Shown: in pieces, positions 1-64,000 of the stretch
Numbering within the stretch: the stretch's first letter is position 1
Layout: the number at the start of each line of letters is the position of its first letter
NCBI GenBank assembly: GCA_036365455.1
Contig: JAWQUS010000007.1
Span: 23,018,001-23,082,000 of the forward strand
Origin: Macrosoma leucophasiata
Taxonomy: Eukaryota; Arthropoda; Insecta; Lepidoptera; Hedylidae
Direction: 5' to 3'
DNA: 64,000 nucleotides
Program-made: the position numbers and the translations under genes
The notes under the pieces: model-generated
What the model was told of the DNA's origin: nothing
The model's input: the letters and a program-made list of their open reading frames with translations, nothing else
The model's database searches: none

Positions 1-3000
1 GCCAGTCAAGTAAAATTATATTTCGTATTCGCAAGCAGCGTAAAAGTAAGTGACAGTTGGTCAATTACAAGTCAGTCAGTCAGAGTCACAGTCAGCAATT
101 CGAGTAAAGCGATGGCTACTTTACCAGAACATTTGAAATGAAGTTTTGGAGGCAAACTGAAAAGCCGTGTTTCGCACTGTTATTTTAATTCACTATACAC
201 GGGCACTGTAATAAGCCTATATCAAACAAAATACCACCAACTTTATTTAATATAACTCAAAAATACACAAAGAAAATGAAATAAAATAAGAGCACCACAC
301 GCCTCTTTCAAGGTTCCCGCCAAAACTCCTCGACAACTGCTAACAGGCCTAAAGACATTTCCAAATGGATTTTTTTTAATAAATAGTTTATTCATGACCA
401 TAGATACAGAGTCTTTCAGCCGTATACATATTGAATTTCACATTTCTTTAAATTAATGAATATCCACATGGAAGATGACGATGATTAAATGCTTTCATGA
501 GGAATATGATAAGATGGCTCCAGTAACGCGATAGGGACTTTACTAGGAGTTTTTACGAAGTTTTGGAGGCAATACGAAAAATCACTTTTCCCTTCATAAT
601 ATCACTTTTTTACTCTCGTGAACGTTGTCGAATGCTTTATAATAAAAATCCCACCATTTTTACACATAAATACGCGACTATACACAAACTTCGAAAATAA
701 TATCACGCAGCGACACAGCTCTTTTCCGCGTTCCCGCCAAAACTCATTTCCAAATGGCACACCTGCGGGGTGACCAATTTTTTTTTTTTAATATTCTGCT
801 ATATGCATCCTCATGTTTTGCTCTATTAAAGATTTTATCTGTACTAATATTTTAGGGAGGAAAACTTTGTTTGTTTGGTTGTATTGAATAGGCTCATAAA
901 CTACTGGACCGATTTTAAAATTCTTTCACTATTCGAAAGCTACATTATCCACGGGTAACAAAGGCTTTATTTTGGAAAAATAGGGTTCCGTAAGATATTT
1001 GGGTTTTTCGGACACAAGCTGTAAAAAATCAATTAGAAAAATTTACTTATTTTGCGTACGCTGCCTTAACTATAAAAGATATCGAGGAAGGCTTTAGGCT
1101 ATATTTATAATCATCACGCTAAGACGAATAGGAGAGGGTAGGTAACATTGCACCCGCGCGACGCCGGGGCGGGCTGCTAGTCGTTAATAATAAGCTATCA
1201 CGGGGCTGGCATAGTCGAACGACTACCACTCCAAATCCCTAAAAAAATATAGACAAGTTAAAGATTTCATCACTTTTTCTCCTTGATTTGCAAAAATACA
1301 ATAAGGAAATACCCGCCCCCCTTTTCTCCTAATATATGGAAAAGTTAAAGCTTCAATAACTTAACAACCTGCTTTAATTTCCAATTCTGCAAAAATCCTT
1401 AATTGAGGGTCGAATACTGCCAAACTAGTAGAAATGTACATATTGGATTAATCAGCGACAACAGAATATCGATGGGATTAATCTCAGAGTACATTGGGAT
1501 AAATCAATCATACAGCCACATACAGCCACCTAACATCTAGGGCAAAATTTATAAAAAAACATATTTACAATATAAAGCACTATAAGTAATAAATAATTTT
1601 ATTATATACTTAACATAATCTTAAGCTTTTTCTTCGCCTATAAATTAATTTATTGTAACGTTTTCTTCGTCATATGATAAAATAAAAAATATTTTGATAA
1701 TTCCCTAAGTACACTACAAAGTTAAAAACTTACGTTAACTTCATAATTAAATCACAAATTAACATGTTCGTTTTCTTTAGACTGTGGTTAAATTCTAGGC
1801 GAGCATTCTGCTCAAAGAGTAAGTAGTATAATTCTAGGGGATTCTTCTAAAATAAATTTTTTTGATTACTTTTTTTCATGCCCGTAAAGACTCGGATTCA
1901 CGGTTTTTGGAGCGTCGCGTTCACTCCTTTGGTGATGAAGGCGTCATCTAGGGCGTTTTCCATCACCGACTGTGCATAGGGTGATTAGTAGGTAGGTAGG
2001 AACAGTCGGGGTCTTGTCCTTGTAGTTGACGCTGGCGCTGCTCGTTTCTTGTACAGCCCGATATGCGAGTGAAGACTCGCAGAGGAAGCCTGGATTTGAT
2101 CGGCGACGAACGGCTGAACTTCTTAATTAAGTTATATCTAACTAATCTCTTTATTTCCTGATATTCTCTTCTTTATCAAAAACACATCAATATGGGTAAG
2201 TATATTGATGTGTATTTTTTGCTGTTAACTTATAGCATCCAAGAGCGTCGCCAGGAGGCAAGTTGGTAATTATATGATAGGGTAGATATCGGTTTTGGTT
2301 GTGGTAGGTTTATGATTAAAAAAATATATGGCGAGCTGGCGACGCTCATAATACTGCCTATAAAAAAATCCAAAAAATCTAGTTCAGTGAAGTACCTAGG
2401 TCTATATTAACACGCGACGAAAACGTTGCGTATTCGCCACACGTTCGCAACGCTCGCAATCCGCTAGTAATAGAGGGGTTTGAAATAATTGGTAAATAAA
2501 ACGCATATTTGAACAGATTCTGTGCTATTTTATTCAAATAAACTGTACAGTTGTCGCCAAATTTTAATAAACAAAAATTGTAGACTACATATTTATCACA
2601 CTATCTTACTTCCATAAAGCTAAATTATGGAGTTGAGTGCGTAGCATAAAAAGTATCATATCATAAAATAACAACATCATTGATGTCATCATTACGATAT
2701 GGATATAAGGATTTAAAAAAATACATTTTCGGTGCTTAAAACTGCATTCGATATGTAATTTGTTACATTTATTCACGAAAACAGTCAACATCAAAACGTA
2801 TTTACTTCACAATTGAAAATCTACATGCAGGAAATGAATGAGAATCAACTTGCTTAAATTCAAGTCTCTTTAGTAGGTATTTGCGATTGGACAGTTCAAT
2901 GGATAATAGCATATTCTCCATAGTTAATAGGTATGGGTAATTGTATTTGGCGACTGTTATTATTGTTGTAAACACATTTATTAGTGTTGCTATAATTCTA

Positions 3001-4377
3001 ATATTTTGAATGCAACGATATCTTATTCATAATTAATCAATAATATTTAAATAATAAAACATCGAACAATTAAACAGTTCGCTATAAATATTACAATCTA
3101 CACTATAGAAAGCGTAAAAAAAACTATCGATTGAGAATCTAATAATAAATCACTATGCCTTCTTTTTCTGTTATTATCATTATAGTATTACAACCAAAAT
3201 GGTATTCTTGCACTGAACTGTTACACTTCGTTATTTTTCTGTGCATTACATAAAAAAATGTGATATCAGCTCACATATTCATTTTCTGTTCACGTTTTTG
3301 AAGCAAAGCATTCCATATTTTATAAAGGTTAAATCATTTTAGTATTTTATATAAATTCTTGTAATTTTGTTAAAACAATTTTAACGCAATTTATATACAT
3401 TTAAAGGTAATTGAGCTTAAATTAAAATGTTTTAATATAAAAATAATAGTTATTTCTGTTTTATGATCGTTGCCTATTTGAGGATGTTATGTGGCTAATA
3501 TATAATCGTAGATAGAACACTATTTTATTTTGTTCTTTATAAAAAAACCATATCACAGAAAAAAAAATATAATGATAAGAAATTGTCTATTCATAAATTA
3601 CCATGCTGAATACTTTGACTAGTACAAAAAAACGAAAATACAAATCTAAATGAGCAAAATATTCTACCAGTATTTAACAAAACGGTTTTAATAATATTAT
3701 ATTATGTATTATACTTCTTCACATTAAGCTGTAAATATAACAAGGCCGTATATTTAAGCAAATGATTTCATTTAGGGTTATTTGAATCACAACTTTCTAA
3801 CTTGAAAGTAAACCAATACTATTGTTTCAAAGTTATTCAATTATAATAATTCACAAGATAGTGTATAATTACGAGTAAATTATTAGTGTCTCAAGACAAT
3901 CAGATGGTATCATTTTGCCAACTGATAGTAAGACCTCAATAAAAAAGAAGGTACATAAATAATAATTAATTATAGGGCTAGTACATATTATTATATCCAG
4001 CTTAGCCTTACTTTACTTACATGCCCGTAGCTTTTACATAATAAAGACAAATACACAGTTTAGCCACCTAACATTAATTCCCCGTTATAAAAATAGACAA
4101 TTAACTTGTACATAATACATATCATTATATTATTATGATCCCTATAAAAAATCTGCCGAAAATTAATATACAAATGAGTTAAATATTATACATCGCCACA
4201 CGCCAAGTTAATATTTCCAAATTAATGCCAGAATTTAGCCAGCTAATTATATTCCATTGCACACCTTGTATATAAATAAAAATAGTTTCAGTAAGCAAAT
4301 CATACGCACGACTCCGCACGAGGAAGGAATCAAACACACATCAGAGATAACAAACAATATATTATGAAATAATCAGG
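1..4377. other. AT-rich non-coding flank
   Basis: No gene seen. 1-760 holds repeat sequence: GTTTTGGAGGCAA near 139 and 558 each pairs with CCCGCCAAAACTC near 314 and 733, and the first 200 bp resemble 55235-55440. About 840-1190 resembles a repeat ending GCGGGCTGCTAG. A hairpin ACACATCAATAT / ATATTGATGTGT lies at 2182-2213. The rest is unremarkable. Confidence 0.5.
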
Positions 4378-4619
4378 TATAGGTCGCGCCACGTAAAAAG
4401 AACGCTGGAAGAAAGTAGAAGGGATGTGTTCGCGCATCGGTACACTCGCGCACGAAAGTACTAGCCCTATTGGTTTATTTTTGATCTAGCTTTCGCTTGC
4501 GGTTTCGTGTATTGGTAGGCAGATTGAAAACTATATTACATAGAATAACATAAAATGAAATAAAAACACATGACGCGCAGCTTGACCGCCAGCGTTCTTT
4601 TTACGTGGCTTGACCTATA
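4378..4619. mobile_element. MITE with ~30-bp TIR
   Basis: Ends match as TATAGGTC-GCCACGTAAAAA and continue GAACGCTGG on each strand; 242 bp. No ORF. Confidence 0.6.
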
Positions 4620-5169
4620 TCTACCTATTAAATGCTGCATGAACATCGACAACTGTACACAACATTTTTGGCTGATTTGTATTTTTTATTAATATTTATA
4701 ACCTCTAATCGCACATATACGACGCTTCAAAACTTTCTCATAGAAAAATTCTGCCGCGAAGCCTTTATGGACCGCGGTTTGATTTTAAGTCAAGTGTATC
4801 GTACTCGTTATTTTTACAGGTCGATCAACCAATTGAGATGTCATTTTATTGACCATTCATTCTGTGTTATGTGGTTTTAGTATAGATTTGATTAAGCCAT
4901 AATCAATGAAAAAATGCTTTGTTAAACAGGACGCTGAAGTATATCAAAAGAAAAATGTGCCTTAAGTACGTTAGCCACGCGACTGAAAACAAACAGTCAA
5001 TTAACGTTTAGCAACGCATAATATGCATTTGATATTCCTTGTTACCTCTGACCAGTTCTTAAACTTACTATGAACTTACCTGCTTTTAATAAATGACGTC
5101 AAATCCCCTAAGAAGAAACCAGGCAAGCTGTTTTTATGATTTTAATTATAATCAAATAGCACAAGACTT

Positions 5170-5311
5170 ATGCTGGGTTGCACAAGATATGTGATAAAGT
5201 TATTGTAACATTTCAGATCCTTCACTAACTTTAAGAAATCTGTTAGTTAGAGAAGGATGTCAAATGTAACAATAACGTTAACCCTAACAAATATCTTGGT
5301 GCAAACCAGCC
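5170..5311. mobile_element. Short MITE, possible TTA target duplication
   Basis: TIR GCTGG(G/T)TTGCAC(C)AAGATAT at both ends, TTA on each side. A related half copy lies at about 54332-54450. Confidence 0.5.
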
Positions 5312-6017
5312 TTAACGGCAGATTTAAATTTACAGAACTAAGTAACAAGTGTGTAAAAAAATAATTTCGTAATTAAATTGGTAAAGAATACAAGGTGTTG
5401 CTTTTTTAAAGCATTTCTTAACAAAGAAATGCAAAGTGTAGCTGCCTATACGCAAATATTTATTTATTTTATATCTTTATTTTTCATTTAGAAATTTAAT
5501 ACGAATAAATGTTTTAGTTTGTAAGTAACCGATCGACCTAGTCTAACTTACTCAAGTTAATAAGTTATACAAATAGCAAAAACATTAAACAAGTACTATA
5601 TAAATACTTAATCGTAGGAATTGGATTCAGAAAAGCTATGCCTTTGCATCCGTGAATGGTTGAGAAATGAATTAGTATTAAGTACTATATAGAGAAATTC
5701 TAGAATAATTTGCCGGTCGGTGTATGGGGTTATCCATAAATTACATCACAGACTTGATTCCATTTTTGTCTACCCTCGTTTATCACATTTATAATATCTC
5801 TCTATAGTGACAATTTTGGGTTAATTTGTATTTAAGGATGAAATCGACTTTCATTTAAGTTTTAACAAATTAAAAATATGCAGATCTACACTACTTTTGC
5901 GGCTGTTAGATTAGTTGTTTTATCAATGAACGAACAAATACTGTAACCATACTGCAAACATAAATGTGAAAATATATAAATATGTATACCGACATTGTGT
6001 AGCGTCACCTACACTTT

Positions 6018-6056
6018 CATGTGACAGAATAGAATATATATATTCTATGTCACATG
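6018..6056. repeat. Perfect hairpin, first of a pair
   Basis: 9-bp outer stem CATGTGACA / TGTCACATG, a 3-nt bulge, and an 18-nt perfect palindrome TAGAATATATATATTCTA inside. Confidence 0.9.
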
Positions 6057-6060
6057 ACTA

Positions 6061-6093
6061 AGTGCAGTCGTGATTACACATCACGACTGCACT
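6061..6093. repeat. Perfect hairpin, second of a pair
   Basis: 14-bp stem AGTGCAGTCGTGAT / ATCACGACTGCACT with a 5-nt loop, only 4 bp after the previous hairpin. Confidence 0.9.
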
Positions 6094-7863
6094 ATATCTG
6101 ATATTCTAGGTAGAAATCAGGCAAAATGTCTTTAGATTTTTAAGTGTGACAAAGTGGATATAAAATTAACCTTAAACTTGTCACTTGTCGAGTCTTCCTT
6201 TTAGTATTTAAGCAATTCATTGAAATCTTCTTTCCCTTTTCCCTTCAGTTTTAATTATGTTACGTAATTTATGGATTCCACGCAACTTAAATAATAGTGA
6301 CCTTTAATGCGACGTAATAATAATGGAAAGAGAGCGATTGGGCAAGAATTTGAAAATGAAACTCCAAATGTTGTTATTCGATAATTTTACTGTTATAACA
6401 AGCACCAAACCACGTTTGGAATGTACTGTATTGCACCACACGTGAACAAAACCAATTCTATAATACACTTTTCATATTACAAAAGTACATAGCATTATGG
6501 GGACGAATAAAAACTGGAATTCCGTTAACTTAATTATATTATATTTGAAAATGAATAAATTTTGCTTACTAACACAATAAAGGCCACTATTACAATGTAA
6601 TTGAAACCACAATTTGTATATTTTATATCAAATGATTGCTATTTCGAATTATACATACTAAATTTATGAGCAAATTATAATAATTAATACATTATGATGT
6701 CCACGAAAATGTATACCCGCGTGATATATGATTAATTTTCATTTCGATAATTCTCAAACATACTGATAAAAAGTTGTCTTAAAAAATATTATGCAAGTAA
6801 ACATTTTGATGGAATATAGCAACATTTGCAAGTTGTGTAATACTTGTGATAAAGTACCGAGATTTTTTGCAAAATCATGTTCGCATTTTTTATTTTGTCT
6901 TTTATATTTAGTCAGTTTGATATTCACTAATAAACTATTCTACTATAGTGTTACATTTTGTTAAAAAAATCAAAAACAATTTATCGAATACCCGTTCGCT
7001 ATGCTCATGATGTGCATAACTGCAAATGTTGCCAGTCAATAGAAATAATAGTTTGTACATATAGTGACTTCATTGTGCTTAACAAGTTCCAATTGCACGG
7101 CCAGTCTTCATAGAAGATCACATTACAATACATTTTTAATCTCAGATGATTCCGAACCCTTCACGAAATAATTAAGTATAAACACCCGACGACTGACACG
7201 CTTCAGTCTAAATATCAAGACCGAAGGCCCTTGAGCGGTCCGTAGCAACATTGATCGACCGCCATCTTCAGTTAAAATATCTATGTCGTCGCGCGTAATG
7301 ATCACTTTCAGTTAAACGAAAAAAAAAATGAGGCTACCTAAATAAATACTTAATTAATATCATAGAACATATTACAAAAACATAGGAAAGTGACTCCTTT
7401 CATCTGTAGTGTAATGGAAATGTATTACAATTGTTCCTAACGGGGCGTCCCGTCGCTGCCACAGATTAAATAAATCGTCTATAATATTGTTACTTAAATA
7501 TCATCGATCCGTCTCGTAGCAAAAGACAGACTGACACCTCCGTGATTCTCGTGTAAAAAAGTCGATGTTAACGGCCTCGAGTGAAACATCGAGAGGTTTG
7601 GTAGAAGTTTAGATGTTGGAACATGTACGCGATGACAGAAGGCCGACGTTTATGGAAGAATCTCGAAGGCGCGTCTCGTGACGTGTAGTATCGTCAGTCG
7701 ACGGAAGGCGGGCCGGCGAGGGCGTGACGAAGTACAAGCCAGCGATGTATGACGACAGAGGACCCCGGTGCGCAAGCGTTGATCCTGCGTCGGGCGCCCG
7801 CCGAGCGACTTATGTACCTGCAATTCGATCATTTTTAGTTTGAAATAATAATCATTTCATGGT

Positions 7864-7884
7864 TTTATTTTAAGTTTGTTTATT
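7864..7884 (-). terminator. Candidate poly(A) signals for Dlic
   Basis: Two AATAAA hexamers on the minus strand (7864-7869 and 7879-7884), the first canonical ones noticed downstream of the 127-bp array. If used, the 3' UTR would contain all seven extra tail copies and a Helitron-like repeat. Low confidence: no cleavage-site evidence. Confidence 0.25.
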
Positions 7885-7968
7885 ATAAGAAATTTAATTT
7901 GATTTGATTACGGTTTCGGCATTACGGTTTAGCAAACCTTATATTTTTACGGATTTGTTCGGCATATA

Positions 7969-8279
7969 TCTATACAAATAAATAAAATTGGAGTGTCTGT
8001 TTGTAATATTAAAATAACCGCTTTTTACTAAATGCATATGTACACACGGTACATATACCAAAACAACATTTTTTACAATTTTGTCTGTCTGTCTGTCTGT
8101 TTGGCGGGGCTAGTCTTGGGAACGGCTAGACCGATTTTGACGGGATTTTCACTGGCAGATAGCTTATATAATAAGGAGTAACTTAGGCTACTTTCATACT
8201 AGCTGCGCCCACGACTTTATCCGGGTGCATACTGAACAATTACAAATTCTCACGCGGACGGAGTCGCGGGCACAGCTAG
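7969..8279 (+). mobile_element. Helitron-like non-autonomous element
   Basis: Begins TCTATACAAATAAATAAAAT after an A, ends GCACAGCTAG before a T, with complementary segments AGCTGCGCCCACGACTTT / GAGTCGCGGGCACAGCT near the 3' end. TC start, CTAG end and A/T target fit Helitrons. Family name not assigned. Confidence 0.6.
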
Positions 8280-8403
8280 TTAAAAATATATTTTAAAATC
8301 AACCTGACGGCAGACTACGATGGTGAAAGAGAGTTGTGGCGAGAGAGCGAGCGAGCGATATCAGAGAACGCCGTGTGAACTACCGTGTCCTCGGGCGACT
8401 TGC

Positions 8404-9445
8404 ACGCTTGGCGCGCGTGAGGCGGTCGAGCCGGGTGACGCCACGTACCGTGTAGCTGGGGGCGGCGTTAGCAGTCCGAGGAGTTGAGGTCGAGGGGCGG
8501 GGGCGCGGGCGCGGGGGAGGTCGGGGGCGGGCGCTTGGCGCGCGTGAGGCGGTCGAGCCGGGTGACGCCACGTACCGTGTAGCTGGGGGCGGCGTTAGCA
8601 GTCCGAGGAGTTGAGGTCGAGGGGCGGGGGCGCGGGCGCGGGGGAGGTCGGGGGCGGGCGCTTGGCGCGCGTGAGGCGGTCGAGCCGGGTGACGCCACGT
8701 ACCGTGTAGCTGGGGGCGGCGTTAGCAGTCCGAGGAGTTGAGGTCGAGGGGCGGGGGCGCGGGCGCGGGGGAGGTCGGGGGCGGGCGCTTGGCGCGCGTG
8801 AGGCGGTCGAGCCGGGTGACGCCACGTACCGTGTAGCTGGGGGCGGCGTTAGCAGTCCGAGGAGTTGAGGTCGAGGGGCGGGGGCGCGGGCGCGGGGGAG
8901 GTCGGGGGCGGGCGCTTGGCGCGCGTGAGGCGGTCGAGCCGGGTGACGTCACGTACCGTGTAGCTGGGGGCGGCGTTAGCAGTCCGAGGAGTTGAGGTCG
9001 AGGGGCGGGGGCGCGGGCGCGGGGGAGGTCGGGGGCGGGCGCTTGGCGCGCGTGAGGCGGTCGAGCCGGGTGACGTCACGTACCGTGTAGCTGGGGGCGG
9101 CGTTAGCAGTCCGAGGAGTTGAGGTCGAGGGGCGGGGGCGCGGGCGCGGGGGAGGTCGGGGGCGGGCGCTTGGCGCGCGTGAGGCGGTCGAGCCGGGTGA
9201 CGTCACGTACCGTGTAGCTGGGGGCGGCGTTAGCAGTCCGAGGAGTTGAGGTCGAGGGGCGGGGGCGCGGGCGCGGGGGAGGTCGGGGGCGGGCGCTTGG
9301 CGCGCGTGAGGCGGTCGAGCCGGGTGACGTCACGTACCGTGTAGCTGGGGGCGGCGTTAGCAGTCCGAGGAGTTGAGGTCGAGGGGCGGGGGCGCGGGCG
9401 CGGGGGAGGTCGGGGGCGGGCGCTTGGCGCGCGTGAGACGGTCGA
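8404..9445 (-). repeat. 127-bp tandem array made of the Dlic last-exon tail
   Basis: Eight copies of the TAA-plus-C-terminal-tail segment at exact 127-bp spacing (stop positions near 8468, 8595, 8722, 8849, 8976, 9103, 9230 and the real one at 9357), with a partial unit at the 8404 end. A single C/T site (gacgccacg versus gacgtcacg) splits the array: four copies of each type, C distal and T proximal. Very GC-rich; the plus strand of each unit has several G-runs. The seven extra copies lie downstream of the true stop, in the presumed 3' UTR. Confidence 0.95.
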
Positions 9446-9605
9446 GCTCGGCGGCGGCGTCGGAGCGCGCGGCGGCCGCGGCGGGCGGCTCGGCGCGCGC
9501 GCCCGGCGACACCGTCTTCTTGTACAGCAGCGAGTTGAAGAAGTTGGCCAGCACGCCCTCGTTGCCCGGCGTGCCGGGGCCCATGCCGATCTTCGCGCCG
9601 TCCAG
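9357..9605 (-). CDS. Dlic: Dlic last coding exon (adaptor-binding helix and C-terminus)
   Basis: Acceptor TCGACAG. Encodes [17 protein letters not shown], the helix [14 protein letters not shown], an Ala/Pro-rich linker, [14 protein letters not shown], a proline tract and LDLNSSDC before TAA at 9357-9359. The FF pair in the helix is the adaptor contact known for light intermediate chains. The last 29 codons and the stop are the part duplicated in the downstream 127-bp array. Confidence 0.92.
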   Translation of the reverse strand: MDGAKIGMGPGTPGNEGVLANFFNSLLYKKTVSPGARAEPPAAAAARSDAAAELDRLTRAKRPPPTSPAPAPPPLDLNSSDC

Positions 9606-12600
9606 CTGTCGAGATACGATTGCAGTTAAATTAAGAACGGTCAGTCTTTACATGCGCGATAGTAGAGATAACACAAAAAAACTGTTTGACTGACAATACA
9701 TTTTCGTTTTGCGTTGTTCTAAAGTGAACAATGAATAGCTTCGGCAGTCCCGCCAGAAGTTTTTTTGAAGTTATTTTTTTTAGCACCGTTATGAACAGTT
9801 GTGATTTATTGGAAGTCTGCAAGGTCTGCAGCGCGGCCGTGTAGTGTGTAGTGTGCAGTGTGTAGTGTGTATTGTGCGGGGTACCTGTGCGGTGGTGCGC
9901 TGCGCGGCCCGCAGCGGGGAGTCGGCGCGGGGCGCGAGGGCGCCGGTCTGCAGCGCGGCCAGCTGCCGCTGCAGGAAGGTGTGTAGTGTGCAGTGTGTAG
10001 TGTGTAGTGTGTAGTGTGCGGGGTACCTGTGCGGTGGTGCGCTGCGCGGCCCGCAGCGGGGAGTCGGCGCGGGGCGCGAGGGCGCCGGTCTGCAGCGCGG
10101 CCAGCTGCCGCTGCAGGAAGGTGTGTAGTGTGCAGTGTGTAGTGTGTAGTGTGCGGGGTACCTGTGCGGTGGTGCGCTGCGCGGCCCGCAGCGGGGAGTC
10201 GGCGCGGGGCGCGAGGGCGCCGGTCTGCAGCGCGGCCAGCTGCCGCTGCAGGAAGGTGTGTAGTGTGCAGTGTGTAGTGTGTAGTGTGTAGTGTGCGGGG
10301 TACCTGTGCGGTGGTGCGCTGCGCGGCCCGCAGCGGGGAGTCGGCGCGGGGCGCGAGGGCGCCGGTCTGCAGCGCGGCCAGCTGCCGCTGCAGGAAGGTG
10401 TGTAGTGTGTAGTGTGTAGTGTGTAGTGTGTAGTGTGTAGTGTGCGGGGTACCTGTGCGGTGGTGCGCTGCGCGGCCCGCAGCGGGGAGTCGGCGCGGGG
10501 CGCGAGGGCGCCGGTCTGCAGCGCGGCCAGCTGCCGCTGCAGGAAGGTGTGTAGTGTGTAGTGTGCAGTGTGTAGTGTGCAGTGTGTAGTGTGTAGTGTG
10601 TAGTGTGTAGTGTGCGGGGTACCTGTGCGGTGGTGCGCTGCGCGGCCCGCAGCGGGGAGTCGGCGCGGGGCGCGAGGGCGCCGGTCTGCAGCGCGGCCAG
10701 CTGCCGCTGCAGGTAGGTGTGTAGTGTGTAGTTTGTAGTGTGTAGTGTGCGGGGTACCTGTGCGGTGGTGCGCTGCGCGGCCCGCAGCGGGGAGTCGGCG
10801 CGGGGCGCGAGGGCGCCGGTCTGCAGCGCGGCCAGCTGCCGCTGCAGGTAGGTGTGTAGTGTGTAGTGTGCAGTGTGTAGTGTGTAGTGTGTAGTGTGCG
10901 GGGTACCTGTGCGGTGGTGCGCTGCGCGGCCCGCAGCGGGGAGTCGGCGCGGGGCGCGAGGGCGCCGGTCTGCAGCGCGGCCAGCTGCCGCTGCAGGAAG
11001 GTGTGTAGTGTGCAGTGTGTAGTGTGTAGTGTGTAGTGTGCGGGGTACCTGTGCGGTGGTGCGCTGCGCGGCCCGCAGCGGGGAGTCGGCGCGGGGCGCG
11101 AGGGCGCCGGTCTGCAGCGCGGCCAGCTGCCGCTGCAGGAAGGTGTGTAGTGTGCAGTGTGTAGTGTGTAGTGTGCGGGGTACCTGTGCGGTGGTGCGCT
11201 GCGCGGCCCGCAGCGGGGAGTCGGCGCGGGGCGCGAGGGCGCCGGTCTGCAGCGCGGCCAGCTGCCGCTGCAGGAAGGTGTGTAGTGTGCAGTGTGTAGT
11301 GTGTAGTGTGTAGTGTGCGGGGTACCTGTGCGGTGGTGCGCTGCGCGGCCCGCAGCGGGGAGTCGGCGCGGGGCGCGAGGGCGCCGGTCTGCAGCGCGGC
11401 CAGCTGCCGCTGCAGGAAGGTGTGTAGTGTGTAGTGTGTAGTGTGTAGTGTGTAGTGTGTAGTGTGCGGGGTACCTGTGCGGTGGTGCGCTGCGCGGCCC
11501 GCAGCGGGGAGTCGGCGCGGGGCGCGAGGGCGCCGGTCTGCAGCGCGGCCAGCTGCCGCTGCAGGAAGGTGTGTAGTGTGTAGTGTGCAGTGTGTAGTGT
11601 GCAGTGTGTAGTGTGTAGTGTGTAGTGTGTAGTGTGCGGGGTACCTGTGCGGTGGTGCGCTGCGCGGCCCGCAGCGGGGAGTCGGCGCGGGGCGCGAGGG
11701 CGCCGGTCTGCAGCGCGGCCAGCTGCCGCTGCAGGTAGGTGTGTAGTGTGTAGTTTGTAGTGTGTAGTGTGCGGGGTACCTGTGCGGTGGTGCGCTGCGC
11801 GGCCCGCAGCGGGGAGTCGGCGCGGGGCGCGAGGGCGCCGGTCTGCAGCGCGGCCAGCTGCCGCTGCAGGTAGGTGTGTAGTGTGTAGTGTGCAGTGTGT
11901 AGTGTGTAGTGTGTAGTGTGCGGGGTACCTGTGCGGTGGTGCGCTGCGCGGCCCGCAGCGGGGAGTCGGCGCGGGGCGCGAGGGCGCCGGTCTGCAGCGC
12001 GGCCAGCTGCCGCTGCAGGAAGGTGTGTAGTGTGTAGTGTGCAGTGTGTAGTGTGTAGTGTGTAGTGTGCGGGGTACCTGTGCGGTGGTGCGCTGCGCGG
12101 CCCGCAGCGGGGAGTCGGCGCGGGGCGCGAGGGCGCCGGTCTGCAGCGCGGCCAGCTGCCGCTGCAGGAAGGTGTGTAGTGTGTAGTGTGCAGTGTGTAG
12201 TGTGTAGTGTGCGGGGTACCTGTGCGGTGGTGCGCTGCGCGGCCCGCAGCGGGGAGTCGGCGCGGGGCGCGAGGGCGCCGGTCTGCAGCGCGGCCAGCTG
12301 CCGCTGCAGGAAGGTGTGTAGTGTGTAGTGTGCAGTGTGTAGTGTGTAGTGTGTAGTGTGCGGGGTACCTGTGCGGTGGTGCGCTGCGCGGCCCGCAGCG
12401 GGGAGTCGGCGCGGGGCGCGAGGGCGCCGGTCTGCAGCGCGGCCAGCTGCCGCTGCAGGAAGGTGTGTAGTGTGTAGTGTGCAGTGTGTAGTGTGTAGTG
12501 TGCGGGGTACCTGTGCGGTGGTGCGCTGCGCGGCCCGCAGCGGGGAGTCGGCGCGGGGCGCGAGGGCGCCGGTCTGCAGCGCGACCAGCTGCCGCTGCAG

Positions 12601-15600
12601 GAAGGTGTGTAGTGTGTAGTGTGCAGTGTGTAGTGTGTAGTGTGCGGGGTACCTGTGCGGTGGTTCGCTGCGCGGCCCGCAGCGGGGAGTCGGCGCGGGG
12701 CGCGAGGGCGCCGGTCTGCAGCGCGGCCAGCTGCCGCTGCAGGAAGGTGTGTAGTGTGTAGTGTGCAGTGTGTAGTGTGTAGTGTGCGGGGTACCTGTGC
12801 GGTGGTTCGCTGCGCGGCCCGCAGCGGGGAGTCGGCGCGGGGCGCGAGGGCGCCGGTCTGCAGCGCGGCCAGCTGCCGCTGCAGGAAGGTGTGTAGTGTG
12901 TAGTGTGCAGTGTGTAGTGTGTAGTGTGCGGGGTACCTGTGCGGTGGTTCGCTGCGCGGCCCGCAGCGGGGAGTCGGCGCGGGGCGCGAGGGCGCCGGTC
13001 TGCAGCGCGGCCAGCTGCCGCTGCAGGAAGGTGTGTAGTGTGTAGTGTGCAGTGTGTAGTGTGTAGTGTGCGGGGTACCTGTGCGGTGGTTCGCTGCGCG
13101 GCCCGCAGCGGGGAGTCGGCGCGGGGCGCGAGGGCGCCGGTCTGCAGCGCGGCCAGCTGCCGCTGCAGGAAGGTGTGTAGTGTGTAGTGTGCAGTGTGTA
13201 GTGTGTAGTGTGCGGAGTACCTGTGCGGTGGTTCGCTGCGCGGCCCGCAGCGGGGAGTCGGCGCGGGGCGCGAGGGCGCCGGTCTGCAGCGCGGCCAGCT
13301 GCCGCTGCAGGAAGGTGTGTAGTGTGTAGTGTGCAGTGTGTAGTGTGTAGTGTGCGGGGTACCTGTGCGGTGGTTCGCTGCGCGGCCCGCAGCGGGGAGT
13401 CGGCGCGGGGCGCGAGGGCGCCGGTCTGCAGCGCGGCCAGCTGCCGCTGCAGGAAGGTGTGTAGTGTGTAGTGTGCAGTGTGTAGTGTGTAGTGTGCGGG
13501 GTACCTGTGCGGTGGTTCGCTGCGCGGCCCGCAGCGGGGAGTCGGCGCGGGGCGCGAGGGCGCCGGTCTGCAGCGCGGCCAGCTGCCGCTGCAGGAAGGT
13601 GTGTAGTGTGTAGTGTGCAGTGTGTAGTGTGTAGTGTGCGGGGTACCTGTGCGGTGGTTCGCTGCGCGGCCCGCAGCGGGGAGTCGGCGCGGGGCGCGAG
13701 GGCGCCGGTCTGCAGCGCGGCCAGCTGCCGCTGCAGGAAGGTGTGTAGTGTGTAGTGTGCAGTGTGTAGTGTGTAGTGTGCGGGGTACCTGTGCGGTGGT
13801 TCGCTGCGCGGCCCGCAGCGGGGAGTCGGCGCGGGGCGCGAGGGCGCCGGTCTGCAGCGCGGCCAGCTGCCGCTGCAGGAAGGTGTGTAGTGTGTAGTGT
13901 GCAGTGTGTAGTGTGTAGTGTGCGGGGTACCTGTGCGGTGGTTCGCTGCGCGGCCCGCAGCGGGGAGTCGGCGCGGGGCGCGAGGGCGCCGGTCTGCAGC
14001 GCGGCCAGCTGCCGCTGCAGGAAGGCCTGCTCGTCCTCCGCGCCCACCTCCGCTTCGCGGTGCCCACCGCTCTGTAGGCGAAAACACGTATTAAATCATT
14101 AACAACACTAACGGCGCACCCCGGACACTCAACACAAAAAATCTAACAGTACACGCGCACACAGAAATGGGGCACGTAGTGTTATAACCAAAACAGACAA
14201 TCGTGAAATAAGTCGTCGCACTGACTACGTGACCAAATTACCAAAAAATAGACAGCTAGCTTACCCGCTCGCAACCTCACTGTTGAAATTTGTTGACGCG
14301 GGAAAATCGGGCGGGACGTCGAAGTGTCCATTCTATACGTAGTATTACACGTATTATACACTAAACTAAATCGTCACTTGGATCTAAATGGCACATAACT
14401 CTTTTGTCTCTCTTTAAGAGATAGCTTATATTTGAGGATTGCTTTAAATTAAGTGATTGAGTATTCGGCCATAAGGTTCGGTTGAACCGCAGTAATTGTT
14501 AGAAAGAAAGAATCTTAACTTATACAACGTGTAACAGGATTAAATGTACAACCTGAAACTACTTTGCTCAGAATCGATGACTGAATCGATTTCAGGCATT
14601 TTTGATAGGGTAATATTTTGTCCCAAAATTAAGAGGGCAGTCTGCGAGCGTGGGAATTTATTTTTGAACCCACACATAGAAGTTTTCTACTCACACAAAT
14701 ACATCACGCAGTATAGTATACGTACGCTAGGAAGTGACAAGAACTGACATAATTACCGTATCCATCGCCCGCTTACCTCGGTAGAATGTTTAAGAACGTT
14801 ACAAAAACACGCAATATATTGGGCCATAGTTTATCGCAACCTTTTTAAGGTGCGGTCTTAGTGTAAGCGTTATGTGTGTATTAATTTAATAATTCTGTGA
14901 AATTTAGGAAATATTATGCATATATATTTTTTCTTAATGCTATTGAACCTGATTAGAATAAAACTACACAAAATTATTACATATATTATTTTCATCTATT
15001 ATTACTATAAAATATTGGTCAATTGCAATCATTCTGAAGCAAAATATTTATGTAACATTTGCGTACCGCTAATGTAGTTGTTTTGTTTTTACCACTCTAT
15101 TCTTTCTAAATTTATTACTTCAGTAATGACCCGTTAGTCTCTTATAAAGCTGCAAATTCATCTTTTAAAACACGTGACATGATTCTATCTTCATCTCCCG
15201 AGATAAAGTCTTTCATTTATTTTTACAATTTTAGGGTAACTAACAGCAATTTACAGAGATAAATAAACCTGTAGATACATGTAACTGAGAGTTACAGATA
15301 TGAACCACATATAAGATTAGAAGTAGGTATTCGAATCGGTTATTCATAATTTTGCAATAGTAGATTAAAGAATAAATCAATATACAAAGGAGTCGTTCCA
15401 AAAATGTATGGAGCTTGGGAATGCACCTTGTACAATATTGAGAGAAGAAGCATAAAATCATTTTCCGTTATTCAAATCGTTTATTATACCTTCAATCAAT
15501 TTTCGTAAGTATATTTCAAAAACAAGAATGTCATAGTAGCAATATAATCATATTTCGTTGTCATATAAAAATTACATAAAACAAATATTGCCGACAAAAA

Positions 15601-18600
15601 AACAACGATTCAAATAATTATGTGTGTATTTTTCCGTAGAATAATTTCTACGTATTTTTCTCTATCTTTTTATATAGCGTACAAGGCGCGGGTCCAACAT
15701 GGAACTTGTCCTTTTCTTAGCTAAGGTATTGAATTAGCAAGAAGCTCTTATGATAAATGAGTTCTGCCTATAGCTTTCATCTTAGTGTCCATTTTCATGT
15801 GCTTAGTAATCCGATGTAGGTACTTCATATACACCGGAGTGGCATCTATGGAAACCAAATTGTTCGTTTGGGACCAGGCGACGCACCTACTCGTGCAAAG
15901 TCTCTGGGTGAGATTCACAGATCGCACTTTACTTTGAGCAAAGTATGCTTAAAACTATCAGTAAAGTATGAGTTTTGACAGTTCTAAGCGTACTTTGCTC
16001 AAAGTACAATCGTAGTGCGATCTCACACTTAGAGAGACGAGCGCAGATGACACGTTCGTAAATCTTACAGGGAACTTAGCAGACTTGTCAACCTATACGA
16101 AGAGGCCTGATTGTTAGGCTTACAGAATTTACGAAACCCGATAACTGTGGCCTCTTCCCCCGAGGGTGGAAACAGAATTATTTAAAAGTTGTGTTAAGTA
16201 TCTTAATAAATACGGCTATAAGGGGAAGAAAATTCAGATGGTACAGTTGGAGACACCGTCCGTACCTGGTTCCTTTTGCACTTTCAGACACTTGATCAGA
16301 TCTAACACTTATCTATGTGTGAAAGGATCATCATCGTTTTTATTATTTTCGTAATTGATTTTTTGTATTGAACTGCGTGTCGGAAATGGAGCCGGTTTCG
16401 CACATTCTAGATTACATGAAAAAAAAACGTTAATTAGGTACATACTACCCGTGGCTATCAGAAAATCAACTTAAATTATCTTTCAAACGCAAAGTACGTC
16501 AACATTATTTTAATTTGCTGTCTTAGAAGATTCACATGTCTGTCATTCATCGTGCTTATTCCCAATTCGTATCTTTAATATTTATTTATATTTGTACTAA
16601 ATATATATAAATCTAACGTAACGTAACTTCACGCCTGTAATCCCCGAAGGGGTAGGCAGAGGTAAATGCATGCATTCAATCATACATGCAAACACCCACG
16701 ACTCGCCGGTTACGTTTTTGGCCCATGTAACAGGTGGCGAACCTGTTGCCATCTCCGGGCACATTACCAAACTCCGGGGTACTGGGAAACTTCCAGAAAA
16801 TGGAAAAATCCCAATAGAAGCAAAGATAAAGGATTTTAAACCGTTATCTCTGATAGTCCCCGACCCGGGAATCGAACCCAGGACCTCCAGCGTAATAGTA
16901 GTGGCCTGCTACCACTACGCTACTGAGGCAGTTATAAATTATAAATCTAATATATATAATATACATCTTTGTATCATATTTATATAATGGTATTAAGCTC
17001 TAATGAAATATCGCAATCAGTGTCAGTGACGTGACACTGTAATCTTTTAAATAATGAATTCTATAAGGATACCACTACACGTAGTGGTATTCTTGTGTAG
17101 TGATATTCTTTACATTTATATATTTAGATTATATTTCTTATATATATATATCTGTATAATATATATATAATATTTATTTATATACTTATCTATAATATGT
17201 TATAATTATAATCATCCAAATTTGTTTCATTTATTATAATGTCATTCTCTACTTTTAACCAGTGTTGCACCTACATCGTTGATTTCTACACAACTCAATG
17301 GTTGACTGGTAGAAAACGCCTAGTGGCGTTAAGTCCGCCATATGTATATTTTATGTGCATAAAAGCATTAATAAATACTTAATTTACTTTTTTTTTTATT
17401 GTCATGTAGTCGTCAGAGTACGACTTTGCAATTGTATCCGATACTCGCGCCCCACCCCATTGCAAGAAAACAATCGAAAATACGGATGACGGACGGACGT
17501 GCGCTCTCCTTGAACACTGGTTTGGCACTGCTTGATTTTGACGGCCGTGCTCTATTATAAAATGAAATATGGCCAGCGATTTCTCCATAGAAAAATGTAT
17601 GGACAGCGGGATGCGTAAAAATATATGATATTTAGACGAATATAACTGTTTTTCTGTTCAATTATGCGAAAAATACGAACGGTGATTGTATTCTTTATAC
17701 TTTCGTCTCACGATTAAGCCAATAATATTTTTAAAATATGAATCGGAAATAGTATAAATATTGCCAATAGAAAAGGTCGATTTCGATGTTTTTCATATTT
17801 TTTTTGATTTTTTTTTAGAAAATTATAATCGATCTCAAAAATCTAACGCAGTGTTATTGTTGGCAGACTTATTGAGCGTCTGAGATATTTTTTTGGTGTT
17901 GCTTAGTATAGCGGATTTCATAATATTTTGCAAACCGTAAACCCCTATTCTCGCGTTTTCAGGGACGGCCCCCTTAATTACAATTAAGGAAATTATGGTC
18001 ACCCATTTAGTGAACAGTCAATACAACCGAAAATGAAACTATCGTCTATCCAAAATAAAAAGCTAGTCTCAACAAGTTTATTAGAACTCGTCGAGACGTG
18101 CTTTTTATTATAAACAATAATTTAAGGAATAAAATAGTGGAAATTAATCTTATTGCTAGCGAGTGTTAAATAAGTTTCTAAAGTGTACGCAAGTTACGCT
18201 ACATCACATTGTAACAGTGAGCGTGTGTAAGTAGGTTCGTGTTTTATGTGCGGCTGTAGGTAGAAGTAGAGTAAGTATGCGTAGGGTGTGCATGCTGTTC
18301 ATACAAATAGAGGGCAACTTATTTCTTAAATAAAAAATAATGAATACATAAACACATAATTTGAGTTCATGTATTATGATAATAACTCGATTTTCTAATC
18401 GGGGTGTTAAAGAGTGTGCATTATTCTCGCGTTATATAATGTGTCTATGTTCTACAACATTGGTATAAATTGGTCCTAGCTCAGCATTTTGCTCATTGTA
18501 AAACAATTAGGGCTGGTCTTTCGCTAAAACCATTTAATTAAAGTAACGGTTATTGACAAATTTAATAATAACAGTAACATTTACACTAGTTGTACTAATT

Positions 18601-21600
18601 GTTTTTATATTATTTCGCATTAACACATGCTTGTGAAATATATTTTATTTTAAAGAAAAATGGAAAGAAAAATTTGACTTCAGGCGAGACTCGAACTCGC
18701 GGCCTACTGGGAATCTAGTCCAGCCGCTCTTCCAATTGAGCTACTGAACTAGTACTAGTTGTACTAGTTTATTTTACGACATAGTAAAAATTATCAGGGT
18801 TGACAGATTCCCTCACCCTCTAACAGATCACCGAGGTTAACTCAAAGCAGCTCAGTCAATTACGGTTAGAAGTTAAAGTAAAGACGACATTACAATTTTC
18901 AAATGGTCCATCTCATTTTTTCATTAAAGGTGGACTCTATCCAATTTGTTAAAGTTACAACTCACAGTGATAGTTTTATTTAACGTGTGTCGTGGGGTAC
19001 TGTTAAGCAGTGCCAGAGAATATGTAATAATACTACGTATAGAATGGACACTTCGACGTCCCGCCCGATTTTCCCGCATCACCCAACCTCCTCCCTTCTT
19101 ATGGGCGACAGTTGGTATTTCACAGATGCGCGTGTAAATACACGTCACTGATTGATGTCTGTGTAATAGAGACCAAATTAAGCGTTTGGATGGAATTTTG
19201 GCGGAGTGTCCGCGGTGTGCCATTGCGCTAAACTGAATGGCGCTGTTATGTAAAATGTGCGACACAAATGTTTATTCTGGTCACTCAAGAACACAGTAAG
19301 TACAAGAAATAACTTACTTTCCGCGTGGCAGGTTGAACAATGACATCTCTGTAGTAGTCATCGGGCTTACACGACTGCATATTCTCGTACAATATGCTAA
19401 TTTTCTTCATACTGTCCCAGCCAGCTGGACTGTAAAACATAAAAAATTACAATTGTAAAACATTATTCAAAAGTCTTAAGAATCGGCGTGCATGTATGAA
19501 GAGAATGATAAAGGTAGACGTGGCACGAGAGGTTTGTCAGGACCGGGATATCTGGCGCTCTACACGCTCTGCCTATCCCGTTAGGGACCTGGCGTGAAGA
19601 TACATATACATATATAATTTAAAAACGTTATCTTTCAATAAACAGGAGTAGTAAACTGAAGCCACCTACAGTTGAACGACAACCGGCCATACTACCATAT
19701 ATTAAGGGTGTTACAGACAAAATAGCAAACATATTAAGAAAATCTTTAAAAACGGTTTTTACAAGAAAATACACAATTCCCTACGAAATTCCGGTATTTA
19801 TAAACTCGATTGTGATTGTGGACTCTCTTATATAGGCCAAACAAAGAGAGCGGTTTGAACCAGAATTAAATAACATATTGCTGATGTCAAACACTGTAGA
19901 GCAGGGATGTCGGCAGTCTGTGATCACATAGCGGACAAACCAAATATTCGGTTTGACAAAACTCGAATACTCGCTACTCGAACACAGAGCAATTCCAAGA
20001 ATGGTTCGCGAGGCTATTGAGATTATACTACCTGCGTGAGGTACGTGTTAGAAAGTGACATGGACACCCGGCACATCAATATTGGCAACTGTCCCTCTTG
20101 CCAGCATCTCGAGATGCCTATGGAACTAAGTTACAATATAAAAGGAAACTCACATCAAAACCGCATCCTTCTCGACGATAAGGGCCGGCGTCCGGAACGG
20201 CAGGCCGTATATCCGGTGCGTGAGGTACTTGTACAGCAGATCGCAGTTCTTGTCCTCCTTGGCGCTGGTGTAGAAGAGCGCGGCGCCGTACTGCAGGCAG
20301 AACCGCCGGATCCACTGCTGCATGAAGTCGAAGTGCTCGTCGCGGTAGTCGTGCTCTTTCTCTAGTGTGCTCATGTAGTCAGTCTGGAATGTTTAGAATT
20401 GTGATGATAAGAGTACTAATGCTTCATGTACCCCGTTAATTAAACAACACCATCACAAAACAAAGCGCGCATGGCCCTGCGGATGGTGTAGAAAGTGTGG
20501 ATCGTAAGTGATCTACTCGGTTAAGCGATACGGGCGCGGTCGGGTGTGTGATGGGTGAACGCTAGTGGCAAATTAAAATGCGCGTTTCCGTGCTTCGGAG
20601 GGCACGTTAAGCCGTCGGTCCCGGTTGCTATCTATAGTCAGTAGTCGTCAAACCTTGTCGGAGGCCTTATGGGCGGTTTGAAAACATCCGACATCGGGTT
20701 GGCCACTAACCCGTATCGCCACCAACCCGCATTGGAGCAGCGTGGTGAAGTAAGCTCCAGAACTCCCCCCGAAAAGGGTAGAGACTCGTGCCCAGTAGTG
20801 GGATGTATAATGGGTTGCAATTATTATTATTTTTATCACAAAACGACTTCGTTAGTTTGGGTTAACCCTGTCAAAAGGTGTACCTTTATAATAGTTAAGC
20901 AGAACAAAGGTTCATCATTATTTTAGCTGATGGACATCCACTGCTGGACCAAAGCCTCCCCGAAAGGGATATGCCATAATCGCCACGATTGGCATGCGGA
21001 TTGGGCATCGCATTGAAGGTAGTCTTATCGCAGGACGCTGCTGCCCATCTTGCATTACTGCACTTACTACCTCCCCATTATAATGGATTGACAATGTTCT
21101 GACAGCACTAGCCGAAGAATTTTCTTCCATCAGAAGAGAATTCTTCCGCTAGTGGGCGGTGGGGAAGTCACGTCCCGACGCAGAGAGAACGAAGGTTAAC
21201 CTATAGTAATGGTTAACATTAGAACGGGTTAGCCCTTTTCAAAAGAACGGGTTTTCCGGGCTCTGCTGAGGAATGGTAAATTGCCACCGGTGGCAATCGC
21301 CGCAGGGGCAACTGGGAATATATCAAATCTATCTTCTCTCGCAAAATCACCCGGTGATGGAATTTGGGTTGTCTATACAAATAAATAAAGTTGGAGTGTC
21401 TGTTTGTAATATAAAAATAACCGCTTTTTACTAAATGCATATGTACACGGTACATATACCAAAACAACATTTTTTTATTTTTTTTTGTCTGTCTGTCTGT
21501 TTGTTCCCGCTAATCTCGGGTACTTTCACTGGCAGATAGCTTATGAAATAAGGCGTAACTTAGGCTACTTTTATACAAGCAGCGCCCACGACTTCGTCCG

Positions 21601-24600
21601 GGTAGATACTGAACATTCATAAATTCTTACGCTGACGAAGTCGCGGACACAGCTAGTGTTTAAATAAAAATAAAATTAAAATAAAAAAATACCTTTGTAG
21701 CGACAACCACTATGTCCAAGCCTAGTTTTGTGGTAAGTACACCCTCTGGTAGCGGACTGTCATCTTCATCACACTCCAGTTCGTCGGATAAATTCCTCGA
21801 CGACCGCTTCATTGGCGACGACGCGGTAGGCTCGAGTTCGTCGCCCGGTTCCGTATACCTTTGCCATTTCTGTACTTGCTGTTTTTTACTTTGTAGCCTA
21901 TGTTCTGAAAATAATAGATAAAATCTATACATCTATACAAATAAATAAAATTGTAGTGTTTGTTTGTAATATAAAAATAACAGCTTTTTACTAAATGCAT
22001 ATGTATGTATACAATACACGGCACATATACCAAAACATTTTTTTTTACAATTTTTGTCTATCTGTAGAGCGTTATCTCTTTCGCACCTTACCTATTTGAC
22101 GTTTGTTGATCAAGTTTTGACCAATACCGGACTACGGATGCTTACGTAGGCAGTGTGCAGCAGAGATAACGCTCTATGAAGCCGAAACTAGCCGATTGTC
22201 TCTTTCATAGGCTCGATGTGCATTATTTCTTGATGAGCGCTGTAAACGAATATTCGTAACCGTAACCGAAATAAATGTTTCGGATAATATCGGATAGAGG
22301 CGTCACACTAGCCGCGCGCGACCATTTGCATTATTTGTTAACTATTGTTTTCGTCTTATGTATCTTCACGCCAGGTCCCTAACGGGGTAGGCAGAGAGTG
22401 TAGAGCGCCAGACATCCCGGTTCTGACAAACCTCTCGTGCTTCGTCTACCTTCATCATTCTCTTCATACATGCACGCCGATTCCTAAGACTTTTGACCCC
22501 ACCATCAGACAGAACTCGACCTATTTGGTCATGGTAGGTCAGCCTTGGTCTTCCTGGGCCTCTGCAACCATCCACATTCGCATTGTATATCTGTTTAGTC
22601 ATTCGCTCATTCGACATTCTTTCTATATGCCCGAACCATCGGAGCATGCCTTTTTTCATTTTTACACCGATACTATCATTCACACAAAGTCTCTTTCTTA
22701 CATCTTCATTACGAACGCGATCGGTGAGTGATACACCGCAGATCTTGCGCAATTCGTCTTATAATACTCGTTACTAACTAATTTATGAGTAAATTTTTAT
22801 TTTTCTTTTAAAATTCCTTAAAAATCTAATATCTGTAACCGAAATTATCCGAAACTAACGGATAATCCGAAATAATGTCTATCCGTATCTGGTATAATAA
22901 TCATTCCTTTATCCGTATCCAATCCGTATCCGAAATTTCATATCCCTAACATCCCCTGCTGTATGGATACTTTCTATTATTTTTATTAATTATTATTCGT
23001 AATTTTAAAACTAAATACAAGTACATTGTTCACACCTACAAAAATGTCACGAAGTGGCAATTGTGTCGAATTTAATTCGACACAGTAAGATAATTCCATG
23101 CATATTATCATAGTATAGTACTTTCACGAATAAATTATATTTGTTAGTCGCACTGCGCCTATCGCAGCGTCCAAATAAACATAGATTTTTATAGTATTAT
23201 ATTATTAGGGTTCTATACAAGGAATAAAATACAGTACAATGACATTATGCAATGTATCGAGCTAGGCAGAAATTATTTAAACCGATATTGGCTTTCTAAT
23301 ATTTTTTCCTTACAGAAACCAAACTGCATTATAATACTGGTTAAGGTCTGGTTTCTGGGAACGGCTGTGTTTACTAATGCGTATCAGTCTACTCAAAAGG
23401 AAATTATTTTAAAAGAATTGTAGGTTATAAGTATTTTCCTTTAACATTGTTTCCCTAAAAAAAACCTAACCAATTTTGCAGGCAGGAGTTATTGTCGTGT
23501 CCCCCGCCAAGACAAGTGAATCTTCTATTCCCGCCAATAAACAGGACATACCTGTATTTGTGTACTTTTTTCATGGAATCTCATCGTATTTTTTTAATAA
23601 TTTCGGTGCGAATAATGCTCACTACTCGAAATTTTCAGGATAAGATATGATTAGTACTGTACGGAACCCTTCACTTTGGTACGACGCGGACTTAGCTGAT
23701 CATTAGTTTTTAATTTCATCCGGTAGTTATCGTAATTAGAACGTCTGTTTTTTCAGGCCATTATCTCTTAAACATTGTTGATAGATTAACGTTGTATTTA
23801 ATAAATGTATAAATAACTGGCAACTACTGGAGAGAAAATCATTGAATTTGTGGCATCGCACGTATCAGGCGTGACGTTAACAAATTTCTAATGTCTAGTA
23901 ACAAAATTAAATATAAAATATAGTAAATTCGTCTCTTCATTCGCGGTATAGGCTTCGAGGTACGTGCCCCTTTGCCTCGGCATCTTATCTCCCATAAAAA
24001 TGAGAGCGGAGTCTTGGTAGCGCACAGATGGGCGCCGCGACTCCCAGAGGCGCCCACGGTGTAGGCGCCTCCCAAGTGTAATAAATTCGTGACATACTGG
24101 TAAGTTACCTCGACGCTCCAGTCAAGATTGAAGATCAGGTGGGTCCACAAAAGTTCGGATTGGTGGAGAGAAGGAGGAAGGAGGGATGTGGATTAGAACA
24201 CAAGACCGCTGAGCACCTGCTATTTAGCGTCAAGTAGATTGAATAAAGTGTTTGTGGTAAATTGTAGGCTACCAAACTGTGTAAAACTCTACCACCCCTA
24301 AGAAATCTCTGAATCAAAATAGCTAGCTAACAACACATAAGCAGCGGCAATCGTGAAATATATTTTTTAATACTACTTCTTAATGGATGATGAATGTTAG
24401 ATAAATTTATCTATCAATGACGACGCCGACGTATAAGCGAATAAGAAACCTGGGTTGGGCTAATAAATTATTTAAAGCAACATTATTTTATATGTATACT
24501 AACACAAACTTTATCAACTGGTTTTGGATTTTTATACATTGTTTTTGTGTTCAAAGTGCGCCAACGACAAGAAATATATAAATCAGTTATAGTTTTATAG

Positions 24601-27600
24601 ATATGATTATATCAATTATTAACTTAAACAAGAGCTAGAACACCACCTTATTTATGATACTATTTCCTACCAGTCTTTTCCCAAACTTACTAAAAGAATG
24701 CGGGTGGTGGACACGCAGATAATAATTTAAAACTAGGTATCAACGTAAAGACTATTTTTTTATGTCATTAAGTGGACAGACAAGCTGACGGGCCACCTGA
24801 TGGAAAGTGGTCACCGTCGCCTATGAACATTTGTAAAACCAGGTTGAGGAGTTGCCAACGCGCTGCCAGCCCTGAAGGACTCTTTTGACGCCATTTTTGA
24901 AGAACCCCATATTGTAGCACCGAGGGATCCTCAGAGGGAAGTTCGTTCCACAATTTACACGTTCTGTGCAGAAACAAACGAGAAAACCGCACCGTTGAAC
25001 ACTGCCAGGTGTCCAGTCGGAAAAATACAATAGAAGTAGGTTTCTTGAATTTGCTAAGTACTCCTAATATTTATAAACACAAATGATGTAAGGTATTTAT
25101 CTTGAGTTTTTTTTTTCATGTACCTAATTAGGGTTGCCAGGTCGCTAAACCTTATAGTCGGACAGACTAGCAAAGTTTGGCCGGACATTTGGGTAAAAAG
25201 GCCGACACCCGTTATAGAAGCGTTCGGCTGTGCTCAGTGCTCGCTCGTTTGCGAAATGTAAAAAGTCGGATATCGTTTATTTTGACCGGACACGGAATCA
25301 AAAAGCCTGTTCGGTTTTATCCAGTCGCCTGGCAACCCTATACCTAATGAAGGTGGCAAACAAGTGTGCAGTTCACACGGATGTTAAGTGTAGACTGCTG
25401 CCTATAGACTTTTATTCAAAAACACAGAGTTCAAAATGCAGATGCGTTACCACACTTGAGACCTTAGTTGTTGTCTTTGTAATAGTTATTACGGGGCCAT
25501 ACATAACCATCTAACCGGAACATGATAGTGCTGAACACTACCATTTGGCGGCAGATAGATTAGGTATTGTGGCGGTGCCTACGCCCTCCTACACTGGAAC
25601 TCTACCACCAGTGATTTAAAATACTAAATTTTGTACGGACACAAAATGTAAATTGTATCTTTATTCTATTTATGTAATAAATGTGTATACATTTGTATGT
25701 ACTAGTTATACTAAGTATGAATTATTATTATGCTCTGTATGTCTGTTGTGTCGTAATACCGCCATATAATTTTCTATACTAGTAATGGTTTAACTGGTAG
25801 AGAACGCTCTTAGCGTTAAGTTCGCCATTTGTAACAATATTGTATGTGTATTGTGACAATAAAGACTTAATAAATAAATAAATAAAAAATGTGCCCCGCG
25901 AATTCACAAGCCTATTTTTTTATGTAATGGAAGTGGTAAACAAGCATGCAGTTCACATTGATGTTAAGTGATGACTGCAGCCTATAGACACCCACACAAA
26001 TACCAAGGTCAAAATGCAGATGTGTTACCACTCCTGAGGCCTAAAGTGTTATGCCCTGTGCCGGAAATTACAGGGCCGTACACTTCCACCTGACCGGAAC
26101 ACGATAGTGCTGAACACTACCATTGAGGGGACAAGTATATTAGGTAATGCGGTGGTGCCTACGCCCGCGAGCTGCATCACTGGAGCTCTACCACCAGTAA
26201 AAAGAACATAATGACTGACATACAACTGAAGTGTCCCAAAATCAGTGTAACATAAAGATCAGCAATAGTTAACTAGAGTGTTGAAGTTAATTGAATCAAC
26301 ACTAACAACCGGTAGTGCCATCTGCTGATTAAATATTACTCAACGCTGACGTAATCTGGCTGAGTCACCGTGGGGGACTTAAGTATGCAAGTCCGAGCTT
26401 CAAGTTTGTGGGGGATTTCAACAAATAACATTTGTGTCATGGTCAATTGTGTTTTTAGTTTTTTTTTGTTGTTATCAAATTGATTTCAATACATCTATAC
26501 AAATACATAACATTGGAGTGTCTGTTTGTAATACCAAAATAACCGCTTTTTACTAAATGCACATGTATACACGGTAGGTACCTACATATACAAAAACATT
26601 TTTTTTTTCAATTTTTGTTTGTCTGTCTGTTTGGTGGGGCTAATCTCGGTAACGGTTGGACCGATTTTGACGGGACTTTCACTGGCAGTAAGCTTATGTA
26701 ATGAGTAACTTAGGCTACTTCTATACTAGCTGCGCCCACGACTTCGTCCGGGTAGATACTGGACAATAATAAATTCTCACGCGGACGAAGTCGCGGGCAC
26801 AGCTAGCCTTATAATAAATACTTTTAGATATTTTTATACTGTTTGAATATGACACCATACTATAATACCTCGATAAGGATGAATATTTGACAAAGTTTTT
26901 GACTTTTACGACCTTTTGCTACTTGGGTAACAGTGTTACCCAAAAATTCCCCAATTTTACCCTGATTAGTTCCCTGATGGTATTTAACTTTATTTCGCTG
27001 ATCTAAAGGTACGTATTATATATATACATACGATTAAATATATATTATATACCATTAAACTCCGCAAAAGCTGCGACTAATTTCAGAAAAATACTGCAAT
27101 TGGTTTTTTGGCGGGACGAAAATGGCCTTAGAAGGTACTTCCGTACTAGGCCTTACTTTCATGTGACGCTATGACAACATTTTAGTCCCTTATTAAATGT
27201 GATTTAATTTGCGAGGCAAAACTGGTTGTATAATATACTAACAATCATTTCTTTTATACGCGGAAATGGAGACGCCCTGCGGCGACGGAAATATAAAATG
27301 ACTAAATTAATTGTATCGGAAAGAAAACTGTCAAAAGTCATTGAATAACTGCGCATATCCAACTGGATTCTAATTAGGATGCAATACAATGACTCATCGA
27401 TTGAATGGTCGTCCACGCGCCCGCATAGATAAAGATAACGATGTTGATATTTTTACCTTATTTAATTAAACTATATTTTGCTTTCGACGATTTATTATCA
27501 GCGCTGGTAAATTGGTTTTGTAATATGAACTCTGTGCCGGCAAATTACAGGACCGTACATTACCGCGATAGGGCTGAACACTACCATTAAGCAGCAAATA

Positions 27601-30600
27601 TACTATGGTAATGAGGTGGTGCCTACGGCCGCGAGCTCCGTCACTGGAGCTCTACCACTAGTAAAAATCAGTATTAAATTCTCAGTATAAAAAAGCTCTG
27701 ACGGTCTCGAATAAAGGTGGAAGTGGCCATACTCTCGAGATGCTCCTAGCGTCATCGTTCTGTGGTTACTTTCAAGATTTCTTAATGCTGGAGAGGAACG
27801 GATCCAATCGAACTTCAGCAACAAAAACTTCAGGTTCAGAGAATCCAGCCGAATCCAAAAATAAAATAAAGGAAATGTTATGACTATGAAAATAAAATGA
27901 ACACGCACAACACTAGTGATGTCAGCCAGTTAATGATATGCATAAAAGTTTATTTTTAAGCATTTCATCAAAATAATACGCCTGTAATGTTTTAAACATG
28001 GTTTTGCATGTGGGAAATAAATTCTCTGGGTAGAACGTATTTAAATTAGACGATTAAAGTAGCATTTAACATACATTAACTCAGTTACTGTAGACAAAAA
28101 ACACGGTTCTTCAGAGTTCGAAAGGCTTTAAAAATAAAGCATTTGTGGTATGTACTATCAGGTCACTGGCAGCTTGATCACACGGGCACCTTATGCAATA
28201 GTAATAAAAGCTGTACTTGATTGAAATTATATAAGCGGAGAGTTCCCTGACTGTACTTACAGTGTCGGGCCCGGAGTTACTAATTTTATAATAATTGTGA
28301 TACGGGACATGTGATTGTAGAAACTGATAAAAGGTGATTTCGCTTTTTTGTTCGAGTTAGTCAAAAGATTGACAGAAAAATGATAACATGAAGTATCAGC
28401 GTAATACAAAAGTAAAATATAATACTAGCATTTCGATAAAAATTCACCCGTATTGTGCTGTAATCAATTCTGACCTAATTATTTGCAAACGAAGCTTCCC
28501 GTGGGGATATCAGCATTTGTAGAAAAATAAATTAACAATACGAATTTTGTAAACATTTCAAACACCTGACAACATTTATTAGAATTTCCATTCAGCAGCA
28601 CTGTGACGAGTTGACGGCTTCACGGTACACATTACACATGTTAATAGAGTCAAACAAGCATCCCTTGAGAATAAAGGAACTGTCTTCTAAAAGATTTATT
28701 ATTTTATCCTTAGATGTCGAAATCTTTCAAAAAGCATGCGCCTTTATCGACAAAGTTTGTGAAATTGAGGACACTTTGAATCTTGAGAATAACTGCGATG
28801 CGACAAAACAGTAGATTAAAGACTCCTTTCACACAAAATCCATTAGTATGACTGCGGGCAGGACAGGCTCACTTAAAGCCCACTAGGATAACCCAAAGGC
28901 TAAATATGTAAATAACATGAGCATGCACGCCAGTAGTTTAGTTTTAGAGATGAAATTCAACAGGTGTGAAATACAACTGATATGTGGACGCTAAGCACGG
29001 CGTGGTCATCGCCATCATCAGGATCATCAGCGTGTGTACCCCCGCGATACCTCGTTGACGGCAATCTATATCAGGTTTGATATTCTTTTAGAAGACCAAC
29101 ATGTCATTCTCAAATGCGTCGATAGGACAGTCGGATTCTATTTTTGTTTCTAAAATTAAGTCTTGGAATAACAGGTAGATTAGATTCAACTTACCAGGTG
29201 TGAGATCCAATTTGTCTATGTGGTCGCCGAGCACGGAGGCCCAGCTCTGCAGCTGCTCCAGGATGCCCCACGGCGTGGTCATCGCCACCGTCAGGATGAC
29301 CAACGTATGGGGGTATGTCTCCTCGTTGAGGGCGAACTTTAGCAGGTTTGTATGCCCTGGATCGCCGTCCAACACCCATACGCTTAGCCGTGTGTGGTCT
29401 GTGGGATGGTTGTGTTGTTAGTGACGAACGGACACGGCCCTAAGGTTTCGTATCCACTAGGAGCTGTCTCGTATCGACTTAACCAGACACATGCTGCACT
29501 ATGAGCTAAATAGCTATAGCCCAGTCCACCTCAAGTAGAGGATGCTCAAATGGATACAATAGCTTTGTATACATATTATAAGGCTCACAACTTTGCGTCT
29601 CGACACTCTCACGGCTGAGATAAATATTAAAATTTCATCATCATCATTCTAATAGTCTTCATCTCTCCCTCCGCACGTGAAGCATAACAGAGGAAGGGGA
29701 TCGTTCGGGGGTCGAGGTTCAACCCTCCTTCCCCGGGACTATATGGTCCCGAAGCGTCGAGGGCGTGGTCGAATTGGGTAAATTGTGACATCATGATGAC
29801 ATAATCATCATCATCACTTCAGCCGAAAAACGTCTACTGCTGGACCAAACCAGTACCTGGACTGCAGGTACCAATATCAAATTACTCCCTGACACTACAG
29901 ATGAGATGTTGGGGGCCTAAGATCCTGGAATAGACTTCTATCAAACGCGAGACATTTAATGCCAAGGTGTGAGTTTCGTAGTAATAGACGATTTTTGTAC
30001 TGTGCATGTGTGTCGCACGCATTTCCGCAAAAAATGATAGTTTGTTTTGCATCGGTAATACACGCTATGGCTACTCCCCTCCGGTCCAACGCGACCGGTG
30101 GGCCGCGTTGCTCTATGGCTTTTTTTAAATAGGCGTCTCGTCTCGAGACGGCGCTAGTCTCCTTCACCAGGCAATTGGCGACACAAAGGACTCTCTCAAT
30201 ATATTTACACAACTACCTAACGAAGACCCCTGCGTGTACGATCCCCGGCTTGGCGGGACACTTAAGACATATGCGATTAGGGGCCGTGCAACTTGCGCTT
30301 TAGACATCGGTTGGCAAAGTGCAATAAACTGTGTATGTATGATTCATTGGGTGATTTTCAGAAAAAAAAAACAATCCATAGCCGGCAACTTTCGGCATTT
30401 TTGATTTATTGAGGTTAATGATGGCAGAAGTAGGCAGATTATTTTGGAAAATCACCCATATGCATTTTCTTGTTCACATAAATGTTACCATAGGCAAACT
30501 AGTCTAGGTTTAAAAATAAAAACAACACGACTGATGCTAACAGTGGATACATTATAGTAAGTGGGTTAAAAATGATAGTAATCACCGACCCAGACACGAG

Positions 30601-33600
30601 CGCAGATAAAGAAAGCACTATTAGTGCTCCGAATTTACTTTCGGGTCTTACAAAAAGACATTCTGGCGTACAACAAGACGATTGGTCGTCCGTCGGTGCA
30701 TCGCCTGTTGCACTAGTCTAGAGGTCAGGTAGGGGTCTAAGGGTTAATCCTTAATCCCTACTTATATATGACAATTTGTCTGCAAATTCTTCATTTCTGG
30801 ACTAAGCCATATTTTATTTTGAATTTGAATTGAATTTAGCATACAGTTCACATTAATAGTAAAATGATTACTGTAGCCCAAACATCTGCAAATATTTCTA
30901 TGTGCCATTGGATAATGCGTTGGTGCCTAAGCCCGCGCTAACCACCACTCGCCTTTAACAGAAAAATATTTACACAAAAGAATGAAGAGAAATGTATGTA
31001 TTTTCACAACAATTCTCTTATGGGGTAGGCAGAGAGCATAATTCTTCTACATTCACAATTTTCGTCAAAAATTCAGACTTCCAGTGTAGGAGCTTGATGG
31101 CGTAGACACCACCACTTAATTTATCTGCCGTTAAATAGTGGTGTTCAGCACTATCGTGTTCCGATTAGAAGGTAATGCATGGCCCCATAATAACTATCAC
31201 AGAGACGTAATAAACTAAGGTCTCAGAGATGGCACGCATCTGTATTTAGACCTCTGGTCTTTGTGTCAGTGTCTAAAGGCTGCAGTCATCACTTAACACC
31301 AATGTGAACAGAATGCTTCTTTGCTACCTTCATTACATTAAAAAAACTTACCAATGGATGAATAATGATAAACAGTTATCTAAGTAATTATTTAAGTAAA
31401 TATTATTAAAATTAAAACAAAATTATTAAGAACATAAAAGGTATAGATTTGGATAATTATGGTCGAAGTCACAATATCCTATAATAGTATTGCTGAGCTA
31501 CAAGGTTTGTAGCTCAGCAATACTATCCACCTGCTACTTGCCACCTGTTACATGGGCCAAAACGTAACCGGCGAATCGTGGGTGTTTGCATGTATGCTTG
31601 AATGCATGCATTTACCTCTGTCTACCCCTTCGGGGATTACAGGCGTGAAGTTACGTACAAGGTTTGTTGCTGATTGTCTAACAACAACAGTTTTGTTGTA
31701 TAGTAGTTGTTGTTGTAAGATGTCTATCTTAAAAGAAAATGACATCTGAAAAAAGGCCTGCTCCGATGGTTTGGGCATAAAGAATGTCGAATGAGCGAAT
31801 GACTAAACAGATGTGGATGGTTGCAGAGGCCCAGGAAGATGAAGACTAACCTACCATGACTAAATAGGTGGAGTTCTGTCTGATGGTGTGGTCAAAGCTC
31901 TTATGAATCGGTGTGCATGTATGAAGAGAATGATGAAAGTATGAGGGACGAGAGGTATGTCAGGATGGGGATATCTGGTACTCTACACTCTCTGCCTACC
32001 GCGTTAGGGACCTAGTGTGAAAATACATACATACATCTTAAAAGAGTATAAAAACAAAATATTTTTTACTGTTGGTAGAGTTCCAGTGTACTCTAGAGAG
32101 TAGGCACCACCAAATTACCTTATAATACCTTATGTGCCTAAATAGTAGTGTTCAGCGGTATCACACCGTGGACACTGCCAAAATTCCATACGAACACTTA
32201 ATTTGGTGTCTATTACACAGATATCAATCAGTGACGTGTATTAACACGTGGACCTGTGTGTGTAGCACATAGAGAATACTAAACGTCGCCCATAAAAGGG
32301 GAGGAGGTTGGAAGAAGCGGGGTAATTGGGCAGGATGTCGAAGTGTCCATTCTATACATAGTATTATTACATATTCTCTGGCATTATTGAGTTCTGATTA
32401 GGAAGTAATGTAACGGCCTTGTTATATTCCAGCACAGAGGCAAAATGATGTAGTGGTAACATATTCTTAATCACTCCAGACACGAGAAAAATATGACAAT
32501 TGAAATTCAATTGTGTCTCGCCGCTGGTGGCCGTACGATCCTTGATGGATTAATCTAAATTTCTAGTTTAATGTAGATGTTTATAGGCTATACTATAGTA
32601 TCACTTACCATTGATGTGAACTGTACACTTGTTTGCCACATCATGACAAAAAATGTTCAATGTAAATATGTAATTACGATTTACAAGAACACCAGAAAAA
32701 GATTCTATTTTGCTTTTAAAAATATCCAAATTTAGTGAAAATGGTTCTATTACAGGTTGCAAGGTTTTTTCTTATTAGCGTCTTATAAGAGAAAATTATG
32801 AGATAAAAGCAAATTCTGATGGTAAAAAGACTTCCAAGATCATCTGCTATCTGCACTCACTTTACTCCTATATTCCTCTGAAGGATTTGGCAGCAATACA
32901 AACACCCATTCATGCATGTACCCAAATAATTTCCCATCACATATTTTGGTCTTTAATGCAAGTCCCTAGCCAAATGTTTATCTTCCAGATAAACAAACAC
33001 TGTCACTAACGTGAGTTTAATTATTGTTAATCAGAACGAAAACAAGGTACGATATGGTTAAAGACAAAAAAAAACAGAACAAAAGCATTGATAGCAATAA
33101 GTCAGAACAAAAGTTGTTGTGACTTATTGGTATCAATCAATATTATAAATCATCTGACAATGCTTATGTTTAATAGTAATACAATATAGCCACTCACCAT
33201 CCCGGTATTCATCTCTAACATCTATATATGCATATTCGAGAGCCGACCCCTTCTTCGGGTCTTCAACGCCTTGTAACTTAGCTATGAGTGTAGTTTTACC
33301 AGTCTCATTATCACCCAGTACTAATACATTCTTGTTTGAAGGTAGTTTTGTGTTCCCTTGATTCTGAACTTCCTCTAGGATAGCAGACCTGAAAACACAT
33401 TTCCATTACCATTTGGCTGTTGCAGAATAAAGAAAAAACAAATGACATCTCGATGTACTGTCTTGGGAGAAAGGATCATGTGAAGATTTCTACACCTATT
33501 TAGCAAACAAAAGGTAACGTCGCTGCTAGGTCACATATTTCTCAGGTGCAGGCTTGACATCACGTAGGTGTGACACATTGGATACCCTATATGGATGCTG

Positions 33601-33707
33601 CGAGTCAATAGTAAATTAACATTGCACCGTTACCATAAATTATCCTTTGCGTCGCCGTTCTCTTTCTTTTTTGATTTAAGCCCATTACCCTGGCCGTTTG
33701 TCTCCAT
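9357..33707 (-). CDS. Dlic: Cytoplasmic dynein light intermediate chain, whole gene (8 coding exons)
   Basis: Subunit of cytoplasmic dynein that stabilises the heavy-chain tail and tethers cargo adaptors for minus-end transport on microtubules. Coding exons (minus strand): 33634-33707, 33198-33388, 29195-29398, 21693-21904, 20154-20383, 19318-19429, 13931-14071, 9357-9605. All junctions are GT-AG and phases agree, giving 1413 nt, 470 residues plus stop, close to insect Dlic length. Seen in the protein: P-loop GDNETGKT at about residues 50-57; Ras-like core with [36 protein letters not shown] and [12 protein letters not shown] stretches; [11 protein letters not shown] near 304; C-terminal helix [14 protein letters not shown] at about 405-418, which in the family binds adaptors such as Hook and BICD through its FF pair. 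The start is the first ATG that joins in phase to the conserved LWSAILEE segment. Odd: exons 7 and 8 are each partly captured in tandem arrays. Family assignment is secure; exact transcript is inferred. Confidence 0.93.
9842..13930 (-). repeat. 142-bp tandem array made of Dlic exon 7 3' part plus intron
   Basis: Each unit, read on the Dlic strand, has 93 bp identical or nearly identical to the end of exon 7, then a GTACCCCGC donor, then a run of 7-bp repeats (plus strand TGTAGTG/TGCAGTG). Counting GGTACC donors from 9882 to 13928 gives 29, the last being the real exon. Unit lengths are 142, 135, 149 or 170 bp, differing by multiples of 7. A truncated remnant (about 18 bp of exon) lies near 9825-9842. 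The only coding-sense changes seen are a synonymous CGA/CGC difference and one Ala-to-Val at about 12583. Confidence 0.95.
13931..14071 (-). CDS. Dlic: Dlic coding exon 7, source of the 142-bp array
   Basis: Encodes 47 residues: [16 protein letters not shown], unique to this copy, then [20 protein letters not shown] and [11 protein letters not shown]. The latter 31 residues (93 bp) are the segment repeated about 28 more times in the following intron. Acceptor CCTACAG, donor GTACCC. Phase 0 at both ends, so it joins exon 8 cleanly. The AEDEQ-FL context matches the region after the core domain in this family. Confidence 0.88.
15908..16026. mobile_element. Short foldback element (MITE-like)
   Basis: Imperfect inverted repeats GTGAGAT...AGATCGCACT...ACTTTGAGCAAAGTA against TACTTTGCTCAAAGT...AGTGCGATCTCAC; 119 bp in Dlic intron 6. 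Confidence 0.6.
16617..16932 (-). mobile_element. tRNA-derived SINE
   Basis: Minus strand starts ACTGCCTCAGTAGCGTAGTG with an A box (TAGCGTAGTGG) and a B box (GGTTCGATTCC), followed by a body ending GGCGTGAAGTTACG. TATAAATCTAA occurs on both sides (16606-16616 and 16940-16950), a possible target duplication. Confidence 0.8.
18677..18750 (-). ncRNA. tRNA-like sequence inside a repeat
   Basis: Minus strand has D-arm GCTCAATTGGAAGAGC, T-arm GCGAGTTCGAGTCTCGC and a 7-bp acceptor stem with one mismatch. The anticodon arm is irregular (loop CTAGATT, mismatch in stem), so no isotype is assigned. Flanks (ATATTATTTCGCATTAACAC upstream on the plus strand) are shared with the copies near 61850 and 62060, so this is part of a repeat, not a free tRNA gene. 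Confidence 0.6.
18990..19215 (+). repeat. Interspersed repeat containing CACTTCGACGTCCCGCCCGA
   Basis: Also present at about 32165-32385 and 48510-48735 (inverse) and as a fragment at 14270-14350. Non-coding. Lies about 100 bp from Dlic exon 6. Confidence 0.6.
19318..19429 (-). CDS. Dlic: Dlic coding exon 6
   Basis: Completes the Ile codon and encodes [20 protein letters not shown] then [17 protein letters not shown]. Acceptor TTTACAG, donor GTAAGT, phase 0 out. Confidence 0.93.
19470..19612 (+). mobile_element. LINE 3' fragment, short
   Basis: Last ~140 bp of the same LINE family ([12 protein letters not shown]..., VRDLA, then tail). In Dlic intron 5. Confidence 0.7.
19660..20030 (+). pseudogene. 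Penelope-like element 3' relic with GIY-YIG endonuclease
   Basis: Conceptual translation across frameshifts gives [20 protein letters not shown], then [20 protein letters not shown] with both GIY and YIG signatures, then [29 protein letters not shown] and [10 protein letters not shown]. This order matches the end of the reverse transcriptase linker and the GIY-YIG endonuclease of Penelope-like retroelements. At least two frameshifts and several stops make it dead. Lies in Dlic intron 5, opposite to Dlic. Confidence 0.8.
20154..20383 (-). CDS. Dlic: Dlic coding exon 5
   Basis: Encodes [20 protein letters not shown], then [20 protein letters not shown] and [20 protein letters not shown], ending in a split Ile codon (AT|T). 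This is among the most conserved blocks of the family. Acceptor ATTCCAG, donor GTGAGT. Confidence 0.95.
20465..20836 (+). mobile_element. 5S rRNA-derived SINE
   Basis: The head contains GGTTAAGC...CGGGCGCGGTCGG...GATGGGTGA, matching the internal promoter region of 5S rRNA (box A, intermediate element and box C order). The body ends GTGCCCAGTAGTGGGATGTAT and an ATT-rich tail. In Dlic intron 4. Confidence 0.72.
21372..21656 (+). mobile_element. Helitron-like element
   Basis: Same family, TC...CTAG then T. Its 3' end lies 36 bp from the donor of Dlic exon 4. Confidence 0.6.
21693..21904 (-). CDS. Dlic: Dlic coding exon 4
   Basis: Encodes [20 protein letters not shown], then an acidic serine-rich loop, then [20 protein letters not shown] and Lys. 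Acceptor TTTTCAG, donor GTATTT. The leading Glu codon is completed across the 7.3-kb intron 3. The exon sits between two Helitron-like repeats. Confidence 0.92.
21932..22064 (+). mobile_element. Helitron-like element, 5' half
   Basis: Same 5' end (TCTATACAAATAAATAAAAT), stops at a 112-bp TIR element. Begins 27 bp upstream of Dlic exon 4. Confidence 0.55.
22065..22176. mobile_element. Short TIR element
   Basis: 112 bp with perfect 15-bp TIR TAGAGCGTTATCTCT / AGAGATAACGCTCTA. In Dlic intron 3. Confidence 0.65.
22365..22760 (-). mobile_element. Non-LTR retrotransposon (LINE) 3' fragment
   Basis: Open frame reading [60 protein letters not shown] and [16 protein letters not shown], typical of the C-terminal end of insect LINE endonuclease/reverse-transcriptase proteins. 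The reverse transcriptase itself is absent (5' truncated). In Dlic intron 3. Confidence 0.75.
25129..25340. mobile_element. hAT-like MITE with perfect 8-bp target duplication
   Basis: TIR TAGGGTTGCCAGG / CCTGGCAACCCTA, flanked by TACCTAAT on both sides (25121-25128, 25341-25348). Inserted in the tail of the interspersed repeat that follows. Confidence 0.85.
25341..25618 (-). mobile_element. Interspersed SINE-like repeat (family A)
   Basis: Family recognised by GGTGGTAGAGCTCCAGTG at one end and CACTTCCATTACATAAAAAA at the other, about 280-300 bp. No clear Pol III boxes, so class undecided. The A-rich tail of this copy is split off by the MITE at 25129. Confidence 0.65.
25914..26202 (-). mobile_element. 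SINE-like repeat, family A
   Basis: Near full length, in Dlic intron 3. Confidence 0.65.
26494..26806 (+). mobile_element. Helitron-like element
   Basis: Same family, near full length, ending CGGGCACAGCTAG. In Dlic intron 3. Confidence 0.6.
27527..27666 (-). mobile_element. SINE-like repeat, family A, partial
   Basis: Half carrying the GAGCTCCGTCACTGGAGCTC palindrome; the A-rich end is missing. Confidence 0.6.
29195..29398 (-). CDS. Dlic: Dlic coding exon 3
   Basis: Encodes [20 protein letters not shown] through [17 protein letters not shown], part of the Ras-like fold. Acceptor CCCACAG, donor GTAAGT, phase 1 in and out. Confidence 0.93.
29990..30120. mobile_element. Fragment of the GC-rich-TIR MITE
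   Basis: Right-end part with GCTATGGCTACTCCCCTCCG and CGACCGGTGGGCCGCGTTGC. In Dlic intron 2. Confidence 0.5.
31084..31350 (+). mobile_element. SINE-like repeat, family A
   Basis: Near full length in Dlic intron 2, ending CTTCATTACATTAAAAAA. Confidence 0.62.
31484..31526. repeat. Perfect 20-bp inverted repeat with 3-nt loop
   Basis: Left arm ATAGTATTGCTGAGCTACAA, loop GGT, exact reverse complement follows. In Dlic intron 2, just before a truncated SINE. Confidence 0.9.
31537..31660 (+). mobile_element. tRNA-derived SINE, 5'-truncated
   Basis: Only the 3' half of the family (from CACCTGTTACATGGGCC to GGCGTGAAGTTACG). In Dlic intron 2, next to a perfect hairpin at 31484. Confidence 0.72.
31750..32033 (+). 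mobile_element. LINE 3' fragment
   Basis: Decayed copy of the same LINE end ([17 protein letters not shown], tail ACATACATACATC). In Dlic intron 2. Confidence 0.7.
32070..32170 (+). mobile_element. SINE-like repeat, family A, fragment
   Basis: First ~100 bp only, diverged; abuts another repeat at 32165. Confidence 0.5.
32165..32385 (-). repeat. Copy of the CACTTCGACGTCCCGCCCGA repeat
   Basis: Diverged inverse copy in Dlic intron 2 (GGGCAGGATGTCGAAGTGTC). Confidence 0.55.
33198..33388 (-). CDS. Dlic: Dlic coding exon 2 (P-loop)
   Basis: Encodes SAILEEVQ..., the Walker A motif GDNETGKT and [17 protein letters not shown]. Acceptor TTTTCAG, donor GTGAGT. Enters with one base completing Trp and leaves in phase 1. 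Confidence 0.93.
33634..33707 (-). CDS. Dlic: Dlic coding exon 1 (start codon)
   Basis: Encodes [20 protein letters not shown] and on to a split Trp codon (TG|G). The donor is GTAACG. This lysine-rich leader precedes the conserved LWSAILEE motif completed in exon 2. It is too short for ORF detection and was found by matching the exon 2 phase. Confidence 0.85.
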
Positions 33708-34515
33708 TCTTCAGATATGATAGAAGATAACAACGGCACAAGAGGCTTTTCTTTCGTTTTCGTTTCGGCCGTTCATACGTCACTCTCTCAGATCTAATCA
33801 CAGACTAAATAAATTACGCATGTAATCAGTGTGGCTATTATTGTAAAAGAGAAGAGCAGAATTTATTACTTTTAGAAGACATTAAAACATTATCTGGTAT
33901 TTATAAAATGAAGAACAAAATCAATGTGACATTCATGGTTAAACGACGACATAATATATAACATATCCAATAAAAATAAATTGAAAATAAAATTGTATCG
34001 TATTAAAATATGGCAATATTTTTTAACTATAGACAAACATGACTATGATGTCACCTTGCTCTATTTTCTTTATGAACAAATGTTAAATCTGTGGGATTCA
34101 TGTGCGATTTGACATTGACAGCCTGTGTTGACAGCCATCTGTTCGTTCCGAATATGTGTATTTTTTCTACAATTTCTAAAGGAAATTGATTTTCTTACAT
34201 TTATTTAGAACAAAAACGAACAATTTCGTATCATTATATTCAAAAAATATTATTGTCAAATGCATTGCTACATTTTTGAGGCGTTATCAAACTATTATTT
34301 TTTTTATTGTTGTCTAAGAAGTTTCTCGGTTTCTCGTAGTATATGTTCAGAAGTTCGTCAATCATATAACAAAAAAGAAAAGGTGTTTTTCAACACAAGT
34401 TTTCAGTTTAGTGTTATTCAAAAAAATATTCTGTAATCGGTGATGTTATGCTGATAAACATTTTTTTTTTATGATAGGACTCATTCAGTATACTTATTAC
34501 TTTTAGGTTTTAGAA
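33708..34515. promoter_or_regulatory. Probable shared promoter region between Dlic and lgd
   Basis: About 808 bp separate the two divergent start codons, with no recognised repeat between them. This is a typical divergent housekeeping arrangement. No TATA box or defined initiator could be assigned, and 5' UTR exons are not resolved. Confidence 0.5.
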
Positions 34516-34560
34516 ATGTCTAAAAAACCTAATTCCGGCAAGAGGGGCAATTTGTCGCAG
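34516..34560 (+). CDS. lgd: lgd coding exon 1
   Basis: Encodes MSKKPNSGKRGNLSQ, a short basic N-terminus, then donor GTGAGT in phase 0. Confidence 0.85.
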
Positions 34561-37500
34561 GTGAGTCATTTAAGTTTGTGTAAGTCTTTGATTTTTCTAG
34601 CGGAACTGTTTGCTAATGTTGTTTTGTTCCCTTCTCTATTAATAGAACAACGGCTACATTTTTCTTTGTCATTTGTAATTCGTAATTTTCCTACAACAGC
34701 TGATCATTTTGTAAACAACTTAGACTTTAGACCAGCAGACAGCTTTGTTTTAGCACCAACCAGTTCTACACAATGAAATCAGGATTTATTAATTTAAAAA
34801 CAATAAGGAAACAAGTGATGACTGTTGAACAATCAAGTGATGATTGTTGGAGGACACATTGATGTTAAGTGATGTCTGCAGCCTATTGACATCCACACAA
34901 AAACCAAATGCTGATGCCTTTGCCAGCTCTAAAACCTTAGTGGTTATCTCTGTGATAGTTATTACAGGGCCATACATTACAATCTAACCAAAACAAGATT
35001 TGCTGAACACTTGGTGAAGCTGTTTTACCTTTTATTTCTTTTGTATAAATCTTACCATCTCCAATCACCAGATTCTGGCAGAATTACCCTTAAGTCGGTA
35101 ATTGCCACTAAATAATAAAAGAAAAAGAAGAAGAAGAAATCTTACCATGATCTATGTCCACTTCCATGAATACTTTAAGCTAAGGAAGCTTGCATCCAAT
35201 CAAATATATTCTTGCATCCAATCAAATATATTGTGGCATAATTTACTTCAAATTCATCATAAACACCTGGCAGCCCATGTCAATAATTTTCAATTTTTTT
35301 TTCCAGTATGGTCTTCTAGATATCCCAGGTCTAGATGACAATGATGATGAGCCAATGGACATATCCGATGATGACATGGACTTGGAAGCAGAGCTGGCGG
35401 CAATCAGTGGAGGTGGTGCTAAGAGGCAGAGGCCCAAAAAACCTGCACCAGTCGCTTCTGCAGACTTGGACGCGATGATAGCAGCTAGCTTGAGAGATGT
35501 GCCGTCCGATGACGAAGGTTCTGGTAAGATGGAAATCAAATTACTTTGTACTTTTTAAGATTTTTTTTTTAATGTCATAAAAGTAGAAGATGTGCTAGTT
35601 CTCATAGATGGTGAATATACTCATTTATTGTAAACTAGTTGTTGCTTGCGGCTTCGCCCGCGTGTATGTCGTTTTATAAATAACTAAGTAGCCTTTGTTC
35701 TTTCTCAAAGTCAGCTCTATCTCTGTACCAAATTTCATTAAAATCAGTTCAGTCGTTTGGACGAGAAAAGGTAACAGACAGACAGACAGAATTACTTTTG
35801 TATTTATAATATTAGTAGGGATGTAAAGGCATAAAAACTAGCACCTTTATTCATTAAAAAAGCAACTCCTTATCTAAAATAACTACTCCTTTTGTTTAAT
35901 GGCTAAATGCATACAGCCAACAGCAAATTGCCTCAATGGTGTCACTTCATCACACAAAACTGCTTATGTTTAATCTCTCCAGACACGAGAAAAATATGAC
36001 AATTGAAATTCAATTGTGTCTCGCTGCCGGTGGCTGTACGATCCTTGAAGGATTAACCATAACCTGCTAAGCTAAAAATGTTTCACAATAAGAAAAAAAC
36101 CATACCTTAGCCAGTAAACGTCCACTGCTGGACAAAAGCCTCCCCATCATTAGGGGAGAATATGTTGCAGACACCACGCTAGGCATGTGGATGTGTGATC
36201 GCAGTAGTGACAGTTTTATCACGGTGCCATCATGCTGCCCATCCCATGTTATTGGATTTACTGCGTATTCTGCATTTATTGTTAGGTTAACTGACTGCAT
36301 TAGCAGAAGAATTCTCCACTAGTAGGCGGTAGGGTCGTCACGTTGCGCTATAAGAAACACCATGTTAATTTTTATAATTCTTTTTAGGTGACGATGATGA
36401 CCCAGACCTTCTCAATGAACTTCATGAGTTGGCACTCGATGACGAAGCACCCCCGCCCCCTCCCCGCACTCGCCCTGCTCCCGCCCCACCCGGTGGTGAA
36501 AGTAGTATTGTCAGTCTACTGCAAGAGAGGATATCCAATTATACTACTGCTGAGAAAAATGCTAAAGCCAGTGGGGAAAGTTCACGGGCTAGAAGGTATG
36601 TTTTATTATAGTATGGGGCTGTGCATAAAATATGTTTGCATACAAAAAATTACAGGGCCGTACATTACCACCTGACCAGAACACGATAATGCTGAACACT
36701 ACCATTTAGGGTCAAGTATATTAGATAATGCGGTGGTGCCTACGCCCACGAGCTCTGTCACTGGAGCTCTAACACCAGTAAAAAGCGATCGCGCTACTTC
36801 TACTGTACATTAAAGTGGAACTACAATGTTGCTAGATGTTTTTTTTATGTTATGTAATAGGTTGGGGAAAAAGTCTTTTCGCATTATAGTATGTATGAAC
36901 TTGTAATAAAATCTCTTTGGCTGTAGTATTTGTATCTGGCTGGTTTTGGTATCATTGAAAGTTAAAATTTTAAAGAACATAATTCGAAATTCAAATTAGG
37001 CAAATGTGTGATTTTCATTTGTTTTTCGTACTGTCAAGATGAGTGAATCTAATGAAGAAATACGAAAAGTTTTAAAAATTTTCTACAAAAAAGGTAAAAA
37101 TGCAACGCAAGCCGCGAAAAAAATTTGCGATGGACCTAGTGCGGTGTCTGTGAGAGTAGCACAAATTTGGTTTAGGCGTTTTCAATCCGGAAATTTTGAT
37201 GTCAAAGATGCACCTCGCTCTGGTCGCCCTATTACGGATAAAATGGATGCCATTTTTGAAAAAGTGGAGCAAGATCGACATATCAGTAGTTACGACGTAG
37301 CTGAAGAACTGAGAATTGATCACAAAACAGTTTTGGCGCATTTGAAAAAAGCTGGGTACAAAAAAAAGCTCGATATTTGGGTACCTCACGAGCTCACTGA
37401 AAGAAACCTAATGAACCATGTACTCATTTGTGATTCTTTATTACGACGTAATGAAACCGAATCATTTTTGAAGAAGCTGATAACTGGTGATGGAAAGTGG

Positions 37501-40500
37501 ATCACGTACGACAAGAACGTGCGAAAAAGGTCGTGGTCAAAGGCCGGTCAGGCTTCACAGACTGTGGCGAAACCCGGGTTAACTCGCAATAAGGTGATGT
37601 TGTGTGTGTGGTGGGATTGGAAGGGCATAATTCATTATGAGCTATTACCACCAGGCAGGACTATCGATTCTGAACTCTACTGCGAACAACTGATGATATT
37701 AAAACAAGAAGTTGAGAGAAAGCGGCCGGAATTGATCAACAGAAGGGGTGTGGTGTTTCATCATGATAACGCTAGACCTCACACATCTATAGCCACTCAG
37801 CAAAAATTAAGAGAGTTTGGCTGGGAGGTGTTAATGCATCCGCCGTATAGTCCTGACCTTGCACCTTCAGATTTCCACCTGTTTCGGTCTCTTCAGAATT
37901 CTTTATGTAATGTTAGGTTAACATCACGAGAGGACTGCCAAATCCACTTGTCGCGGTATTTTGATGAGAAGTCCCAAAATTTTTATAGCAATGGGATCAT
38001 GTCCCTACCTACAAGATGGCAAAAAGTTATCGAACAAAATGGTACATACATACTTTAGTTAAATTTAAATAAACTATATTAAAAAATGTTTTGAATTATC
38101 TTAAAAAATGCGAAGAAACTTTTTCCCCAACCTAATATAACAACACATACCGACTTCTATTATCGTATAAGAGGTAGCAACGTTTTCGAGAGAGAACTTC
38201 AGGTAGGCTAGTTTTTAAATATGCCATCTCTCTAACTCTCCCGGACCTCATACGGGTGGTCTGGCACCCGGTAGTGGTTGCGTTCGCCAGTGCGCATCGT
38301 ATCTGTACACGTAAAAAATCAAAATTTTAAATCATTTTAGGAAGCTATTTATTGTTATTATTATTTTTATTGACCTTTTTGTAACATGAATCTTTTATAG
38401 CCAGACATCTTCATTGTTGTTTAAACAGTGCCAACACCCTTCTGTTGATCAATTCCGGCCGCTTTCTCTCAACTTCTTGCTTTAATCTCATCAGTTTTTC
38501 GCAGTAGAGTTCAGAATCGATAGTCCTGCCTGGTGGTAATAGCTCATAATTAATTATGCCCTTCCAGGGCATAATTCATTATGAGCTACATCCCACCACA
38601 CACACAACATCACCTTATTGTGAGTTAACCCGGGTTTCGCCACAGTCTGTGAAGCCTGACCGGCCTTTGACCACGACCTTTTTCGCACGTTCTTGTCGTA
38701 CGTGATCCACTTTTCATCACCAGAGATATCAGCTTCAAAAATGATTCGGTTTCATTACGTCGTAATAAAGAATCACAAATGAGTACACGGTTCATTAGGT
38801 TTCCTTCAGTGAGCTCGTGAGGTACCCAAATATCGAGCTTTTTTTGTACCCAGCTTTTTTCAAATGCGCCAAAACTGTTTTGTGATCAATTCTCAGTTCT
38901 TCAGCTACGTCGTAACTACTGAAATGTCGATCTTGCTCCACTTTTTCAAAAATGGCATCCATTTTATCCGTAATAGGGCGACCAGAGCGAGGTGCATCTT
39001 TGACATCAAAATTTCCGGATTGAAAACGCTTAAACCAAATTTGTGCTACTCTCACAGACACTGCACTAGGTCCATAAACATCGCAAATTTTTTTCGCGGC
39101 TTGCGTTGTATTTTTACCTTTTTTGTAGCAAAATTTTAAAATGTATCGAATTTCTTCATTAGATTCACTCATCTTGACAGTACGAAAAACAAATGAAAAT
39201 CACACATTTGCCTAATTTGAATTTGGAATTATGTTCTTTAAAATTTTAACTTTCAATGATACCAAAACCAGCCAGATAGAAATACTACAGCCATAGAGAT
39301 TTTATTACAAGTTCATACATACTATAATGCGAAAAGACTTTTTTCCCAACCTATTATAATAGTTTCATTTTCAAATGGTAATGATACATTTTCGTAACTA
39401 ATTTTAAATACAACCTAGATTACACAATTCTTAATGCAAAATCATGTTTCAATCCGAGGTTTGCGAATTGCTAAAAGACATCTAGAAACGTGAGGCAATA
39501 TGTGTTGGGCAAATAATTGTTGTCGATTTCAAATAGTTTTATAAGATGTGTTTTAGTTTAATTATATAAGTCTCTATTATCTATCACGGATCAGGAGGTC
39601 AATATTGGCGGAGACACAATTGAAATCATATTTTTCTCGTGACGTGACGGGTTAACACGACTAATTATCCGATCATACAACAGGTTTGGTCGGGGCCTAA
39701 AAACGCTAAACGACTTGCTCAAGCAAGCAAAAGCGGGAAGGCCAGTTAATGAAGAGGATATACCACCTGCAGTCAGTCTCGGCAAGACCGACGGTCCTCA
39801 ACCACCAGTCAGAGCGGCCCCGCCGCCACCGAGTGCCCCTGAACCTCCTGCAGAGGAAGAGCCTCCCACGGCTGAAGAACCTCCAAGTCTACCCGAACCG
39901 ACGTCACCGCCGCCTCCTCTTCCAAGTGAGGCCCAGGATACTGGAAGTGCGGGACTTGATCCAGCTAGGCAGCAAGGATTGCTGGTGATTATGAGTGAGT
40001 GGTTTATTTTTTTCTTGTGATGGAGCTCATAGCCCACTTCAATGTAAATGCATTGTCACTCTTGAGCCTTAAATTGTTATGCCTCTGTGCTGCAAAATTA
40101 CATACGAGAAACACTAAGGCGTGAAGATATAAATGATTTCTTAATTTTCTAAGGTAAAATGTTTCACTGTATAGGTAGTATGGGTACACATACATTTGAA
40201 CATTTGTGTCATTAGCTCTTAGCATTTGCAAGAGATATAATATTGATACTGTAGCTGAAATTCTTGTACTTGATATCGCATGTAACAGAAATAAATAAGT
40301 ACGTTACGAACCCACGTTATTTAAATGACGTAACTAAAAAAGGCAATCTTTGGGGAAGGTTTTTGTCCAGCAAATGGACGTCTTTCGGTTAAATGATGAT
40401 GATGAATATAAAAAGGATCAGAAGTTGTAATAATACTCTTTTCTGCTGCAATCATATTGCTGCAAGTTAAAGATATAGGTAACGCACGCAAGTCTTAAAT

Positions 40501-43500
40501 GCGTCCTTGAAGTTAGTGACAAGTCACTGCCAAGAAAGAAAGAAAAGAAAGAACCACATTTATTGATGAAAGCGATTTTATGGTGAAAAGAGATGGAGAG
40601 AAGGTGGTAGCAGTTCGCTTTCGTCAACCCAACATTGGAAATCGCCCTTTCTAAGCGAGCTAAGAGACTGGCGCAAAATTTACGCCGGCAACATTTTGAG
40701 TAGTTGATAATAAATCTAATTCTAAACTTATTCTTGAAATAGACATGTTAAATACATCTTTCTATCCTCAGAGCGCAAAGAAGAGTTCAAAGCAGCAGCT
40801 TTAGCTAGCAAACACGCCGGTGATAAAGCGTTGGCGTTGGAATACTTGAAAGTGGTGAAGCAATTCGAGATTGTGGTGGAAGCGTACAAGTCCGGCCAAG
40901 AAATGGACCTGGGTGAGCTACCGACGCCTGAAATAATCGCAGCGGCTTTCAAATCCCAACAAAAAGGCGAAGACCAATTTCAAAATTCCACAGGTGGGTG
41001 TGTCGCTTATGAAGTTCTATGAAATCGATTTTCGATTAGTATCCGTTTATTCAGTTAATCCATTTATTTCATATAATTAGGCTCCTGGAGAGCACGTTTA
41101 CATCGTAATTTTTTTTTTAAACTAACCTAGTGTTAATGACCACTAATAATTATCAAAAACACATGATAAATTAAAAAGAAACGATATAATTTTGTATAAT
41201 ATGGAAAGAATCTATTATTTACAAATTCCTCCATTTCCCCATTTCAAAAGAAACTGAGAAGAACTCCGCCACTAAAGAAACTCAGTACAGCTCTTTTGAA
41301 TTTAAGCTTAAATCTAATACAGTCTGTAATTACAAAGTACAGGTTTTCGAAATAGCCTGGGAGCGATCGCTTCAATCCCATGATGTGGTGTCATTAAGAT
41401 AATCACACGTTTTATAATAGTTGCACATTACAAGCGTTTTTTTATAACTTTCTTAAATTTCTTAAATTATCGTAAAATATCGTATTGTGTATCTCGGTTG
41501 ACATAATTTCATTAACCACTTTGCAGTATATTGCTGTTTTGACACTTTTGACATAACGTGAAAAAGTGCCCGACCACGTTAAATCATGTGAATTTATGTG
41601 TCTCTCTCTTTTTACTGTGGCTTTTTCGTTTCATCGATGTTCAAAGAAATTTCCACTTCAATTACGTTAAATAACGATAGTTTTAAGAAAGCAGCAAAGT
41701 GTTGCAAAGTGGCTTTCAAATTGACAGTCACCGAGTTACAGAATACGCTGGCTGCACGTCAGTGGGCCAGGGGTCACAGTGTTTGTCAGAACTGTCCGAC
41801 TAACTGTATATTTCTTTGATCACCACAGAATCACCTCCGGAACCGCCCGAGCTCGCGGAAGGCGGCGGCCTGATAACAGCTTCCACAGTTGATGAAGCTC
41901 TAAGACAAAGACTAGCGGCTTTTCAGGTATTTCATTTAAACACCGTGAGATTGAAAATGTTTGTTATTTCGCAACATAATGTTATTTAGTACTCTTTGCG
42001 AATTATGTTTTCTGATATTTTTTTTGTGAGTGATGGATTATCTGGTTTTGAAATTGATGTTTTTATCTGTATACTAGTGATCACCCGATGGTCAAAATTC
42101 GACCGCTATACGTATGCATAAAATACAACTAAGTTTGAATTCTGCACTTCACCTACATATAAACTATAAGTGTGCCAAATTTGATGTTCCTCCATCCGCG
42201 AAATTTTCTAAAAAAGGATTCTTACGTTTTTGCTTCACGTATTAATATTATGTTTAGCTTCCCAGGTGTACTGCGTATCCCCTTAGCGGTTTACAAAAAA
42301 AGAAAGGCCTTAATCTTTTTTGCATGCCGCTAAGTTTCTTAAAAAATAAAATAAAATAATTTTCAATAAAATGCGACTATTAATTGAGATGTTATCCTAT
42401 CTTTCAAATTGCATGTAACTGAAACTGAACTGAAAGTTTGACTAAAAACGGTTAAGTAGTTTAGGAGTCCATCGCGGACAAACAACGTTACGTTATTGTA
42501 TATATTAAAATAGAGAACTTTTTTTTGTCTATGGCAATCGCCAAGAGGCACTTCTGCCAGCATCACGTCTGATATAAACGATAAGAAAATGAATAAATGG
42601 TTGGCTGTTGTTTATCTTTTGGTTGAGTGAAAATGTATGATTTTAATGACTTCTAATAATGACAGGCTGTTTGCGCAATGATTATAACCTTATTATCTTA
42701 ATATATAGTTGGAAGGTATTAGCTGACCTGGCGAACTTCCTATCGCGTAAGCGTATTTTTTTTATCTTCACTTAAAAAGTGAAGATAAAAAAAATACGCT
42801 TACACTCACAGTTTTAGCGAAACTAACGCACAAGGAATTGTAGGAATACCTAATAAATATAGATAAGTATGTGAAAATACTAAATGTAACAGATTTTAAT
42901 CAAATTTTCACACCGTATGCGGTTATATATTATAGTTTATGTATCATATGTATAGTCGCAATAAAGTTAACATATTCTTGGTTTTATTTCATACAAAGAC
43001 TGACCACATTCTTCCACTTCATACAGATCTTAACCACGGAATAGATACTTATTTATCTATTCTGTGATAAGAAAGAAACACAAGTATATTTGACAAGCCG
43101 TCATTATTAACATAGACCAATAAATTATGAACCAAACGCATGGGGCGCGGCAAAATCTATACAAATAAATAAAATTGGATTTCTGTAATATAAAAATAAC
43201 CGCTATTTACTAAATGCATATGTACGTATACACGGTACCAAACAAACATTTTTTTCAATTTTTGTCGGTCTGTCTGTTTGTTCCCGCTAATCTCGGGAAC
43301 GGCTGGACCGATTTTGACGGGACTTTCATTGGCAGATAGTTTATGTAATAAGGAGTAACTTAGGCTACGGGTAGATACAGAATAATCATAAATTCTCACA
43401 AAAAGAAATGTGTTTCTATATGTACATTCGTATATTAAAATAGTGATAAATATTGCGCCCGTGTAAAGCCGATCCGGGCGGCTAGTAGTATTATAATGTT

Positions 43501-46500
43501 CTTTAAGACTATCTGATTTTACACAGGAGCAAGAAAGCAAAGCGAAAGAGCAAGGCAACACGTCGAAGGCGCGCCGCATGGGGCGCGTAGTGAAGCAGTA
43601 TCAGGACGCCATCCGCCTGCACGCGGCCGGCAAGCCTGTACCCGTGGACGAACTGCCCACGCCCAACGGGTACGCACCCATACCTACTGGGGTAAGTATT
43701 AACCCTTATAATTATACGTAAAATATATGGGTAATAACGATATTATTATATTGGAGGAAAAATGTTTTTTTTCTATCGAAGGTGACATAAAAAAAATAAA
43801 CGTGAAATTGACTGCAGCCTATAGACACCAACATAAAAACCAGAGGTCAAAATGCAGATGCGTTGTTATCTCAATGACCTTAGTTGTTATGTCTCTGTGA
43901 TAGTAATTACGGGGCCTACGCCCGCGAGCTCCGTCACTGGAGCTCTACTACAAATTTTTGATCTTACACGTATTATTATTATTTATTAGCTAGTACTCGT
44001 GTAAACATCAACCCTCGGTGTTTTCTGACCTCGATACAAGGCCTAACTCAAGGCGTGTGTTCAGGCGCGGGGTTCCCCGCAGAAGGCCGAAGCGCCGGAG
44101 GCTCCGCGGCCTTCGCCGAAGCCCTCCCCGGCGCCGTCACGGAGCAGCTCGCAGTCCAGCCGGTACGATAAGCAGCTGGCCCTACTTCTACATCGCCAGA
44201 AGGAGTTCAAGGAGGCCGCTATTAAGGCTAAGAAGAGTGGTGAGTGCCAATTTACTCGTATTTGTAAAAATGAGAATTTTACGTAGTAACGTTGTAATAA
44301 ATCATTGGTGAAAAAGAGTTTGTGTACTTACAATCCAATATACTAGAAATGAAGAATGAAGAAGCGCGCATGGCCCAGCGGCTGGTGTAGATCGTAAGCG
44401 ATCTACTCGGTTAAGCACTACGGGCGCGGTCGGGTAGTGTGATGGGTGACCGCTAGTGGCAAATTAAATGCGCGTTTCCGTGCTTCGGAGGCCTTATGGG
44501 CGGTTTGAAAAACATCCGACAGCGGGTTGGCCACTAACCCACCCACCTCCACCAATCCGCATTGGAGCAGCGTGGTGGAGTAAGCTCCAGGCCTCCCCCC
44601 AAAAAAGGGGAGAGACTCGTGCCCAGCAGTGGGACGTATAATGGCTTGCCATTATTATTTATTATTATACTAGAAATAAAACAAAACTATAAAAAACGTT
44701 TTGCAACTAACTTCAGACTGTTACTTTTATCTGTTTAGCAACTAACTTCAGACTGTTGCATTATATGTCGGTGTACGCGCGCATCTTAAAAATTCACTCT
44801 TATTTTTTTCCAATCGCGCCAAAAGAAGTATAACTTCAAAAACTCTGTGCTTTTATGAATAGAGTTGAAAAAGACAATAGATGCGTCACAAGCCGAACTC
44901 TTATTTCGATAATACCTCTCAATCGATTATTACGTGCTCTTGTTTTGCTCGCTTGGTTCAGGCTGAACGTGACTATTTTTCATGCGTGCGGCATTCAAAA
45001 TTAAAGATCTTTTTTTAAAAAATCGGATAATATCCGATTAAAGATGGGTAGAGAATCAGCTAGTATGTATGTATGTATGTATCTTCACGCCAGGTCCCTA
45101 ACGGGGTAGGCAGAGAGTGTAGAGCGCCAGACATCCCGGTTCTGACAAACCTCTCGTGCCTCGTCTACCTTCATCATTCTCTTCATACATGCACGCCGAT
45201 TCCTAAGACTTTTGACCCCACCATCAGACAGAACTCGACCTATTTGGTCATGGTAGGTCAGCCTTGGTCTTCCTGGGCCTCTGCAACCATCCACATTCGC
45301 ATTGTATATCTGTTTAGTCATTCGCTCATTCGACATTCTTTCTATATGCCCGAACCATCGGAGCATGCATTTTTTCATTTTTACACCGATACTAAGTTGA
45401 ACGCGGTCGAGATGAGATCTTTGCGCAAGATCTGCGGTGTATCACTCACCGATCGCGTTCGTAATGAAGATGTAAGAAAGAGACTTTGTGTGAATGATAG
45501 TATCAGCTAGTAATCTAGCAGATATAAGGAGCAGCTGGCCATGCTTTTTCGTCGCCATAATAACTTTAAGGAAATCACCATTAAAGCTAAAAAGAATCGT
45601 GATTTCCGATTTAATTGTAAAAAAAAATTAAAAGAGAAATGTTCGAATTAGTCAGAGTACTTCTTTAACGATTAAAACGTTATAACGTAACTTCACGCCT
45701 GTAATCCCCGAAGGGGAAGGTAGAGGTAAATGCATGCATTCAAGCATACATGCAAACACCCAGGATTCGCCGGTTACGTTTTTGGCCCATGTAACAGGTG
45801 GCGAGTCTGTTGCCATCTCCGGGCACATTACCAAACTTCTAGGTACTGGGAAATTTCCCAGAAAATTGAAAAATCGCAATAGAACCAGAGATAAAGGACT
45901 TTACACCATTATCTCTGATAACCCTCTACCCGGGAATCGAACCCAGGACCTCAGCGTAGTAGTATTGGCCTGCTACCACCACCACTAGGCTACCGAGGCA
46001 GTTTTACAGTTAACTTTTTTTATTCGAACATTTTTGCATTATACCGTCGAATTCCAGACATAAGTAAACAATGTGAATTGGTGAGAAGCTTTTGCTTTGC
46101 TGCTTCTCTTTCGCCAGAAAGAGTTAAAGGAGTCCGCAGATGTTTATAATATTTAAAGACGCAAGAGGGCCTTCATCAGAATTACCTGTCTCCATATTTA
46201 ACCTGTGGGCGTACGTATGAGTGGGAAATCAAATAAACAAATAAGTAGCTTTCACAAGTTGTAATTAATTTTCCATTGATCACAATTATCCACTAAACTG
46301 ACATTAAATCCACACTTATAATTGTTGGTCTGGATTTATCTGATGAATGGAGATTTGTCGCGGACGTGGTGCGCTGACTCTCCTTGTTTCCAACAGTCTG
46401 TCAACAAGCTGGTTGCTTCGCGATCATCGACACGACACTCCGCCTGAGTGATCCCCAAACGTCACTCAATTTAAAACCTCCATACTGCTGACAGCGCTTC

Positions 46501-49500
46501 AAGCGCTGTCATATTTTAATCCTTTCTTTTGTGCAGGTAACATAGAGCAAGCTAAGGAATACCTGAGGTCGGCGAAGGGTTTAGACGCGTTAATCGAGGC
46601 GGCTCGCGGTGGACTGGCCGTAGACCTGAACTCTATACCGCTGCCGCCCCGGGAGAAGAAACAAGTTGAAAACACGTAAGCTGTTTTAATTATAATATAA
46701 AATGTATTTTATTCAAATAATAACAATAGAAGAAAATAAAAAAAGAACAAGAAAGCAATTTTATGGTTTGTTAGATGCGACGTGGAGTTAAAATAAAAAA
46801 TTATAGATAATAAAATAAATTTATAGCAGGTTTCTTTTGCTAGATTTTAAGCTTTTTGCCAAGTAACTTAATGAAGTCGACTGTAACGTGAAATCCTTTT
46901 ATTATTCGTCGTATCATACATACATACATACCTACATACAAATAAATAGAATATGAGTGTCTCCGATTTTGACGGGACTTTCATTGGCAGATAGCTGATG
47001 TAATAAGGAGTAACTTAGGCTACTTTTATAAAACGTAACGTAACTTCATGCCTGTAATCCCCGAAGGGGTAGGCAGAGGTAAATGCATGCATTCAAGCAT
47101 ACATGCAAACACCCACGGTTCGCCGGTTACGTTTTGGCCCATGTAACAGGTGGCGAGCCTGTTGACATCTCCGGGCACATTACCAAACTTTGAGGTACTG
47201 GGAAATTTCCAGAAAATGGAAAAATCCCAATAGAACCAGAGATAAAAGCTTTTTCACCATTATCTCTGATAACCCCCTACCCGGGAATCGAACCCAGGAC
47301 CTCAGCGTAGTAGTAGTCGCCTGCTACCACTAGGCTACCGAGGCAGTTACTTTTATACTAGCTGTGTATAACCATATTACCGGAAGCACGATAGTGCTGA
47401 ACACTACTCTTTGGCGGCAGATAGACTAATGCAATGGTGCTAACACCCTCGAGCTCCGACACTGAAGCTCTACCACCGGTAATTTTATATTTATTTTATG
47501 TATTCAAAATTTCAGATTCGACATAGTGTCCGCGGAAGATTGCGTGCCCACCGACGACACGTCGATAACCGTAGACGACGAGGACGTGTTGGGCCGTCTT
47601 CATCAGCAGCTGACGAGGCAACTGAAACTGTGCGTCAGCAACCGGGACCACTGTCGGGCTATAGGCAACATTGCTGAAAGCAACCGATTCGAGCATCTGG
47701 CCGTCACTGTGAAGCAGGATTTAGACGTTGTCTCTGTTGCTAAGAGGTAAATATATATACAAGGTGTAACCGCAAGGTCCAACAATATTTCAACAGTCCA
47801 TGCCTTTTTTATGTTATGGGAGTGGCAAACAAGCATGCAGTTCACATTGATGTTAAGTGATGACTGCAGCCTATAGACACCCACACAAAGACCGAGGTCG
47901 AAATGCAGATGCGTTTGACTCCTGAGGCCTAAGGTGTCATGCCTCTATGCCGGAAATTACAGGGCCGTACATTATCACCTGACCGGAAGATGATAGTTCA
48001 GCACTACCATTTAGCGGCAAGTATATTAGGTAATGCGGTGGTGCCTACGCCGCGAGCTCCATCACTGGAGCTCTACCACCAGTAAAAAAATACTTATATT
48101 GATGTTGACTTCATACCCCAAACTCTTTTTCCTGAGAATGTAAAATCATCAAATATAACGAGTCAAACTTTGATTCAAATTGTATGCGTTTCAACCCTGA
48201 CAACAACAGCCGACAGCTTATATTAGTCGAACGCGAACACTACGCGTGTGTGCGGAGCTATGAATTGCTGAGATGCTGCATTTCATACGCTCACAAGCGT
48301 ACCGTTCGCCTCACCGTCATGACGCACGGTATGTGTGTGTGAAATACTGAGTGTTTTCATTGATGACTTGTTAAGGTTGTCAAATAAAATAACATATAAT
48401 AATTTTTTTAACTTTGTATGAAACAAAAAGTTGTGATTTCATTGTTATTGTATACGTTAAATGATTTGAAACTTTATATAGATTAACACCTTCTAATATT
48501 GTTGGACCTTGCGGCACACCGCGGACTCTCCGCCAAAATTCCATACAAACGCTTAAATTGATCTCCATAACACAGACATCAATCAGTGACGTGTATTTAC
48601 ACGTGCACCTGTTTGCGTAGCACGTAGAAAATATCATCCGTCGCCCATAAGAGGGGAGGAGGTTGGGTGATGCGCGGAAATCGGGCGGGACGTCGAAGTG
48701 TCCATTCTATACGTAGTATTATTAGATATTCTCTGCTTGCGGTTACACCTTGTATAAGGATTAGGATTAAATAAGGATTTGTATGGAATTAAAATTCAAT
48801 ATTGCTGAATCTTATCGCAAAGGATCGAATTTTAAATCGATTCGAATCGACGTGTGGTTAATCGGTCCTGAAGATATTGATTAGAATATATTTGATTTGC
48901 TTTCTGAGTTTTTATTTATAGTAAAGAACAAAAAAGCAGACTTTATACTTCGGTTTGGGGAATACCTAGTCATTTCTTTGACTATGGTTGGGTTCATACG
49001 TATATTTAAGAAATTATATATTATTATTATGAATATTATATATTTTACTGAAACAACAAATATAATATTTAAATATATAATAAATAAAGAAAAAGAAAAG
49101 AGTCTTTGTTTTTTTTTAGTTCAAAAAATAAAGAGAAAAGTCTTCGAGTTCCATCATTTGAGCTTTACCGCTGAAAAAAAAGGGTCTTTATTATTTTGAA
49201 AGGAAAAAGTAATGTATCTCTCTAAATATTAAAAACTTTCGTATTATTTTCGCAGCTTGGGGCGAAGCCCGCCGAAGTTTCACTACGAAGGGCGGCAGTT
49301 CGCGGTAGTGCAATGCAATACCGACCTAAATGAGAACGATTTAGAGTTGACGATAGTGCGCGGCATCGCCTACAACGTTCCTAACCCTAGGGAAGTTGAT
49401 ACTTACGTCAAATTCGAGTTCCCATTCCCACAGGTAAGATACAACTTATCTATACTTATATACTTACTAGCTGACCCGGCCACGCGTTGCTGTGGCTAAA

Positions 49501-52500
49501 GTTTTTGTTATATTACATTATAGTAAACAATCTAAGAGGAACAATAAGTGAACACAGTCACGGAGTCCACTATGCTTTTTCACACAGATGGTATTTGTAA
49601 AAAAATTTGGTGATCTCCTTATTTGACTTTCTACTACTATAACCCTTTAGTACAATTAAATTATTTACGAACAAAGACGAAAATGTTGATGTTGGTATAC
49701 AAATTCACTGGATTGAGATTTGAAGGGGAAGTACGTTGAACACAATTAATTAAAATGTTCTTACACTTTTATACTTATATTTACTAAAAATAAAAAATCA
49801 ATAGGTACAAAATAAAAATTTATAGCGTCAACAACATGTGGTAAGTAATAAGTATGCTGTTTAAATGTAACTTATATGACATGTTTGTAGATTTACCATA
49901 GCAGCGCCATCTATTGATTACTTACTCAACCCAGTCGAAAGGTATCGACATCTGTTAGAATCATTTGGAGTTAAAAGATAATTGTGACTGTCAAATAATA
50001 AGACAAATAATTAGCAATAAATTAAAATTGCGACTATAATTTGAGATTTAAACTATCCTATCTCTCAAGTTGGATCGAACTGCACATGGTGTGCGAATTT
50101 TATTATTATCGGTTAAGTGGTTTAGGAGTCCATTGAGGACAAACATTGTGACACGAGATTTATATATATTAAGATTATTAACTAGCGGCCCGCCCCGGCT
50201 TCGCGCGGGTGTGAAGTTACCTACCCTCTCTTATTCGGCTTACATACACAGCCTTCCTCGATAAATGGTCTATCTAACACTGAAAGAATTTTCCAAATCG
50301 GACCAGTAGCTCCTGAGATTATCGCGTTCACACAAATAATTGTGCGTGTACTTGTATCTATAGTTTCAGTTGCTTACTCGCTTATGAAGTATTTCACATT
50401 TTTCGAAGGGTTATTTACATATTATACATGATATGACACGTTCTACTGTAAATTTCAATATGAGCAATATATAGAGTGCCTGTCTATATTTCGCCTCCCG
50501 GTATGCGGTTGCTTCTCTCGCTATGCTTCAACGGTCGTCAGTTTAAAGAAAGTAAAGAAGTAAGAAAAGAAGTAAAGAAGTCTTAATGAAGATTCATATA
50601 TAACGTATTCACAGCCGGCAACGCATATGTGACATATCCATGTCTGTACGTTCATTTTTACGAGTTTCGCCCAGAGCCTTCAACGCATTGTGTGTTTTAT
50701 AAATTTTGCAATGTCCTAATTAAGTCCAATATATTACTCACTGAATCAAGAGAGAGAGATTCAATCGGCACTTAGCGAAAACTCAAAAGGCTCGGCTGTG
50801 TATGCGTTATATCCAATTATTTCATCGCTCTCAAGTCTCCCATCCAATCCTTACGCTTGTATGGCCAGGATGCACATTATTCGAAAAAAGACCCCGGTCG
50901 CGAATCCGTTATGCTAACCAATTATTTCATCTCTCAAGTCTCGCATCCAATCCATGTGCTTGTATGGTATGAACGACAGAACGCATATTTTTCGAAAAAC
51001 AAAGACCTGGTCGTAAACGCATTATCAGGTTAATTTTGAAATGAATTCCTGTCTAATTGTCTGGAGAACGTTTGTATGAAAGAAAACAAATAGATAATTC
51101 CGCGAAAACTTTGAAATTTTAAGAAAACTTAACGACCATATTAACTTTTTTAATGTAAACCTTATGACGCTCGACATAACGGTCAGTCGTCAATTATCAT
51201 TTTAAACAGTTGGATCCGTAGGAATTGATGGCAGCAAATTACTAGTAATACGCACGAAGCCGGGGCGGGTCGCAAGTTCTCAATAATTTCATCTCTCTCA
51301 AGTTTCAAAGCCAATTCTTACGCTTGTATGGGCAGGACGCGCCCGTATCGGACCGTACGCCGTGCGTCAAAGACACGAACAGCCCGCAGTACGACTCGGT
51401 GTTCCCGCTCACGATACAGCGCGGCTCCCGCCCCACCATGCGACTCTTCAAGAGGCACGGGATCAAGTTCGAAGTGTATTCCAGAGGGTAAGTTACAAGC
51501 GAGGCGTGTGCGAATGATTCTAACTTAAGAATTATTCGTTCCGAATCGAATATCAATGTTCGATAAAAACTCGAAAATACGAATTACTCGATTCGAATTT
51601 CGAAATTTACTTTTGCGCCAGCTAGTTATTTTTTCGACTAATATTATTTTGCTACAGATTTGTAGTTAGTACATAGTACTTTTGTATTTTTTTTAAATGG
51701 ACCATTCACATCAATAGTACAAAGGATGGTTGTACATACTGGTTGTGTTTTAAATTGAATGTGGGCTATGACAGTTAAATATTTTGTGTTGGTATTTTAA
51801 TTAGTTTGTATATGTCATACATACAATATTTAATCCTATGTCATTCCATTGCATTAAATACATTCATGATCATTGTTGTAAGGACTTGTTAAGACGACAG
51901 TTACGTTACACACATTCTTTTCACAAAATATTATTACGTGTGATTGAGCCGAATCTTCCAACTCATTAAGGGGGAGGGGAAGGGATAAAAAGCGCATCAC
52001 ACGTCTCTCGTAATGGGCGACACTTTCCCCCTTATTCATAAACGTATTTTAGCTAAAGTGTTGCTAATCACTCCTTTGTCTTTTTCTATCCTGCACATTT
52101 GACAACGCAACTGACGAAGACAAAGCATTCTATAGCTAAAACGTATCTAATGTACGTTTATAAATAAAGGGGTTTAAGTTAAAGTATTGAAAACTCACCG
52201 CGCACGCATAATTTTGTTGCTTCACGATGTCATGGTAACCCGTCCCTAACATTGCCCGTGTTGCATCCATCACGTTGAACGTTGCATGCGTCTCCCTCGT
52301 GTCGTAAAGCATGGTGTCGTGTAGGGTGTAGCGTGTAGCGTGTAGCGTGTAGTGTGTCGTGTAGTGTAGTGCAGCGTGTGGGTGTGTCTGTGTGCACAGC
52401 GGCGCTGTACAGTGGTGTTGGTGTTGCAGCGGCTGGTTCACGCGCGACACGCTGCTGGGCGCCGCCGCCGTCAAGCTGGCGCCGCTAGAGAACCAGGTCA

Positions 52501-54946
52501 CCGTGCACGAGGCCTACCCGGTTGGTATTGCATTCCTTTTGAAGTAGAAAGTGCTTCTTTAGCGTGTGATTTGAAAGTCGATGAAACGAAAAAGCGACAG
52601 TAAAAAGAGACAGACGCATTAATTCATAAGATTATCTTGGGAAAAATGCGATAAAGAGCATTATACAGTGTCCCGTATGAACATTTTTGAAGGTTTGAAC
52701 TGGTGGTAGAGCTCCAGTGACGGAGCTCGTGGGCTTAGGCACCACCGCATTACCTAATATAGTTGCCGCTAAATGGTAGTGTTCAACACTATCGTGTTCC
52801 GGTCAAGTGGTAATGTACGGACCTGTAATTTCCGGCACAGAGGCATAACACCTTAGGCTTCAGGAGTGGTAACGCATCTGCATTTTGACCTTGGTCTTTG
52901 TATGGGTGATTACTTAACATCAATGTGAACTGCATGCTTGTTTGCCACTTCCATTACATAAAAAAAAATTAAAGTAAATAACAATTGATATACATGCCAA
53001 ACGAGATAAAAAATATATGTATAGTCAAGAATATTACTAAGGTATAACTAAATAATATACGAATGTAAATAATTTTATCAGTAGAATGTCTCTTTTCCCC
53101 TTTTACAAACTGATGACAAAGAGTAATGAGAATAGAAAGAGCCATTCTTTGTCATTCACCGGCAGAGTTCCAATGGCCAAAATGATCTGAGAATCCAAAA
53201 TAAACTTTTTTTGATATGGAAACTTATTTGAAGTGTTATTTCTGAGCGTTATCCGCTACCGCCTACGGCAGCGGATACCGCGTGGTGATTTTTTTTAATG
53301 GAATGAAAGTGGCAAACAAGCATGCAGTTCAACAACAACAATGCACTTTATTGTACACCAGAAATAACATTTAAAAAAAAATACAGAAAAGAGAACTTGA
53401 CACAGTACAATATGAGCGGCCTTATGAGCGATTTCTACCAGACAACCTTTGGGTAGAGGAAAAGATGTGATAGAAAATAGTATAAGGGTGTACATATTGA
53501 AAAACTTACGCTAGAAATAAACATAACATATTATATTATCATATATCAATCACACATTCACATTGATGTTAAGTGATGACTGCAGTCTATTGACACCCAC
53601 ACAAAAACCGGAGGTCAAAATACAGATGCGTTGCCACCTCTGAGACCTTAGGTATAATTTCTCTGTGATAGTTTTTACAGGACGTCATTATGCGGTATAT
53701 GAAATGCCGCAACTGTGTTCCACTAGACCTGAGCGACACCGAGCGGTAATTTCGCACCCCACGTCGGTAGCGAATAACGCGCAGTTCTGAATAGGGCTTT
53801 ACATCGTCGTGGTTTGAAACACGACGAAACGAAAAAGCGACAGTAAAATCCCGCCTTTTGTTGCAGTCGGGTAAAAAGAGAAAGACACATAAATTCATAA
53901 GATTTAACTTGGGAATAAATTAGGAAGCATTATACAGCGTCTCTTACGAACATTTTTAAAGGTTTAATTTCCACCACGTCTGAATCACACACACGTTTTT
54001 TTTTTTTAGTCTGGCAAGTGTTCTCCGACAGTCGTTTCTCCATTGGACTGGTCACCGATAGGACCTTTCGATTTCGAAAGATTTGACGACAAATCGATTC
54101 ACACATGGACGTTTCAGACCACATACCACTTGATTGGAAAAAGTTGGTGCTAAATACTACCGTTTAGCGGGAAGAAGAATGTCGTCTCTTTCTTATGCTC
54201 GATGTGCAATATTACTTACCAGATACTGTAATAATGTTCTTTCAACGGAACGGATAATACTTTGTATACAAATACTGTTGTAAAATGACGAAAATGTCTT
54301 ATGAGATTTGTGAAATCTTACACACTTAGCCTGGATTGCACCACGATCTTTGTTAAAGTTAAAGTTATTTTATCATATCATTTCACATCCTTCTCTAACT
54401 TAAAGAAATATGTTAATGTTGGAGAATTATGTAAAATGTTACTAGTTTAATATTTCGTAACTTCACGCCTGTAATCCCCGAAGGGGTAGGCAGAGGTAAA
54501 TGCATGCATTCAATCGTACATGCAAACACCCACGACTCGCCGGTTACGTTTTTGGCCCATGTATCAGGTGGCGAACCTGTTGCCATCTCCGGGCACATTA
54601 CCAAACTCCGGGGTACTGGGAAACTTCCAGAAAATTGAAAAATCCCAATAGAAGCAGAGATAAAGGATTTTAAACCGTTATCTCTGATAGTCCCCGACCC
54701 GGGAATCGAACCCAGGACCTCCAGCGTAATAGTAGTGGCCTGCTACCACTACGCTACTGAGGCAGTTCATTTAATATTTGCAGAGTTTAATATTTCAACC
54801 CTCAAAAATATTTGAAATGTCAACAGCTGATGGACGGGCGAAGGCCGGCGGGGGGCTCCCTCGAGATCAAGCTGCGACTCCGCACGCCGCTGTTGCAGCA
54901 ACAAATCGAAAACACCAAACATCGCTGGCTGGTCATTGATTCGTAG
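34516..54946 (+). CDS. lgd: CC2D1 / lethal (2) giant discs orthologue, whole gene (14 coding exons)
   Basis: Endosomal regulator whose DM14 repeats bind the ESCRT-III subunit Shrub/CHMP4; loss in flies causes ectopic Notch activation. Exons: 34516-34560, 35307-35523, 36388-36595, 39684-39994, 40772-40993, 41829-41926, 43527-43691, 44065-44239, 46537-46675, 47516-47746, 49256-49433, 51336-51487, 52430-52520, 54827-54946. All GT-AG and in phase: 2352 nt, 783 residues plus stop, near the fly length. Domains seen: DM14-1 about 127-185, DM14-2 253-313, DM14-3 355-413, DM14-4 456-518, helical region about 540-604, C2 domain about 604-744, C-terminal tail. The start is the ATG followed at once by a GTGAGT donor that joins in phase to YGLLDIPGLDD. 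Family assignment is firm; transcript ends are not determined. Confidence 0.94.
34845..35015 (-). mobile_element. SINE-like repeat, family A, fragment in lgd intron 1
   Basis: Middle part of the family (GATGTTAAGTGATG ... ATTACAGGGCCATACATTAC). Confidence 0.55.
35307..35523 (+). CDS. lgd: lgd coding exon 2
   Basis: Acceptor TTTCCAG. Encodes YGLLDIPGLDDNDDEPMDIS and an acidic stretch, then DLEAELAAISGG and a basic/Pro segment ending DDEGS. Donor GTAAGA, phase 1. Confidence 0.9.
36388..36595 (+). CDS. lgd: lgd coding exon 3 (DM14-1, first half)
   Basis: Encodes DDDDPDLLNELHELALDDEA, a proline-rich linker and SIVSLLQERISNYTTAEKNA, the start of DM14-1. Donor GTATGT, phase 2. Confidence 0.92.
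36648..36783 (-). mobile_element. SINE-like repeat, family A, fragment in lgd intron 3
   Basis: Half from TTACAGGGCCGTACATTACC to GGAGCTCTAACACCAGT, about 50 bp after lgd exon 3. Confidence 0.6.
36857..38135 (+). mobile_element. Full-length mariner element
   Basis: 1279 bp, flanked by TA on both sides. Imperfect terminal inverted repeats begin (A/T)TAGGTTGGGGAAAAAGT and extend about 30 bp. Carries one transposase ORF. Lies in lgd intron 3. Length, TIR start and TA target all fit Tc1/mariner. Confidence 0.93.
37039..38058 (+). CDS. mariner transposase (DD34D), apparently intact
   Basis: Cut-and-paste DNA transposase, 339 residues (family usually about 345). Seen: N-terminal double helix-turn-helix region (about 1-110), WVPHEL at 114-119, catalytic Asp 151, 243 (HHDNARPH) and 278 (SPDLAPSD) with exactly 34 residues between the last two, and GIMSLPTRWQKV near the end. 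Two oddities: the neighbouring copy has GDEKW where this one has GDGKW beside Asp151, and a two-residue deletion (VY in the neighbour) after CD at 30-31. Either may weaken activity. The frame is otherwise open. Inserted in the lgd intron in the same orientation. Confidence 0.93.
   Translation: MSESNEEIRKVLKIFYKKGKNATQAAKKICDGPSAVSVRVAQIWFRRFQSGNFDVKDAPRSGRPITDKMDAIFEKVEQDRHISSYDVAEELRIDHKTVLAHLKKAGYKKKLDIWVPHELTERNLMNHVLICDSLLRRNETESFLKKLITGDGKWITYDKNVRKRSWSKAGQASQTVAKPGLTRNKVMLCVWWDWKGIIHYELLPPGRTIDSELYCEQLMILKQEVERKRPELINRRGVVFHHDNARPHTSIATQQKLREFGWEVLMHPPYSPDLAPSDFHLFRSLQNSLCNVRLTSREDCQIHLSRYFDEKSQNFYSNGIMSLPTRWQKVIEQNGTYIL
38436..39354 (-). mobile_element. 3'-truncated mariner copy, opposite orientation
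   Basis: Starts at 39354 with the same TIR (ATAGGTTGGG on the minus strand, TA outside) and matches the intact copy until about 38436, where similarity stops inside the transposase, so the 3' end and second TIR are lost. About 300 bp from the intact element in inverse orientation. Confidence 0.88.
38437..39172 (-). pseudogene. Broken mariner transposase
   Basis: Open from MSESNEEIRYILKFCYKKGK to residue ~110, then frameshifted where the intact copy reads KLDIWVPHEL. It keeps ICDVYGPS and GDEKW, probably the ancestral states. It carries an inverted duplication at about 38544-38589 and ends before the second catalytic Asp. Confidence 0.88.
39684..39994 (+). CDS. lgd: lgd coding exon 4 (end of DM14-1, start of DM14-2)
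   Basis: Acceptor CAACAG. Encodes FGRGLKTLNDLLKQAKAGRP and a long Pro/Glu linker, then ARQQGLLVIM opening DM14-2. Donor GTGAGT, phase 1. Separated from exon 3 by the mariner-bearing intron 3. Confidence 0.93.
40772..40993 (+). CDS. lgd: lgd coding exon 5 (DM14-2)
   Basis: Completes Lys across the junction and encodes RKEEFKAAALASKHAGDKAL then EYLKVVKQFEIVVEAYKSGQ and DLGELPTP, the standard DM14 end. Donor GTGGGT, phase 1. Confidence 0.93.
41829..41926 (+). CDS. lgd: lgd coding exon 6 (DM14-3 start)
   Basis: Acceptor CCACAG. Encodes ESPPEPPELAEGGGLITAST then VDEALRQRLAAFQ. Donor GTATTT, phase 0. Only 98 bp; found by phase and DM14 pattern. Confidence 0.9.
42747..42803. repeat. Perfect 27-bp inverted repeat with 3-nt loop
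   Basis: Arms begin GTAAGCGTATTTTTTTTATC and end at loop AAA. In lgd intron 6. Cruciform-prone. Confidence 0.9.
43156..43485 (+). mobile_element. Helitron-like element with a different 3' hairpin
   Basis: Same 5' end but the 3' end is CGCCCG...CGGGCGGCTAG followed by T: a different short hairpin with the same CTAG end. Ends 41 bp before lgd exon 7. Confidence 0.58.
43527..43691 (+). CDS. lgd: lgd coding exon 7 (DM14-3)
   Basis: Encodes EQESKAKEQGNTSKARRMGR then VVKQYQDAIRLHAAGKPVPV and DELPTPNGYAPIPTG. Acceptor ACACAG, donor GTAAGT, phase 0 both ends. Confidence 0.93.
43795..43956 (-). mobile_element. SINE-like repeat, family A, deleted copy in lgd intron 7
   Basis: Contains both ends of the unit with an internal deletion at the ATTACGGGGCC / TACGCCCGCGAG join. 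Confidence 0.55.
44065..44239 (+). CDS. lgd: lgd coding exon 8 (DM14-4 start)
   Basis: Encodes a Pro/Ser linker and YDKQLALLLHRQKEFKEAAI KAKKS, opening DM14-4. Acceptor GTTCAG, donor GTGAGT, phase 1. Two decayed copies of this exon lie in the next intron. Confidence 0.93.
44365..44667 (+). mobile_element. 5S rRNA-derived SINE, second copy
   Basis: Same family; better conserved 5S-like core (GGTTAAGCACTACGGGCGCG then GATGGGTGACCGC) and an (ATT)n tail. In lgd intron 8. Confidence 0.72.
45066..45501 (-). mobile_element. LINE 3' fragment with 5' inversion (twin priming)
   Basis: Minus-strand part (45066 to about 45394) matches the copy at 22365. The upstream part of the same protein ([18 protein letters not shown]) lies inverted on the plus strand from about 45395 to 45501. 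An identical 11-bp ATCAGCTAGTA flanks the whole at 45055-45065 and 45502-45512. The tail is (CATA)n on the sense strand. Confidence 0.85.
45521..45603 (+). pseudogene. Decayed copy of lgd exon 8 (first)
   Basis: Reads RYKEQLAMLF-R-H-NFKE--IKAKK where exon 8 reads RYDKQLALLLHRQKEFKEAAIKAKK. The similarity is gap-free at nucleotide level over about 75 bp and appears to continue past the donor into flanking intron (GTGATTTCCGATTT against GTGAGTGCCAATTT). The donor has lost its consensus. Sits just after a LINE insertion. Probably an old local exon duplication. Confidence 0.6.
45682..46002 (-). mobile_element. tRNA-derived SINE
   Basis: Same family, with B box GGTTCGATTCC and body intact. In lgd intron 8 between the two decayed exon 8 copies. 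Confidence 0.8.
46100..46150 (+). pseudogene. Decayed copy of lgd exon 8 (second)
   Basis: About 40-48 bp read LLLLFRQKELKESAD then run into a stop, matching LALLLHRQKEFKEAA of exon 8. No splice sites are recognisable. Shorter and more eroded than the copy at 45521; it lies 1.9 kb downstream of exon 8. Confidence 0.5.
46537..46675 (+). CDS. lgd: lgd coding exon 9 (DM14-4 end)
   Basis: Encodes GNIEQAKEYLRSAKGLDALI then EAARGGLAVDLNSIPLPP, completing DM14-4. Acceptor GTGCAG, donor GTAAGC, phase 2. Confidence 0.93.
46935..47366 (+). mobile_element. Helitron-like element interrupted by a SINE
   Basis: Internally deleted copy (CATACAAATAAATAGAATATG then GATTTTGACGGGACTTTCAT) split by the SINE at 47031-47347. 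Resumes TACTTTTATACTAGCTG. Confidence 0.6.
47031..47347 (-). mobile_element. tRNA-derived SINE nested in a Helitron-like repeat
   Basis: Same SINE family. A perfect 10-bp target duplication TACTTTTATA (47021-47030 and 47348-47357) fixes its ends at 317 bp. The flanks rejoin as the Helitron-like consensus. Confidence 0.88.
47516..47746 (+). CDS. lgd: lgd coding exon 10 (helical linker)
   Basis: Encodes FDIVSAEDCVPTDDTSITVD then LGRLHQQLTRQLKLCVSNRD and FEHLAVTVKQDLDVVSVAKR, a likely coiled coil before the C2 domain. Donor GTAAAT lies 11 bp from a TIR element. Confidence 0.92.
47758..48754. mobile_element. TIR element of about 1 kb in lgd intron 10
   Basis: Ends are 19-bp perfect inverted repeats (TACAAGGTGTAACCGCAAG / CTTGCGGTTACACCTTGTA). 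It contains a family A SINE-like copy (about 47800-48090) and a repeat also seen near 18990, 32165 and 14285. Starts 11 bp after the exon 10 donor. No transposase seen. Confidence 0.7.
47800..48090 (-). mobile_element. SINE-like repeat, family A, inside the TIR element
   Basis: Near full-length copy from TTTTTTATGTTATGGGAGTG to GGAGCTCTACCACCAGT. Confidence 0.65.
49256..49433 (+). CDS. lgd: lgd coding exon 11 (C2 domain start)
   Basis: Encodes LGRSPPKFHYEGRQFAVVQC then NDLELTIVRGIAYNVPNPRE and VDTYVKFEFPFPQ, the first strands of the C2 domain. Acceptor TTCGCAG, donor GTAAGA. Confidence 0.93.
51336..51487 (+). CDS. lgd: lgd coding exon 12 (C2 domain)
   Basis: Encodes DAPVSDRTPCVKDTNSPQYD then SVFPLTIQRGSRPTMRLFKR and IKFEVYSRG. 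The T-N-SP-YD pattern is the usual C2 strand 4-5 region. Acceptor GGGCAG, donor GTAAGT, phase 2. Confidence 0.92.
52028..52173. mobile_element. MITE, uninterrupted copy in lgd intron 12
   Basis: CCCCTTATTCATAAACGTA to TACGTTTATAAATAAAGGGG, including the AAAGACAAAG interior shared with the 58212 copy. Confidence 0.65.
52430..52520 (+). CDS. lgd: lgd coding exon 13 (C2 domain end)
   Basis: Encodes GWFTRDTLLGAAAVKLAPLE NQVTVHEAYP. Acceptor GTTGCAG, donor GTTGGT (weak but GT), phase 0. A run of 7-bp GTGTAGC repeats lies just upstream. Confidence 0.9.
52698..52972 (+). mobile_element. SINE-like repeat, family A, in lgd intron 13
   Basis: Near full length, from ACTGGTGGTAGAGCTCCAGT to CCATTACATAAAAAAAA. 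Confidence 0.68.
53285..53695 (-). mobile_element. SINE-like repeat, family A, split by about 220 bp
   Basis: The consensus GCAGTTCACATTGATG is interrupted after GCAGTTCA at about 53329 and resumes CATTGATGTTAAGTGATG at about 53560. The insert is unrecognised. Confidence 0.6.
54456..54766 (-). mobile_element. tRNA-derived SINE upstream of lgd exon 14
   Basis: Same family; TTTAATATTT occurs just outside both ends, consistent with a target duplication. Ends 60 bp before the lgd exon 14 acceptor region, antisense to lgd. Confidence 0.82.
54827..54946 (+). CDS. lgd: lgd last coding exon
   Basis: Encodes LMDGRRPAGGSLEIKLRLRT PLLQQQIENTKHRWLVIDS and stop TAG. Acceptor CAACAG. A SINE ends about 60 bp upstream of this exon. 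Confidence 0.92.
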   Translation: MMDGRRPAGGSLEIKLRLRTPLLQQQIENTKHRWLVIDS

Positions 54947-55766
54947 ATAAAATGGGGTGTAAATCCAACGCCTTTAAGGCTAAAATCGCTTGCGTTCAGC
55001 CAGTAGAAGCAAAATTCAAAAGTTTTTGTCTCTATTGATAAAATATATAGTTGACTACATATAAACTTATCCGATACCATCTGTGATATGTAAGCGATTG
55101 TTTACGAAGCTGTTATTTAACCTAAATAATTAATTGTTATATGACTTATTTAAGACATGAATACTAAAATTTCATTCATTATATCATAAGGAAGTCTTTT
55201 TTTATTTTTAGTGTTATGGCATCGCTATTATGCATATTGCCAGTGTCGAGTAAAACTATATTTACGAAGGCGCGTAAAAATCAGAGTCAGTCAGTCAATT
55301 TATCAGTCCGTCAGTCAGCGTCAGTCAGTAAATCGAGTAAAGCGATGGCACATTTACATCATTGTAAATGTTCATGTAATCAAGCCAATCGTTTTGGAGC
55401 CAACCCGAAAGGACGTGTTTTCGCACTGTTATTCTATTTATTGGCTGGAAGGCAAAATGTAAAAATGATAGATACAGCATCAGATTTAAGTGTTAGGGCT
55501 CCAGCTCATTAGAACCCCATGACCACGTTGCAGGCTATGTATCGAAGCATTTAGTTTGGTGTAGAGACGACGCCATACGGTTAGGTACATTTCAATACCA
55601 GCGGCTTGAATATGCAGCTGACGACGCGATCTCGCCCTGGCGTGCTAATGATTCGCTCTTATTTAAAAATGAGATTGAGGAAAGTAGTTAACGTCGTCCA
55701 TGAATATTTGCTGCACCTAATGAAATGCCAAAGTGCTGCCGCCATTAAGAACTCTACGTCTGGTTT

Positions 55767-56209
55767 GGGGGCGTCCATAAATTACGTGAGGTGGGTTTTT
55801 TTATTTTCTGTCCCCACCTCCCCCCTGGTGAGAGGTCGTGAGATTTTATTCAACCCCCTCCCCCTTCCTCCAATCTCACATTAGATTTTTCAAAAAGTAG
55901 GTACCTATGTAAGCGCTTTGGATTTTTATTAAAAAAGAAAAAAAATGCTTCGGAGGTACCTACTTACTTTTATTTACAACTAGTTAAAACTAGTAATTAA
56001 TATCGCTGATAGCTATAAGTGTGATGAAGATTAAGCAATAGAGTACGAAAATCGAAACGATTGCGATTAAAAAAATAACATCTACTAAATCAGAAAAAAA
56101 ATTACGTGATATTTCCCGAGACCCCCTTTCTCCCCAACGTAAGATTAGATGAGATTTGTCTCGACCCCCTCCTCCCCTTAAACATCTCACGTAATTTATG
56201 GACGCCCCC
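55767..56209. mobile_element. MITE with perfect 24-bp TIR
   Basis: Ends GGGGGCGTCCATAAATTACG... and its exact complement; TTT outside each end. 443 bp, with C-rich and G-poor tracts inside. Downstream of lgd. Confidence 0.75.
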
Positions 56210-56371
56210 TTTCAAGAATATTGGACCGTGCCGTAAGAGTTCTATGAACAGTCATATCTTCGAAAGAAAATTTGATCTATAGTTTGTGCGTTATGAGTAA
56301 AATATACTTGCAAATCGGACCGTGGAGGACTTAAGCCATATGCGTACGTAATGGTCATTATCCAGAATAGA

Positions 56372-56673
56372 GCAACACGGGCCACCGGCCGCGGCGGACC
56401 GGAGGGGAGTAGCCATAGCGTTAATTACCGATGCAAAACAGTCTGTCATTATTTGCGGGGGGAAATACGTGTGATATACGCACACACAACAAATATCGTG
56501 TATTACTACGAAACTCACACCTTGGATTTAACAAAATATATAAACAATTTCACGCACATTTTTAAACATCTGGGTGACAGGCATAGGAGCACTTGCACTT
56601 GTACTTTGACAGAGGGGAAAGCCTGCATATGGCTACTCTCCTGCGGTCCGCCGCGGCCGGTGGCCCGTGTTGC
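56372..56673. mobile_element. MITE with GC-rich ~45-bp TIR
   Basis: Ends read GCAACACGGGCCACCGGCCG...GAGTAGCCAT and the near-complement. Related partial copies at about 63010-63240 and 29990-30120. Confidence 0.72.
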
Positions 56674-57309
56674 AATATGTGGTCCAGTGTATGCAGCAGA
56701 CAGTGGTACTAAATTAAAGAGTTGTTTGTTAAGAATCATTATTCAATAGTTAACTATTATTTTACTTCCCTGAATGGGACTTGGCATGAAGAAACATACA
56801 AACATACATACTATTATTTTAGTTTCAAACTATGTTACTGAATTCTATTAAACACGCTGCGTAGAGAACATAATTTTATAAATTTTACTAGTATACATTG
56901 TTTTTGTTCACTGCAATACATATTTCAGTTTTATAATGTGCTTTATGTAACCTGATTAAGTCTGAATATTTTCGCATATTTTTTTTTATCCGTTTTGTCA
57001 TATCTAATAGTTTTAGACTTAATTAAAACTGCATTTAAAATAAAATGCACTATGGTATAGTGTCGTGTAAGTTATCACCTAATTATACTACTACATTATG
57101 GCTTACTGATTTATTGTTTGTAAATGTATGTAGTAGTATGTACTATCAGAGAACTAAATTTATGTTTTGATTGATTTATTATACTTTTTACTACTTCGCT
57201 TTGTATAGGTATAACTATGGTTGCACTTAGAGCGAGCTTCACAGGAGAGATACACTTTGCTTTGACTTCGAGGTGAACTTCCAACGTGTTTTGTTTCCCA
57301 GACGAGTCA

Positions 57310-57727
57310 AACTACTCCTGGTGGTAGAGTCCCAGTGTAGACTCGAGGGCGTATGCACTACCGCATTACTTAATCTCTCTGCCGCTACATGATAGTCAAC
57401 ATTATCGCGTTCCGGTTAGATGGTAATGTGGTAGTAAACTTTACTGGTGGTAGAGCTCCAGTGACAGAGCTCGCGGGCCTAGGCACCACCGCATTACCTA
57501 ATATACTTGCCGCTAAAAGGTAGTGTTCAGCACTATCGTGTTCCGGTCAGGTGGTAATGTACGGCCCTGTAATTTCCAGCACAGAGGCATAACACCTTAG
57601 GCCTCAGGAGTGGTAACGCATCTGCATTTTGACCTCGGTCTTTGTGTGGCTGTCTATAGGCTGGAGTCATTACTTAACATCAATGTGAACTGCATGCTTG
57701 TTTGCCACTTCCATAACATTAAAAAAA
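57310..57727 (+). mobile_element. Two tandem family A repeats downstream of lgd
   Basis: A partial diverged copy (57310-57430) followed by a near full copy (57442-57727) in the same orientation. Confidence 0.65.
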
Positions 57728-58211
57728 TGACTCGCCTGGTAAATTAAATTACTTGTGCTTTGAATGTAAAATATCATTTGTTGGTATACTAAACTTGTTA
57801 TATCTGTACCAAAATTTTAAAGTTTTATTTATCTGTAGGACACAGCAAAGTTTAATAAGACATTGATATATTCATCAAAATAATAAATATAAAATTAATA
57901 TTACCACAAATTGAAGACGAATAGGGATAGGGAGTAATCTCATTATTTTTGAATTTTTGTTTGCGTGGAATGTTATTGCAAACGCTGTTACGATTTTGCA
58001 TTCATCGTTCTTGGTCATGATATGATACAATACATATACCGTCATTAGACGTTCGATTTTAATGCATAATTATTGTGATTATATGTAAAAATGGACAAAT
58101 AGTTTATAGTTTATCAATTTGAAATACAAACTTTCTGCTTAGTTGAGACAAAGATATAAATAGCAATACTATGAAACATTTTAGTAAATAAATGAAATGT
58201 ATACTTTTACC

Positions 58212-58602
58212 CCCTTATTCATAAACGTACATTAGATACGTTTTAGCTATAGAATGCTTTGTCTTTGTCAGTTGTATTGCCAAATGTGCAGGATAGAAAA
58301 AGACAAAGGAGAGATTATATGTGGAGGAACGGGTGGAAGTGTTCCTCCGACGAAAAGGGAGGATCCTCCGACCAGGCGAGGTGGTAGCGCCTGGCGGGCC
58401 GCGGCCCAACGATTGACGTTGGGAAGTTGTATATATGCCAACTCTTGAGAAATCTTCGCATGTGCGATGTAATTCGAATGCACGCCATCTACCGTACTAG
58501 ACAAGTACTGTGAGGTTTTCATATGTGTTCCACTAGTTGGCGCCTTAATGTAGTGGACGCTACAGCAACACTAGCTAAAATACGTTTATGAATAAGGAGG
58601 TT
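58212..58602. mobile_element. MITE with CCTTATTCATAAACGTA ends, interrupted
   Basis: TIR CCTTATTCATAAACGTA / TACGTTTATGAATAAGG. Compared with the 145-bp copy at 52028-52173 it carries about 240 bp of extra sequence in the middle. Confidence 0.65.
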
Positions 58603-59022
58603 AGTGTTCGTGAAAACATGATATGAAATTCTTTATTTCATATTAGTTTTCTAACAAACTCTTGAAGTGCCGTTTTTAAAAAGTACCCAGAGTGAAAAAC
58701 TTACGGTAGTAATGAAATAGGTATTAATTATAATACTTTAGTTGATACCTATACTAACTGCAATAAGTAAAAGTAAAATCAAATGTTATGACGCTTTGAA
58801 GATGTTCCAGAATAACTGCAGTCCGGAAGTGCCTCGACATTTGTTATATTCAAACTAGATTATAATTTAATATTCATGTAATTATTGTATATATTGTTAC
58901 ATAATAATTATTATAGATATTGTTATTTAATTACGCAATAAATTATACCTTATTCAAATTTGATTTGTTTCTTGTGCTTGTAAAATAAAACCTATCTTTC
59001 ATATTATATATTTGAATGTTAG

Positions 59023-59535
59023 CAGTGGCGTAGCTAACATGGGTGGCACCCGGGGCGGTTGAGCCAAAAAAAGGAAATATTCCCCATTCTTATTTCTCCA
59101 TGCTCCACCGTTGTGCTGCCCCCATATTTGAACAAAATCTCGTCTCTGGCGCCCCCAGGGGTGGGACCGCTTATCGACATTGCTGTCGTCATTGTCATTG
59201 CTGACAAATTTTAAAGTCGATTTTTACTTTAACTAAATAACAATAATCGAAATAATCTACCATTATTGCTTGTTTATCACCTACGAAAACGAGAATATCA
59301 ATCAGATTAACAATACTACTTGTAAAGGAGCTACAAATCGACATGAAAATTTGACAGCAATGACAATGTCAGCAGCAATACAGATAGGCGGTAGCACCCC
59401 TGGTATTATAAATACGAAAGTGAGTTTGTTTTGCGCTTTCACATCTAAATAGCTCAAATGGTTATTTTAAGAGAGTGTGTCACCCCCAAACAGGTGGCAC
59501 CTGGTGTGGGCCCCCCCCCTATAGCTACGCCATTG
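59023..59535. mobile_element. hAT-like element
   Basis: TIR CAGTGGCGTAGCTA / TAGCTACGCCATTG, imperfect 8-bp flanks AATGTTAG and AATGTAAA (6 of 8). A foldback around CATTGTCATTGCTGACAAATT lies inside. No transposase. Confidence 0.65.
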
Positions 59536-61848
59536 AATGTAAAAGTTACATTGAATACTGCATCCTACAGATATCTGGTCAAAAACATACCAAAAAATTG
59601 AGCCTCCATGGAGATGTGTTGCCACTCCTGGGGCCTTGTGTTAATACCTAATAGGAACCCTGTAGTCGAAAATAGATTATAAGAAATAGACCGACATAAT
59701 ACACGGCCGCTTAGGGTTTCCTTTGACCAACAAGCGGCCAGGTGACCTCTTGCCCATGCGGCAATCAATACCATTCGACTGCTGAGTGCATTTTTAGTAG
59801 CAACTAGCTGTGCTGCGCGCTTTGCTACACCACCAACTGAAAAATGACAGTGGCGCCATCTGTCGAATTTGCCAACTCGGAAACCTTCGTTGGCTCATGC
59901 ACAACAACTTTGCTAAAGATCATCACATCATCAAATGCGTTCAATGCGAAACGGTGGTTTCGCACCGCTGGACTATCCGGGTCGTTTGTTAACACAAATA
60001 AAAAAGAAAAAATACTGTTAATCCAAAAAAAGAAGTATGTACCTTGTTACAGTAGAAAGAAAACAAGATCTCACGGCTGCACCAAATAGTTCCCAGTTCA
60101 GCATAATGTCAAGCCGGAGCCTGACGCTGGTTTTCAACTGGAAACTACTCGGTGGGTCACGGATATCAGTCCTAAAAGTCTATATCAATATAATAAATAC
60201 TTACTAGGAATAAACCGATACGTAAGTGCAAATAAATATTACATATTATTATCTATCTATCTATCTAATACCTTTAAACGAGCAATTCTTGTATATATAG
60301 AATCAAGATCTCGGAAACGGCTCCAACGATTTTCTTGAAATTTACAGGTTAGGGGTTTTTCGGGTCAAGAAATCGATTTATTTAGGTTCCAGGTCCAAGA
60401 AAAGCTCGGTTCCAAGTTAATAATAAATTTTCTTCATAACCGACGACTAACGCCATCTATTGATGAATAGAAGAACCATTAGTCTACTAACGTTAGTCGT
60501 TTTTTTAGCAAAGAAGAAGTGTTTGATTTGAGGTTAGACCAAAAAAATCAATTGTTTTTATTCATAATTCTTCAGTATGCAATTCAAACTAAATATAATT
60601 TTCAAAAATCGCTACGGAGCGAAGCTTGGTCAACCAGGTACTATTTATTATATATGTAGATAAAACAGGTAAAACTAAACAAAAACAAAAAAAAAATACC
60701 TACTTGAATACCAACAAATTACATAAAATATTACATAATATAAAATAAAACGTACAATATGTTTAAATATATAGGTATAAAAATATACCTATACGAGCGC
60801 ATTCAAGTGTGCCGAGATGTCATCTATCTCCATCACTGTTTGGTAGGTACCTATATCTGTTCACCACACGACCTCCCCCGACTACATCCGAGCGCTGCCG
60901 ACGGCGACGCTCAGCCGCCGTTTCCCAATCGACTTTTCCGAACGAAAGCTGGGAACCAATTATTAATTATTAGGAACCAATTATTAATTATTAGGTCGCG
61001 TGGTGAGCTGTGCTGTAATCAGCCGATGCGCAAACGTAAAAGAATAAAAAAAGAGCAAGTACCCAAGCGAGAAAAACTATCTCCATTGCCTACAATTCAC
61101 CCAATACCAACACGAAACAATTAATGACCTGTTTAATGTATTCAACAATTAGTATTTGCAACTTTGGTAAGAACCATTTACTTTATAAATAACAATCTTT
61201 TTTAAAATATTTTTTTAAAGTATTTTTATATAAGTACCTCCTTGCTTACTACTTCTGACTCTAAAGTTATATTGTATTATGTAGTGATCTTGTCACGTTA
61301 AAAGGTGTTAAATTAGTAGATAATTATGTTCATTTACAATAAGTAATCATATCTTTTTATTTTTGCAGAGAATGAATCGTAAAGTGCACGAGCAATGTGA
61401 ACTGCATGCTTGTTTATCACTTCCATTACATAAAAAAAAGCTTCATGGTTGTAACTATATAATTATGTCCTAAACGTTTGTTCACCATAATAATTTTATG
61501 TTTTATAGATTTTGCCTATTGAAGTGTTACAGGCGTTTAGGCAGTGGCGGATTTACAAATTTTCCGCCGGTAGGCTACTCAATTTTCGCCGCCCCTATAA
61601 TTTGATATCGTAGTCCACAATCATATAACTTAGGTATATTTGCTATCAATAAAATTCCAACTTTATATTTTATGCTTCATTGTCCTCCTTACATCAACTT
61701 TTTTTCTATGGTTAGAATCATTGGGAATAATGGTCTGAGCCTTGATAATTTTAACAGTAATTTTGTAATTGTTTTTATATTATTTCGCATTAACACATGC
61801 TTGTGAAATATATTTTATTTAAAGAAAAATGGAAAGAAAAAATTTGAC

Positions 61849-61922
61849 TTCAGGCGAGACTCGAACTCGCGGCCTACTGGGAATCTAGTCCAGCCGCTCT
61901 TCCAATTGAGCTACTGAAGTCC
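61849..61922 (-). ncRNA. tRNA-like sequence, left arm
   Basis: Same sequence as at 18677 but with a perfect 7-bp acceptor stem ACTTCAG / CTGAAGT. A box TAGCTCAATTGG and B box GTTCGAGTC present. Anticodon arm irregular. Confidence 0.6.
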
Positions 61923-62260
61923 TGCCCGATTTGTCAAATCTTTCCTTCACATTTATTGCCTTGCTTTATGGTAGCAGTAACGCCATCTATTGCCAACTAT
62001 GCTAAACTAAGAAAAATGGAAAGAAAATGTTTCTTTCCATTTTTCTTTAAATTAAATATATTTCACAAGCATGTGTTAATGCGAAATAATATAAAAACAA
62101 TTATTAAGGGTAAAAGCGACTTCTTTACGATATTCAATAAACTGAAATGTCTATTAATATATATCGGTTGCCTAACTAGCATAGTTGGCAATAGATGGCG
62201 CTACTGCTACCATAAAGCAAGGCAATAAATGTGAAGGAAAGATTTGACAAATCGGGCAGG

Positions 62261-62335
62261 ACTTCAGTAGCTCAATTGGAAGAGCGGCTGGACTAGATTC
62301 CTAGTAGGCCGCGAGTTCGAGTCTCGCCTGAAGTC
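62261..62335 (+). ncRNA. tRNA-like sequence, right arm
   Basis: Inverted partner of the copy at 61849, with CCTAG instead of CCCAG in the anticodon region; acceptor stem perfect. Confidence 0.6.
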
Positions 62336-63009
62336 AATTTTTTCTTTCCATTTTTCTTTAAAGAAAAGTATTTTTGTAAATAGAAATAAAAAAAATATGA
62401 ACTAATTCTGCCGCCCCTTAAAATTTGCCGCCCTAGGCTCCAGCCTACTCAGCCTGCTGGTAAATCCACCACTGCGTTTAGGTCATTCACTGTCCTGCTT
62501 GGCAGTCCTGTGACAGTACTGATACTTCACAAGTCGTGTGGGAAATATATTGTATTAGTGAATATTTCCAACACGACTGGGAGCTATCTAGGCGGCGCTC
62601 ATTTCTCCGCATTGATGGGAGCAGAAGATACCAAAGGGGCAAGTGCCCCAAAGTCTATACAGCGCCGCAAGCGTTTTGTCAAGAAGTATAAAGAAGATCG
62701 ATCGATAGTAGGCGATGTGACTGGTCTACTTCTGTCCGAAAGCGGCAGAAACGTAGGTACTATAAGGGACTGGCCAATTGATCACACGGGCACGGGTACT
62801 GTAAGATATTTATGACTGATTTTGGATAAGCAGAAGGTGGTGCGACTATACAAAGTGTACGGTGTGATAGTAACATCGACGACACAACGCAGCTTCAAGT
62901 AATGACAATAGGTTGATACCTACAACTTACGCCCTCAAACACCTCTACGTCAATGAAAAATTTGCTAATCTACCCACAAGTAAAATTGAAAATTTATTTG
63001 TTATTTTAT

Positions 63010-63240
63010 TTGCGGGGGGAAATACGTGTGTCACACACACACACACAATCCAAAAATCATCTATTACTACGAAACTCACACCTTAACTTTAACAAAATAC
63101 ATAAACAAATTCACGCACACATTTAAACATCTGGGCCTCAGGTATAGGCACACTTGTGCTTGTACTTGTACAGATGGGAAAGCCTGCTTAAGGCTACTCC
63201 TTACCGGGCCGCCACGGCCGGTGGCCCGTGTTTCTCTATG
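63010..63240. mobile_element. Partial copy of the GC-rich-TIR MITE
   Basis: Keeps the interior (TTTGCGGGGGGAAATACGTG) and the right TIR (CGGCCGGTGGCCCGTGTT); left TIR absent. Confidence 0.65.
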
Positions 63241-64000
63241 TCTCGTATAGATAGTGTAATTCGGATGCAGGTTTCGTATGTCACGTAAATATTGATACAC
63301 TTTATCAATTTCCTGTGAATAAATTATGCAACGATTTCAAAGTCAAGGCGATCTAGTGTTAGCTGCTTTTCGGAAGTGTTTATATTACACGGACTGGTCT
63401 CAAGGTTAGTCGAATTGCGAATTTGTATAATTATCAGTCGCAGATATACTTTTTTTTGGCTTTTTTACAAAACTGGTTAGATATTTAACTCCGACCACAA
63501 AACAATTTTATTATTTCGAGCATATTTAAAACTTTAGGCAAGGGCCGATGCCATTGGTAAAAATAAAAAAACAATAAAAAAAACGCACCAAAACCAAAAC
63601 GCAACCGGCGGCGTAAAGTTACGTTATAAAAATTTTTTTTAGAAAAGATAAGAAGATAAAAGGAAAAATAAAATACATTAAATTTTACAGAACTGCGTGC
63701 TTATTTTGTAGGTTTACCCAAATTTTAAAGCTCGTTTTAGCTGATAACAACACACACACTGCTAAGTTCTGCATGCACAAAACGAGTTTGGTTACTTCGT
63801 GTTGTTAGATTTAAGTCACAAGAGAGCCGGCTGTATCGCCCCAATGTATTTTAACATCACACCAGCTATAACCGGTTTTCGATCGTGAATCCGTGATCGC
63901 ACAATCAAACTTCGGCGATGTTAAATGCTGTGTACACAACTTGTGTTTGCTGGGTGTCATGCTTCAATATCTAATAATGTTTTGTAAAAATATTTTCAAC

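Follow-up and report, generated by a model that had tools for sequence, protein, structure and literature searches.

A minisatellite in a Macrosoma leucophasiata Dlic gene repeats the end of exon 7 together with its splice donor

The window, a stretch of 64,000 nucleotides from Macrosoma leucophasiata, carries on its reverse strand a gene for the dynein light intermediate chain (Dlic), as an earlier note on this DNA had said. The splice junction proposed there, joining 13931 to 9605, was upheld, and the exon model stays in frame with the neighbouring exons. Introns of 5246 and 4325 nt lie on either side of exon 7, and exon 8 runs from the adaptor-binding helix to the stop codon. Two tandem arrays are present (Table 1), and they begin in the two GC-richest of seven exons (0.79 and 0.76).

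For array 1, TRF returned a 142-bp period, 29.0 copies and a score of 6843, and parsing recovered 29 exon-end motifs and 29 CAGGTAC donors, that is, 28 beyond the real exon 7. Both analyses bear out the repeat anatomy first described, including the 28 extra copies each with a donor. The unit consists of 95 bp of the end of exon 7 (31 codons plus 2 nt), the donor and CACACTA-type heptamers, copy 0 being the final 95 bp of the real exon. A length of 142 bp, first given for every unit, holds for most copies, but lengths of 135, 149 and 170 bp also occur. At about 9839 the heptamer run gives way to a 16-bp unit stump.

Array 2, which had no place in the earlier finding, is newly described here. 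It takes in the 3' end of exon 8, stop codon included, and its copy 1 has a donor-like GTACGT site 19 nt past that codon. In each array the first terminal signal is preserved, namely the donor in array 1 and the stop codon in array 2.

Table 1. Positions in the window of the Dlic features, the two arrays and their internal structure.
Feature	Position	Strand	Description
Array 2	8405..9447	-	Eight complete copies of 127 bp and a further 27 bp; the exon 8 end with the stop codon forms copy 1
Dlic exon 8	9357..9605	-	From the [15 protein letters not shown] helix to the TAA stop at 9357-9359
Intron 7	9606..13930	-	4325 nt; nearly all filled by array 1
Stretch without TNA trinucleotide on the sense strand	9808..14093	-	About 4.3 kb
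Array 1	9839..14025	-	29 head-to-tail copies, mostly 142 bp, 28 of them inside intron 7 (TRF and parsing)
Two perfect 1022-bp copies within array 1	9980..12023	-	Seven units each (12023-11002 and 11001-9980); 0 differences
Exon-proximal homogeneous block of array 1	12606..14025	-	Copies 0-9; common CGA of the exon and identical heptamer pattern
Dlic exon 7	13931..14071	-	141 nt; in-frame joins with neighbouring exons; Pfam DLIC match, E = 0.00027
Copy of exon 3 interior	28996..29079	-	Diverged (73%), 84 bp, within intron 3

Splice donors of array 1

The sequence CAG/GTAC is retained in 29/29 copies of array 1. The donor GTACCC, once attributed to every unit, is found in 28 of them, while one reads GTACTC (exon base 13221). 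Both forms have a U1 energy of -7.1 kcal/mol, and the decoy donors pair with U1 as well as the real exon 7 donor does; nor are they feeble, because the array donor ranks third strongest of the six donors of the gene by U1 pairing. The mean unpaired probability at the donor is 0.66-0.67 in 25 of the 29 copies and 0.45-0.59 in four, and 0.27-0.56 at the five other donors of the gene. Shielding of the decoys by RNA structure was rejected, as accessibility does not set the first copy apart. With donors equal in U1 energy and 25/29 similarly accessible, position, not strength, must therefore decide among them.

Judged from the sequence, the fallback reading of the earlier note, according to which splicing would ignore about 28 decoy donors, appears sound and is the best supported. 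The decoys are probably harmless through exon definition, because exon 7 has 141 nt and its flanking introns 5.2 and 4.3 kb. Against this stands the frequency of intron definition in insects. A study of HeLa minigenes carrying two strong donors of equal strength reports exclusive use of the first (upstream) donor under exon definition, a rule drawn from human data. In the same study larger exons were mostly skipped once the donors were weakened, and intron definition favoured the downstream donor (PMC9225289).

The nearest known case to array 1 is the multi-donor minisatellite of human IFI6 (6-16, G1P3). This minisatellite with multiple splice donor sites was reportedly described by Turri et al. 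in 1995, and its repeat unit is 12 bp. Like it, array 1 repeats a splice donor past the first one, across an exon-intron boundary. Unlike it, array 1 has a long unit, of about 142 bp, and the Dlic gene has a second array taking in the stop codon. In IFI6 two downstream repeat units serve as donors, and three mRNA species result (PMC4526556).

Comparable use of array 1, with a minority of transcripts taking a later donor and extending exon 7 through the heptamers, is in our view unlikely, for all that the human precedent and the equal U1 energies speak for it. The sense array contains no TAA, TAG or TGA and is open in all three frames, and therefore splicing from 7/28 extra donors would preserve the reading frame of exon 8 and insert at least 142 residues. 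However, even the smallest such insert, of 142 residues, would mix all three frames, and exon definition prefers the first donor. The open frames are also unremarkable, since shuffling the unit 4000 times gave 613 sequences that were equally stop-free. Selected open reading frames in array 1 were therefore rejected, the stop-free state being ordinary for the composition. Searching proteins with the translation of array 1 yielded three matches at E <= 0.01, each with a single exon end and no array. We are more doubtful of a broader proposal, in which tandem amplification in this gene would be channelled to exon 3' ends, because duplication over a terminal signal spares the first signal and leaves later copies harmless, and in which some later donors would also be used to give long-linker chains.

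Variation among the copies of array 1

The units with both ends preserved (copies 0-27, n = 28) comprise 10 distinct sequences, and the exon-derived part has four haplotypes across the 29 copies, the commonest in 14. Three changes were noted in this part: C83A, synonymous (CGC/CGA), in 10/29 copies, the real exon 7 among them; T4A in four, upstream of the proposed acceptor and therefore intronic in the model of the earlier note; and C22T (Ala to Val) in one. In the homogeneous block next to the exon, a single copy deviates, at its donor.

The exon parts had been called almost unmutated. Changes are indeed few, but selection is not indicated, with two independent substitution events in the 84-nt parts against four elsewhere in the unit (Fisher p = 0.24). 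These events were counted by hand from the parsed copies, and heptamer A/G and copy-number changes were excluded because such events are not distinguishable. Alteration of the real exon by array-driven gene conversion is suggestive at most: the Thr and Leu of ALQTGALAP, two of the 31 unit residues, occur in no other sequence compared, as against 7/403 residues elsewhere (Fisher p = 0.13). That comparison used 13 of 18 aligned relatives after removal of columns with more than two gaps, omitting P0013 (divergent C-terminus), P0015 (caddisfly), P0016 (truncated), P0094 (partial) and P0109 (not alignable there).

The perfect 1022-bp repeat and the near-identical units could arise by mis-assembly. 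However, the variation is ordered (blocks, units of 135-170 bp, private variants) and the same gene holds a second array, and we regard it as very unlikely that the real copy number is one or few or that the array was mis-expanded.

The candidate acceptor and the proteins of relatives

The earlier note had also proposed that every unit could serve as an in-frame cassette exon, so that spliced-in 28-codon units would produce light intermediate chains with variable linkers. The in-frame 84-nt geometry counted from the proposed CTGCAG acceptor is correct, and the AG, a short pyrimidine tract and the donor are all present. Pyrimidines make up 12-13 of the 20 positions before the candidate acceptor, compared with 9-14 at real acceptors, and no competing AG occurs for at least 53 nt in the extra copies.

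The branch-site motif, in contrast, is absent. YTNAY is found within 60 nt upstream of 7/7 real acceptors of the gene and upstream of the candidate in 0/28 extra copies, which in effect amount to one unit sequence. At the exon 2 acceptor, the sole YTNAY lies 40 nt upstream, with another AG between. TNA, the branch-site core, is missing from the sense strand throughout array 1, and the second-longest TNA-free gap in the window measures 133 nt. Such absence also arises by chance, which weakens the test: of 4000 sequences made by dinucleotide shuffling of the unit, 439 were without TNA and 841 without YTNAY, and across the window 614 GC-matched AGs included 296 with no YTNAY within 58 nt. The would-be introns between adjacent units are short (58 nt in 16/28, 65 in six, 51 in four and 86 in two).

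The exon 7-end segment is present in 16/18 aligned relatives, in one copy each. No second unit was found among 130 relatives' proteins, drawn from the matches listed (120 of the 1241 passing in one search) and including all 29 matches of a further search, in a database clustered at 90% identity that may lack the isoforms of M. leucophasiata itself. In all 130 the runner-up match to the unit scored at most 33, whereas a control given one extra unit scored 121. Because branch-site motifs are missing, cassette exons were dropped as the main reading; with no added unit in these 130 proteins and no sign of constraint on the exon parts, the proposal is poorly supported and highly improbable.

Origin and meaning of the array

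We consider it likely that array 1 is a young, passive intronic minisatellite whose first donor is used and whose extra units are not exons. The perfect 1022-bp sub-duplication, the few distinct units and the homogeneous exon-adjacent block argue for a passive minisatellite, and the two used downstream donors of human IFI6 count against it. Its birth, as we infer it, would have been a tandem duplication that took the 3'-terminal 95 bp of exon 7, the donor and the adjoining intronic heptamer run, and unequal exchange or slippage would then have amplified the unit to 29 copies, presumably neutrally. Because the duplication would span the donor, the first copy, which is the real exon end, would stay functional and all extra copies would land in the intron. 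The first donor would most likely win by exon definition, since exon 7 is short and has a real acceptor and long flanking introns, later donors giving exons of at least 283 nt. The extra units would not readily turn into separate exons, because their sole candidate acceptor is without a branch site. Array 2 would obey the same rule, the kept first signal being the stop codon. The protein sequence of P0121, from a relative's contig, suggests that intron 7 is older than array 1, because beyond the exon 7 end it has Q followed by V (a GTN codon) and continues with residues outside the repeat.

Under the Rogers model, introns are gained via tandem duplication of an AGGT-containing segment (ATP2A1, fission yeast SPOG_01682; PMC4974935). 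Each copy of array 1 likewise carries AGGT (CAGGTAC), but the copies lie behind an existing donor, and no new intron is required or seen. Tandem cassette exon duplication places repeated exon sequence inside an intron. Array 1 resembles it in repeating exon sequence within intron 7 and differs in that just the 3' part of exon 7 is copied, without its acceptor or branch region. Among the titles and abstract openings listed from the open-licence literature, we found no report of array 1 or of any exon-spanning minisatellite in Lepidoptera.

The locus constitutes a natural test of donor choice among 29 near-equal donors, each following 95 bp of near-identical exon, set in a dynein subunit gene that also holds a multi-stop array. 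Were later donors used, it would parallel IFI6 in an insect, with a far larger unit. The two arrays suggest a possible rule, namely that exon-spanning minisatellites survive when the first copy retains the terminal signal.

The Dlic gene and its product

On the minus strand, seven exons of Dlic, the dynein light intermediate chain gene, can be joined in frame (see table); no exon 1 was found in the window. Among the matches listed by a protein search, the top match of the 445-residue product was a Melitaea cinxia protein (91% identity), a match that points to a nymphalid butterfly as the probable origin. Residues 1-422 matched a dynein light intermediate chain 2 of known structure (30dr_j). 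Exon 8 encodes a helix, which we take to be the adaptor-binding one. In the protein, the repeated part of exon 7 spans the passage from the folded domain to the linker: the match to the 6f1y chain (337 residues) reaches query residue 341 and stops within this segment.

Positions and strands of Dlic exons, repeats and neighbouring features
Feature	Position	Strand	Basis or remark
Dlic exon	33198-33388	minus	in-frame joining
Dlic exon	29195-29398	minus	in-frame joining
Dlic exon	21693-21904	minus	in-frame joining
Dlic exon	20154-20383	minus	in-frame joining
Dlic exon	19318-19429	minus	in-frame joining
Dlic exon 7	13931-14071	minus	in-frame joining
Dlic exon 8	9357-9605	minus	in-frame joining; acceptor CGACAG/CTGGAC
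Stop codon TAA of exon 8	9357-9359		in array 2 copy 1
Array 1 (exon 7 end)	9839-14025		TRF
Array 2 (exon 8 end)	8405-9447		
Copy of exon 3 interior	28996-29079	minus	in intron 3
Possible 3'UTR exon	7500-7817		54% G+C (computed), behind an AG (TTGCAG/GTACATAAG, by eye)
Exon-like sequence GWFTRDTLLGAAAVKLAPLENQVTVHEA	52300-52520	plus	presumably CC2D1/lgd-like; adjoined by short CACACTACACG-type repeats weakly matching the array 1 heptamers
Broken transposase ORFs	38414-39199	minus	presumably mariner-like
Two neighbouring inverted repeats	5990-6110		GTGCAGTCGTGAT with ATCACGACTGCAC, second alongside; by eye

Tandem copies of the ends of exons 7 and 8

As assembled, array 1 comprises 29.0 copies of 142 bp, parsed as the real exon 7 end (copy 0) and 28 extra copies. 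Each holds 95 bp of exon, then the donor, then CACACTA-type heptamers, whose varying number gives unit lengths of 135, 142, 149 or 170 bp. Ten distinct sequences occur among copies 0-27 (copy 28, which has no clear end, was left out), and 1022 bp, corresponding to seven units, are present twice with zero differences. Copies 0-9 form a block sharing the CGA codon of the exon and a single heptamer pattern, the sole change being GTACTC in copy 5. The array looks as if it was amplified in repeated rounds, with the most recent one adjoining the exon. A Thr and a Leu residue are common to all 29 copies and absent from the 13 relatives counted (one of which has a gap at the Leu position), so array 1 is either younger than these changes or homogenised with the exon.

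In array 2 a unit of 127 bp is repeated eight times in full, with another 27 bp. Its copy 1 corresponds to the exon 8 end, from ELDRLTR through the stop codon, and carries a donor-like GTACGT 19 nt past the TAA (U1 energy -5.9 to -6.2, one mismatch). Its copies fall into two blocks, by A or G at position 118, and each full unit has one G-quadruplex pattern on the plus strand, eight in all. The stretch at 7500-7817 may be a 3'UTR exon, for which the GTACGT sites could serve as donors. The two arrays are thus alike: the terminal signal expected to work (the donor in array 1, the stop codon in array 2) belongs to the first copy, and all extra copies come after it.

Intron 3 contains a diverged (73%) 84-bp copy of the exon 3 interior, about 115 bp past the exon 3 donor (score 36 versus at most 17 in 300 shuffles). 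It was rejected as a third case of this rule because neither exon end is included. G+C content reaches 79% in exon 7 and 76% in exon 8, against 41-59% in the other five exons; GC-rich sequence is prone to minisatellite birth, which offers a plain reason for the siting of the arrays.

Splice signals and relatives' proteins

The exon 7 donor has a U1 pairing energy of -7.1 kcal/mol, third among six Dlic donors, and the GTACCC and GTACTC forms are equal in this respect. The branch-site motif YTNAY lies within 60 nt of all seven real Dlic acceptors, not always at a likely distance (that of exon 2 has a single one, at 40 nt, with an AG intervening). It was found within 60 nt of the candidate AG in none of the 28 extra units, nor at the corresponding AG inside real exon 7. 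Its core, TNA, is absent from the minus strand from about 9808 to 14093; the next longest TNA-free stretch of the window measures 133 nt. Controls make this argument slightly weaker. Outside the arrays, 2052 of 2967 AGs had YTNAY within 58 nt, and 318 of 614 did so at matched GC. When the unit was put through 4000 dinucleotide shuffles, 439 of the products lacked TNA and 841 lacked YTNAY; the unit is a single sample, repeated. Even so, the units are ill suited to serve as acceptors, while their donors are sound.

The exon 7 end is visible, and single, in 16 of 18 aligned relatives (P0016 is truncated, P0109 not alignable there). A protein query with two extra units gave 29 matches, the first 17 spanning 41-55% of the query region, the extent that one unit alone would give; some distant ones spanned up to 100% at low identity. 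After masking of the best match, none of 130 relatives' proteins, including all 29 matches, showed a second unit (next score at most 33, versus 121 in a positive control protein with one added unit). For these proteins, a part of a larger set (the protein search gave the best 120 of 1241 matches), the absence of a second unit is settled.

Expected behaviour of the decoy donors

Exon 7 (141 nt) is flanked by introns of 5246 nt on one side and 4325 nt on the other, a setting suited to exon definition. This should favour the first donor and leave the decoys, the donors of the extra units, harmless. A study of HeLa minigenes with 365-nt flanking introns reports exclusive use of the upstream of two identical strong donors; with both weakened, larger exons were preferentially skipped and smaller ones stayed with the upstream donor (PMC9225289). 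According to the same study, when the two donors of a human pair are of near-equal strength, the upstream one is preferred under exon definition and the downstream one under intron definition (PMC9225289). Later array 1 donors would give computed exon 7 sizes of 283, 425, 567 nt and onward.

Some leakage to these donors is possible, since two downstream repeat donors are in use in human IFI6, a gene with a multi-donor minisatellite (PMC4526556). None of the three sense frames of array 1 contains a stop, and with 7 of the 28 extra donors exon 8 would stay in frame; such leakage would not be destructive in every case.
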